Positions 1 to 64,000 of a stretch of DNA of 64,000 nucleotides are shown piece by piece. The DNA is from Chlorella sorokiniana (taxonomy: Eukaryota > Chlorophyta > Trebouxiophyceae > Chlorellales > Chlorellaceae), in NCBI GenBank assembly GCA_025917655.1, contig CP084609.1:310001-374000 (forward strand), in the 5' to 3' direction. Position 1 is the first letter of the stretch, and every line of letters starts with the position of its first letter. The position numbers and the translations under genes were made by a program. The notes beneath the pieces were generated by a model that saw only the letters and a program-made list of their open reading frames with translations, searched no databases and was not told the origin of the DNA.

Positions 1-607
1 CCTTGAACTTATGAAGAGCTGCAAACCACTTCGACAAACGCTCCTGCGCGTTAGCCTGCTGTTTGCCGCGAGTCACGTTCCAGGGCAAGAATGCCGTCAG
101 GCTCTCTGGAGGCTGTGAATTTGCTGTTGATCAGCCCGATGCGTCGCATTTAGACTAGAAAGGAAAACGTTTTGGCTTACAGTACGTACGTGTACCGCTG
201 CGTTTGCCTTGCCCGTGGATCGCAGGCGCCAAGCCAATTGGCGGTTGCGACTCAAGCCGTATTCATCTGACGGACTGTCTAGAGAAACTCACGAACGGCT
301 CCCATTTTTCAGTCTTCAGCCAAGAGGCACAGTTTCCTGCAGCAACTGCTGCAAGCAGGCTCCAGGTAGGAGAACGCAGCAATAAGTCATAGGCATCGGT
401 GGCAGCAGCGCGCTGCATGCATGATTCCTTGATGCCTGCCCTGCTTGTGCTTGCCGCCGCTTGTTGCTGCCGAACTGCTTTGTTGTCTTTCCAACTCGTA
501 GCTCTCTCGACGGGTATCATGCCACAATATAATTAGTTGCCATGAATCCATGCACGAGACAAAGTTACCATGCCACTGCGCAGGCTTCCGCACATAGGCA
601 GCCAGCC
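1..607. other. Upstream region, no gene seen
   Basis: No reading frame here has recognisable protein content; the short frames are chance openings. The last part would be the 5' leader and promoter of the adenine phosphoribosyltransferase gene. An alternative in-frame ATG for that gene lies at 542. Confidence 0.5.
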
Positions 608-1792
608 ATGGGCAAGGGCTCGAGCGCGGGCGCCGACCAGCGGCTGGAGGTCATCAGCAACGCGATCCGCGTGATCCCCGACTTCCCCAAGCCCGGCATC
701 CAGTTCCAGGACGTCACCACCATCCTCAGCGACCCCGTGGCCTTCAAGCACAGCATCGACCTGCTGGCAGAGCGGTACCGCTCACCCGAGCACCGCATCG
801 ATGTGGTAGCGGGTGCGCGCGGGCTGCTTGTGGGCGGACCCTGCATTTGTAGCATACAATGATGGACATCGCATTTGTGCTGCTTGTGTGGATATGTTTT
901 GTGGGCGCTCTCATGCTTCTCCTGAAGGGATGTCCATGCCAGGCTGTTGTGCACGGCGCTGGTGGCAGCGACGCACGATTGGTCCTGTCGCGTGCAGGCT
1001 TTGAGGCGCGGGGCCTGATGTTTGGCGCCCGCTGGCCATAGCGCTTGGCTGCGCGTTTGTGCCCCTGCGCAAGCCCGGCAAGCTGCCCGGTGAGCGCGCC
1101 TGCAGCCGCTGCAGCTCCCCACGCCAGGGACGCGCCCGCCGCACAGCGACTCTCTGGGAACTGGGTGATTGAACTGCGCCCTGGATGAACCCCCTCGCCG
1201 ACTTACTGCAGGCGCCACCATCTCGGCCGATTATGTGACGGAGTACAGCACAGGTGGGGCCCATTCTTGCCTTGCTGCCGTTATTGCTGCCTTTCCTGCT
1301 GCCTTTCTTCATCCTCCCTTGCTATGAATCGGACAGCCTCCCGACAGCGATCAGCAGCATAACAGCGCCCGCAGTCACTTGACTATGCCCGCTCACCCAA
1401 CGCTTTCCTGGCGCCCTTGCAGACACGATTGAGATGCATGTGGGGGCGATCCAGGAAGGCCAGCGTGTGCTGCTGGTGGATGACCTCATCGCCACCGGCG
1501 GCACGCTGCGTGAGCCCAGCTGCGCTTGTACAGCATGGCCCGCTGTGTTCACCGTGCCCGCCTGATGGGCTCGGAGCCCCTCGCCCCCTTGTTGTGTCGC
1601 ACCCGCCCGGCCGACACCTGCTCACGCTGTCCCGACACTGCTGCGTGCAGGGGCGGGGGTGGAGCTGGTGCAGAAGGCGGGGGCGTGGTGGTGGAGGCGG
1701 CGTGCATCATTGAGCTGCCAGATCTCAAAGGCCGCGAAAAGCTGGGAGGGTGCACTGACCTTTTTGTGCTTGTGGAGAAGGAGGGCTTGTAG
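608..1792 (+). CDS. APRT: Adenine phosphoribosyltransferase, five exons
   Basis: Makes AMP from adenine and PRPP in purine salvage. Exons read as 608-812, 998-1089, 1212-1253, 1423-1509 and 1651-1792, all with GT..AG borders. The protein shows [18 protein letters not shown] near the N-terminus, [17 protein letters not shown], and the PRPP-binding loop [14 protein letters not shown], then [14 protein letters not shown] and the stop. The exons total 568 bases. Two conserved stretches each lack one base (after FEARGLMFG near 1027, and in the GGGGCG run near 1683). Adding one base at each gives about 189 residues, the normal family size, so sequencing error is likelier than a dead gene. The start at 608 is preferred because MGKGSS sits just ahead of the conserved region. 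ATG 542 would add 22 residues of no clear function. Family assignment is certain; the exact N-terminus is not. Confidence 0.95.
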
Positions 1793-2321
1793 TTTACCCA
1801 TGATCAGTTCATTATAAAACTGCTTTGTGTGAGCAGAGGGGCTGTGACTTGCATGATGATGCGCCTGCAGAGGGCCTGCGTGGGTGATGCTCGGCACGCA
1901 GGACGCCCAGCGGGACAGTGGTTTGCAACATGGACGAGGGTGGCTTGAACGGGGCGCAGGGGCGGCTGCACTTGCCACAAGCGTACAGAGCAGCTAGAAC
2001 AGTCTGTTTGCAGGCGTCATCGTGCAGCCCGACTTGCTCTGGTTGGGCCAGGGTGCACAGCAGCCCCTACCTGCGGCAGTTTGCATGTTAGTTTACTGAA
2101 AACACTCTTACGGCACCAACGACAGCGCCAGAGACGGCACTTCGCTGCCGCCGCAACCTTCTGCCGAAAACAGAGCAGCGGCAGTTGCCGGCGCAGGGTG
2201 CAAGGCGCGCCACGTTGCAGAAGATAGCAACTCAACTCAACCGAACGACCGAGGGGGCTGCCGTGCCTGCAGCCAGGAGCAGGCGGTCAGCGGTCGCCAA
2301 GCAGCGCGTCGGGGCTGCGCT
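1793..2321. other. Intergenic
   Basis: Spacer between two genes on the same strand. It should hold the 3' UTR of the phosphoribosyltransferase gene and the 5' region of the MPN-domain gene. No recognisable coding or RNA signal was seen. Confidence 0.5.
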
Positions 2322-5300
2322 ATGGAGCCCTTGGGGGATGGCCACACCCATCTCGCGCACCACGAACACCTGGAGCACCATGGAGGCGGCATGTACCATC
2401 AGCAGACGCAGTACATCCTGGTCGACGAACACGATCACTGGCCCACGGCAGCGCCGCCCGCCGCGGCAGCCGCCGCCGCCGCTGAGCAGCAGACTGGATT
2501 AGGCGGCCATGGGCACGGCCTGCCGCCCATGCTGCCCCAGTCCGCTGCAGCAGCCGATGACGACGACGAGGCTACAGAGTCGGAGGACGAGCACGCGGCA
2601 CGGGGCCGCCGCACGCCCGTGCTGGCGTGGCACGCCGCTGCTGCGGCAGCTGCGGCAGCCCAGCGCGGCGTCCTCGACGCAGCGCCCACCACCGCCCCCA
2701 GCGCTCCCCCACGCCTTCAGCCAGCTGGAACGCGCCGGCTGCGATACCGCGGCCCGCGGGTGGTGCCAGCGGCGGCGGCGGCGGTGGCAAGGGCGCGGCC
2801 AAGCCGCGGCGGCTGGGCGGCAAGGGCGGCATCACGCTGCGCATGCTGATACAGGAGGGCATCCTGCAGCCGGGGCACAACGTGCTGTCAGTGGTGAGCC
2901 GCTGCTGGTGCTGGATGGAACGTGCTGTCCATGCTTTCATGGCTCCCCATGCCCCGGCCGTCCCCGGCCCTGCTGAGACCAGCCCCTACACCCTATACCT
3001 ACCTGCACCGGTCAGCTGAGCCCTGCTTCTGTGCGATGCCATTAGAAAAATTTCCTTAGGACTCACTCTCCCGAACAAAACGTACGAAGCAAAGCATTAC
3101 TGTCGCACCCAGTTGTTCACGCCTCCACCTTTACCCCGCTGCAGGACTACAAGGGCATGAAGCAGCTGGCCGCCCTGATGCCCGACGGCCGCATCGCCTC
3201 GTCCATCAACGGCCAGCAGCTGGTGTTTGAGTCGCCCTCCGCCTTCAGGTGCCCACCCTGCTGCGGTGGATGTGCGCTGCTGCCGTGGCGCCGCTCGGTG
3301 TTCCCTTTTTTTGTGGGGGGCCTAGCTGGCTGGGCAGATGCTGGGGTGTTGTGCGGCCGAGGGGTGCTTGCAACGTAGCGGGCCAAGGACGTTGGTTCGA
3401 CGTGTCCTTCTCCCCGCGGTGCCCAGCCGCTGCTGTGCCCAGCACGTGCGCGCGCCCCCACACACCCCATCCATCCCCTCCCCTCCCGCTAATGAAACCA
3501 GCAATGACCCTAACTCCGCTCTCCCCGTCTCCACTCATGCAATTACCGCTCTGTCGCCGCCGCCCTGCAGCATTTACCTCAAACGCCTGGTGAACCCCAC
3601 TCGCAAGGCGGACGACGGGTGGAAGACTGTGCGGTACAACAACAGGCAGGGAGCTGCCGGATCCTTGTTGTGGGCTGCCCGTGTGGCATCTGGGTGCAAC
3701 AGGAATGCGTGCGGGTGGCAGCAATGCAGAACGTTTCAAAACGGGGGCGCCCTGCTGCCTGGGCCTTCTGCGGGCCTGTGCCAGTGCGGCAGGGTGGGGG
3801 TCGTGCTGTTGTACTGCTGGCATGACCACGCGCTGCACGGCGACGTTGTACTGCAGAGTGCTGGAGCAGTACAAGGCGGTGTTGGCCAAGCGGCGCGCCG
3901 AGGAGGGCGGTGGCGATGACTTTGCGGCTGCGGTGGCGGCGGCGGCCATGCCCCAGGCCATGCGTGGCGGGCGGCCGCCGCTGCACAAGACCCTGAAGCG
4001 TGGCAGCCTGCGCCCAAGCGGGCCCGAGCGGACTCCAGCAGCGATCTCACAGGCAAGTTGCATGCTGGCGCTGAGTAGCTTGCAAGGCAATCATGCGCAA
4101 GCTGGTCGCTGGGCGGCGGCGGCAGTGCCTGTACTTGCGCGGGCTGACTTTGCCAGGGCAAGGGGTTGCTGTGGCAGCGCAGCACCCCAATGCCAGCAGC
4201 TTTGTGCAGCAACCGCCTCCTGTTCGGCCTGCACCCCGGCTTTCCCATGCCAATCTGCCTTCTTTGTCCTTCTTTCTCTGTACCTTCCTCCCGACATTCA
4301 ATCGCTGCCCTTTTCAAAAATGCAGGCGGCTCAGTGTCGGTGTCCGCTTCGCTCAAGGAGGGCGACCGAAACGTGCTGAAGCTCAAGTTTGCGCGGCCCA
4401 AGCGGGAAGAAAGCGCGGCCGCAGCGGCCCCCACCGCCGTCGCTGCCACGCCCCCGCGACAGAGGCGTGGGGCGAGCCTGGGGCGAGGGGCGCTCGAGGC
4501 CCCGCCGGCAGGTGCGGCCTTGAGGCAGCCACTCCCATGCTCCTTTTGGCCGCCTCCAGCCCCCGGCTGGCCGGTGCCCTTCTTGCTGGCAGCTGGCAGC
4601 CCCTTGGCAAGGAGGCACAGCCTGCATGCTTGCACAGCTGCCTTCTTGGCTTGCTGGAAGGACCACAATCTCATATGTGCGGCTGCATGCTGGCGCTGCG
4701 CTTGTCCTTCATGCACCCGCTAGCAATCATGCACCCACCGCCACCGCCGCCGTCGCCGCCATGCTCTCGCAGGTGCAGCGGCCGAGCCGGTACGGCGCGC
4801 TGGGGGCGGGATGACGAGCACGCGCTGCAGCCGCTGGAAGCGTTCGAGCCGGGGCCGCCGGGGGCGCCAGGTGCAGAGATCAAAACAAATGGAACGCGAA
4901 GCGGGAGGAGTTAGGATGGGGAGGCATAGGGGAGGGCCAAAGGGCCCCTTCTTCCCTCCTCGAAAGCAACTCTTTCAAAACACCAAGATATCCGTACCCA
5001 CATTCACATACACACACAAACCACTCACAAACCAAAGGGGCCTGCACGCTTTGACGCTGCCACACACGCCTGTTCTTTGCTGCAGGCGCTCAGCCCTTTT
5101 GTGCTGCGCGTGTCGGCGGCGGCGGAAGCCCTGATGGACGCCCACGCCCACCTGAGCAGACGAGGTGGTTGGGCTGCTGGCGGGCAGCTACGACGCCGCC
5201 AGCCGCACGCTACGGTGCGTCTGCTGGGTCCCGCTCTGCTGCTGCTTTGTCAACCACTGCCGCCGCGCTTGTCTGTTGTGGTCTTGGCTGGTAGCTGGCA

Positions 5301-7496
5301 TGGGTGTTGGTCATCGACACCACCTTCAATCACACTGCCACCGAAGCAAGACACAAGAACATCAGTCCAAACACTTACACATACATCTGCCCTCCCTCTC
5401 CCTTCCCCCAACCCCCACCCACCCCAAACTTCTTGACTCGCAACAGCGTGCTGCGCGCCTGCCCCGTGCGCGAGCTGGCCACGGAGGACGGGGCGGTGAA
5501 TGTGGAGATGGATCCAGAGGATGAGTGGCGCGTGCGGCAGGAGCTGGCGGGGCGGGGGCTGCGGTGAGGCGGGTCGAGGCCTGTGCCCGCCGCTGTCTCG
5601 TGGCGCCACTGCCATGCGTGGCGACTGCGGCTGCGCAGGCGGGGAAGCAAGGGCGGCCCGGCTGCCTGCAGGCCCCCTGGCAAGCCGAGCTGCCTGGTGC
5701 CGCTCCCCACACCTCCCGCTTGTTCAACCCTCCCCGCAGGGCTGTGGGCTGGTACCACGCCCACCCCACCTTCCCCACACAGCCATCCAAGATCGACATC
5801 TACAACCAGGTGCGTGCGGGCCGTCCAGTCTGTTTGCTCCTCGCTCTCCATTTTTCACTGCAGTTGATTAGCTTATCTCCTTCTGGGCTAAGCTAATCAT
5901 ATCTCAGGGCGGGCTGAGAGTTCTGATGTGTCCGCTCCCCCATCCACCTACCTTGACCCACCTACCGCCCACACACATACCACACCCTCGCACCCGGCCC
6001 CCGCTTGCAGGTCACGCAGCAGCACCACCATCGGGACGATGCCAGCGGTACAGAGCCGTACGTGGCAGGTGCGGGGCAGCTTCTGCATGACTGGCAACCC
6101 TACAGCCGCGTGGGCCTGTCCAGCTGCCGCTCCCTCCACCCAATCCCCATACCTCATGCTACCCCCCCCACACGCACACACACCCACCCACACACCCACA
6201 CACCCCTTGTTCCTGCCTGCCTGCAGCCATCGTGGGCCCGTACGACAAGCGCCTGCCGGGCCCCGCAGCAGCCTGACCTGGTTCCACGTGGAACACCCCC
6301 TGGGGGCCCTGCCCACCGCCGACCAAGCCCCCGAGCAGGTCGGCTGCGTGGCGAAAGCGCTGGTGGCGGCGCCGCTGGCGGCGGCGGAGCCCGGCTGGGA
6401 TGCGGCGGCGGCAGAGCTGGCGACGCTGCCGGAGGCTGCGCTGCTGGGGCTGGCGCAGCGGTACGTCGGCAGTACAGCGGCAGGTGGGTCCTGGTTGGGT
6501 GGTGGGCAGCTGGGCAGCTGGCTGGGTGGATAGCCCGGTGGGTGTGACCGTGTGCGGCGGCTAGGCAGAATGCACCAGTGTTGCACTCGTAGCCGCCGCT
6601 GCGTTTGTGCAAAACCAAGCGGGCTGCCGGGGCAGCGTAGCGCAGCAGCGTGCTGCCAGCTGCCCTTTGGCGCCCCTCATGCACTGGGCTGCCGCACCCG
6701 CAGCTACACCCATCATCCCTTCCCTGCTGCATCCTTGACTCCACCCTGCTCTTTCATCTCTAACCCAATCCCCATCCCTGCCGCAGTCAACATGGCGGGC
6801 ACCTGGCGGGAGGGCACCACCTGCGCGGAGAAGCTGGCGGCGTCGCTGCTGGTGGGCTACCGCTGATCACTGCTGCAGCCACTTGCTGCTGCCGGCGTGC
6901 ACGCCCAATCATTCAGGGCCTGACCCAACTTTACGTGCCGTCGTTGATTGTCGGAGAGCGCCTCCTTTTCAGCTTCAACCTTCTGCCGCTCGCATCCATG
7001 CCGAATGCACGCACTTTTCAAATGCTGCAACACTGCCGCGCTCACGTTCGCCGCCACTTCACCGCCCCATGTCTGTGTGCAGAGCCGGCTGCCTCATGGC
7101 CTTTGGACCCCGAGGAAGGGCGAGAGTGGGCGGCGCGGGCGGCACGAGTGTGAGCGCGCTCTTTTTCTGCTGCTTGCTGTGCCCGCGCGTTGGTGCCGCT
7201 GTGTGCCCGAGTGCCTCCCTGTCTCCCGCACCGAGGTCATACGTCCAGGGTGCATCCCCTCTTGCCCCCACCCAGCCACAGGCGTCACAGTCATTAACAC
7301 CATTCCTTGCCCACCGTCCCCCATTTGTTTGTTTGCAGGGTAACGCTCGCGCAGCAGGAGCACCACCCACACAGCACAGCCTCAGCCTCGGCAGCGGCGG
7401 GCAACGGCCACGCCGCCGCTGCAGCACCGCAGCAGCAGCAGCCCCGCGGGGCCTGGAGATTCAGAGGACGAAGCCATTTCTGATCTGGAGGACTGA
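2322..7496 (+). CDS. MPND-type protein: RAMA domain plus MPN/JAMM isopeptidase
   Basis: Many short exons. The first is low-complexity (His-rich, poly-Ala, then an acidic stretch). A RAMA domain follows, with ITLRMLIQEGILQPG, an exon at about 3145-3248 reading MPDGRIASSINGQQLVFES, then YLKRLVNPTRKADDGWKTVR. After a basic linker comes an MPN domain with the glutamate in DEVVGLLAG and the metal-binding signature YHAHPTFPTQPSKID (His-x-His-x7-Ser-x2-Asp), so the JAMM centre is complete. RAMA plus MPN is the architecture of animal MPND, a presumed deubiquitinase whose RAMA domain has been linked to N6-methyladenine in DNA. One intron after residues TVRYNN may use a GC donor. The 3' end is uncertain: a stop at 6864-6866 follows LLVGYR, but later exon-like sequence ends with SEDEAISDLED and a stop at 7494-7496, which I favour. 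Several one-base frame changes occur in GC-rich parts. Confidence 0.85.
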
Positions 7497-7575
7497 CGGC
7501 TGAAGCACGCCAGCCTGGCACCATGCAAGCACTGTCTGTCCATGCACTGTGAATAAGCGCATCAAGTTAACTGTG

Positions 7576-7580
7576 TTACA
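7576..7580 (-). terminator. TGTAA polyadenylation motif of the L1-domain gene
   Basis: TTACA on the + strand, which is TGTAA on the minus strand, the usual chlorophyte polyadenylation signal. It lies about 170 bases past the stop codon of the minus-strand ribosomal-L1-domain gene. Confidence 0.45.
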
Positions 7581-7747
7581 AGCTCGTCAGGCCACAGGCT
7601 CTGCATCACACCTCCGCATCGTCCAGCTTGGCCTGTACTGCCAAGCCACAAAATACTACACAGGCGTGCTGGTCTCAAGCACCTCTCCACTAAGAGTCGG
7701 CGCTGGGGTGGGCCGTGCTGGCTGTCAAGAGGGTCGTCGTCGGTGCT

Positions 7748-9766
7748 TCAGTCCTTGGAGATGCGGGCAGGCGCCTCGGGCAGCACCTGGTAAATGGGCA
7801 GCGCCACGCTGTCCGACGTTTTGAGGAAGAGCGCCTGCGGATGCGGCGGCGGCAAACGGATTACGGATAAGAGGGGCGGGTTCGAGGACGAGCCCAGCTG
7901 CTCAGCAAGCGGCACGAGCAAACTGCTCCGCGATGGGCAGGTGCACATGTACCTCCACAGGGAGACATGCAAGCGGCAGGTCAGGCCAGAGACCTTCACA
8001 AGCAATGCATCCCACACCCCACTGCAGCAAACTATCCCGCATGCGGCAAGCAGTTCCGTTCCCACCTGCACGCCGTCCCACTTGCGCGGCACTTTCTCGA
8101 CCGCTGCCGCTACTGCCGCCAGCACGTTCTCCACGCCCTGCTGCTCGCTCTGCGACGACCGCGCCACTTTGATTGTCAAGCTGTTGCCGCCTGCACAGGG
8201 CGAAGCAGGGCACGGCAGCTTGTGGAGGGGGCCGGGGGGGGGGGGAGGGGGCGCAATGCCGAACATTCCGGCTGGGTTATTGTGCATGGCAGGAGCCGTC
8301 TGTGCGAATTCAGCGACCCACACAGCAGCACCTCAGCAGGTTAAGGGGGCCCCTGGGCCAAGGAGCAGCGTCAGGCTGACCAGTCGGTCTGGCGGAGCTG
8401 CAGGACAGCGCAGCTGGCGATGCTCACCGGACCAGAAGAGGTACGTTGCTTCGCAGGCCTTGCGTATCTGCCCCGCCCAGTCCTTGCCCGTCAGCCGCAC
8501 CGGCACCGGCTGCTTCTTCCGCTTGAAGAACGACTTGCCTGCAAAGATCAGACGGGATGGGGGCAACGACGGGGAGAATGAGGTTGGCAAGGCGCTTGTA
8601 ATTTTTGTTTCCTGGTTGCACCTCAAAAGAGCTTTCAGACGTGACAGTCATACAGCAGTGTTCCTCCCTGCCGCAGCCCGCCCCATGCCCCCGCCCCACC
8701 CCGCCGCACCTAGCAGCTTGGGCAGCGAGGGCAGCACGCGCTCGTCTGCCACAAAGAGGTCGTAGCTTCCGCACAGCTGCCGCTTGGCCTCGTGGCTCTC
8801 GTACTTGCTGCGCAGCTTGCTGAGCCCCACGACCTTGGCGATGCCCGTGCTGCGCTCCTCCCGCGCCCGCGCCTTGGCCGCCTTGTGCCCCTCCCCTGCA
8901 GCGAGCAGCGGGGCAGGCCGCAAATAATGGCCAGGTGCAGCATGCAGGGGGCCGAGGGTAACCAACCCCAGTCTTATACTCTTTGCGGCACAACAGAAGC
9001 AGCGGTGCTGACGGGCCATGTGCGCCGCTGCTCGGGCGCCGGCGCCCGCAGAACCGCCCCGCTGGCGCTGCACAATGGATCTCCGCAGCGCTGCCAGCAA
9101 GCGGTGCAAGCCGCACAGCGAGAGCAGGCCTGCCGCGTCGCTGCAAGCCCACCCTTGTGGTCCTTCACAAACAGGCAAATCTCCGCATCTTCCGTGGAGT
9201 AAATGGGGTGGGGGATGGGGATGCGGATGGGCCGGTCCTTGCGCGGCGTCTGCGGCACCTTCTTCAACGCTATCACCTGCGGAAAGGGAGGCGCGGCTGC
9301 CATGTGGGCAGAGTGCAGCATGCCAGGCAGCATTGAAGCAGCCTGCAAGCGCCTTGGGAAGCAAGCAGTGGCAGGTGGCAGGACTGGCGGCGGAAGTGGC
9401 AGCGGAAGGGCGGCGGTGCTGAGGGCGCTTGTGCGCGAGAATTCGGGCTATTGACATGTGCAAAGAACATGCAAGCCACGGCAAGGCCGCTGCAAAGTCT
9501 GCGCCGCCACTAGAGAGCAGTAAGAGGGACTCCTCAAACGGCGCATGCATGTCCGCTGTAGTCTATATGACTATGAAGAAGCTAGGGGCGAACGCAAAGC
9601 CGTCTCGCCACCCCACAGACGAGCCATTCCCGCATGCAGCTGCAAGGCGCACCAGGTACAATAGTTCGTCCTCTTCCAACAAATTATTGCTGTCTCTATC
9701 GCCGACAAACTTTAGTAGCGCCGCCACAGCTTTGCGTGTCTGCTCCTCGCTGACTTTGTTTGCCAT
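7748..9766 (-). CDS. Ribosomal L1 domain-containing nucleolar protein (RSL1D1/Utp30 type)
   Basis: About six exons running from ATG 9766 to the stop at 7748. The N-terminus is MANKVSEEQTRKAVAALLKF. Later exons give VIALKKVPQTPRKDRPIRIP, then YDLFVADERVLPSLPKLLG, FFKRKKQPVPVRLTG, GGNSLTIKVARSSQ, EKVPRKWDGVQ, and a final exon LKTSDSVALPIYQVLPEAP. These match the conserved blocks of eukaryotic RSL1D1/UTP30/CIC1 proteins, L1-fold proteins that bind pre-rRNA in the nucleolus during ribosome assembly. The family often has a long basic C-terminal tail. Here the protein stops soon after the L1 fold, at about 240 residues, like the short Utp30 form. It is tail-to-tail with the MPN gene, with about 250 bases between the stops. 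Confidence 0.9.
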
Positions 9767-10267
9767 GGCTGAAAACAGAAGTGGGAGGACGGGAAGGGGA
9801 GCGGATTAGAAGTCGGAACCAGCAGAGAGCAACGAAACGTATTGCCCGCAAAACCCGGTATTGCTTTCCACCAGGATGCCGCCGCCACAGCCTGTAACGT
9901 GTCGCCCAACTGGGATTACCCTGAGCCAGCTACACGTACACTAGTGTTACTTGGAAGCTTGTTGGTTCGGCAATGATCATCAAAACATTGGGACGTAAAA
10001 TGCACCGGCAGCATGCTGGCATTAAATGTCGAGGGGAGCAAAACTAGCGGCGGCGCCGCGGCTGGTATATGTGCGGCGAGAATGGGCAGCAGCGGGAGCA
10101 ACAGAAACAGGTTGGTTCATTGGCTTCATTGAAAAATCGTCAGTGGGCGGACGGGGGCTGGAGCGGGAGGCGGAGACATGCGTGGCAGCACGGCGCTTGA
10201 AGGGGAGCCTATCCGGTGTTGCTGGAAGGCCTCCTGGGCCGCCCGCGGAGGGAGGGGACGGCCCCCA
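9767..10267. other. Intergenic, 5' region of the L1-domain gene
   Basis: Upstream of the L1-domain gene and downstream of POR, both on the minus strand. Moderately GC-rich; no coding signal or RNA gene was seen. Confidence 0.5.
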
Positions 10268-12438
10268 TCAAGCCAGGCCCACCAGCTTCAGGCTGAGGTC
10301 GTACAGCTTGGCGCCCTTGGCGTCGTTGCTGGCCTCCTCCGACAGCGTGTTCTCCAGCGCCGAGTCGCCCACCGAGTCGAACCACAGGGACGACTTGTCG
10401 TTGTCCCAGGACCAGTAGACGCCGCTCTTGTTGAGGGCGGGGTCGGAGACCACCTGCGCCAGGCGGCGCCCGGCCTCCGCCTCGCTCACGTACCCCTTGG
10501 TCACAAACTTCTGGAAGGGCGGGAAGAGGGTGCGGAAGAGGGGGATGTGGTTGCGGAACAGGCCCGTCTCCGCGATGCAGCCTGCGGGGGAGGAAGGAGG
10601 GGGAGGGAGGGAGGCAGAATGCAGGATGTCAGCACAGCGTGCAGTCGCCGCTGAGCCAGGCCACACCTGCCTGCTGTCTGTGCACAAAACACACAGCGCA
10701 GGCGGAGCCGGCTGAAGGGCACCAGCACCAGCAAGGCAGCCGCTGCATATGGCACGGGGCAGCCTGGGGCGGTACGCACCGGGGTACAGCGTGGCGAAGG
10801 TGACGCCGGTGGACTCGTGCAGGCGCTGGTGCAGCTGGCGCATGGTCAGCATGTTGCAGACCTGCCATCCAGTTGAGGGGGGAGGAGGGGGGTCAGGTCA
10901 AGGAGTGCTGCTAGACAAGCGTTCCTGGGGAGGGCAAAAGACGTCCCGAGGTTCCGGTCCAAGGCAACAACTTGAAATTCAACTGGGAGGGGGTGCCCCC
11001 TTTGCGTAACAGGCAGGGCGCCGACTGCCGCAAGCGGTCGCAGGCCAGCGGCGGCAGCGTCCACCTTGGAGTCCTTGTACGCCTTGGCGCCGTCAAACTC
11101 GCCGCCGTTGATCATGGAGGAGTTGCGGCCATCCAGGCCGCTGGTCAGGCCGCGCAGGTCGCCCAGGTCTGCCTGCAGGGAGGAAAGAAAGCGAAAGAGA
11201 AGTGACGAGGGGCGTGCAGGGGAAGGGGGACTCTGCCAAGTGGAAAACAAAAGCCGGGAGGGGGCCCGGCCCGGGAAGACTTGGCAGCGCAGCCTGCGGC
11301 CTGGCCTGCAAGCTGTCCCCGTCCCCGCTTGCCTTGGGGGCACGTTGCCGGCCAGGGTGTTGGTGTTGCCGGTGATGGAGCCGACGATGATGCAGCGGGG
11401 GCGCCGGCGGGGTTGTTGGAGGGCGCCTGCTTCAGGTCCTCCAGCAGCAGGTGCACCAGCAGGAAGTGGCCCAGGTGGTTGGTGCTGCGCCAGGGGAGGG
11501 GGCGGAGGCGAGGGGGAGGAGGGGCGTGAGCGGAGCTGGCAAGGCGTGTGCGGGTGTGTTGGGGGGGGCGGGGGCGGCAGTGGTGTGTGTGTGGGGAGGG
11601 GTGCTGGGCACAGACTGGCGCACACAGGGGTTGGGCAGCAGGGAGGGACAGCAGTCGGGGGGGGCACTAAGCGTGACAGCAGGCTCTTTCATCGCCCTCA
11701 CCCCACGGACAGCTCGAATCCGTCGGCGGTGAAGGTGGGCTCCTTGGCGGTGGGCAGGTAGACGGCGGCGTTGGCCACGAGGGCGTCCAGGCGGCGCCCG
11801 CTGTTCTTGAAGTTGGCCACAAACTGGCGCACCGACTCGAGGGAGGCGAGGTCGAGGTGCATGACGGTGTAGTTGCCCTTGGGCATGCCCAGCCGCTGCG
11901 CCGCGCGCTCCGCCTTGGCGAAGTCGCGGCAGGCCATGATGACGTGCCAGTCGCCCGACTGAGCCAGCGAGTTGGCGGCGTTCAGGCCGAGGCCGGACGA
12001 GGCGCCTGCGCGGGGGGGGGTGGGTGGGGGGGGTTAGGGGGTGGGGGGGGGGTTAGGGGAAATGGTTGATGGGGCGTTGAGTTACAGCAAGAGGCGAGTA
12101 CAGGGACGTGTAGGGGCGTGCAGCTGCATGCCAAGCTTGGGGTGCGGTAGGCTGACGGAGGCGAGGCGCAGCACCCACCGGTGATCACCACGGTCGGCTT
12201 CTGCAGGCTCTTCTCCTCATCAGCCAGGGCCTTGGGCTTGACGGAGCCCACAGCAGGGGCCGGGGGCCGCCACCGCGCGCACCGCCACGCTGGGCCGCGG
12301 CGCGGAGCTGCGCTTGGCGGCTGCTGCGGCGACCGCCGCCCGCAGCGGCGCGAGCTGTGCGGCGCGCCGGGCGGCGGCGGTGGGGGCGGCCACGCCCGCG
12401 GCAGCGGCCTGGCGGGTTGCGGAGGCGACGGGGGCCAT
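10268..12438 (-). CDS. POR: Light-dependent protochlorophyllide oxidoreductase, plastid-targeted
   Basis: Reduces protochlorophyllide to chlorophyllide with NADPH in a light-driven step of chlorophyll synthesis. ATG 12438 opens an Ala/Arg-rich plastid transit peptide, followed by KPTVVITG and, in the next exon, the rest of the Rossmann glycine motif. Further blocks are [17 protein letters not shown], the [13 protein letters not shown] region, [51 protein letters not shown], and the catalytic Tyr/Lys pair in KAYKDSKV. The C-terminal exon carries [15 protein letters not shown] and [14 protein letters not shown] and ends SLKLVGLA. Two one-base frame changes are visible: an extra C in a C run before VGSVKPK (near 12265), and a missing base between NPAGAP and RCIIVGS (near 11403). 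Both sit in C/G runs, so the gene is probably intact. Tandem GATAAG motifs lie upstream. Confidence 0.96.
12012..12058 (+). repeat. G-tract cluster in first POR intron
   Basis: Runs of four or more G broken by T or TTA, so C-rich in the POR transcript. The spacing fits a G-quadruplex on the non-coding strand. It is low-complexity and prone to miscalled length. Confidence 0.5.
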
Positions 12439-13500
12439 CTGCAAGAAGGTGGAGTGCGGGAGCTGTGAGCTCTTGGGTTTGCGGAGGCCTATAGACTGGG
12501 GAGTGCGGCACGTGGTATGCTGAAAAGCAGCGGACTGGTTCTCACCTTGATGTGGTATGCAACGCAAACCGAGTTTGCTGAAAGACAGTGCTCGGGACGC
12601 TGTTCGGGGAGCTGATAAGGAGCTGATAAGCTTTCTACCTGGGCTCCCAAGCAAGAAGCGATATCGCCGATTTGGGGGCGATATCGAAGGCTTCGGATCT
12701 GCATAGAACTTCATCCATAGCCATCAATTATCACGAAGATTTCTAGCACGTTACACGCCGCTTCTGTTGCCATGCCCTGCCACTGCCGCTGCCTGCTGCC
12801 GCCGCCTGCCGCCGCCGCCTGTGCCGCCAGCCGAGAAACCGTCTTGAATATTTCGTGCTTGCCTCGTAGTATGATGTCCTCCCCAACCTGCGGCATAGCA
12901 GCGCCATGCACATGTATCAGCTGTCAGCTGTCGTGGGCAGCACTATAAGAGGCGCGATTGTCATAGTCCTTGCAGGCAGCAACCCGTGCTGCTAGTCCCT
13001 GCGTCCCTTTGTTGTAGAGCGACCAAAATATAAGAGTGTTGCAATGTTGTTGCTTACAAGCTTTCTTGCAAGAGCAAGTGTTCCTAACGGAGCAAAGTTC
13101 CATTACTGCTGCATTCCACCCCGCTGTTGCAGACTTACCCTGGTGGACAGAATAGCATCAATGAAAAATGCTCTGCAATGGTTAAATTGCAGGCACCTGA
13201 AGCAAGTATGCTTGTGCCCTCCTACAAACCATTGCTGCCTGCTGGTGACAGGATACATGTACCAGTGGTGACAGGATGTTCGACGCCCGTTGGGTGGGCG
13301 AGCACATTCCCAAACCATTCCCATGGAATGTCATGGCTGATGCAAATTACAGTTCTGCAGCGTTGACTGTACAATCGACTCTCATTGCCGTGAGAGAATG
13401 AGCAGCTGTAGCAGGTACACAGAGCGGTACACAAGGTCAGTGGAGACCCTCAGGCCCCACTCACACTTCTAGGCGTCACACACGCCCACGGGCAGGCAGC
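12439..13500. other. Divergent intergenic region between POR and the transporter
   Basis: Shared upstream region of POR (-) and the MFS transporter (+). Besides the GATAAG pair it has a short inverted repeat, CGATATCGCC at 12659-12668 and its complement at 12677-12686. A 66-codon minus frame at 12711-12911 is not convincing. No other gene was recognised. Confidence 0.5.
12614..12630 (-). promoter_or_regulatory. Tandem GATAAG (I-box-like) motifs upstream of POR
   Basis: The unit GAGCTGATAAG occurs twice back to back (GATAAG at 12614-12619 and 12625-12630), about 180 bases upstream of the POR start codon. GATAAG is the I-box core seen in plant light-regulated promoters. A role in POR light control is inference. 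Confidence 0.4.
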
Positions 13501-16500
13501 ATGGCGGGCAGCGAAGAGTTGATATTGCCGCCGGGCTGCAAAGATGCGAAACTGGCGCTGCTGTTCGTGTCTGTGCTCGGGGAATTCATGCAAGGTGAGT
13601 TTGATCAGATCGGCTCCCGCTTATATACCGTGCCGCTCGCATAACCACCACCCCCATTTTGTTGCACGCGCCTCCCGGGCCCCCCTCCAGGCGGGCTGTT
13701 CTTCGGCTGGCCATCACTCTCCGGCATGTTGCAGCAGCTAGGCAACTATTCAGATGGCTGCCCGACGGAGGGTGAGACCGATCAGATGGCGACTGCCGCT
13801 GCCGCGCCCGCACGTTACGTCTGCTCAGATCCCGCCCGCTGCGCCTGTGCAGGCAAGTGCCAGTCGCAGGAGGCCAGTCTAGCGCTGCTGTGGACGCTGG
13901 GCATCTTCACGTTGAACTGCGGCCCGGTGGTCATGGGCTTTGTGCTCGACTTTCTGGGGCCCAAGCTGACTGGCATCCTTGGTGGGAGCCCCGCCTGGCC
14001 TGATGGCTTTATGCTGTGCATACGTGTCGGAAATTGACAGTCGCCAAAGCATCACACATGGAGCCGTTTCTGCCGAATGCGGCCAGCGCGTGCCGTGCCA
14101 CGCTGCATGGGAGTTGGACGGGCCCCCACCGCGCCTTTGTGGATTGCCCCGCAGGCGTCTCGCTTAACATGATCGCGCTGGTGCTCTTCGGCGTCTCCTC
14201 CTCCAGCGGCGTCAACGCCTTCATCCCCGCCGCCATCCTGTTGGGCCTGGGCAACATCACGTTCCACCTGGCCCAGTTCCACATCTCGGCCCTCTACCCC
14301 CGTTCCCGAGGCCTGGTGGCCTCCATCTTCGTGGCGGGCTTCACCGGCTGCGGCATCGTCATGTACCTGCTCATGCTGGTGTTTGACGCGGCGGGTGGCA
14401 CGCAGTGAGCAGGGAGCACAGGGGGGAAGTATGCTGCTGCTATGAGTTGGTGGTGTAGGTCGGGTTTCAGCAGAAGCGGAGGCAGCTACGCAGTGTGGTG
14501 CAGGGCAGCGCTGTAGGCAGCTGAAGCGGCTTTGTGGGGGCAGAGCCAGCGCTGCCACGGCAGCAGGTTCACGTCTGCGGTACGCATCGCCCCGCAGGGC
14601 GGCGTATCGCACCATCATGCTCTCCTACGCCGGCATCTGCTCGCTGTGGATCCCGCTGCTGGCATGGATGATGCCGGGCCACTCCTTCCGCGTGGGTATG
14701 CTCTATCTCATGCGCAAGGACTGGACGTTTGAAGTGCGGCTGCGCAACGGTGGGCTCACGCGCGGGCGCCGGGGTGGTGGTGCTGGCCGGGCGCTTGGCG
14801 CGCGTGTGGATGCTCGTTTGTGCTATGTGCGTTTTTGTGTTCACAACATCGATCCATTCTAGTCTGGTCCTATCACATCTTCAGACTCCTCCCCTGGCCA
14901 CGTACACACTCACACACATACACTCCCCATTCCCCAACCCCCACCTTCTTGCAGAGTTTGCGGTGCACTATCGTCGCACGACCTCGCTGCAGGACTTTGT
15001 GGCTGCCTCGTCGCTAAGCCAGGCCAACGGCGGCAGGCGAGCCCTCCTTTTGCTTGGCTGTATTGGCGGTTTGTTGTGTGCAGGAGCGGTCGCGGCCCTG
15101 CTGGTGGCTGCTGTGACTGCAGATCAGCTCGCAAGAAGATGTCCTGGCTGCGCAGCATTGTCACGACGCTGAACTGCGCCAACTGCTGTTGCAGGACGGG
15201 GCTGCACAGTCGCGGCGGCATGGTAGCAGCAGCAGGCAACACGGTGCCCCACGCGGGACCTGTGCGGTCGCCAGACAACCAGCTGGCATCGTGAGTTGGC
15301 TGCTGCATGCATAGGGAGCCCAACCCACATGATATGATGCTTGCTGCTGCTGCTGCTGGAGAGCCTACCGTTATACCGTGTCGACCCCTCCGTGATGCTG
15401 GATTTGACAAGGAGGGACACGCCATATTGATCCTTTGCAGGCCTGTGCAGAGCCTTTCTCAGACGCAGCTCAGCAACGGCGGCGAGTACGAGCAGGACAG
15501 CATGGCGGGGCAGCTGCCACAGGTGTGGTCGCCAATCAAACCTTGCCTCCCCTGCTGCTGCCACCGCGGCGTTGCTTCAGTCCGCGGCCTGGTGCAGCGT
15601 AGCTGTCGATTGACGCTGACAATTGACGATGCGGCCTCTCGGCCTGTGCCTGTGCTGCACCAGCCACTCATGCACCTCCCGACTATCCGTTGCCACCCGG
15701 TGCAGGACATCTCTTGGGGCCCGCTGGTCTTCGAGGCGCGGCGCTTTGTGGAGCTGCGCAAGAAGACGTTTTCAGGTGTGCAGCAGCCCTGGGCAGACCA
15801 CGCACCTGTTTGGTTGCCTGCACAAGCTCCTGACCTCATCAAGCAGCTCGGGATTGCATCCCGCCTGCTGCGCTCGTCGTGCCCTTCACAAGCACTGCAT
15901 CCTGCTCTCTTGCTCGCCCGCAGAGCAGTTTTGGTCCTCCGAGGCGCTCGGCATGGGCATCTTCTACACCCTCAACGTCTTCATCATGCAGTTCTATCTG
16001 GGTGGGTTTTCTGGGGTCGTGGTTGACAGGTGTTTTGTGCTGCCTGAAAATCAGCACCACACGCTGTACCTCCTCCCATGTGCACGCTGTCCCAGTGGGA
16101 TGGGCGGAGGCGTAGGGCGCGAGCCTTGGCCTGCCGCAGTGCCTGCCCTGGCCAGCTCCCCTGGTCCCTCTGGCCACACAGCGCGAGCACACACGTGCGT
16201 CCTGCAGGCACCACGCGGTCGCAGCTGGCGGACAAGGGGGATAAAGGGGCGTACACCGACTTTGCCAACATCGTGGTGGCCTTTGCCTTCCTGGGCATAC
16301 CTGTCATTGGCTGGCTGCTGGACAAGAAGGTGTGGGGGGGGCTGGGTTGCGAGCCTTTGGATGGAGTGATGCAGCTTTGTGCGGGCACGTTGGCGGTCGG
16401 CACTTGCATGCATGCCCGCACCTCGCTATGCCGTTTGATTGGCGAACAGAGTGGACACCCGTGCTTGTGTGCGTGTCCCCGATCTTGTCCCTGCAGGGCT

Positions 16501-17481
16501 ATGGCATCACGCTGGGAGCCATCAACGGCCTCAACGTGCTGTCCAGCATCCTGCAGGCCATCCCCAACCTGCAGGTGCAGGTGCTGACGCTGCTGACCTG
16601 GATGGTCTCCCGCTTCTTCATGTACTCCAGGTGCAATTCGAGCGCTGCTGCTGCCGCGTTGCTGTATATATCATCTATTATAATCAGATCTGGCATCATC
16701 TGGCTGATCGGCCCTTGTGTGGGGTGGAGGGTCAGCTGCTGGCGCGGCCACCACTGCGGGACACGAGCGCTGCGGCTGCGGCGTTGGCCGCCCTGCCAAG
16801 AAGAGTTGGGGTTGCAGTCGTGAACCACTGTGCTGCACGTCCCTGACATGCCCTGCTGCAGTTACTTTGCCATCTTCGGCAACCTCTTTGGCTTCAAGAA
16901 CTTTGGCAAGCTCGTGGCGGCGGACAACATTTTCAACAGTCTGTTTGGCCTGTTACAGGTGGGTCAGAAAGGCAGCTGGTGGGTCTCAAGTTGCGTTGAT
17001 GCAGGACAAACACTTCACGACACAGCCCGCATTGCGACCTTTGAAAGCATCTCACCCATACGCCGCCCCCACCTCCACACACACACCCCCCCCCCACACC
17101 CGCAGTACCCGCTGGCGTACCTCGGCCTGCACCACGGCTTCACCTGGATCAACGTGGGCCAGGCAGTGGTGCTGCTGCCCCTCTTCTTCTTCTCCTATTA
17201 CATGTTCCGTTGGGAGAACTCAGACTTGGTACCCATACGGTGAGCGCGCGGCTGGGGGGCTCAGAACTGAGGCAGGGCCGGTGTGTGAATGGGGTCGGGG
17301 AGAGATACCAGAGCTTAAGCACGTGTCACAAGCGGTGGCATGGTGGCTGCGCTGACACCTGGGTCACTTTCAGGCGTTGACTGCACAGGGCCTCATTGGT
17401 TGACTGAGCAACGCTTGCAATGCCCAACTTCCATGCAGGCCCATGGAAGGAGAAGAGCTGGAAGTCAGAATGTACTACTGA
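13501..17481 (+). CDS. MFS transporter, SLC43/FMP42-like
   Basis: Starts MAGSEELILPPG and has about 14 exons, each coding one or two hydrophobic segments: ALLFVSVLGEFMQ, then GGLFFGWPSL, TLNCGPVVMGFVLDFLG, SLNMIALVLFGVSSSSG, FIPAAILLGLGNITFHLAQ, RGLVASIFVAGFTGCG, GMGIFYTLNVFIMQF, VVAFAFLGIPVIGWLLDKK, ITLGAINGLNVLSSILQAIP, FTWINVGQAVVLLPLFFFSYY. The N-terminal half, the loop after the sixth helix and the C-terminal half match the SLC43 (LAT3/LAT4) and yeast FMP42 branch of the major facilitator superfamily. Animal members carry neutral amino acids; the substrate here cannot be read. The last exon begins at 17439 and gives PMEGEELEVRMYY before the stop. The exons from about 16.4 kb onward are repeated downstream. 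Confidence 0.85.
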
Positions 17482-17520
17482 AAAGAGAGTGGAATGTTAT
17501 ACGATTGCCTGTTGTAAAAT
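16373..17520 (+). repeat. Source block of a duplicated transporter 3' end (copy A)
   Basis: The last four exons and intervening introns, plus the start of the 3' flank. They match 19065-20281 and, for the terminal part only, about 26610-26830. The protein-coding exons match almost exactly while the introns have drifted. Confidence 0.85.
17513..17517 (+). terminator. TGTAA polyadenylation motif of the transporter gene
   Basis: TGTAA 32 bases after the stop. A TGTAA also follows the last-exon homology in both downstream copies (20277-20281 and 26811-26815). Confidence 0.5.
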
Positions 17521-17739
17521 CCCAATACCAGAGCCAAATTGCACACAGGTCAGACACAACCTTTGCAGACACAACCGAGGGGCTTGACATCACTTTGGCA
17601 CACACCGTCGTCCTTGTCAAGTTGTTGTGCATGGTCAGTGATGCATTCCAGCAGTTGCTGTAGAGGCTCTGACATCATCTTCTTTGGGATCTTAGATTAA
17701 AACCGCCATTCAAGGCGTCGCTATCCCAACAAAATGGGG

Positions 17740-18100
17740 CTAGAAGCACGTACCAGCCTGCTGAACTACTGAGAGACTGCCACAGTCAACTATGCACACA
17801 GTCAACTGCTGAGAGACTGCCACATTTTTTAGCATGAACTCTATGGCGGGGTGAAACCTGTGAGTTGGAATACCCAGGTCATTTACGTTGTCAGCAGCAA
17901 GCCATGTCACAGGTTTTGGATGAAACCTTTTATTGGCAAGGTCCCTAAATACCATGAAGGTATCCCACGCATCATCCGGCCACTTATCGTCTTTTTAATA
18001 GCGCGGGCACGTTTGGCTTGTTTTAAAGGCTCTTCGTTCAAGACATCGAAGAGGGCAGCCACATCCTTGGCTGCCGAATAACCTGTTCCGCGTAATGTTC
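17740..18100 (-). pseudogene. Unrecognised minus-strand coding remnant
   Basis: Read on the minus strand, this piece gives protein-like sequence: SAAKDVAALFDVLNEEPLKQ, then, after one frame change, KWPDDAWDTFMVFRDLANKR, and HPKPVTWLAADNVNDLG followed by THRFHPAIEFMLKN. Composition and codon use look like real coding DNA, but I do not recognise the family and see no start. It may be an exon or decayed element caught between the transporter copies. Confidence 0.3.
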
Positions 18101-18529
18101 CCGAACTTCTGTTGCTGCTTGTCTAAGGTGGATCAATGGGAGTGAGGAGAGGGAGACGTTGGAGGAGGGGCAGGGGGAGGAAGGGGGAGGTGCAAGTGTG
18201 GGTGCGCCTGGCGTGAATGCCTGCCACCCACAGCAGCATGCCGCAAGCGGGCAGCGATGTATGCACAGGCCTTGTGGCACAGGCCTGCAGCTGGGTTGTC
18301 GCTCGCCCAACCAGCTCCCGCCTCGCAACCATCCCTTCCGCAGGGTCGGTCGTCGCGCAGGTCGTCGGGCAGGGTCGCAAGGTCGCAACTTTACAGCAAC
18401 GGGCCGGGTGCTGTGCAACCAGGCCGGGTGGCAACAGAGGCCTAACCGGAAGGGTTGGACGGGCGTGGGCACGGCGGAACCGGCCAACGCTGCCTGTCGG
18501 CGTCTCGGCGTATGGCGTCTCGGCATGCA

Positions 18530-19045
18530 GCGGCGGCGCGCGAGGACACAGCGTCGCCACTGCTTGGGGGCGCGGATCCAGCGCGACACGGTCAGCGGGT
18601 GGGCGATGCGCCTCGTGGCGACGAGGGACAGCCGCGTCCACGCCCCTCCTATGCCACTGGCGAAGACGATGTCGGTCGCCACGATGCGCCCGACCTTGAC
18701 CGCCATGCACATGTTCAACGTGGTCTGGAGCTTCTGGGTGCACAGCCTGCGGAGACGAAACGGTAGTCCGTGGCGTCCGTGTACTCGGCGGTGGACAAGC
18801 GACGGATGACTACGGGCTGGGCTCTCCAATCCAGGCACTGGGGGATGGCCTTGAACGTCTTCCATGGCACTATTTCGTCGCCACTCGCGGGTGCGCGTGG
18901 CAGAAACCACGCAGACTCGAACGTGCGCACCCTGCCCGCGGGACCTACCATCCCAGTAGGCCGTGAAAGCAGGCTGAAAAAGCTCAGGCGTTTTCCAGAA
19001 ATGCGGCTGACCAGATCACAAGTAGGTGCCAAGTAGGCGATACAC
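18530..19045 (-). pseudogene. Unrecognised minus-strand coding remnant
   Basis: The minus strand gives RVRTFESAWFLPRAP, SGDEIVPWKTFKAIPQCLDW, then VVIRRLSTAEYTDATDYRF, and in a shifted frame QTTLNMCMAVKVGRIVATDI followed by VFASGIGGAWTRLSLVATRR. It reads like protein, with one frame change near 18740. The family is unknown. It could belong to the same minus-strand gene as the 17740-18100 piece; the stretch between them is Arg-rich and unconvincing. Confidence 0.3.
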
Positions 19046-19064
19046 GTAGTCATGTGCGGGCGCT

Positions 19065-20236
19065 TTGTGCGGGCGCTTTGGCGGTTGGCACCCGCATGCA
19101 TGCCCGCAACTGGTTATGCCTTTGAGTGAGGAACAGAATGGAAACCTGTGCTTGTGTCTCCGTCCCCCGATCTTGTCCCTGCAGGGCTATGGCATCACGC
19201 TGGGAGCCATCAACGGCCTCAACGTGCTGTCCAGCATCCTGCAGGCCATCCCCAACCTGCAGGTGCAGGTGCTGACGCTGCTGACCTGGATGGTCTCCCG
19301 CTTCTTCATGTACTCCAGGTGCAGCTCTCGAGCGCTGCTGCCGCAGCTGCTCAACTTCTTGGTGCAGCTCTCGAGCGTTGCCGCCGCACTGCGCAATGTT
19401 TGGTGCAGCTCAAGGCGCTGCTGCCGCACTGCCCAGTGGTTGACCTGGTGCAATCAGATCTGGCATCATTAGGACCTGATCGGTCCTTGTGTGGGGTGGA
19501 GGGTCAGCTGCTGGCGCGGCCACCACTGCGGGACACGAGCGCTGCGGCTGCGGCGTTGGCCGCCCTGCCAGGAGGATGTGGGGGTTGCAAATCGTGAACC
19601 ACCGCCCTGCACGTCCCTGACATGCCCTGCTGCAGCTACTTTGCCATCTTCGGCAACCTCTTTGGCTTCAAGAACTTTGGCAAGCTCGTGGCGGCGGACA
19701 ACATTTTCAACAGTCTCTTTGGCCTGTTACAGGTGGGTCGGAAGGGCAGCTGGTGGACCTTATTATGCATTAATTGCAGAACAGCAATGCACGACACAGC
19801 CTGCACTGCGATGTTTCAAAAGCATCACTTCCCTATGCCGCCCCCACCTCCAACCCCCCCCACCCGCAGTACCCGCTTGCGTACCTCGGCCTGCACCACG
19901 GCTTCACCTGGATCAACGTGGGCCAGGCAGTGGTGCTGCTGCCCCTCTTCTTCTTCTCCTACTACATGTTCTGTTGGGAGAACTCGGACCTGGTGCCCAT
20001 ACGGTGAGCGTGCGGCTGGGGGGCTCAGAACTGGGGCAGGGAGCCGGGGAGGGGCAAAGACATCGGAGCGAAAACGCGTGTTGCGCAGGTGCTGACTTGG
20101 CTACGCTCACAGCTGGGTCAGCTGCGGGCTGTAGATGCACAGGGCCTCTTTGGCTGACTGAGTGATTGTTACAACTGCTCGACTTCCATGCAGGCCCATG
20201 GAGGGAGAAGAGCTGGAAGTTAGAATGTACTATTGA
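19065..20236 (+). pseudogene. Partial 3' copy of the SLC43-like transporter (copy B)
   Basis: Repeats the last four exons of the upstream transporter: ITLGAINGLNVLSSILQAIP, NLFGFKNFGKLVAADNIFNS, FTWINVGQAVVLLPLFFFSYY, and the last exon ending EELEVRMYY with a stop at 20234-20236. The exon sequences are nearly identical to copy A. Introns differ, and the first has expanded through short CTC/GCTG repeats. No 5' exons are present, so it cannot encode a full transporter. A TGTAA motif follows at 20277. Conserved splice sites and exons suggest a fairly recent tandem duplication. Confidence 0.85.
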
Positions 20237-21046
20237 TCAGCGGAACACAATTGTGTGTTTGCCTGAGAAATGACGTTGTAAGAGCGATCGCATGAAGTTA
20301 TGCAGCAGGTATCAATCAGTGCACATATTATTGTATGCAAGCCGAGCCCCAATGCGGGAATCGTTGGTGGCAGGGCCGCGAGCGCAGCCCTGCCCCCAGC
20401 AGAGCGGCCATTTTAGTGGCAGTCTCAGGGCCCAATTTTGCCTTAAGCATACTTCCTATAGGACATTCGGGCCTTTCTAACGGTGTCAAAAGGCCTGCTG
20501 CCCATTGGATTGCTTGCTCCTGCACGTACTGCTCCCGAGACATTTACCCAAAGTCCGCCACAACACACTCTGCCATTCTTTTCGAATCATCGGTCTGCTG
20601 TGAAGCCATCTAGGTGAGTACCGACACGCATATCTCACAGATGCGGCGTGTGGCTCGCAATCTCACTTTGCTCAGCGAGAACAGGGGCTGTGGGCGGTGA
20701 TACCCCTCAAAGGGAGCAAAGTTACTCTAAAAGATAACGATTCTGGTGCTACATACAACTATACTGCCGTGGCACACGCAGCGTTTTCATGGCTGGACCC
20801 AGCCGTGGCCGTGATGCCTTTGAAGGGCAAATTCCCTCCGCACAACAGCATTGACGGCTGACAAAGCATTTTATCCACATTTGCAGGCGAATAGAGCTCA
20901 AATCAGAGTGGCACTAAGAAGGCTGCGCGGCAGACAAAGCCAACCCTGCAGCCCTCTAGTAAAAAACAGTCCCCAGGGAAGTGGTTGTCACAATTCACGA
21001 TTCTCATACATGTTTCGAAACTAAGAACGTGCTAGTTCTGAAGAAG
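20237..21046. other. Region upstream of the GmrSD-like gene
   Basis: Less GC-rich than the left part of the window. The frame of the GmrSD-like gene stays open back to about 20968 without an ATG, giving VVTIHDSHTCFETKNVLVLK just before Met 21047. An upstream exon, for instance from ATG 20789 (MAGPSRGRD), may therefore belong to that gene. Nothing else was recognised. Confidence 0.4.
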
Positions 21047-24000
21047 ATGGACTTTGACGTTGGTCAGGTGCGATTCACGGCTTTTGCTGCAGTTCCTGGT
21101 TAACCTCTGACGCATGCATCTCTCTTATGAAGCCACTCAATTGCCTTGCCGCAGGCGGGGCCTGAGCCCTTTCAAACTGTTACAAAGTCTGCTTTTGTGT
21201 GGTTGAATACGAATAATGTTCGATACAGTGTTGAGGCCTACCAGCGGGGCTACGAATGGAACGAAGTGCAGGCTGAAAGGTAAATATCTGCGTTGCCTTT
21301 TGTGATTATACCCATGGTTGTGGGACTGTGTGCTTATGAATGGTTGAATTCCCTGCTTGTGTTCCCTCCGTGGCATCAACGTGGTATAGATTGCTGAACT
21401 CAATCCTCAAGGTAGTGGAGCTGTCTGAAATAGGGAGTCAAGAGAGATCTGCGTTCTTAAAATTGGGTGAAGTTGTGCTCCTTTTGAAAGGGAGGGAAAG
21501 TCATATGCAGGCAAGACACTCGGCAATTTTGTTAGGGTGTGGACCGGGATATTCAGGGCCAACTCACCGATGAACATGTTGCATAAGATTGTTCTAAGAG
21601 CAAGCCATCCTTGATTTTGCAGGGAAATATCTGGGAAGGCCACAAGCTTGACGTGGAAATTGTGGATGGCCAGCAGCGATTAACCACGTTGCTGCTACTG
21701 CATGCAGTCTTGCAGTACCTTTTCTGTCGTGGCACAATGAAGCTCAGGGCAGAAGGCGTAGGTTGCTTTATGGTGGACAAAACCATTGAGATTGGTGAAG
21801 TGGAAAAAGCCATCGAGACACGATTCACTTTCAGATTTTTGGACGATACAAAGCTGCTAGTAACTTCTGAGAAGAAAGAACACGGCTTGGCTGAGTTCAC
21901 ATTCAGGAACCTGCAACGCCTGGATTATCTTATGAAACTTGACAAAGCAGATGGTTACTCGCGAGAAATCGATTGCGGTTTTTATCTGCAATTGGCTGAC
22001 TCAAAAGAACCCACATCTTCAATGCTTATTGAAGAGTCATAAGCCATCATCAACATCAACAACCCAACTAAAATTAGCCTTACATTCGCTGTATAAATTC
22101 TATAAAGGGATGAATTATCGTGTGCTATGGACCACCTCACTGACGCAGCATCGGCAGCTGGCACTGCACACTTTCTTGGCCCTCAACTGTGAAACTATGA
22201 GGGTGGCTCTGGCTACTCCCGATGTCATCAAGGTGGCGCTTGTTAGCGACCTGCGCGAGGTGAAACAACTTGTGATGTTGTTCAATTTGTGCCATAGCGT
22301 ATGATATCATGTGGTGTTCATGTTTTTCCTTCATGATGTGCAGAGACAAGCTGGGCCAGCCTTGGATGAATGGGAAAGCATTGAGAAAATGCTAAGTGAT
22401 GCGGCGTCGACCCTTTCAACAGAAGACACCCTGCAATGGCTGCAGCCAACCTTTGGTGCTTCGGCACCTTTAACCGGCAGTCGTTTGATGTTGGACTTCC
22501 TGCACCATGTTTGTGAACTGGATCCAAAGGTGTTCCAGGGCATCTTAATCTGCATATCGAGCAGTGATTCACTCACAGCACCCTATGAACCAATGAACCT
22601 TGATGTTGATTGCAGAGACGTCACAAACCGTCAACCACCACTAGCGAGCAGGCCTTGGTGCATTTCTATGCTGAGAAACGCAAGATGGATGGTGATGAAG
22701 ACCAATGGGATCCTGCAACTTATATCACAGTAGAGCTTCAGCCTTATGCCCGTGCCTATGCTACAATGCTCACACGGTGCTTGCACAGGACCCTCAACAG
22801 AAAAGAAAATAAAAACTCAACCATCCCACGATGTTGGCATTGGTGAACCTGCTTAGGTCTGCAGGCTGGCTCAAGCCTCCTGTGCGTAAACCTGCAGCTT
22901 GATTTACATCACCTCTAGGAAATGTTGTGTCTTGATTGCAGCATGCCGGATCAACTCTGGCGTCTATCTGCATTGCAAATAATTCACAAGTGCGAAGGTC
23001 AGCTGCTCCTTGACGATTCAACTGATCCTGACACATGCTGTCTTGTGTGTTAATAACGCTGCTGGGTAGCTGCCCTCTCCATTCCTGGTTTGGCATTGAA
23101 CTTGCAGGGTCACTTGAAGAATTGGAAAATGCCTTGACGTCTTTGGAATACCTGACTCTCAACCGAATGGTTAACAAATTCCAGAATGGCATGCGAACTG
23201 CTCTTCAGACGGAGTAAGGCTAGCCATCATTCTGTTCCAACACAAATTGTTGTTGGTGAAAACCACATTACAAAGTTCCACACCATACATGCAGTACCCA
23301 TTATATCAATATGCTTGACAAGATAGGGGAGTGGATGAGTTTACCCAGGACATTGCCAGTTCCAAGTACAAATCAATATTCTCTCTGATTTTCCTGACTG
23401 GATTCCGCTGAACCCTTGGCCATGAAGGACTCGCAACCCCTTTTTGTTGCAGAACAAGAGCTGGTTTGGAATTGTTAAAAACTTTATATTTTGCAGACGT
23501 TTACGGCAATTATCCAGGAGCAGCCCGTTCGCTGCTATTGCAGCTGGAGCACAGCATGGTGCCGGTAACAGGTCGCGGTCTGAATGCAAAGATGTCTTTG
23601 TGGACTGGTTCGATCTCTGTAGAACACATCTTGCCACAAGTGAATCATCGCAGTCTGCGCAGCAATTCCATTCACATAAATTTCATGTATATCTACTCTC
23701 GTTGTCGTTTGTTGACTGTGCAGGTGCTGAGAAAGGACTCCCGCGATAAGACGGTATTTGGTGGCATGCATAAGCCGCTGCTCCACAAAATGGGTAACCT
23801 AGCACTTCTCAACAGAAAGGATAACTCAGAGCTCAGCAACTTAGACTTTAAAGATAAGAAAGCAAAAATAATGTAAGTCACGCCTTTCCAGCCCCTGCGG
23901 CGGACCACTCTGGGGAAACGCCGGCCATATTTGAGCACCTGTGGAAATTTTACATCTGCAGAGAACTGAATACCAATAAATGCACTCGATTACTTGAAGA

Positions 24001-25972
24001 TATTGGTGATTCGTGGGATGTGGATGCCCTGTTGAAGCGTCATGAAAAGTTGATCAGACGGCTGGCGAAAAGGTGTGTGAACATCAGGTAGTGCCTTCAC
24101 AGGACTGAAAGGAAGGAGAAGCACATTGACGTGCTTGCCTGCATGTTGGTTGTGGCGGTCGGCGTCCCACTCCGTCCTCCTTTTGTTTTTGCACTTTCAG
24201 ACACGGCATTGAAGCTAATGTTCCAAGCGATCAATGGATCAAATGGCGCGGAGAGTTAGACTCCCGAGCCCGTCAGAGTACCCACGCGGCACGGGTTTTC
24301 CCGGCAGCACCAGAACCGCCAACAGATCCGCCAACACAAGCGCCAACGCAAACACCGGTACAAGCACCCCAGTCCTTGGGCGATGCAGCCCAAGAAGGTC
24401 TGAAGCCGCCCAATTCAGGACATGAATGTGAAAGGCTAGTAAGTGACACATCAGAGAGGCATGGTGTGGAGGCGGAGCAGCTGAATTCAACAGGTATAGT
24501 CTTGGATGGTGTGGCCGCTGATGATACAGCTCAAATCTGTTCAGATTCTTTTTTGGCAAAACCTTCCGGCACAAACACAGTAGGAGACACTTCAGACCGT
24601 CCCAACCAAAAGGATGTTGGCACCCAGGTCAGCTGCCATGGTTTACCAATTTCGCTGCTGTGTCTGCAGTGGCTGTGCCGTTGGAAACAAATCTGGCTAT
24701 GCAATTGCAGGAAGACGCTGGCAGCGCTTTGAAGGTGAGCGGTAAAAACATGAGGGCACACTTTCTGTCAGGAGCCTGCAAACCGTGATGACTGGGTGTC
24801 CTGCAAGTAACTGTGAATGCACATTTAAATTGCTGAAACTTGGGTGTATGTGTAGGACCCTCCACCAGAGGAACTCAATGTCTTGAACATCAAATTGATA
24901 GCCAAAACCGACAGTAAAGATGTGACAGGCAGCAAGAACAAGAACGCATTGACAGCCAGCAAACTCAAGAGAATACGCATCGCAGGTATGATTGACCTAA
25001 CCTTATTTGGTCTATCGCCACCCGTGCCTGCTTGATCAAGTCATACATATCATACATGTTCATGAGGTATTCACAATTGCCACCCAACAATGGCAAACGT
25101 TCTGCAGAAAAAGAGCTCAAGACAACGTTGAAATGGCAGCAGCAGGCCAACTCAAAGAGTCCCCCTCAATACAAAACGAACAGGGAGAAGTGGTTTTGAA
25201 GTTGGGCATATACAGCAACTACACATATTGCGTATTGGTGAGAAAGTGTGTGCCTTCCATAATGTCGCTGTGGTTCGGTCAGGTGCCTGCTTGGCATTAA
25301 CGTTGGTGCACCTATGCTCAGTATGAAACACCTCATTACCCAACCGTATAGGCCAAGGAATTGAACACGCTTTTGGAACGGTCGCACGCTGAAGTTGGAG
25401 ATTGCCTGCGTTTGCGCCACATTGACTCGTGCCCTAATGGTCAGACCATTCACGTGAAGGTGGAGCTGTGGCCACCACGGGGCGCACATCATGAGGCATC
25501 GAGCCAGTCGCTGCTGTTGCAAGATACTGAAAGGGATGAGGAACACAGGCAGCAGATGCAGGAGATGGATGTGGATGTGGATGAAGAGCCGGCTGCAGGC
25601 CATAGTGCCCCACCAGCCATCCCAACAGCGGCAGGAGATGCGCAAAACATGGATGATGCCATGCAGCCAGCAGGGTCACACTCGACTGAGCAACAGCACA
25701 ACAAGAAACGCAAGGTTCCTGCGGCTAGCCTCGACGCTCAGCAAATTGGTGACACAGCCGACGCGACTGCAAGGGCCTCGGGGCCAGGCGCACTAGGAAC
25801 TCGCATGCCAGTCCCTCAGCTGTTTTCGCAATTGCTGCAGCAGCATCCCACAGGCACGGCCACATCGTCAGAGGCTCTGCACCAGCTGCTTCGACAGAAT
25901 CCAGAGTTACGCAACACAGTTCCACAGTTCAATCATAATTGGTTTGCTCGGTTGGCCCCTCCTGGACCTTAA
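21047..25972 (+). CDS. Eukaryotic GmrSD/BrxU-like protein: DUF262 + DUF1524 (HNH) with a long tail
   Basis: Multi-exon gene. Early exons are 21047-21067, 21155-21279, 21390-21510 and one from 21623. The N-terminal DUF262 part shows VEAYQRGYEWNEVQAERLLN, FLKLGEVVLL and the hallmark VDGQQRLTTLLLL. A helical middle follows (LYKFYKGMN, LDEWESIEKML, EELENALTSLEYLTLNRMVN). The DUF1524 part has SVEHILPQ, MGNLALLNRKDNSELSNLDF and DSWDVDALLKRHEKLIRRL, keeping the His and Asn positions of its HNH fold. In bacteria this fusion (GmrSD, BrxU, SspE) is an NTP-driven nuclease that cuts modified phage DNA. The exons after about 24.2 kb encode a Pro/Thr-rich linker, an unrecognised segment with HAEVGDCLRLRHIDSC, and a Gln-rich tail with the nuclear-import motif KKRKV (25703-25717). 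One frame change was noticed. Introns argue against bacterial contamination; its lower GC hints at acquisition. Start and tail exons are uncertain. Confidence 0.75.
21511..21622 (+). other. Probable GC-AG intron in the GmrSD-like gene
   Basis: The exon ends CATATGCAG and is followed by GCAAGA rather than GT. The acceptor TTTTGCAG lies at the far end, and joining them restores the frame into the exon leading to the DGQQR motif. Reading through it would break the protein. Confidence 0.55.
25703..25717 (+). other. Monopartite nuclear-localisation motif in the tail
   Basis: Codons for KKRKV in the context HNKKRKVPA, the classical SV40-type pattern. It supports a nuclear site for the GmrSD-like protein but is only a short motif. 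Confidence 0.4.
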
Positions 25973-26609
25973 GCAGCAAACGAGCCACAAGAAGAACCCG
26001 CCCCATGTAGTTGCAGGTAAGCTAGAGTGTCCGAGTGTCTTGCAGCACAGCCGCACCAAGTAGCCATGACTGATTATGGATGCAACATTACTGTCTAACA
26101 GCGCTGACACCCACACCATGTGTGTCATTCCCACGACCATAGGCACCTGCAAGATCATTGGCAATGCATGGCCCAAGCCCAAGCAAGTATGTTGTCTTCT
26201 ATCTAATGGTAGCGTGAGCGCCAGAGCAACATTCACGCCTGGCATTATTGCTATTGCATGCCCTATCCCATCCACGTGTCCTTTGTGCCAACTACAAGCG
26301 CTTGACCTTATATCCATCCATGTGTCCTTTGAGCCACCTACAAGCGTTTCACCTTGTTTTTATCCATGTACGCCTGAAAGTGCAAAAGTGTCTGATGCAT
26401 TGGGTTTGAAAGACAGACCGTTGATGACTGTTGTCCATTGTACTGATGGCAGCACTGTGCTCACCCCTGGCGTTATGCCAGCTGGTGTGTGCTACAGTGG
26501 CAACTACCTGCGGCCTGCACTACCGCTGAGAGGGGCTAACGAACACGAAAGCAAAGCAGCGACCAGCCTGCCTCCATGGGTGCCAGCGCAATATTTAAGA
26601 GTGTGCTAC
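25973..26609. other. Spacer with a short imperfect tandem repeat
   Basis: Two diverged copies of a roughly 48-base unit (ATCCAYGTGTCCTTTG...) lie at about 26269-26366. A 202-codon frame at 26076-26684 runs through this repeat and into the transporter fragment, so it is probably not a gene. No other feature was seen. Confidence 0.45.
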
Positions 26610-26830
26610 ACCGAGCGCGTGCCGCAAGCGGTGCGTTTGTGGCTACGCTCACAGCTGGGTCACCTGCAGGCATTGGCTGCATAGGGCCTCATTGCCTGAC
26701 TATTTGATCCTTGCAACTGCCCAACTTCCATGCAAGCCCATAAAAGGAGAACAGCTGGAAGTCCAGAATGAACTTCTTGACAGAGAGTGGAGTGTTGTGC
26801 AGTGGCCTGCTGTAAACTCCCGCAAGAATC
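26610..26830 (+). pseudogene. Last-exon fragment of the SLC43-like transporter (copy C)
   Basis: Matches the end of the last intron, the last exon and the 3' flank of copies A and B. Shared strings include GGCTACGCTCACAGCTGGGT, CAACTTCCATGCA, GAGCTGGAAGT-type sequence and GAGAGTGGA, plus the TGTAA at 26811-26815. It is more diverged than copy B: GAGGAG-type codons are altered and the terminal stop is lost. It lies on the far side of the GmrSD-like gene, so copies B and C bracket that gene. Confidence 0.7.
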
Positions 26831-27159
26831 AGATGCCAGAACGGCAGATCCAAGGCCTGTGTGTGGACACGTTGAACCCCTGATGGGCACCTGGCTGCCC
26901 CAGCTCAACAGCCTGACTTTGCCATGCATTCCTGTGCAATCGACAAGCGTCTCACATCCAGCAGCTGACCTGACTGAGCACAGTCACCTCCAGGGTTGGG
27001 CTGCTTCCAACACATATCTGATCTTGGCTGTGTTCCAGCCGGCACACTCAGCATGGGGGTCGCTCCACTGACCAGCCATTAAGGAAGGCATTAGACAACC
27101 CTGCCGGCAGGTCTGCAGGCGCTCAATGTACCAACGGTAGTAAGTCAAAGCATTGGACG
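26831..27159. other. Intergenic
   Basis: Between the transporter fragment and the stop codon of PP6. It should contain the PP6 3' UTR on the minus strand. Nothing else was recognised. Confidence 0.5.
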
Positions 27160-29324
27160 CTACAAGAAGTAGGGCACCGCCGCCCGCGGCGCCATCATGT
27201 TGCTGTTCTCGTCAGTTTCCGTGAAATACTTCACTTCTCGCTCCAAGGACGAATCAAAGCAGAGCATGGAGGCCACGTTGCCGCAGCGGTAGCAGTAGTT
27301 GGGCGCAGACCAGACGGTCACAAGGGAGCGGTCCTGGAACATGTACTTCAGGCCCTCCTGCAGTACACGTCGGGCCAGGGGCAGCACAGGATGATAAGAG
27401 GGCGGCAGCAATCAAGCAAGGTTGGGCGCTTGGTTGTGCACCAATGAAATCTCGCTTGGCAGTCGTGCAAGGCTGAGGAGTGGGCCAATCTATGAGGAAG
27501 AGCAGCCATCGCACGCAGACTGCCCGCAAGGCCCAGCAAGGTGACTTCAATGTTGCCATGAAGAAACCAACAAACAGCCGCACCTGCACCAGCTGATGCG
27601 CACGGCAGATCAGCTCAAGCCCGTTGACGGCATTGAACTCCGCCGCCACCTTGCCCCCAAACAGCCAGCCTGCACGAAACATAAAATAAAGAAACAGCCA
27701 AGCTTAAAGTGCGGAACAAGCTAGAGAGGCAGCAAGAAACAAAGGGATTGCTGCAAAGCCAATCTTTTGTTGCACGTGCCAAGACGAGCAGAGCAGGTGC
27801 CTGCAGACGAAACACACCCAATTCCTCTGCCCACCACGCCAGCTTGCAGGCCAACTTAACTACAACAACTACCAGCCCAAGCGCAACCCACTGCACCCAC
27901 CTGCACCCCGCGGCGACACCGCCCAGCTCTCAATGTCCTCCGGGTCGCTCCACATCAAGTCGCAGAAGGGGCCCTCGTGAGGGATCTCACACACCCGGTC
28001 AATCATGCGCACCTGGAGGGTGCACAAGGAATACAGGAGCGGGAGTCAAGTATATTCTGCGCACCAGGTGCAGCTTGCACAGCGTCTTTTTACTTGACAG
28101 GACACTTCAACATATGATTGAATAATCAATTTCATCTTGCCTCAATGACTTGCTTGAATACAAGGAAGATAACCATGAAACTGAGACAACAAAGCGCACC
28201 TGGTCCAACGTGCGGACATCAGGAGACAAGCCGCCGTGCACGCACAGCACGCTGCCGTCAATCACCGCCTGCGACAGCAACGAAAGCAGCGGCGCAAAGT
28301 GGAACAAGGCGGGAAAGGGGTGCAGCAGCGAGGAGCAGAACCTGAAGCCAAGCTCCAGCGCTGGCCCAGCATCACAGCCGTGGTCCGGCCCCTTCCTAGC
28401 ATCAAGACTATAAAAAGTAGGCAGCTGCCCACCGATATCGTGAGGTAATCAAAGACTTCTGTGCAATACCGCCACGCGTTGGCGTTGCCGTACTTGCGTT
28501 GGCACTCGTCGTAAAAGCCGTACACCTGCAGTACAGGCAGGCAGTGCGGGTTGACGTGGTGTTCAACACCGCAGGTCCATAATAATGGCATGGAGACGGG
28601 GGTGAGGCCGAGGCATCAAAGCAGCACCACTGCTCGACTGTGCGCGCCCCACTCCCGGCCTCCCGCAAGCTTCAGCGGCAGCAGCGCGCGGCATGCGCGC
28701 CTGCGTGATCTGCCGGCTCTCGTGGTTGCCGCGCAGCAGGGTGACGTGGGCGGGGTAGGCCGCCTTGAGCAGCATCAGCAGCGTGAACACCTCCAGCGAG
28801 TTGTAGCCGCGGTCCACAAAGTCGCCCATGAATATGTAGGAGGTGGCGGGCACCTGGGGCAGCACACGCACAACACACAGGAGCAGGCTTTGGAAAACAG
28901 GCTTTGAGAAGCATTCAAGAGGTGGCGGTCACCTGGAGCACATACACACAGAACAGGAGCAGGTGCTGAGGAGCACGCAGGGCGTGGTTCTGCCTTTCCT
29001 GCCGCTGGCCGCCCGCTGCCTGGCCGCCCGGGTCGGCCCCCTCTGCTCCCTCTGAACAGGTGCACCTGGGCAGCTCACGCCCGGCAGCTTGCGTGCAGGT
29101 GCATACTGGCAAAGAACACGCACCTGGCCGCCGGTGTCAAAGAGCTTGAGCAGGTCGTGGAACTGGCCGTGGATGTCGCCGCAGACGGTGACTGGGGAGG
29201 AGACGGGCTGCACGCACGACTCCTCCACCAGAATCTCCTTGACCATGTCGCACAGCCGCCGCAGCTCCTCCTCGGTCAGGAACTCGCCGCCCTTGACCTT
29301 GGCGATGAGCGCCTCCAAGTCCAT
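27160..29324 (-). CDS. PP6: Serine/threonine protein phosphatase PP6 catalytic subunit
   Basis: ATG 29324 to the stop at 27160, six or seven exons. Starts [15 protein letters not shown]. All PPP-family metal and phosphate motifs are present in order: GDIHGQ (about residues 49-54), [27 protein letters not shown] and [11 protein letters not shown], ending AAVPYFL. It is PP6 (plant FyPP) rather than PP4, judging from [11 protein letters not shown], the [10 protein letters not shown] block, [10 protein letters not shown] and [11 protein letters not shown]. The final YFL is the carboxyl-methylated tail of PP2A-like enzymes. In plants this enzyme works with SAPS-type regulatory subunits and the PP2A A scaffold; a PP2A A gene lies 16 kb away. 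No frame break was noticed. It is head-to-head with IRE1, 535 bases apart. Confidence 0.95.
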
Positions 29325-29859
29325 GACGGCGACGGCGCGGGCGCCTGGAAGGGCGAGGTGCGAGGGCGTTTGGCGGCGTGGGCGGGGCAGGGGTGCCGCA
29401 GCGGCGCGGCAGGCCGCGTCCCTCGGGCAGCGGCACGCCGTGTGACAGCACGCTGAAAGCCTGGGCAGCGCCTGCTGTGTTCTGTCTTGCAAAGCGCCGG
29501 CTAGACGGCCGAGGCCCCAAAACTGAGGCAAGGGAGCCGGCCAAAAAGCTGTCTCGTCTCGTACCCCAATCGCATAAAGCTTACCGACACTAGTTACTGC
29601 TTGGTTCAACAGAGACGAGTGAGCAGCAGCGTGTGTCGCAACTTGATTAGCAGTTGCCGGCTCTGTTGCGGGCGATAATGATCGATTGGTCCTCCAACCA
29701 ATGAAACGTTATTGTTTAAAGTGGCGACCACCTCCTGGGGGAGAGGCTGTCCGAGGTACCATTCCTGTACCTGACACTGCGTGTTAAGAGCATCCCTGAG
29801 GGCGGGGAGCCCTGATTGGGCGCACATTCAACGCACCATGCGATCGTGTTAGTCAGGGA
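29325..29859. promoter_or_regulatory. Divergent promoter region between PP6 and IRE1
   Basis: 535 bases separate the two start codons, so both promoters and 5' UTRs must fit here. The outer ends are GC-rich and the middle (about 29570-29720) is more AT-rich. No single binding site is certain. Confidence 0.5.
29838..29852 (+). promoter_or_regulatory. Minimal uORF before the IRE1 start
   Basis: ATGCGATCGTGTTAG encodes Met-Arg-Ser-Cys-stop. It ends 7 bases before the IRE1 ATG at 29860, in a different frame. If it is within the transcript it would be expected to lower initiation at IRE1. Confidence 0.45.
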
Positions 29860-32800
29860 ATGACGCAGCGTCGTGTCTTGCTGCAAGCCTTGCTCGTTGC
29901 CTGTGTCTCGTGGGCGCTCTTGTGCCCGCTTGCAGCTGCCCAACAGCCGCTACAACAAGTTGAGGATGTGAGCAAGGCCGTGGCGCTGCCAGCCAGGTAG
30001 GCATTGGCCCGCAGAACCCTGCCGCCGGCGCCCGCGGAACCGACACCGCCTCCCCTTCACCCGGCCGCAGCTCCGATGGCGTGCTGCTGGTGAGTTTAGC
30101 CAACGGCAAGGTCGTGGCCCTGGAGAAGCGGTCGGGGGCGCAGCTGTGGACGTTCCATAGCGGCGCGCCGCTCCTTTCTTCCACCGCGCGTGCCCCGGGA
30201 GGCGGCGACGGCCTGCCCGCCGATGGTGCGACGTGGCGCTGCTGAGCGGCGGCACCCTCTTGCAACATACCTACAGAAAGCGTCTCAGCACAGCATTAAG
30301 TTATATCAACTCAACTTTTGTGTGCCTGCAGGGGAGGCGCAGCCCGCGCTGGGCGGTATCCTGCCCGGCACCGATGGCAGCCTCTACTCGTACAAAGCTG
30401 AGGTCGGGGCCGACTCCCGCATCGAGGCAAGCAGGGCCCCAAGGCTGCGACACTTTTGAAACGTTCTGGCACCACTCGGCGCCGCGCTGCTGCTGGGCCT
30501 TCTGTTGCCGCGCGCTCCTGCCCTCTGCCGCGTTGATCGGTGCCTGGCACACCTCCCGCCATGCACCCTGACCTGAACTGCTGCTACGCCTTGTGCGTCA
30601 TTGCATCCGCAGCGTCTGCCGCTGAGCGTGGCCAAGCTGGTGGACCAGTCGCCGCTGTCCACCCCCGACGGCAGCCTGCTGTTGGGCAGCCAGCACACCT
30701 CGGTCTTCCTGCTGGACGGACGCACCGGCCAGCTGCTCAGGCAAGGGCTGCTGAAGCACGGGCCGTGCGCTCGCCTGCGCTCCTGCCGCTGCTTGGCCGC
30801 GCGGGCCAGCTGCCCAGCCGCGGCACGTGCCCCGCTGTCGCTCCGGCCGCTTGCCACTGCGGCGGGCTGCTGGCGCATGGGCAGTGCCCCATGGCAATCA
30901 AAATTTGGCGACGATCGCAAGGGATAGGGGGCCCTGAAAGCTGTGTGGCCGCCCTGAAAGCTGTGGCCGCCCTGAAAGCTGTGTGGCCGCGCTGCAGGAC
31001 GCTGTACGACTTTGACGGGGAGCTGGGGCAGCTGGACGCAGCGGCGCTCGGTGAGGCAACCGCACCCACGCCGCCCTCCGGAGGCTCCGTCTGCGCAGCC
31101 CTTGCTGCTCGCCCTTCTCAAGGCCCTGCCCCAGAGCTTGCCAGCATGCCGCTTGCGCTGAGGCCGTGCCCTTGCTTGCCCCGTCGCCACCTGCGCCGTC
31201 TGCAGAGCTGGACGGGGAGCTCGACCTGGGCAGCGTCGTTGCGATCGGACGCAAGGACTATGTACTGAGGTCGCTGCACCCGCAGGCAAGCGAGCACAGA
31301 GAACAGCTGCTTTGGTGGGGGAAATCTGGGCTGCAGCAGGGTATGTTGCCGTGTGAGCGGGGCTGCGGGGGCTCAGACCAGAGAACCACTGGCACCCGAG
31401 GCTGCGCTTGCTTGTTGGCCCATGAGTCCGTTGTAGGCTGCGCCGCAGCCTTTCCTCCTGTCTGTTCATCTTTCACGCTTGAGTGTCGGTTCTAGAGAGA
31501 CACATTCTGTGGTGTGCTCTGCAGCTGTGCCTGCAAGCTTCCCCCTTCCACAAACCATGACGCGTCTTTCTCGCCTTCCTTCCGTCTGTCCTGCAGCTGG
31601 GCCTGCAGTGGAACGTGACTTGGGGCCGCGTGACCCGGCTGGACCTGCCGCTGCTGGGCGGCGCTGATGGCGCAGGTGCGCAAGGGGGTGCAGGGTTGGG
31701 CTATTGCAGAAAGTACATTCCACTTACTTTATGAGTCAGTAATTTGCAAGTCTGCCCCAGTGTATGCTCCAGCTTGCGGATTTATAGTCGATTTCTATCC
31801 CTTGACCGCCCCTCGCGCTGCAGCGGACGCTGTGCCTCGTCTGCAGCCCGCGGCGCCGCCGCCGCCGGCTGCCGCCGCCGCCGATGTGCAGCTGCTGGTT
31901 GGGCCCGACTTCTCCCTGCGCTGCATTCACCCAGGTGGGAGCCTACTTTGTGGGGGCCCTGCGTAGAGAATATCAATGCTTGCAACAAGGACGAATTCTT
32001 TGTTGGCGAGGAGGCTGCTTGTTCTGTTCTTTGGTGTGGCTGCACAGGCTGTAGCCCTGGGACTCCAACCACGCTGCTCCAGATTTTGTGCGTTGCTGTC
32101 AAGCGGACAGTGCTCTGCCGCCCGGCCTGACGTGCCTTCGGTCTTTGCAGGCGAGGGCTGGGAGCGCTGGCTGCGCCAGTTTGACGCGCCCCCTGGCGGC
32201 GTTCCCCGGAGGCGGCGGCGCCGACCTGCTGGCGCAGCAGGCGCAGCAGCTGGCCGCGGCCGCCGCCGGCGCCGTGCAGCCCGCGCTGACGGCTGGGGGA
32301 GGGCATCGGCGGCGACACGCTCGTGCTGGTCACTGCCCCAAACGGGGCCACCTACGGCGTCCCGGCCTCCCACTTCACTTTTGAGGCCGGGTTTGATCCC
32401 GGCAGCAGCGACGGCGGGGCCTGGACCGCAGGCCCGGCCGGCCAGTGTGCCATGCCGGGCGCGGAGGGGCAGCTGGCGCCTGCCGGGGGCTGCCAGACGG
32501 CGGCGGGGCCCCCACGGGCGCGGTGCAGCTCTTCCGGCCCCCTGCGCCGGCCGCTGCAGGGGGAGAAGCAGCGGGGCGGTGCGAGCGGGGGGCTGGGGAG
32601 GCGTCCTGCGAAGCGCTGCCGGAGGTGCGGTTGCACCCTGTGCATCGCCACAGCCCCGGCGGGCCGCTCTTCCTGCCTGCCGCCGCCTCCGAGCCGAGCG
32701 CGGTGGCAGTCCCGGCAGCAACCAGCCGCAGCGGCAGGCAGGAGCGGCCGCCAGCTGGCTGCTGCTGCTTGCGGGCGTGGCCCTCGGCGGCGGCGCCTCC

Positions 32801-34370
32801 GCCGGCCTGGTCGCGCTGCTGTGGCGGCAGCGGCTGGCGGCGGCGCTGCGGGAGCGGCGGGCGGAAGCCGCGGCGCAGCGCAAGCCCGGCCAGGCGGTTG
32901 CATCGGCGGCGGCGGCGACGGCGACGCCCGGGCAGCAAGGGCCGGCGGCGGGGCGGCGGCGGCAGGCTGAGCAACCGGGTGCTGGGCAGCATCCAGCAGG
33001 CGGCTTTGGAAGGAGCAGAGGCAGCTGCCCCTGCGCCGCGCCATGCTGGCAGCCCTGGCAGCGCTGCCAACGGGTCCGCCGCAGCAGCAGCTCTGCCGCC
33101 GCCGCCGCAGCAGCAGCCTGCAGCAGGTGGGCATGACGATGACGCCCCCGTGGGCCCCCATAGCGCAAGGCTCCCCTGCGGTGCGCCAGCGGACAGTCAC
33201 CGAGGACGGCGCCGTCGTTGTGGGCCACATGAAGGTGCGGCGCTGCAGCCGCCGCCGCCGCCGCGCCGCCCCTTGCGCCTGCCCGCCTGCCCGCCGCTGC
33301 AGCTTCCCCAAGCGAGGCTGTCTGGGGACGTTTACTCCAACTGCGGCGCTGTGCATGGGCGCTTGCGCCTCCCTGCTGCCCCGGGAACGCCACCCTGCCT
33401 CTGCTTCATGCCAGCCAGGAAGCTCAGAAGTTTGTTCGCGCTCACACACGCCGGCTGGGCGTACCCGCACACTGGTGTGCCAGCATCAGTGTCGCACCGA
33501 GCGTGCCTCCCCACCTCCCCTGCTTGTGTGTGTCTGACAGGTGGGCCCCGCCGTGCTCGGCTACGGCTCGGGCGGCACCGTCGTGTTTGCCGGGAGCTGG
33601 GCGGGCGCCCAGTGGCCGTGAAGCGCATGCTGCGCCAGTTCTACGGCCTGGCCCGGCGCGAGATCGGGCGCTGATCCTGGCGGATGAGCACCCCAACATT
33701 GTCAGGTGCGTGTGGCTGGGATGCAGGATTGCGGGGCGGGGAGGGGAGGTGGGCTGGGTGGGTGCTGCCGGGGGTGGTTCTGGAGGCTGAACTGCTTTCC
33801 TACCGCAGTTTCCGGCATCGCATGCTTTTTGCACGGGGAGGCTGCAGCCCGTCAGCCAAACCGCAGCCCAGCTCACATCAGCAGACATCAAGCCGACGAT
33901 TCCCAGTACCTCCAAGCATCCCTCACCCTGACACACACACACCTCACCACAGGTGCTTCGCCATGGAGGAGGACTCTGAGTTTGTGTACCTGGCGCTGGA
34001 GCGGTGTCGCAGCACGCTGAGCGACGCGGTGCAGGTGCGGTCGGGAGCTGAGGGTCACTGCTGCTGCTTTTTGTAACAATGTGAAAGTTGGTGGGGTGGG
34101 GTTGGCATGGGGTGGGGCATGCCTTTGCTTGGTGATGGCACATTGGCCGTGGCACTTGTTTGAGGAGCTCAGACATAAGCGATAAGCGAGTCCATGCAGC
34201 CCCCTGCCCAACCCCTTGCACCACCCCACACACTGCACAATAACCGCCTTCGAGCCTAAAACTAAAATGCAGGATGAGGTCGGGCGGCGTGCGCTGGTGG
34301 GCCCTGAGGGCGCCCCCACCGTACTGGCGTACCGCCTGGCTGCCGACGTCGGGCGGGGCGTGGCGGCGCT

Positions 34371-34406
<36 letters not shown>

Positions 34407-37400
34407 GCAGAACGTGCTGCTGACGGGGGCAGGTGGGCCCTCTCTAGCTCCTTCCCACCAAGACTTCAGGATGCCCAGACTCGCTCTCTCTGCTCGACCC
34501 ATGCGTGCGTGCATACACGCGCGCCCACACATTGCCATCCAGTTCATCCCTCCCCCAAAATACTCATCACTCACCCCACTCACCACACCCAACACTTCCC
34601 TCTTTCTGTCCCTTCCCTTATCCCCCACCCAACCCCACCCCCTCCCGTCCCGAGAGCAGGGCCAAGCTGTCCGACATGGGCCTCAGCAAGCGCCTCATCC
34701 CCGACCAGCTGTCCTTTGAGTCGGTCGGCTCCGGCGGCTCCAGCGGCTGGCAGGCGCCCGAGCAGCTGATCAGCCGCGGCGGCGGCGCAGCCCGCCTCAC
34801 CAGCGCGGGTGCGGCTGCGCTGGAAAGGGTTGCTGCCAGCGGGCGCCTCCCGGGCATGAGGCCGCTTCGAGCTGATGAATTGCTATTTTATGCCCCTTGC
34901 CTCCTTTCACAACCCTGAACCTCTTGAACCACACAGCTTCACAAGGGAAAGCACCCCCCCCATGCGCAGTGGACACCTTCTCTTTCGGCCTCCTCCTGCA
35001 CTTTTGCCTCACCGGCGGGCGGCACCCCTTTGGGGAAACGTACGAGCGGGACTCCAACATCCTGGCCCGCCGCCTTAACCTGCGCCACCTGGCGGCGCTG
35101 CCCGAGGCCGCGGACCTCGTGCGCGGCTGCTGCGGCCCTGCAGGCAGGCAGCTGAGGGGTGGAACGGCTGCAGGGGGTGCAGGGTGCAGAGCTGCTCGGC
35201 AAAGGCAGCTGTTGGGGGACTGGCTGGTGGGGCTGCCGGTGTGTGAGCCGAGGGCTGAAGCGGGATCTAACTGACCTGCATGCCACCCCGGTCCTATCTC
35301 ATCTCCCACCCTCGGGCCCCGCACCTCTTCTGCTCCTGTTGCGCCCCCCACCCCACCCCCCACCCCCACCCCTCCCACACCCCCACACCCCACCACACCT
35401 ACACACAAGAACAAAAACAACAACAGTCCAACCCCGCCCCCACACTCCCCCTCCCTTCACCCTGCAGACCCGGGCCGCCGCCCCGACATGCGCTCCGTCA
35501 TGGCGCACCCCGTGTGGTGGCCCCCAGCAGAAGCTGGCCTTCCTCATCTCGGTGTCAGACCGGGTGGAGGGCGAGGACCGCGCGGTGAGCACGCTGCGCT
35601 GCGCTGTGCTGCGCTGTGCTGTGCTGCTCTGCTGCGCTGCATAGTTTATCGCTCTCCCGCCGCATATTGTACTGCTGCACTGCCAGGGTTGGGGCGATGG
35701 CAGCTCTGTGTCTGGTTGGGGCGATGGCAGCTCTGTGTCCAAGGGCTGATGTTGAGAACTTGCTGTGAGGGTCCACGGGGCTCTTGAGCGGCAGCCGGGC
35801 GCCTGCTTGGCCGCATCCTGCCATGAAGCGCAAGCGCAATGAAGCGCCAATCCTGGGCGTTAGAATCAACCAGGAGCTAGCAACCATGTTTCCAGTAGAT
35901 GCATGCTTGCTCAGTGTATTGACAACTGAAATCATGAAGCACCCGCCGCCCGCCGCCGCAGGAGGATCGCACGCTGTACCAGGCGCTGGAGTGCTGCGCC
36001 CCGACGCCATCGGCGGCGCCAGCTGGGCGGCCGCCATGGACAGCGGCCTGATCAACAATCTGGGTGGGCGCCCGCGCTGCCTTTGTTTGTGGTTTTTATG
36101 CAAGTTTAATGTGTTTAAAGCGCATCCCTTCTGTGCATGTGGTTTGGGCGGGATGGGGGTTAAGGGGTGGGGAGCTGTGGAAGGTCCCTTGCCGTCCTTT
36201 GCACACCCACTTGTTTGCCCATGCTCACTTGCTGCGTGTTTGGCGCTTCTGTCTGTACCGCACGGTGTACCGCAGGCAAGTACCGCAGGTACCGCTTCGA
36301 CAGCCTGCGGGACCTGCTGCGCGTCATCCGCAACAAGCACAACCACTATCGGTGCGTGGTGCCGCACCTTCTTCCCACTCAGGGAGCACGGATGTTTGTC
36401 TGGTTGTTCGTTGTTCTTGTGGGTTGGTGGGGATAAGGGGATAGAAGAGAAAGAAGAGATGGAAAGGCGGGCTCAGAGACCACTGGTGGGCGGCGGTGGC
36501 TTTGTGCTCTGTTGCCGACCAGGCTGTCCTTTTGCCCCAACTGGCTGCTGGCAGGGAGCTTCCTGTGGAGCTGCAGAAGAAGCTGGGCCCGCTCCCGACG
36601 GCTTCCTGCACTACTTTGCCGGAAGGTGGGCATTTGCTGGGAGAGCGGTGCGCAAGGGAGCAAGGACGGGGGTGGTGCACATAGCTTGCTTGCAGCGGAA
36701 CGCTTGAGGCAGCGGTGCAGCAGTACGCTGCCTGTACCTGCACGGGCCACCCCTTACCTCCACTTACACTGCAAACTCGTACACATATGCAAACATCATG
36801 TGCGCCTGCCCTGCTGCAGGTACCCAGGCCTGCTGACCACCTGCTTTTACTTTGCTCTCAAGTGGTGCTCGCACGAGCCTGCGTTCCAGGTGCGGCGCCG
36901 CTGATCTGGCGCTGTGCGCTGCGCTTCTGCAGCTGGGGCGGCGCATGTGCAGGCCACAAGGGGTGGGGTTGGAGGGCAGGCATGTCGGCATGGGAATGTC
37001 AGCATCAACGGTGGCTAGCATGCAGAGCGGTCGATGCAAACAGCAGACGTTACAGGTTGGTTGCGGCCCCTGCCCTCCCGCTGCAGCCCTACTTTCCTCC
37101 CGACGCCGCTGTGCTGCTGGAGCGCATGGCACCCAAGGCTGTGCGCTGCCCGCAGCTGCCGCCGCCGCCGGCAGACGATGCTGGGCAGCCGGGCGCCGCA
37201 GGAGCGAGGCGGGAGAGGCTGGCAGCATCACTGCTGCCGCCGCTGCGACGGGGCAGCTGTCGGCGGCCGACGAAGCCCTGCAGGCGGGACGGGCGGCTGC
37301 CGCCATCGCAGCTGCTGCGGCGGCGGCGGGCGCTGCTCCCGCTGCGACGCCCCTCCAGCGGCGCTGCTGAGAGCAACAGCAGAGAGGTCCTCACCGCTGC

Positions 37401-38024
37401 AGAGCCAGGCAGCCCCCCGGCGGGCGCTCAGGGTGCGGCCAGCCTGCCCAGCGGCCTGACGAATGGCTCGCAGGCACCGACGCTCTCTCCCGGCCCTGCG
37501 GCAGGGGTGCCTGCTCAGCTGCCCGGCCCGCCGCCGCCGTGGGTGGACCCTGCCGGCCCGGGCCCCTCGCCAGGTCAGCATGTGCAGCACAGAGGCCGCG
37601 CTGCTGTCCTGCCCCTTGCCCAGGCTGGCGTTTTGTCCATGCCCACTGCCATTGTTTTCGCTCGCCCAGCAGACCCTGCCGCTCATCTGCAGTTCTGGTC
37701 CCCGCCCTGACGCACTCCCCCGCACCCATGCCGTCCCTGCAGCACGCGGCGGCGGCCCCGCCACGCCGCCCTCGCTCCCTGCAGCAGGCCAAGCCCAGGT
37801 GCCCAGCTTCCCGCAGCGCCCGGCCACGCGGTTTGCGACTTCTACCAAAAGACGGGCCACTGCAGGTTTGGGAGGGCTGCAAGTTTGACCACCCGCCCTG
37901 CTTCGCCGTGCCGCTCAACGCGCGGCCTGCCGCTGCGCCCGGCCAGACGGTCTGCGCCTTCTATCAGCGCACGGGGGACTGCAAGTTTGGCCCCTCCTGC
38001 AAGTTTGACCACCCCGACCGATGA
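29860..38024 (+). CDS. IRE1: IRE1 ER-stress sensor kinase/RNase with C-terminal CCCH zinc fingers
   Basis: Starts MTQRRVLLQALLVACVSWAL, a signal peptide ending near LAAAQQ. The luminal part has PQQ-like strands: SSDGVLLVSLANGKVVALEK, LWTFHSGAPLLSS, GTDGSLYSYKAE, then GSLLLGSQHTSVFLLDGRTG. A transmembrane segment (WLLLLAGVALGGGASAGLVA) follows. Kinase motifs are GYGSGGTVVFAG, VAVKRML, HRDLKPQNVLL, LSDMGLSKRL (DMG in place of DFG, as in plant IRE1), GWQAPEQL and DTFSFGLLLHF. The KEN RNase has KLAFLISVSDRVE, SLRDLLRVIRNKHNHYR and YPGLLTTCFYF. After a Pro/Ala linker come two CX8CX5CX3H fingers, the last VCAFYQRTGDCKFGPSCKFD, ending HPDR. IRE1 splices or decays mRNA in the unfolded protein response. 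Several one-base frame changes occur (luminal part, VAIK region, after the RREIG block, first finger), all in GC-rich runs. Confidence 0.92.
30931..30996 (+). repeat. Short tandem repeat in IRE1 intron
   Basis: Three copies of CCCTGAAAGCTGTGTGGCCG-like sequence, the middle one two bases shorter, ending at the splice acceptor CGCTGCAG. They form the 3' end of the intron. Confidence 0.7.
35687..35740 (+). repeat. 27-bp perfect tandem duplication in IRE1 intron
   Basis: The unit begins GGTTGGGGCGATGGCAGCTC and occurs at 35687-35713 and 35714-35740. It lies in the intron after the kinase/KEN junction exon, just downstream of a CTGCG/CTGTG simple repeat. Confidence 0.75.
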
Positions 38025-38374
38025 CCCTGCTGCTCCTCCATGCCTCCCCGCCGCTTCCCGCTCTCCCCGAGGTTTTCCGCCACACCCCGCCCACACTGCC
38101 TGCAACCAAGCACTGTGACCCAGCATTCCCTTCCCTGTATGCGCCCGTTATTGCCGCCACCTCCCGCTCCGCCTCCCTCTAGCTGTTCCACCCTCTAGCT
38201 GTTCCAAACTGCGCTGTGCTTCCTCACAAAACTGTCGCGCAGCAATCGTTTACAGCCGCAAGAGCGGCGCTGTAATTTGCGCCGTCGCGGCCACAGCATG
38301 TGCTGCCAACTCGTGCCGCCAACGTGCGCTGCCGACGTGTACTGCCGTGCTGCAAGTTGTACCGCGGCCGTACT
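38025..38374. other. Convergent intergenic region IRE1/CUL4
   Basis: 350 bases between the two stop codons, holding both 3' UTRs. A short direct repeat (CTCTAGCTGTTCC) occurs at about 38177-38204. No gene was seen. Confidence 0.5.
38250..38275. terminator. Crossing TGTAA motifs of IRE1 (+) and CUL4 (-)
   Basis: TGTAA for IRE1 is at 38271-38275, about 247 bases past its stop. TTACA (TGTAA on the minus strand) for CUL4 is at 38250-38254, about 120 bases past its stop. Each motif lies beyond the other, so the two mRNAs would overlap at their 3' ends. Confidence 0.45.
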
Positions 38375-39269
38375 TCAGGCCAGGTACTCGTACCCCAGGT
38401 CGGTGCGCTGTAGGTACTCGCGGTCTATCAGCGACTCAATCCGCTTCTTTACGTCCGACTGCAGCGGGGTGTGTGGGGGGGTGGAAGCAATTGCACCAAT
38501 TGGCCTTGCTTGTATTGCCAGTGAAGGCCAGCTGCATGGCTCTACGCGGCAGCAGTGGCCCAGATGGCGGCGAGAGCAGGCTCCCCTCTTCAAAAACCGA
38601 CACGCAGACTGCCCCTCCCCAGGCAGCCGCACGCATGAACACAGACACCACAGCATGCAACTCGCAGGAGCGCAGCACCACAGACTGCCGCCCCCACCTG
38701 GCCCACGGGAAGCGCAGCTGCGCCGCCAGCTCCCCCAGCAGCAGGTTGTGGCTCAGCGCCTTGCGCGCCTTCATGATGCGCACGACGGCGGCGTCGATCT
38801 GGTGGAAGCGGTCCTGCAGCACCGCCTCGCTCGTCTTGCGGGAGTCCTCCTCAGAGTCCCTGCGCGCAACAAGGGGGGCACGAGAGAGGGTGGGCAAAGG
38901 TGTGTGGGTGTGTGGGTGTGGGTGTAGGCGGGGGGCATGGGCCGGTGGGTGGTGTAGTGAAGTGTATGTGTGAAAAGGGAAGGTGTGCGTGTGGGCGGGT
39001 GGCTGTAAAGCAGGGGTGCCTGAGGTCAGAGCCGCCCCCACCACCACCACCACCACACACAGGCAAGCCCAAAGCCGCAAGCGGAGCCGCGCAGTGGCCC
39101 CCGCCCGCCGCCGCTCACTGCATCTGCAGCGTGTTGATCTTGACGCGGAAGAGGCGGGATGTGTAGGCCTCGTTGACCCGGAAGACGTCCTGGGGGCGAT
39201 GTCGGTGCCAGAGGGCTCCTTGGCCAGCACCCTGCGCAAGTGTGCAAGGAAGGAGGAGTGGCAGCGGGG

Positions 39270-39302
<33 letters not shown>

Positions 39303-42300
39303 GGGCTGACTAGGTTAAGATCACTATAGAATCACTACTGATGTTGAAGTGCTAAGGGGGTCATGATGGAGACTAAATCCGCGGTGTGACTGTTGTTGTA
39401 TCCAAGGGGACGCGGGTTACTGTGTGCACGGGCTGCCCCCGAGGCTGCGACGGCTTGCCAAGCTACCCCCCCCCCAGGCCCTCTGTAGGCCCTTTGGTGC
39501 CACAGCCCGCCAGCGGCTTGCGACAGCGCAATCCGCGTGTTTACACCCCCACCCCACCCCACCCCACCCCCACCCACCCACACACTCACTTCTCTTTGGC
39601 CAGGCACAGGCTGGCCAGGGTGCGCCTCAGCTCCGCCTCCTCCAGCCCCGTGGCCGCCCGAATGTCGCCAAAGGGCAGCGCCTCGGCGCCGTTGAACAGC
39701 AGCAGGATGGCGGCCTGGGGGAAGGGGGAGGGGGGTTCAAAGGCGTGTGTGTGTTGGTGGCGGCGACGAATTCGCAGTCGAGGTGTTTTAGTTAATATTG
39801 ATCAGCCTCCCCATCCCCTGCCGCTCCCACTGCTGCACACACTTGGTGCGGCTGCTTGCCCACCCACCCACACAAACCCACACACACACACACTCACACC
39901 CACCACACCCCAACATTGGCGGCGCACCTGGTGCAGCGAGGCCTGCAGCTCCTTGGTTCCCCCCGGGAAGTGCGCCCGCACCAGGCACGTGCCGGACGCG
40001 CCGTGCCACGTCAGCTTGCGCCCGCCGTGCTTCGACAAGTAAAAGTCGGCAAACTCCTGCGGGGCGAGGTGTGCGTGTGTGTGGGGGGACCGGAGGGTCG
40101 AAGGCAGGCGATTGCAGATGCGTTTCGCTCGTCACGATGCCAAAACCGGGGCTGGTTGTTTGCGGACGCAGCCACTTGCGGGTACGGATGGCCAGGATGC
40201 ATAGTGCTGGAGCGTGTGTGAGCGAAACTTTTGCGGAAGGGCGTGTGATAAGGGGAAAGAGGCAGGTGCCACCCCCAATAGTACAGCAACCGCGGAAGCA
40301 GCAAGGGCGGCAGCAACGGCAGCGGGGCAGCGCTGCGCCCCTTCCCCTCCCCCGCTCGCCTTCTGCGCCGCCACTAGCTCCGGCGGTAGCGCACAGTCGA
40401 AGGAGCGGTAGCTGGGCCAGAAGCCGGCGGTGAGCACCAGCACGCTCATGTCCACGCCGCCGCCGCTGCCGCTGCCGCTTCTCGCCGCTGCGTGCTGCCT
40501 GAATCCAGCCATCACGTCTGCCGACACTTCGATGTCCTGGGCAGGACAGGGGGTGGGCGCAGGCAGAGTCTTGGGTGGGCGGGCACAGCAGCGCAGGCAG
40601 GGAGCGAGGAAGTGCGAGAGGGCAAAGAGTTGTCTTGGCCTGCAGCCCGGACCATGTGAGGCGCCGATGCGGACCGGACGCGGCGGCGGCAGCATCCGAG
40701 GCTGGCCGGGCCCCACCTTCAGCATGCCACCCGTCACCCAACCGCCCCCCTTCAGCAAGCCCCGCACCACCCAGCCGCCCCCACCTTCAGCATGCCCCGC
40801 ACCACCCGGTCGCCCCCACCTTCAGCATGCCCTCCAGCTGGTTGGTGAACTGCGCCCGCACTCCGCCTTGATCTTGCTGATGCACAGCTTCTCGGCGTCC
40901 ATGGAGGCGGAGCGGCCCATGAGCAGGCGGCGCGACAGGATGCGCTTGTAGAAGGCCTCGAACACGTCCTTGCCCTGCGCGCGGGGAGGGGCCAAAGGGG
41001 CGGCGTGCGTGGTTGTGGGGGCAGGGGGCGGCGGCCAGCGGCACTGGTTGTTTGCTCAGTGTGTGCATGCAAACCTGCATGCAGGCGCTACATACGCCAG
41101 CACCACGCCTTCCCACACCCTCCCCCTCCCAAACTCCACACTTTCCGCCACCACCACCACCACCACACGCACGCACGCGCACGCGATTGCAAACAACACA
41201 CCCAGCCACATGCAGCTCCCACCTGCACGCATCAACACCCCCCCTTACAAACACACGTGCGGCTCGCACCTGGACGTATCGGAAGAGCGCGAGCACGGCA
41301 TCCAGCCCCTCCTCCAGCCCCCTCCGCCGCCCCCGCCTTGGAGCCGCGCCGCAGGATGCCGTCCAGGTGGCGCGCGATGAGCTCCGCGGGCTTGTCGGGC
41401 GCGCGTTGAGGCAGGCCTCAAAGCCTGGCGGGGCAGAGTTCTCCAGGGAGGGGTGAGATCGGGTGGGTGGGTAGCAGGTTGCCTCGCTGTGGCAGCCCTG
41501 CCACCACCCGCTGCAGAACCCCTAACACACACACACATTCCACCAATTGCACCGCACGCTGCCCACCCACCCAAGTGCACGCGCCGCACACCCCACGCAC
41601 ATCACCAACCCTTCCCTCACATCACATGCATAAACACACAAGCAGGAAAGGAAAGGAAGCACCCACCCTCCTTTAGCGCCTGCGCAAAGTCGGCGTGCCC
41701 CCAAAGCTCTGCTCCAGCACCGACAGCATGTCGCGCCGGAAGCGCAGCATGCGGGGCACCATCTCCTCCTCCTGCGTGTGCGGCAGGGCAGAAGCTACCC
41801 GGAAGCTGAGCGGCAGTGGAGCGGCAGCCGGGGCTGGGCTGCCAGCAGACCACGCACTCGCCCCAGCCAGGGCCCACACAGGTGCAGCCGCCGCCTGGTG
41901 TCGAGCGGCGAGTCATCCCCGGCAAGCTGCCCGGCAGCTTCCCGGCAGTTGGCCAGCACTTGCCTTGTGCTCGTCCAGTACCACCGCCGCTCCGCGCTGC
42001 GGATGTAGTCTCGGAACACGAGGCGCAGCCCCTGCAGAGCGCCAACCCGGCTGCACATGCTGCAAGAGTGGGGGCAGGGGGATGCAGGGAGCGTGGGATG
42101 CGTGAACGAGCGACGGTGAGCAAGTGCGGTGGAGGCGGCTGCCGTCACCCATCCCCCACGCCGGAGCATCCAGTCGCAGGGGCACTACAAAGCGCACGCC
42201 TCGACACCGCTGCTGATTCTCAGCGGTGTCGAGGCGTGCGCTTACAGACATCCACACCCGACCTCCCGTATCCACACGCTCTCATCACCACCACCACTCA

Positions 42301-44188
42301 TTGTGCACCCAAACAGGCGCGCAGGGCTTCCTCCTTGCCCAATCCCCGGAAACACAAAGTGCCGCACCCGCCACTGCGCCCACCCCCAAACAAAATACAA
42401 AACGCATACACCCACACACCAACGCTGCGCACCACGCACCCAAACAGGCGCGCCAGGTCTTCTTGCGCGCATGCCGCCAGCAGCGCGCGCCCCCTCCAGC
42501 ACCGCCGCCATGTGCGCCTCCAGCAGGCAGCTGTCCACCGTGTCGCGCAGCGGCCGCCGCAGGCCCAGGCCCAGGTAGGCGGCGCAGCGGTCCAACTCCT
42601 CGGCCAGCCGCCGCCGCAGTGGAGCAGGTAAGCCGCCAACTCCAGCTCCTTTAGAGGGGACATGGGGGACCAAGGGCGGTGTGGGCACGTCATGGGCAGT
42701 CAGTGTGTGTAGCTCCATCGAGGGCAGCAAGGGGGCAGTTGGGGAGGTGTGGGCGGGTGTAGGTGTTGCGTGTGTGTGCGGATGTGGGAACGGGTTTGTG
42801 AGCGGGAGATGAGAATTAGTGGGGAAGGGCGGTGGGGAGATCGAGGAGCCCTCGACAAGGTGGGTACAAGGATACGGGGCACGCGCACGCCGCACAAGGG
42901 TGGGGCAAACACACAAGATGGCAGGGCTGCGGCGCAGGGCGCCGACCAGCCGCCCCCGCTGCTGGCTGACAGAACGCTCGCCTTTGGCAGGCCATAACCT
43001 CCCGGAATACACTTCCCTGGTTCAAGAATCAGCACAATCAACACATGCGGAAGCACACAGGCACACCCACGGGAAGCCACACAGCCCCCCGCCGCTCACG
43101 TGGATGAGCGCGGCGCCCTCCCGCGTGTAGAACTCGCTGGCGGAGGCGAGCAGCGCCTGCCGCGCGCCGCCCTCGTACAGCCGCAGCGCGCTCAGCATGG
43201 CCACCGCCTGCTTCAGCAGCCGCCTGTTGACTGCTTCGCCGGTTCGCTCCGCTTCCACAAGCAGCAGCAGGCTGTCCAGGGTGCGCTGGTGCAGCTGCGG
43301 GCGGCAGGGACGGAGGCGGAGGCGCAGAGCTGGGCTGGGATATGCCGGCCCCAGGGGCGGGAGGGGGCGCAGGCAGGGGACGGGCTGGCGGAAGGGAGCT
43401 GTGGCGTGGCCAGCTTCGCCGCAAGCCGAATGTCTCGTGCGACCGCCCGTGCTTCACACGCACATGTCCACCACAGCGCCACTTGCTGACCCAAGCACAC
43501 GCTCCGCGCACTGACAGCAGTGCCCATTGCCGACGCCAGCGCACACACACGACGCACGGCAAACCAAACAAGCACTCGATGGGTGCGCCTCGCTGCGCTG
43601 GGGCGGGCTCACGTGCGGCAGCGCCTCCAGCTCCCGCCGCAGGTGGTGCAGGCCCAGTTGGAACACGCTGAGGGTGCCCGGATGGCTGACGACGTAGGCG
43701 CGGTCGAGGTACAGGAAGACCTGCCTGCGGTACGGAAAGCGCGGGGTGGTGAAGCCGTGGGAAAGGGGCGAGCAGCAGCGGGGGCATCGCGCGCTGGGCA
43801 ACTAGCGGCACGGCCAAGCGCGGCCGCGTGCGTGCCTGATCAAGTCCAGGTGATGGGAGTAGTGGTCCCACAGGGCCACCACGCGCTGCAGGAAGGCTGT
43901 GCTGTCGTGGGCCAGCGAGGCCGCCGCCGCCGCGCACTCGGCGGCCGCCCAGCGGTGGAACTCCTCGGAGAGCAGGGCGTGCAGCTGGCCGCCGCCCTGC
44001 GCCTCCACTATGGACTGCACCGTGCTGAACAGCTCCTCCAGGCTGAACTGGCCGGTGGAGCTGTCCACCCTGTCTTCGATGGCCTTCACCGCCGATCGCA
44101 ATAGTTCGAAGTCATGGTCTGCTGTCTTTTGCGATTTGCCAAATGATGAGCCCAACCTGACCACTAGTTTTCGGGGTGGGGCGGCCAT
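38375..44188 (-). CDS. CUL4: Cullin, CUL4 type
   Basis: ATG 44188 ([13 protein letters not shown]) to the stop at 38375; more than a dozen exons. The N-terminal cullin repeats include [54 protein letters not shown] and [11 protein letters not shown]. The cullin-homology domain has [20 protein letters not shown], then [12 protein letters not shown], and [20 protein letters not shown]. The C-terminal winged helix has [20 protein letters not shown], the neddylation block [20 protein letters not shown], then [17 protein letters not shown], ending YEYLA. CUL4 resemblance rests on the [12 protein letters not shown] block and on [17 protein letters not shown]4 scaffolds DDB1-based ubiquitin ligases in the nucleus. 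One frame change lies in a C run before DVFRVNEAY (about 39190). The intron after EGMLK has a repeated donor, and another intron carries a hairpin. Confidence 0.92.
39272..39301 (+). repeat. (GT)n microsatellite in CUL4 intron
   Basis: About 14 GT dinucleotides in a row, followed by GGGGG. A plain microsatellite. Confidence 0.9.
40712..40831 (-). repeat. Tandemly repeated 5' splice site in CUL4
   Basis: On the coding strand the exon end GGCATGCTGAAG with its donor GTGGGG is repeated three more times at about 31-35 base steps into the intron: GGCATGCTGAAGGTGGGGGC, then GGCTTGCTGAAGGGGGG, then GGCATGCTGAAGGTGGGGCC. The first copy, at the end of [11 protein letters not shown], is the real donor; two of the others also keep AAG|GTGGG. 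Confidence 0.75.
42190..42243. repeat. Perfect 23-bp inverted repeat (hairpin) in CUL4 intron
   Basis: Left arm 42190-42212 begins AAGCGCACGCCTCGACACCG, the loop is CTGATTCT (42213-42220), and the right arm 42221-42243 is its exact complement. It lies in an intron between two cullin-repeat exons. A perfect GC-rich stem of this length is not expected by chance. Confidence 0.9.
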
Positions 44189-45198
44189 GGCGGGAGCGGC
44201 AAGGCTCCGCCAATGTGATGCGCTGTAAAAGTCACAGTAAGTGATCTGAGGAAATGGTGGTGCATTGCAAGCCGTCAATTGGCTCAACCCGCCAGAACCA
44301 GGCGCATGTCGTACATTCAGTGCGGTACACATGCCGGGCAGCTTGCTTGTATGCTACCAACCTGCGTTGACATGGCCAAGCGAAGCGGGAAGACACTTGT
44401 CTCCAAACCCTGCAACCCCGCGAGACGTGATCACCGAAAAAGAATCGTGTCAGCATTCCCGCAAAGAAACGAGTGTCAGGTGTGCTGCCACAACGCTCTC
44501 GTGGGTTTCCCGGTGTCGTCTGCCATGTGCGGGCTGGGGGTCAGCGGACCAAGTTGAGGCTGTTCACCCGTGCTTGACCTCTTCCTCTCTCCCCGTCAAA
44601 CACACGAATCAAGGGCGTTGACAGCTCCGCTGTGCTGCATCAACCGCACAGCTGCCGATAGTTGAGCCGCCTGGGGGCGGCACTCGGGCGGTGCAGTGCT
44701 GTCTGTCGTTGCGGCACTCCCCCTGCTGCTTCTTGGTCAGCCCCTCAAAGCGCTGCGCACACGCTTGTTTGAAACCAAAATTGGCCTGTCCTTGTACAAA
44801 GCCGGTGCGGCTGATGGACGCGCTGCCAAGTGTAGGGTGTCAGGCTATAGGGTTCAACCTGGACCGAATCATATGCAGCTGCTGCTCCAGTTGCCCTCAC
44901 CCTGCTCCGCTTCTGCTTCCCTGCAGCTGTGGAGTCGGACACGATATTGGTGACTGGCAACAGGTAAAGCCACACGTGCGAGCCTCGCCGCAGTAAGCCC
45001 GCGGAGCGACAGGCACCTGGGTGCATTGAAGCTTGCGCTGCATGTTTGTTGGCGCAGCTGCTGAGCACGTGGGCCGCCGCCACGCGGCCACAGCAGCAGG
45101 CTGAGCTTGTGGCACAAGCGCAGCTCCTTGCACGGTCCTTGAGCGCTCCCCCCGCCGCGCAGCGTGGACAGCGCGCACCCCAGCTCCGCCGAGGCACC
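44189..45198. promoter_or_regulatory. Divergent upstream region of CUL4 and PP2A-A
   Basis: About 1 kb between two outward start codons. It contains no convincing gene: a plus-strand frame at 44696-44953 (MLSVVAALPLLLLGQPLKAL) has a hydrophobic start but no family resemblance and may be chance. The promoters of both genes should be here. Confidence 0.45.
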
Positions 45199-48100
45199 AT
45201 GGAGGAGAGCCTGGCGCCCATCGCGCTGCTGATCGACAGCCTGCGCGCGGCGGACGCAGCGCAGCGGCTGGAAAGCTGCCGCAAGCTGACGGTGATCGCA
45301 AAGGCGCTGGGTGAGCCGCTGCCGCCCCTGTGCGGCTGCCCTGCACCTGCCCATGTAGTTGCGCTGAGGCAGCCGCTCCTCGCCCCTGCTGGCGCGCACG
45401 TGCCGCACCGCCGCGAGCGCGCCCCCTCTCTCCGCCCCTGCCCCCTCTGTGCCCATGCGCTCGCGCTGCTCCTGATGCGCTGCAGGCGGAGCGCACGCGC
45501 CGCGAGCTCATCCCCTTTGTGAATGAGAGCGTGGATGACGAGGATGAGGTGCGGCCCTCTCCCTCTGCCAGTGCTTCATGCTGCACAGCCCCGTTCCGGC
45601 CCGCAGCACGCTGTGTGTGACAGCCGGCATGCCCTGCGGTGTGGCTGCGCCTCTCGCGAGCTGCCGGCGGCGCGCAGAGGCGCGCAGAGGCGGGTTGGAA
45701 ACCGTGCGCTTCGGCTGCCGCGTTCAGTTCCCACCGGCCAGGCAGCGGAGGGCTGAACGCGTGCACGATGCGGGCGGTGGCTGCAGGTGCTGCTGGCGCT
45801 GGCGGAGGAGCTGGCGGAGTTTGTGCCGCTGGTGGGGGGCCCGCAGTACGCCCACTTCCTGCTGCCGCCGCTGGAGGCGCTGGCGGCCGTGGACGAAACG
45901 GTGGTGCGCGACCGCGCGGTGGAGTCCATCGCCGGCGTCACGGGCCAGATGGCGGCGGCGGGCGTGCAGGAGCACCTGCTGCCGCTGCTGCAGGTGGGGC
46001 GGCGGGCTGGCATGGGGTGGGCGGCGGTGGTGCCCAGGTTGGGCCTGGATTCCGGTGTGCTGATGATGGGAGACGGGGTGGGTGCGAGGAAGGAAATGGG
46101 GGATGCGGGAAGCGTTCAAGGCAGCCGGCTGGCTTGCTGCCCGCAGCAAGTGCGCCACGGGTTTGGACTGAGCCCTGCCGCCCGCTTCGCCTTGCACCCG
46201 CCTCGCTCTCCTTGCACACAAGCTGACACAGCGCCCCGCGGCCGGCTCGCTGCGCTGCTGTGCAGAGGCTGGCGGGCAGGGAATGGCCCGCGAGGGTGTC
46301 AGCCAGCAAGCTGTTCGCCACGGCCTACCCGCCAGCACAGGCGAGCGCCACGCCTGCCCACGCCGCCGCCTGCGATTTCAGCCCGCCCCGCTCCTCTGCC
46401 CGCTCGGCATGCTCAGCATCCTGCCGAGCGCGCGGCACTGGGCCCTCGCCCTGCTCCTGTCCCCTGCTTGCGGCTTTGTGTGTCTTGCTCTTGCTTCGCC
46501 CGCGGCCCCTCAATCCGCCTGCAGCCCCTGCACCTGTCGTCTGCCTGCGGCTCTGCATCACTGCTCTGCCTGCGCTGGCTGCAGGAGCAGCAGCGCACGG
46601 AGCTGCGCGCCGCCTTCCTCAAGCTGTGCCACGACGAGACGCCCATGGTGCGGCGGGCGGCGGCACAGGTGCGGCGGGGGCCGCCCGCCGCGACAGACAG
46701 GCCTGCTGTGCTGGCAGTGCGGCTGGCGGGCACCTGGGTGGCAGCGGGAGGGGTCTCGGGCCTCGCTCCTTAAAGCGGCGGCGGCGGCGGCGCTGTGCCA
46801 GATCCTTGTCAGGCGGAACGTTGCGAGGAGCTTTAGATCGCCCGCCCGCTTGCGACTGCCCCCCCCCTTTCCCGCCCCCGTTTTCCCCGCCCACCCACCG
46901 CGCGCGCATCCACCCAGCCCCATCACACAACACACGCACGCACGCGTCGAGCTGACGCCTTGCTGGCTTCCCGCGCAGGCGCTGGCGCCCTTCTCCGAGG
47001 CCCTGGAGGCGCAGCACATCCGCGAGACGCTGCTGCCGTCGTTCGTGGACCTCACCCGCGATGACCAGGACAGCGTGCGCCTCATCGCAGGCGAGATAGG
47101 CGCTGCTGCGTTCTCGGGGAGAGGGAGGGTAGCGTGGTGCGGAGGGCAGCGGGGCAGCGGGTTTGGAGTGGGAGGCGGGGGGCCCATAGCGTGGTACGGA
47201 GGGCAGCGGCGCAGCGGGTTTGGAGTGTGTGTTTGTGTGTGGGGGAATGAAGTGCTGTGCCGAAGGCCGGGGGCAACATTTTGGGGGAGGGGAGGCCTCA
47301 GCGAAGTGTAGAGGGCAGGGGGCCAGCAGCGGCTGCTCTCCTCCGTACCGCGAGGTGCAGCCAGGTGGTGCACAGCAGGAAGCGCTGCAGCACGCGCTCT
47401 GTCCAGAAGCGCGGCGGCGTGCTGCTGCCCGGGTCCGGGTCGGCTGGCGGATGCGGCCGCCCAAAGAAGGGCCTGCGCCCACCACGCAAATTCGCTGCCG
47501 CCTGCCTGCCGCACCCCTTCCCCGTGTGATGCAGTGGAGTCGGCGGGGGCGCTGGCGCGAGTGCTGCCACGTGAGGAGGTGGCGGGGGCGGTGATGCCCG
47601 CCGTGGTGCAGTGCGCGCAGGACAAGTCGTGGCGCGTGCGGTACAACGCGGTGCAGCAGGTGAGCGTACCGCGGCAAGCAGCAGGCCGCTGCACCGCGCG
47701 TCTGCAGGCCGGGTGCATTGCCGGCGCGGAAGGCTGGCTGCCAGCAGTTGAGGGGGCCCAGGGCGGCATGCCGCCGCCTGCAGCCCTGCCGTTTGCCGAC
47801 CCCGCCGCTCGCCCCTCGTCGCCCCTGCCGCCGCCTGCAGCTGCCGGCCCTGGCTGAAGCGCTGGGCGCGGAGGCAGCCAGCGCCGAGCTGCTGCCGCTC
47901 TACCTGCAGCTGCTCAGGTGGGCGGCGACGGCGCCGCTGCACGACGAGACTGCTGGGGCCGTGCTGCTGGTGCTGCTAGCTTTGCACGCGTACCCCGTCC
48001 ACCCGCGCCCCCACTGCATGCCCACGCGGCCGCCTCCCCCTTTCCCCCTTGCCCCCACTGCCTCCCACCCCATGCACCCCCTCCCGGCGCAGGGACAACG

Positions 48101-50959
48101 AGCCGGAGGTGCGCACGGCGGCCACCGGGAAGCTGGCGGCGTTTGCCCGCCTTGTCCCTGTGCACGACGTCAGCTCGCAGGTGTGTTGCTGAGCTGCGCC
48201 GGTAATGCTAATCGGGCCGTCTTGCGCAGCAGGCGCCACGATGCAGGGCAGCGTGGTGGGCTTGCGACCGTCGCTGACAGGCCTGCCGGACGGCCGCGCT
48301 CGCCTGCTGCGCCGCCGCGTGTTGCGCCAGCAGGAAGCGGCAGCCTGCAGCTCTGGCTCGGCGCTCACCTCAATTCCCTTTTCGGCTTGCCAATGGGAAC
48401 ACCCCTGGCCCAGTCCCAGTTACTCCACCATAGATTGCGAACCCCCCACCCCACCCCCGTTGCCCCCCCCCACCAGCTCCTGCCGCGCGTCAAGGAGATT
48501 GGCGGCGACGCCAACCAGCTGGTGCGCTCCGCGCTGGCCACAGTGGTGATGGAGCTGGCACCCATACTGGGCAAGGTGGGTGCGGCAAAGCCTCCGGCCG
48601 CTGCCCGGCTGCCGCCTCCCCACCTGCCGACCCGGCTGGTGGCGGCCTTTGCCGGCCGCCAGCCGCTGCCGCGGGCCGCGGGCTGCGCTGCTGCCGCTGC
48701 GGCTGCTGTGGGCCTTGCAGCCCGGGCTGGAAGGGCTGCGAGGCCACAGCCCTTGCACTATCAACCGGTGCAGCCCGCTGCCGGCTCGCACAGCGTGCCC
48801 CAGCACCTGCCGTGGCGCCCGCCCGCCGTGCGGTGCAGGGCGACACCGTGGAGCAGCTGCTGCCGCTCTTCCTGTCCCTCCTCAAGGACGACTGGCCCGA
48901 CGTGCGCCTGGCCATCATCGGCAAGCTGCAGGCGGTGAACCAGGTGGGGTGTGAGGCGGCAGGGCGGCAGGGCGGCAGGGACGCTGGGTCCGCGATGCAG
49001 GCGACGCGATGCGGCTGAGCTGTGAGGCGGCAGGTCGGCAGGGACGCTTGGGATGGGGGCGCGCTGCAGGCGGTGCGATGCAGCTGGGCTGTGAGGCAGC
49101 AGGTCGGCAGGGACGCAGGCGGCGCAATGCGGCTGGGGCGGGGACCCCGGCCCGACCAGCCTGCGGCCGCTGCGACTCCCACCAGGGGCCCTCTCCCCTG
49201 AGGCCAGCTGGCCTGCGGCACCCTGCCCTCAGGATTCCACTCCATCCACACACGTGCCGGCTCACCCACACACACATGCGTGCCTGTTCATTCACATGCA
49301 CACGCACCAACCACTGGCATACGACGGACAGCAAGGCTCACGGCCGCGCCTCCACCCGCGTGTGCCCCCTCCCTCCCCAGGTCATCGGCATCGAGCTGCT
49401 GGCCCAGACGCTGCTGCCGGCTGTGGAGGACCTGGCGGCTGACAAGCACTGGCGCGTGCGGCAGGCCATCATCGAGCACACGCCCATGCTGGCCACGCAG
49501 GTGGGTGGCAGCGGCAGCGGCCCCCTGGGGTGTGGCAGAGGGCGGCACGGGCGCCAGCGGCCCCTGGCAGCTGCCGCTGTTTCCGGCTGGGGCACCTCTC
49601 TCCCCAGCCCAGCAGTGCGCTCGTGAAATCGCGCGTGTCCACTGCACACCCACTCTGACGTGCATGCGTGCACACCTCCTGCACTGTAATGCCCCTCCCC
49701 CTCTCCCTTGCAGCTCGGCGCCGAGTTGTTCCAGCAGAAGTTGGGCCGCCAGTGCATGCTGTGGCTGCAGGTGTGTGGCGGGCTGCGCAGCTGCCCAGCT
49801 GGGCTGCTGCGACAGCGAACCCCACCCCACCCCCACCCCAAGGGGCGGCCGCGCACCATGCCGTGCGCGGGCGCGTGCGGCGGCCGCGGCCGCACAGCCT
49901 GCCGGGCGTCGCGCCCAGCCTGTTTGCTTTCCACGCCCTCCGCCCGGCTGTTTTTCGACCCGCATCCCTTTCCCTTCCCCCTGTTCCTGCCCTTTCCACC
50001 CCGCAGGACCCGGTGTTCAGCATCCGCGAGGCCGCCACCCAAGTGCTGCAGGCGGTGGCGCGGGAGTTTGGGCCGGAGTGGGCGCGGGAGCACGTTGTGC
50101 CGCAGGCAAGGCGGCATCCTGTGTGTGCTTGGGGGTGAATGGAGACCCGGGGGAGACTGGAAGTTGGAGGCACTTTGTGGGTTGCTCTGTGCGCGGGACG
50201 GTTGCGTGTGGCAGCCACCCGGCCGCTGCCCTTATCAACAGCGGGGCGGTCGGTGGAGCGCTGCGCTCGCCAAGCCTGGCAGGCCGCCCCACGTCCGACG
50301 CGCCACGCCGCACCCCGCTGCCCTGTCTCCCGCTTTGGTCCACATCATCCCGCACACAACCCCCACGTCCACGCTCAGGTCCCCCTCCAACACACACCCA
50401 CACGCGGCCCCACCCACCACCCCAAACACACCCATACGCAGGTCCTGTCCCTGCTGAGCAGCGAAAACTACCTGCACCGCATGACCATGCTGAGCGCGCT
50501 GGCAGCCCTGGCCCCGCTGGTGCCCCGCGACGTCGTCCTCAACTCCATGCTGCCCGCGGTGGTGGCCTGCTCCAAGGTGGGCTTGCATGTGGGGTGTGGC
50601 CGACGGGCGCTGTGATCTGTGGTGGTGGTCGCGGTGGCGCTAGCAACGCCGCTTTTGCTTTTTTTGTGTGTGTGTGTGGGGGGGGGGCCGGCGGCTTGAT
50701 AGGGAGTACCCACCAGTTCTTGCCGCAAGCAACAAGCCGGTCACCTCAGCCGCCCCCCCCACACACCCGCCCCAGGACCGCGTGCCCAACATCCGCTTCA
50801 AGGTGGCCACGACCTGCCAGCAGCTTGCGGCGCTGCTGGAGCCGCCCGCCATCAACCAGACCATCCGCCCCCGCGCTCTCCGAGCTGCGCGCCGACCCCG
50901 ACGCCGACGTGCGCTTCTTCTCGGAGGCCTGCGCCAAGAGCCTGCCCAGCGGGTCGTGA
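45199..50959 (+). CDS. PP2AA: PP2A scaffold subunit A (HEAT-repeat protein)
   Basis: ATG 45199 ([20 protein letters not shown]) to the stop at 50957-50959; about 16 exons, most ending in CAG|GTG. HEAT repeats follow in order, for example [11 protein letters not shown]-like [199 protein letters not shown] and [17 protein letters not shown]. This order and spacing match PR65/PPP2R1 (plant RCN1), which joins the catalytic and B subunits of PP2A and can also serve PP6. One extra C near 50870 shifts the frame before [24 protein letters not shown] follows at 50972. Confidence 0.93.
47128..47230 (+). repeat. Tandem duplication in PP2A-A intron
   Basis: The stretch AGCGTGGTGCGGAGGGCAGC through GCGGGTTTGGAGTG is repeated once with small changes, about 65 bases apart. 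It is intronic. Confidence 0.6.
48951..49137 (+). repeat. About 70-bp tandem repeat, 2.7 copies, in PP2A-A intron
   Basis: Units start with GTGAGGCGGCAGG at 48951, 49022 and 49091 (the last as GTGAGGCAGCAGG). Each runs on with GGCAGGGACGC and a GCGATGCGGCTG-like end. The unit start resembles a splice donor. Confidence 0.8.
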
Positions 50960-50971
50960 GGCCCGCGCCGC

Positions 50972-50976
50972 TGTAA
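50972..50976 (+). terminator. TGTAA motif just after the PP2A-A stop
   Basis: TGTAA 12 bases after the stop codon. This is very close for a 3' UTR, so the working signal may lie further on. Confidence 0.3.
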
Positions 50977-51796
50977 CGCCGCCACGAGGCGCTCCTGGGG
51001 CGGCTGCGTGCGCTTGCACGTGCAGAGGGGCGACGGGTGGAGGCAGCGGCGGGCGGGGTGGCATGGGGACGAGTGGTGGGGGCGGTGGGGAATGCTGGGG
51101 GTGGCTCCGCACGCGCGGTGGGTGGCCAAGGGGGGGCCAGGGGGCAACAGGCTCCGCAGCAGGCCAGGAGGCACTCGCTGCTTGTTCGCCTCACCATTCT
51201 TCAGGGCGCCTAGAATCTGACAACTGGTGGGGCAGTGTGATGAAGTCGAGTTACAGGAGGGCACAGCAAGGGAGTTGGGAAGGCGCCTTGTTGGTGGGTT
51301 GGACAGTCCAAGACGAGCATCCGATTGGACCCAGATGCCCTGCAGCAATGTTTGCTCGGTCAATTGCTCGTTGGGTTGCTTTATAACCAGCATGGCTACA
51401 TTCATAGTCCTGCCCCATACCCTGTGGCAGCGCAGCCCGGCCGCGGCCTTGCCTGGCCACAGCCTGAGGTGCCGCAGCCGGCGCTTTACTCTCCTGCGTT
51501 GCTTAAGCAGGCAACAAGGTGGGCGGCCCTTCGGCGTCAGGCGGTGACACATGCCCTAGCTCTAGGCCTGGCCCATAAGCAAGCGCTACAGGGCGCATGC
51601 CAGGCCCAGCTGTCTCCACTGCAAAGCTCCTTGTGCCACACACAGGATACGACCCTGCAGCGGTCAACCAAGGCGAAGGATTGCGCGACGGCGAACTGTT
51701 CTCAGTGGCAGGTGCTCCAGCTTTCCTGCCAGCTGTCCCCATTATTTCTTGCCCAGTCTTGCAAAGGCTCTCCTGCTCTGTCTCGCAGCGCTGAAG
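50977..51796. other. Intergenic
   Basis: Between PP2A-A and the ankyrin gene. A long plus frame (51325-51864) lacks an ATG start and family content. An acceptor-like CTGTCTCGCAG just before 51791 suggests the ankyrin gene may have an unseen upstream exon in this stretch. Confidence 0.4.
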
Positions 51797-53077
51797 ATGC
51801 TGGCGGACCAGCTGGCCGCAGCATACCAGGCCGTCAGGGCGACAGCGGGAATGCGAGGGGTTAACCCTGCCACTGCAGCACGCGGCGCTGCCGGAGCCCC
51901 AGTACATCAACGAGAAAGATGACTCAGGTGAAGCCTACGGTTGCACATTGTAGCCGCTGAAAGTCGCCTTTGGCTTTAAACTGGCCTTTCGTCGACCAAA
52001 GACTGTGTTTCAAACCCCAGCCCCCGCTATTCCCCTCTCTCCGACGCTACCCCTGCCCGCCAGCGCCTCATCCACTCTCATTCTTTGTCCCAAGCATCCA
52101 CCTTAGCAGAGCCCCTGCATGGTGCGGTGCGGAGCGGCGACACTGCCCGCGTGCGTGCTGCCATCCTCATGCACTACCACGAGCTGGAAGCGCAGGACGC
52201 TTGTGGCTTGACACCCCTGCTGTTGGCGGCGGCCACCGGCCGACTGGGCGCGGTGCAGGCCTTGCTCCAGGCCGGCGCCGACCCCGGCACTCGCGATGGC
52301 AGTGCCAGCGGGGGCACGCCGCTGCACTGGGCAGCAGGACAGGGGCACGCGACATGCGTGCAGGCGCTGCTGTTGGGAAGCAGCGGCGTTGGCAGGGAGG
52401 CGCAGGACCTTCGGGGCCGTACGCCGCTGGCGGTGGCGGCTGCCAAGGGACAGACCGCCTGCGTGGAGACGCTGCTGGCCGGGGGCAGCACCGAACACGC
52501 GCTGCGCCAAGGGCGCCACCCCAACCTTCCACGCGGCGCGGGCGGCCATGCAGCCTGCCTACGTGCTCTACTGGAGGCTGGGGCGGAAGCGAATGCGGCT
52601 GATGACGAGGGCGTGTCGCCAATGCTAGCCGCAGCAGCCTGCGGCCACCTGGGATGCGTGGAAGCGCTGCTGGCTGGTGGAGTTGACCTTGCAGCCTGCA
52701 AGCCCAACGGCCTTACGCCCTTACACCTGGCTGCTGCTGGCGGCCACACCGCTTGCCTGCAAGCACTTGCAGCTGCGGGTGCGCCGCTTGTCGCGGCCAC
52801 AGTCCACGGCCAGACGCCACTACACTGCGCCGCCATCCAGGGCCGGACTGAGTGTGTTAAGGCGCTGCTGCGGCTTGGCGCTCCCCTAGAGGAGACTGAT
52901 GGTGTGGGCCAGACGTCGCTTCACTACGCTGCCGCAAGGGGCCACGTGGAATGCGCCGCTGTGCTGATGGCCGCCGGGGCACGGCCCACAGTGCGGGATT
53001 TCACGGGCGCATCTCCGCTTGACATCGCGGCAAGCACTTGTATGGACCTCCTGCATGCCTGGAAAGCACGGACATGA
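51797..53077 (+). CDS. Ankyrin-repeat protein
   Basis: The first recognised exon reads MLADQLAAAYQAVRATAGMR and, after a frame change, LPLQHAALPEPQYINEKDDS. A large exon from about 52095 to the stop at 53075-53077 then encodes about ten ankyrin repeats, with typical cores such as LTPLLLAAATGRLGAVQALL, TPLHWAAGQGHATCVQALL, LTPLHLAAAGGHTACLQAL, QTPLHCAAIQGRTECVKALL and QTSLHYAAARGHVECAAVLM, ending DLLHAWKART. There is no ATG at the start of the large exon, which supports splicing from upstream. Two compensating one-base shifts in G runs spoil the fourth and fifth repeats (about 52490-52550). No other domain is visible, so the partner and role are unknown; ankyrin repeats only indicate protein binding. 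The true 5' end may lie upstream of 51797. Confidence 0.75.
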
Positions 53078-53739
53078 GAATTTTTGCGCTTGCCACTGCA
53101 AGTCTGATAGCGTTGCTTTCCGAATGACAGAACATGTTGTGCAAATAACTTAACTGAGGCCCCTTTGCTGCCGCTTCTAGGTGACGTGCTAGTTTCCTCA
53201 AGCATCCCGCGGTCAAGCACTGTCCCTTTCCTCACGGAAGATATCTTGTAAACAAAGCCTTCCCCCATGCTGCACAGTTTGCTGGTCGGATAAGCAAAGC
53301 GCTGCCTCGCGCTGCCTATGCTCGTGATCCTCTCGTAGGCGGCAGCCTCCAAGAGCATGGCGCCCGGATACAGTCGGCAGCCGTTTGCAGCACATGCTGT
53401 GCCAGCCGGAGGGGCTGAAGACGCAGCGAACCTGCGCCGCCCATGAGGGTGCTGGCGGCTGCAGCATATGTCAGCTCATGTAGATGTCTGGGGAGGCAGG
53501 ATGTGTCGGCCCAGGCGACCTGTTTTGCGGAGCAGGTTCAAAAAGCTGCTGTGAGTAGGTCGTCCATGTTTTGTTGCAATGCTGAAATGTGGGATCAACC
53601 GGGGTCGATCAGGCGTGCCGGCATTTTTCTTTTGCACACCACCTAGGATGCACTCTCCATGTGATGCAGGCTTCTCTTTGACATGGAGAGTGCTTCCAAA
53701 GTGCAGTTTTGCAGGCTGTGGGTGCTTGGTGCTTCACAC
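53078..53739. other. Intergenic, possible minus-strand exon
   Basis: On the minus strand about 53170-53358 reads MLLEAAAYERITSIGSARQR followed by YPTSKLCSMGEGFVYKIS, which looks protein-like, but no family was recognised and no splice context is clear. The 53460-53740 part has nothing recognisable except two GACATGGAGAGTG-type copies in opposite orientation near 53655 and 53680. Confidence 0.3.
53247..53251 (+). terminator. TGTAA motif downstream of the ankyrin gene
   Basis: TGTAA 170 bases after the stop codon; a plausible polyadenylation signal. Confidence 0.4.
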
Positions 53740-53806
53740 AGCCCTCTAATATTCTTTTTTGTTAGGTTTGGATTTTAGTATAGAATGGTTTAATATGAAA
53801 ATATTA

Positions 53807-53890
53807 GTCGTTATAGTGAAATTGGTAGACACACAAGCTTGAGGGGTTTGGGGATATTACTCCATCCCGGTTCGAGTCCGGGTAACGGCA
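53807..53890 (+). tRNA. trnL-GAG: Plastid-type tRNA-Leu (anticodon GAG)
   Basis: 84 bases. The acceptor arms GTCGTTA and TAACGGC pair with G-T wobble. The anticodon stem is CAAGC/GTTTG around the loop TTGAGGG, giving anticodon GAG. A long variable arm and a T arm GGTTCGAGTCC fit a leucine tRNA. No intron. The second acceptor pair is weakened to T-G. Whether it is transcribed in the nucleus is unknown. Confidence 0.8.
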
Positions 53891-53961
53891 TAGTTAAAAT
53901 TTTTGGGGGTTGAACGACGTTTTATGTTCTTAACTCTATTACTGCACCATGATAAAAAATA

Positions 53962-54700
<739 letters not shown>

Positions 54701-55289
54701 TCAAGAAAAGGTTGTAACTTGTTCGTTTTTTTTTTGGTGCCTTAAAGCTTTCTGGGGCCCAAAAAGGTTCTTCTTCCAAAGAAAGGGTTTTCGGAACCAA
54801 TTCAACAAATGGAAATTTTCAAGGCAAGAACTTGTAAACAAAAAGAGAACTCGAATAAACGATAACTGTAAGAGATGGCGCTGCTTACCGTCTCTAAACC
54901 AAACCAGGGTGGCCTCTTACGACGCTTATCCCTCACACCAACCAATTGGTATGCTTACACTCTCACTGGCGAGGCACAGGGACCGAAGAAGGACGAAACA
55001 GGCACAACACAGTAGATAAGACACATTCGCACATGCCGTGCCAGCAGGGCTCAGCATGGCTCATGCAGCGTGGTAGGCAGACCTCCCACAATAACACTGT
55101 AAACTTTTGTATTATACTGTAGTAACTTTCTTTGTTTCACTTTTTATTTTGGGTTTTCTTGAAAACACTTATTGAAAAGTTGGTCTAAGTTTTAAACACG
55201 GAACAGGCAGTCATACCTTGTATTCTTGCTTGCATGGAACCAAAGAAGTCAAACGTGCAAGGGGCGACGATGCTTGAGGGGCCCAGAAG

Positions 55290-57856
<2,567 letters not shown>

Positions 57857-60213
57857 TCAAGAAGCGGACTGTAGAAAACGCCTGTGACGACCCTTCTGAC
57901 TGCGGCTGCAAAGGCAGGTTTGCAACAGGAGCATGATTGAGGAGCCAAAACAGCAGTCAGGGTTGCAAACTCTGCAACACCACAGATATACCTCAGGGTC
58001 ATCGTTCCTGCGAAAAAACAAGAGCTGTAAGAGCAGAACAAGCAGCTTTGTCACATTTGCCATGAACTCACCGTCCAACACTCGGGTCGATTCCGACCTC
58101 CAGCTCCGTCCGATTCATTTTAAAGAAGTATACTGGCGCGTAATGATCGGCATCATAATCGCATGCAATGCGGTAGAGTAAAGCGCTGAGAAGCTGACCT
58201 TCGTTCAAGTTGTTGGGTGGGACCAGTGGGTTTGGTATGGCGCTTGCATAGGGGTAGTCTGCCGGATACCCAAGCTCTTGATAGTGGCGCGCGATTTCAA
58301 GCGTTCCACGGTCTCCAAGTGGCACACACTTGCGGACCGGATTGGAGGCCCGATTCACAAGATTTACCAGAGAATCATAGTTTGTGCTGAGCACTTGGTC
58401 CGTTCCTGCTGCACAAGCAGCGCTCTTCCTCGCTCTCCAAACTTCAGGGGACATGACCAGGTTTTCTGTCCAAACCCCAAAACCTTTATTGAACTGTGTC
58501 TTTGGAATGATGAGCCCTGCAGCGCAGAACAAGAAGCAAAGGAAACGAGCCGCGGACAGCATTCTCAGGAGCAGCCCCTTTCAAGGAGCCGACCGGTGCG
58601 GCCTTGCTTCATACTCCAAAGCCACTGCCTTGCACGCGCCTGGCTCTGTGTTGTTTGCAATGACATAGTAGTTTGGAAGCGACTCCACCGCCAATGTGCC
58701 ATCGTCAGGGTAATTGATGCTGCCCTCTCCAGAGTTTTCACTAGGGTATGCTCTGCGGGGGCCACATGAAGTGAATCAAGCTGCCCCAAACTCATTAAAG
58801 GACTGTTGTAACATGGCCTCCACCTTCCTATCCATTTCACAAGGTAGTCGTATGAGCTGTTCGGAAATGTCTGCGGCGATGGACGGGCTGGCCTGTAGAC
58901 GTCCCTTGTGTATGGCGACCAATCTGCATTGTAGAAGCTATCAACTGTGTATCCTTCTCTGATGTCTGTCAACACATGTGTCCCGCTTGAGCTCTGCAAC
59001 ATGGTGGGAAGACTTTACAAAGTAGGTTGACAAGTCTATGCCCGCTGGCAGTGTTGCTGCTGCTGTTACACCCGTGTACATCACAATAGCGATGACAGGC
59101 CTGGGCTGGCACACGACCCAGAAAGAAAACGCCACACAAACAGGGGGTTTGGGCTGCAAAGGGAAGGCTGCACACCTGCACGCTAATGTTGGTCATCACC
59201 CCCATGGTGGTGGCATACGGGCGAGAACATCCCCATTCACGTACATAGAGAAGTTAACCTCTCTTATTGGCATTGCCATATTTTTCGCTCTCGCAGTAGG
59301 TAGAAGCGTCCGCTGGATTCGCAGAAGAAACAAGACAGGTCAAGTTCTGGGTCGCATTCACAGGGGAGGTATGCTCTGTAGTAGTTGCTCCCAGGGAAAC
59401 GCATGGAAACATCCTGCCGATCAACACAATCTAGCTCGAATTCTTCGCTGTAGTTGAAAGGCAGTGTACGATTTATGATTTTAGGAATGGGGACATCTTG
59501 AACAGGGATTCCTGCAAGCACAGCCCAACGTACAAAGAAAGTAAGTTGTATGCGGGAGTTGAGAAGTGCTTTTGCAGGTTATCCCCACTTATTTCAGGAA
59601 CGCCATTTGAAACAAGCTCTCTTGTGTTAAAATACGAAGCCAAGGGTCCAAAATAATTCCGCTCAACTGAAAGTGACATTCACTGGCAGTTTCCACGTGG
59701 TGTGCAGCGTGGAGTTGCCAGCCTGTAGTATTTCCGTTGATGTATTCTCAAGGAAGGTGTGGGTGTAGACCAACTCAGGGCCCTTGACATTCCTGAAGAG
59801 CGCATGTGCGATTTGGGTGCACTATCAGGCCATGCGCAACAGATGCGTGCCTGATGATTACGTATGTGACCAGCCCCCAGCCCCGTTGCTGCCTTACCAT
59901 CGAACCAGTGGAACAGGCACTTCAAAGACAACCTGTCCCCGTCCGTTGTCGCCAGCCACATCCAGCAACACTCGAGGAGGGCCTAAAGCAGCTTGAGATA
60001 CTTGCCAGAAGAGGCAGGTGTGTGCCGCAAGCCAGAAGACATGCGTGCATTTCCACGTGCACAACATAAGAAGTCGCAGCCTCACTAGGGAGGGCCGCGG
60101 AACAACAGAAGAGAACGAGGACGGAGCCCACGAACAAAAGAGCGAGACGCGCGGGGTCTCGTAACAAGAGTCCACTCGTATCCCCCGGGCTGTGTACATC
60201 TCACCTTCCTCAT
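57857..60213 (-). CDS. Unrecognised secreted/membrane glycoprotein gene, left palindrome copy
   Basis: Mirror image of the gene in the right arm. From the outer end inward the minus strand gives GIDPSVGR, NLNEGQLLSALLYRIACDYD, VVWTENL-type sequence, SFYNADWSPYTRDVYRPARP, the Cys-rich RAYLPCECDPELDLSCFFCE, and near the start the hydrophobic LALLFVGSVLVLFCCSAALP. Many Asn-x-Ser/Thr sites point to the secretory path. Beyond the repeat this copy has one further exon (58007 down to a stop at 57857) reading DDPEVYLWCCRVCNPDCCFG. A G run near the start is one base longer than in the right copy, which shifts the signal-peptide frame. The exon map is uncertain and I do not know the family. Confidence 0.5.
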
Positions 60214-60568
60214 GTACCGTACATAGCCAGTGGACTGTTCAATGCTCTCTTTGCGCGCCAGAATACCTGGCTTTGCCTGTATGTTAGCTTTTATGCCCAA
60301 TCTGGTGTTTGTTTGGTGTGTGAGGCAGGTATTCCATGATGCCTGCAACGGCCTGCCAGTTTGCAGGCTCTCTTTGGTGTTGCTGGCTCTGCTGGCCCTG
60401 CCAGTTGTGCTGTTGCAATGCTCTGGCAGCAAATAGCAGTGCAGCCCAACAGTTCAGCCTGTTTCTCACTGCCAGGGCAGGTGGGTGGGTGAATAATAAA
60501 GGCTCTCCTTCCCTGGGGATGCTCGGGCAAGTGTAGCAAGCCTCTGGACAATAGTCATGCAGTTAGCT
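58067..60568. repeat. Left arm of a 2.5-kb inverted repeat
   Basis: Reverse complement of 60748-63252, with mirrored positions adding to 121315-121319, so only a few small indels separate the arms. The outer match stops right after the splice-donor sequence GGACGGTGAG; the inner match stops at AGTTAGCT. Confidence 0.95.
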
Positions 60569-60747
60569 GGTAACGTTGCTGGTTGCTGTGCCATGGCACT
60601 CGTTGGCACAGCAGCTACTGAGGCCCATGAACATCCTCTTCCGCACATCCTGCTGTGGCATCACCACCTTCTCCAGCTGGTTGCCCAGCGCCGCCGGCAA
60701 CAGCTGCTCAGCTGCATTGCCCGCACCCAGGACCAACAGCAGCAACG
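60569..60747. promoter_or_regulatory. Spacer of the inverted repeat, upstream of both mirrored genes
   Basis: 179 bases of unique sequence between the arms. Both glycoprotein gene copies point away from it. With the inner 500 bases of each arm it would act as their divergent upstream region. Confidence 0.5.
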
Positions 60748-63252
60748 AGCTAACTGCATGACTGTTGTCCAGAGGCTTGCTACACTTGCCCGAGCATCCC
60801 CAGGGAAGGAGAGCCTTTATTATTCACCCACCCACCTGCCCTGGCAGTGAGAAACAGGCTGAACTGTTGGGCTGCACTGCTATTTGCTGCCAGAGCATTG
60901 CAACAGCACAACTGGCAGGGCCAGCAGAGCCAGCAACACCAAAGAGAGCCTGCAAACTGGCAGGCCGTTGCAGGCATCATGGAATACCTGCCTCACACAC
61001 CAAACAAACACCAGATTGGGCATAAAAGCTAACATACAGGCAAAGCCAGGTATTCTGGCGCGCAAAGAGAGCATTGAACAGTCCACTGGCTATGTACGGT
61101 ACATGAGGAAGGTGAGATGTACACAGCCCGGGGATACGAGTGGACTCTTGTTACGAGACCCCGCGCGTCTCGCTCTTTTGTTCGTGGGCTCCGTCCTCGT
61201 TCTCTTCTGTTGTTCCGCGGCCCTCCCTAGTGAGGCTGCGACTTCTTATGTTGTGCACGTGGAAATGCACGCATGTCTTCTGGCTTGCGGCACACACCTG
61301 CCTCTTTTGGCAAGTATCTCAAGCTGCTTTAGGCCCTCCTCGAGTGTTGCTGGATGTGGCTGGCGACAACGGACGGGGACAGGTTGTCTTTGAAGTGCCT
61401 GTTCCACTGGTTCGATGGTAAGGCAGCAACGGGGCTGGGGGCTGGTCACATACGTAATCATCAGGCACGCATCTGTTGCGCATGGCCTGATAGTGCACCC
61501 AAATCGCACATGCGCTCTTCAGGAATGTCAAGGGCCCTGAGTTGGTCTACACCCACACCTTCCTTGAGAATACATCAACGGAAATACTACAGGCTGGCAA
61601 CTCCACGCTGCACACCACGTGGAAACTGCCAGTGAATGTCACTTTCAGTTTTGAGCGGAATTATTTTGGACCCTTGGCTTCGTATTTTAACACAAGAGAG
61701 CTTGTTTCAAATGGCGTTCCTGAAATAAGTGGGGATAACCTGCAAAAGCACTTCTCAACTCCCGCATACAACTTACTTTCTTTGTACGTTGGGCTGTGCT
61801 TGCAGGAATCCCTGTTCAAGATGTCCCCATTCCTAAAATCATAAATCGTACACTGCCTTTCAACTACAGCGAAGAATTCGAGCTAGATTGTGTTGATCGG
61901 CAGGATGTTTCCATGCGTTTCCCTGGGAGCAACTACTACAGAGCATACCTCCCCTGTGAATGCGACCCAGAACTTGACCTGTCTTGTTTCTTCTGCGAAT
62001 CCAGCGGACGCTTCTACCTACTGCGAGAGCGAAAAAATATGGCAATGCCAATAAGAGAGGTTAACTTCTCTATGTACGTGAATGGGGATGTTCTCGCCCC
62101 GTATGCCACCACCATGGGGGTGATGACCAACATTAGCGTGCAGGTGTGCAGCCTTCCCTTTGCAGCCCAAACCCCCTGTTTGTGTGGCGTTTTCTTTCTG
62201 GGTCGTGTGCCAGCCCAGGCCTGTCATCGCTATTGTGATGTACACGGGTGTAACAGCAGCAGCAACACTGCCAGCGGGCATAGACTTGTCAACCTACTTT
62301 GTAAAGTCTTCCCACCATGTTGCAGAGCTCAAGCGGGACACATGTGTTGACAGACATCAGAGAAGGATACACAGTTGATAGCTTCTACAATGCAGATTGG
62401 TCGCCATACACAAGGGACGTCTACAGGCCAGCCCGTCCATCGCCGCAGACATTTCCGAACAGCTCATACGACTACCTTGTGAAATGGATAGGAAGGTGGA
62501 GGCCATGTTACAACAGTCCTTTAATGAGTTTGGGGCAGCTTGATTCACTTCATGTGGCCCCCGCAGAGCATACCCTAGTGAAAACTCTGGAGAGGGCAGC
62601 ATCAATTACCCTGACGATGGCACATTGGCGGTGGAGTCGCTTCCAAACTACTATGTCATTGCAAACAACACAGAGCCAGGCGCGTGCAAGGCAGTGGCTT
62701 TGGAGTATGAAGCAAGGCCGCACCGGTCGGCTCCTTGAAAGGGGCTGCTCCTGAGAATGCTGTCCGCGGCTCGTTTCCTTTGCTTCTTGTTCTGCGCTGC
62801 AGGGCTCATCATTCCAAAGACACAGTTCAATAAAGGTTATGGGGTTTGGACAGAAAACCTGGTCATGTCCCCTGAAGTTTGGAGAGCGAGGAAGAGCGCT
62901 GCTTGTGCAGCAGGAACGGACCAAGTGCTCAGCACAAACTATGATTCTCTGGTAAATCTTGTGAATCGGGCCTCCAATCCGGTCCGCAAGTGTGTGCCAC
63001 TTGGAGACCGTGGAACGCTTGAAATCGCGCGCCACTATCAAGAGCTTGGGTATCCGGCAGACTACCCCTATGCAAGCGCCATACCAAACCCACTGGTCCC
63101 ACCCAACAACTTGAACGAAGGTCAGCTTCTCAGCGCTTTACTCTACCGCATTGCATGCGATTATGATGCCGATCATTACGCGCCAGTATACTTCTTCAAG
63201 ATGAATCGGACGGAGCTGGAGGTCGGAATCGACCCGAGTGTTGGACGGTGAG
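60748..63252. repeat. Right arm of a 2.5-kb inverted repeat
   Basis: Mirror of 58067-60568. Example differences: GYGVWTENL here against GFGVWTENL on the left; CGGGGATACG here against CGGGGGATACG; and a one-base difference after LLRERK. Confidence 0.95.
61103..63247 (+). CDS. Unrecognised secreted/membrane glycoprotein gene, right palindrome copy
   Basis: ATG 61103 gives MRKVRCTQPGD and a hydrophobic stretch (RLALLFVGSVLVLFCCSAAL) ending near SEAATS, a signal peptide or anchor. Exon-like pieces follow: PPRVLLDVAGDNGRGQVVFE, KGPELVYTHTFLENTSTEIL, KLPVNVTFSFERNYFGPLAS, IPKIINRTLPFNYSEEFELD, AYLPCECDPELDLSCFFCES, VNFSMYVNGDVLAPYATTMG, CQPRPVIAIVMYTGVTAAAT, SSYDYLVKWIGRWRPCYNSP, LPNYYVIANNTEPGACKAVA, QVLSTNYDSLVNLVNRASNP and YFFKMNRTELEVGIDPSVGR, ending at the donor at 63248. 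It has at least six Asn-glycosylation sites and paired cysteines, so it is probably an extracellular domain. I do not recognise the family. The gene may run on into the exons near 63.75-64 kb. Confidence 0.5.
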
Positions 63253-63743
63253 CATGAAGCATATCAACGACTCTTGTGGCCTCTATCAATCTCCTGCTGA
63301 TTGGGGCCGCACTAGGGCTCCTGGTTTGATTCTTTTCAAAACGTCTGTGGTTGGGGGACAAGTCTCTTGATCAAGCATTTGCGCATAAACATGTTGGGAT
63401 GCCAGTATTGTTCTGATAGCAAAAGGAAGAGCGCTAGTGATCGACAGTTTGAACCTATTACCTTGGGCGGCGAAAATCAAGAGTGACAATCAATAGGTTT
63501 CACTTCCCCCATGTTGAATCATGGCAGTGAGATTGAATAAAACAAAAACTCTTGCTCCAACCAAATTGTCTAACAACTCCGCCAATCCTGGCGTTACGAC
63601 ACTGTGTTCGTCTGAAAGCCAGAGAAGCCAACCGCCCAGAAGCCATGTGCTCCTGAAGCACACTAAATTGCTCTCGTCAATATGTTCTCTACGGCCTGCT
63701 TGGCATCTCTAAATAACCTGTCAAGCATTTCTGATTGCAGTCC
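63253..63743. other. Unique sequence beyond the right arm
   Basis: Not shared with the left flank. AT-richer with no clear coding signal; it could be an intron continuing from the donor at 63248 to the acceptor CTGATTGCAG ending at 63743. Confidence 0.4.
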
Positions 63744-64000
63744 TTCTGGGGTGGACTTCATTATCAACCAGTTTAACGTGAGCAAATCAGCACTGTTAAG
63801 CGCCCATATCTCGAAAATTGCACAGGAGTTAGGTAATAACTCTAACGTTGAAATCAGAAAAAAATTGTTTTCTAGTGGTCAATGGTGTTCAGCTTGCTGC
63901 CTTGCAGGTACCCAAGTTGAGCCAATCACAACCCTTGCCATCAACGCAGCTCAACCAGAATCAAGTCTTCAATGTTATGTTAATTTTGCAGATTCTGACC
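63744..64000 (+). CDS. Partial unknown coding sequence at the window end
   Basis: After an acceptor-like TTGCAG the plus strand reads GVDFIINQFNVSKSALLSAH, then ISKIAQELGNNSNVEIRKKL and TQVEPITTLAINAAQPESSL followed by QCYVNFADSD at the edge. One internal stretch (FSSGQWCSACCLAG) may be an intron or extra coding. It contains Asn-glycosylation sites and could be downstream exons of the right-arm glycoprotein gene. No family was recognised. Confidence 0.35.

Follow-up and report, generated by a model that had tools for sequence, protein, structure and literature searches.

The window is a stretch of 64,000 nucleotides of Chlorella sorokiniana DNA, and the gene described here (the window gene) sits inside contig C8, which is 2.5 Mb long, in a genome of 38.8 Mb. 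Positions 21047-25972, which are 331047-335972 of C8, can be read as a single gene whose 18 exons are separated by 17 introns, in a frame without an internal stop, with the caveat that the exon model was selected so as to avoid stops. The product has about 1022 amino acids (1021-1023, depending on one acceptor). The introns are 81-165 nt long and carry splice consensus, 16 being of the GT-AG type and one of the GC-AG type. This confirms the observation of an earlier reading, made from the sequence only, that the gene is split by spliceosomal introns.

The same sequence-only reading placed the gene between algal genes. This is upheld on the right side only, where the neighbour is a PP2A-type phosphatase; the neighbouring exon gave no Pfam match at 0.001. 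The gene is flanked by a direct repeat of 123 nt, of which the window holds a third copy. The gene region has a GC content of 48.6%, against 62.9% to its left and 61.7% to its right, with a GC3 of 0.51 and 46% in the introns.

Table 1. Features of the window gene and its surroundings (window positions)
Feature	Position	Strand	Evidence or remark
Third copy of the 123-nt flanking repeat	17344-17481		
123-nt direct repeat flanking the gene, left copy	20098-20220	+	82% identical to 26640-26762
Whole gene model	21047-25972	+	18 exons; stop TAA 25970-25972
GmrSD_N (DUF262) domain, exons 2-5	21155-22259	+	YQRGYEW, DGQQR and FLALN motifs; Pfam match at residues 27-235
Apparent GC-AG intron	21511-21622	+	CAG/GCAAGA ... 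TTGCAG/GG
Intron with weak donor GTTACT	21954-22077	+	Intron-aware alignment
Middle region, exons 6-10	22344-23330	+	Intron-aware alignment
Exons 6-10, singly	22344-22529, 22616-22776, 22942-22997, 23108-23213, 23295-23330	+	
GmrSD_C (DUF1524, HNH-like nuclease) domain, exons 11-13	23453-24072	+	EHILPQ, GNLALLNRKDN and NLDFKDKK motifs
C-terminal tail, exons 14-18	24201-25972	+	412 aa after residue 610
123-nt direct repeat, right copy	26640-26762	+	Pair of 20098-20220
PP2A-type phosphatase exon, right neighbour	27163-27411	-	E 1.8e-9 to PP2A catalytic subunits

Gene model and splicing

An intron-aware profile alignment of the window gene scored 153 bits, while none of 48 controls rose above -57. 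It spans profile columns 22-560 of 564, in frame and with zero frameshifts; when left unforced, it covers columns 423-560 only, at 100.9 bits. The GC donor at 21511 was chosen in all four end-to-end runs despite the penalty on GC donors. The acceptor was put at 21646 by the alignment, and 21622 is preferred on consensus. Two phase-compatible GT donors, at 21472 and 21475, are disfavoured because the conserved strand VVLL would be lost. The GC-AG intron that had been noticed from the sequence is likely to be genuine.

The model is least certain at its start codon, in exon 1 (21 nt) and at the weak donor of 21954. An alternative donor, GTTTTT at 21978, leaves the phase the same (worked out by hand), and a single parameter setting replaced the choice in this region by an intron at 21758-21950. 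For the middle region, a controlled run on 21954-23460 gave 2.8 bits, and none of its 56 controls exceeded -13.7. The alignment runs disagree over 22406-22730, which makes exons 6 and 7 less certain.

Two apparent frame breaks were considered and set aside. Around 22777-22941, the segment LALVNLLRSAGWLKPP (about 22815-22881) was first read as coding, which would break the gene. The intron-aware alignment matched the next exon instead (LTRMPDQLWRLSALQIIHKC to LNRLPNSDWLPPLLAFYDKF), and the segment falls in intron 7, where it is a look-alike of a family motif. In the tail, an assembly error was suspected at 25108, where the acceptor that looks strongest leads into the wrong frame. In-frame alternatives exist: among the phase-compatible sites listed, the donor at 24985 can be joined to a CAG acceptor at 25140, 25143 or 25146, the three options for the start of exon 17.

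Domains, motifs and bacterial relatives

The spliced core passes the Pfam cut-offs for both domains that the sequence-only reading had named. PF03235 (GmrSD_N) matched at 8.5e-17 (62.4 bits, cut-off 33.2) and, C-terminal to it, PF07510 (GmrSD_C) at 1.6e-14 (54.4 bits, cut-off 23), in a draft that lacked the 36-nt exon 10. Single unspliced exons were also matched at the locus in whole-genome six-frame searches, with E-values of 1.6e-5 for PF03235 and 5.9e-7 for PF07510. The motifs follow the order of GmrSD-type nucleases, as had been stated, with QRGYEW at residue 37, DGQQRLTTL at 104, EHILPQ at 499 and GNLALLN at 528.

The published motif list of GmrSD comprises a QR pair, (I/V)DGQQR, FxxxN, (E/D)H(I/L/V)xPQ and NxxFxxKK, together with L(G/A)NLxLLxxxN and a weak fourth motif, Wxxxx(I/L/V)xxRxxxLxxxxxx(I/L/V)W (PMC4619093). 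In the N-terminal part of the window protein these are found as YQR (36-38), VDGQQR (103-108) and FLALN (232-236), and in the C-terminal part as EHILPQ (499-504) and NLDFKDKK (543-550). The counterpart of L(G/A)NLxLLxxxN is MGNLALLNRKDN, which begins with M in place of L and has its final N one position beyond the published spacing; this spacing is shared by the relatives aligned, all of which keep N538. The first part of the weak fourth motif is present from W572 (WDVDALLKRHEKL), and its closing (I/L/V)W is absent. Invariant columns of a 15-row alignment include E499, H500, P503, N529, N538, K549 and W572, with DGQQR at 104-108.

Other positions have diverged. The LN-x-RG motif that follows FxxxN, which 46 relatives keep unchanged or almost so, reads LNCETMRV in the window gene; as it stands outside the published list, it was taken as a sign of divergence and not as a criterion of membership. 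Aligned with its relatives, the window protein also lacks the P of IPxYQR and the W that follows EHILPQ. These changes suggest that the use of NTP or the substrate may differ. The core is 21-26% identical to the relatives aligned. Compared with GmrSD (PMC4619093), the fused DUF262-DUF1524 order and the motifs QR, DGQQR, FxxxN, EHILPQ, GNL..LL and NxxFxxKK are held in common, whereas the window gene has 17 introns, a 412-residue tail and the altered LN-x-RG. Taken on sequence, the case for membership of the GmrSD family is strong.

Relatives in the PDB found by sequence were a DUF262 protein (20yv, 5.4e-7) and SspE (6jiv, 4.5e-4). SspE (6jiv, 7drs) shares the family domains, and its chains have 771 residues as against about 1022 in the window gene. 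Entry 7p9k, which we take to be BrxU, was reached by the bacterial profile alone. In bacteria, SspE acts with phosphorothioate modification genes and senses that modification, and BrxU is tied to BREX and carried in a BREX defence island. The N-terminal DUF262 domain is believed, for bacterial relatives, to bind NTP and to help recognise modified DNA. The sequence-only reading had called the gene GmrSD/BrxU/SspE-like. The best PADLOC models were "Orf5" and "HEC-06", SspE was somewhat weaker, and nothing in these matches tied the gene more closely to BrxU or SspE than to plain GmrSD. The NCBIfam search matched none of three proteins, two of them being relatives, and is thus uninformative. Against PHROGs there were three matches, each weak and of unknown function.

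The earlier reading of the tail as new is supported: it has no recognised domain, and the matches listed from Pfam, the PDB and the protein database gave it no family and no related protein. Against the PDB, it reached only unrelated lyases, at E 0.066 or worse; the Pfam and PDB searches used an earlier version of the tail sequence. A plant B3 domain was considered and dropped, as no B3 was among the Pfam matches up to E 10. B3 was not found in the genome either, in a search whose controls were likewise without a match. At residue 934 the tail has a basic stretch, KKRK, which resembles a nuclear-import signal.

Algal relatives and origin

A 2015 study (PMC4619093) had already reported homologues of GmrSD from Chlorophyta, diatoms and Heterolobosea, so the gene is not a first case and its novelty is reduced to an unusually divergent copy with a long tail. 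The genome itself holds another GmrSD gene, of more canonical form (copy 2, C8:647.9-651.3 kb), about 0.31 Mb away on the same contig, whose reading stops soon after DUF1524, whereas the window gene adds its tail. The relatives of copy 2 are in Micractinium and Chlorella, and its identity is 52-68% over parts for the models of M. tetrahymenae, 43% for M. conductrix and 36% for C. vulgaris. The two domains of the window gene are shared by copy 2 and by proteins of related algae, which include D9Q98_007838 of Chlorella vulgaris, an M. conductrix protein that carries the annotation 60S L30, and ABPG75_000158/168/169 of M. tetrahymenae, the latter models having one domain apiece. No algal relative of the window gene was among the matches listed from the protein database, and the genome holds no close second copy of it.

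A phylogeny with homologues gave a divided answer on the origin. The window gene joins four algal rows of the copy-2 type at 94/87, and the five rows stay together in 97% of 200 bootstrap trees. With both genes on one contig, this favours one old transfer from bacteria followed by duplication of copy 2, gain of the tail and fast change. However, the joining branch is unstarred, the window gene is the longest end branch in the tree (3.79 changes per column), and the test of a tree that places it among 29 bacterial rows did not reject that tree (p-AU 0.142). Copy 2 was not matched when the window protein served as query, and no intron position (profile column and phase) is shared among 11 introns compared per gene, the copy-2 model being rough. 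Descent from copy 2 is given a little under an even chance.

A second, separate transfer from bacteria, or by way of a virus, with introns and tail gained later, is a possibility held more tentatively. The low-GC island, the lack of common intron positions and the same p-AU value are consistent with it, but low GC, also seen in the introns, can equally mark a fast-evolving region. Nor is there a close donor: the best matches listed have 35% identity over 20% of the core, or 23-25% over 85-91%. For a giant-virus source, a scan of IMG/VR viral contigs with a single pattern (alignment A2) found 53 matching stretches, 25 of them relatives with 20-35% identity. A decaying relic or wrong assembly is improbable: the aldolase gene beside copy 2 has three frame breaks at short repeats, so that the assembly may carry indels, and the window gene has one weak donor and the motif look-alike in intron 7, but its route is in frame from end to end, its catalytic residues are intact and it lies inside a 2.5-Mb contig. 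A gene long dead would hardly keep about 1022 open codons and standard splice sites over so long a branch, although the model was selected to avoid stops.

Predicted function

None of the papers listed gives, in its title or abstract opening, an account of the function of a eukaryotic GmrSD. The best explanation, put at about an even chance, is an apparently intact nuclear algal gene for a GmrSD-family protein of the DUF262 and DUF1524 HNH type, which would cut DNA and guard the cell. To judge from its sequence, the product is probably a fast-evolving, working DNA nuclease of this family, for which we infer a modification-dependent role in defence. It would cut DNA, probably that bearing a foreign modification pattern, and cleavage would guard the cell against foreign DNA such as that of algal viruses. 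A nuclear enzyme of this kind would have to spare the modified DNA of the alga itself. The tail, with its import-like basic stretch, may control the place or time of action, and the fast sequence change would be consistent with an arms race or with a shift in task. An active protein would give eukaryotes a DNA nuclease descended from bacterial restriction enzymes and perhaps dependent on modification, and the use of such machinery by green algae against viruses with modified DNA would become testable.

A change of task, in which the fold was kept for DNA repair, recombination or gene regulation, is rather unlikely; the new tail, the altered LN-x-RG and the long branch point towards it, but the nuclease and DGQQR motifs are unchanged. 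An extension of the defence reading has two GmrSD-type nucleases in different compartments. The conserved one would come from an organelle-leader group, and the fast-evolving window gene, with its new tail and import-like signal, would provide nuclear innate defence against foreign-modified virus DNA, the tail holding it off host DNA; this arrangement is improbable. Two of the algal relatives, P0093 and P0098, begin with leader-like stretches, whereas the window gene as modelled has none.

Family membership and gene model

The window gene is a divergent, tailed form of an already known GmrSD type. PMC4619093 records GmrSD homologues from Chlorophyta, Bacillariophyta and Heterolobosea, with eukaryotes making up 3 of its 613 fully sequenced organisms; Chlorella variabilis, Coccomyxa subellipsoidea and Thalassiosira oceanica appear in an alignment legend there. 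In line with the family that the sequence-only reading had proposed from motifs, the spliced draft exceeds the Pfam cut-offs for both GmrSD_N (DUF262) and GmrSD_C (DUF1524). Among the best 25 of 30 matching PADLOC families, Orf5 (7.7e-23), HEC-06 (3.8e-22) and SspE (4.6e-20) lead. The draft's PDB matches are to 20yv/20yw and to SspE, amounting to four distinct sequences at an E of 1 or below, and the bacterial profile A1 additionally matched 9jfl, 7dri and 7p9k. Most GmrSD motifs published in PMC4619093 are found in the window protein, two being matched in part; LN-x-RG is altered, the P is missing from IPxYQR and the W is missing after EHILPQ.

Exons were joined by hand at first, then by a custom intron-aware profile aligner using A1, an alignment built on 46 of the core-draft search's 89 relatives. 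Unforced, it aligned the nuclease end alone (profile columns 423-560, 100.9 bits). When forced across the profile by lower gap and intron penalties, it covered columns 22-560 of 564 with no frameshifts, four settings giving 153.2, 153.2, 162.7 and 175.8 bits. The maximum in the first forced setting was -57 bits among 48 controls, comprising the reverse strand of the gene, other window parts on both strands and 15 block shuffles of the gene. The diverged middle by itself scored 2.8 bits against a maximum of -13.7 in 56 controls. Exons 4-7 are less sure because the aligner settings conflict around 21758-22077 and 22406-22730; the model retained is the one whose splice sites, judged by eye, fit the consensus best. 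It has 18 exons and no internal stops; its 17 introns measure 81-165 nt, and one is GC-AG. A segment of intron 7, LALVNLLRSAGWLKPP (22815-22881), looks like the family L..LN.L...W.PP motif, which the adjoining exon already provides.

Predicted activity

According to PMC4619093, DGQQR is the proposed NTP-binding site of bacterial GmrSD and an E/D-H-N-N motif the proposed DNA-cleaving site, activity being lost in the Eco94GmrSD variants D507A, H508A and N522A cited there. By our alignment, the matching residues E499, H500, N529 and N538 are kept in the window protein, which makes it likely that it cuts DNA. By analogy with the family, it may also depend on modification and serve in cell defence. 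The protein carries a KKRK stretch at residue 934, which we take to resemble a nuclear-import signal.

Relatives, copies and origin

In six-frame searches of the whole genome, PF03235 and PF07510 each matched at least two genes among the best candidates scored, and these were the same for both: the window gene and a second GmrSD gene at about C8:647.9-651.3 kb, copy 2. Further divergent copies may exist beyond the candidates scored. The intron-aware aligner gave copy 2 a score of 256 bits. When exon 18 (196 residues) and residues 1-784 of the window protein were searched against the genome, each matched only the gene itself; copies as divergent as copy 2 would escape this search, since copy 2 itself was unmatched.

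In the protein database, the core draft matched 89 proteins among 8000 candidates scored and the whole draft 73 among 7999. Matches with an organism in the name were bacterial or archaeal, names being missing for most. The best core-draft matches showed 35% identity over 20% of the core, or 23-25% over 85-91%. Of the 24 matches that copy 2 gave as query, 5 were algal (three Micractinium tetrahymenae, one M. conductrix, one Chlorella vulgaris). The database thus contains algal proteins, and the lack of algal relatives of the window gene among its annotated proteins of ordinary length stands beside these successes.

A tree of 53 rows held the window gene, copy 2, three of the five algal matches and 48 of 179 other proteins; rows above 680 aa were trimmed to 600, and the M. 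conductrix protein P0092 lacked its first 110 residues. It joins the window gene, on an end branch of 3.79, to the algal rows (94/87; 97% of 200 bootstrap trees). An alternative placing it with 29 bacterial rows, a group chosen after the tree was seen, was 2.56 log units worse and was not rejected (p-AU 0.142). No intron shared column and phase between the window gene and copy 2 among the 11 compared per gene. The two genes may share one origin or go back to two.

Genomic settings of the two genes

The genome comprises 38.8 Mb in 15 contigs, contig C8 measuring 2.54 Mb; the window corresponds to C8:310001-374000.

Features around the window gene and copy 2 (L005, the C8 stretch holding copy 2)
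Feature	Position	Remark
Repeat, 123 nt	window 20098, 26640	both sides of window gene; third copy at 17344
PP2A-type phosphatase exon		right of window gene
tRNA-Leu	window 53807	within second low-GC stretch
Copy 2	about C8:647.5-651.3 kb = L005:2500-6340	intron-bearing, more canonical GmrSD gene
Chloroplast-type aldolase gene	L005:560-1560	adjoins copy 2

The window gene region has a GC content of 48.6%, against 62.9% in window 1-20000 and 61.7% in 27500-64000. The repeat (about 120-140 nt) has three copies inside 10 kb and none elsewhere in a genome search. Four left-hand ORFs and the phosphatase exon gave no Pfam matches at 0.001. A second low-GC stretch (41-56% per kb) occupies window 53001-64000.

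Copy 2 is flanked by the aldolase gene and, by eye, an apparent ketoacyl synthase gene. In three-frame translations read by eye, the frame of the aldolase gene breaks three times, each time at a short repeat or homopolymer, in otherwise well-conserved sequence; once joined, the gene scores 466.6 bits against a chloroplast aldolase. The breaks are probably assembly indels. A pseudogene is possible, as further aldolase genes are present in the genome. Unlike the aldolase gene, the window gene requires no frame correction.

Among the copy-2-type algal proteins, P0093 and P0098 have basic, alanine-rich N-termini that by eye look like organelle presequences. P0092, annotated as ribosomal protein L30, contains both GmrSD domains as well and is probably two adjoining genes fused by annotation. 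P0090, P0091 and P0098 are gene models 158, 169 and 168 of M. tetrahymenae, a numbering that suggests several such genes in proximity.
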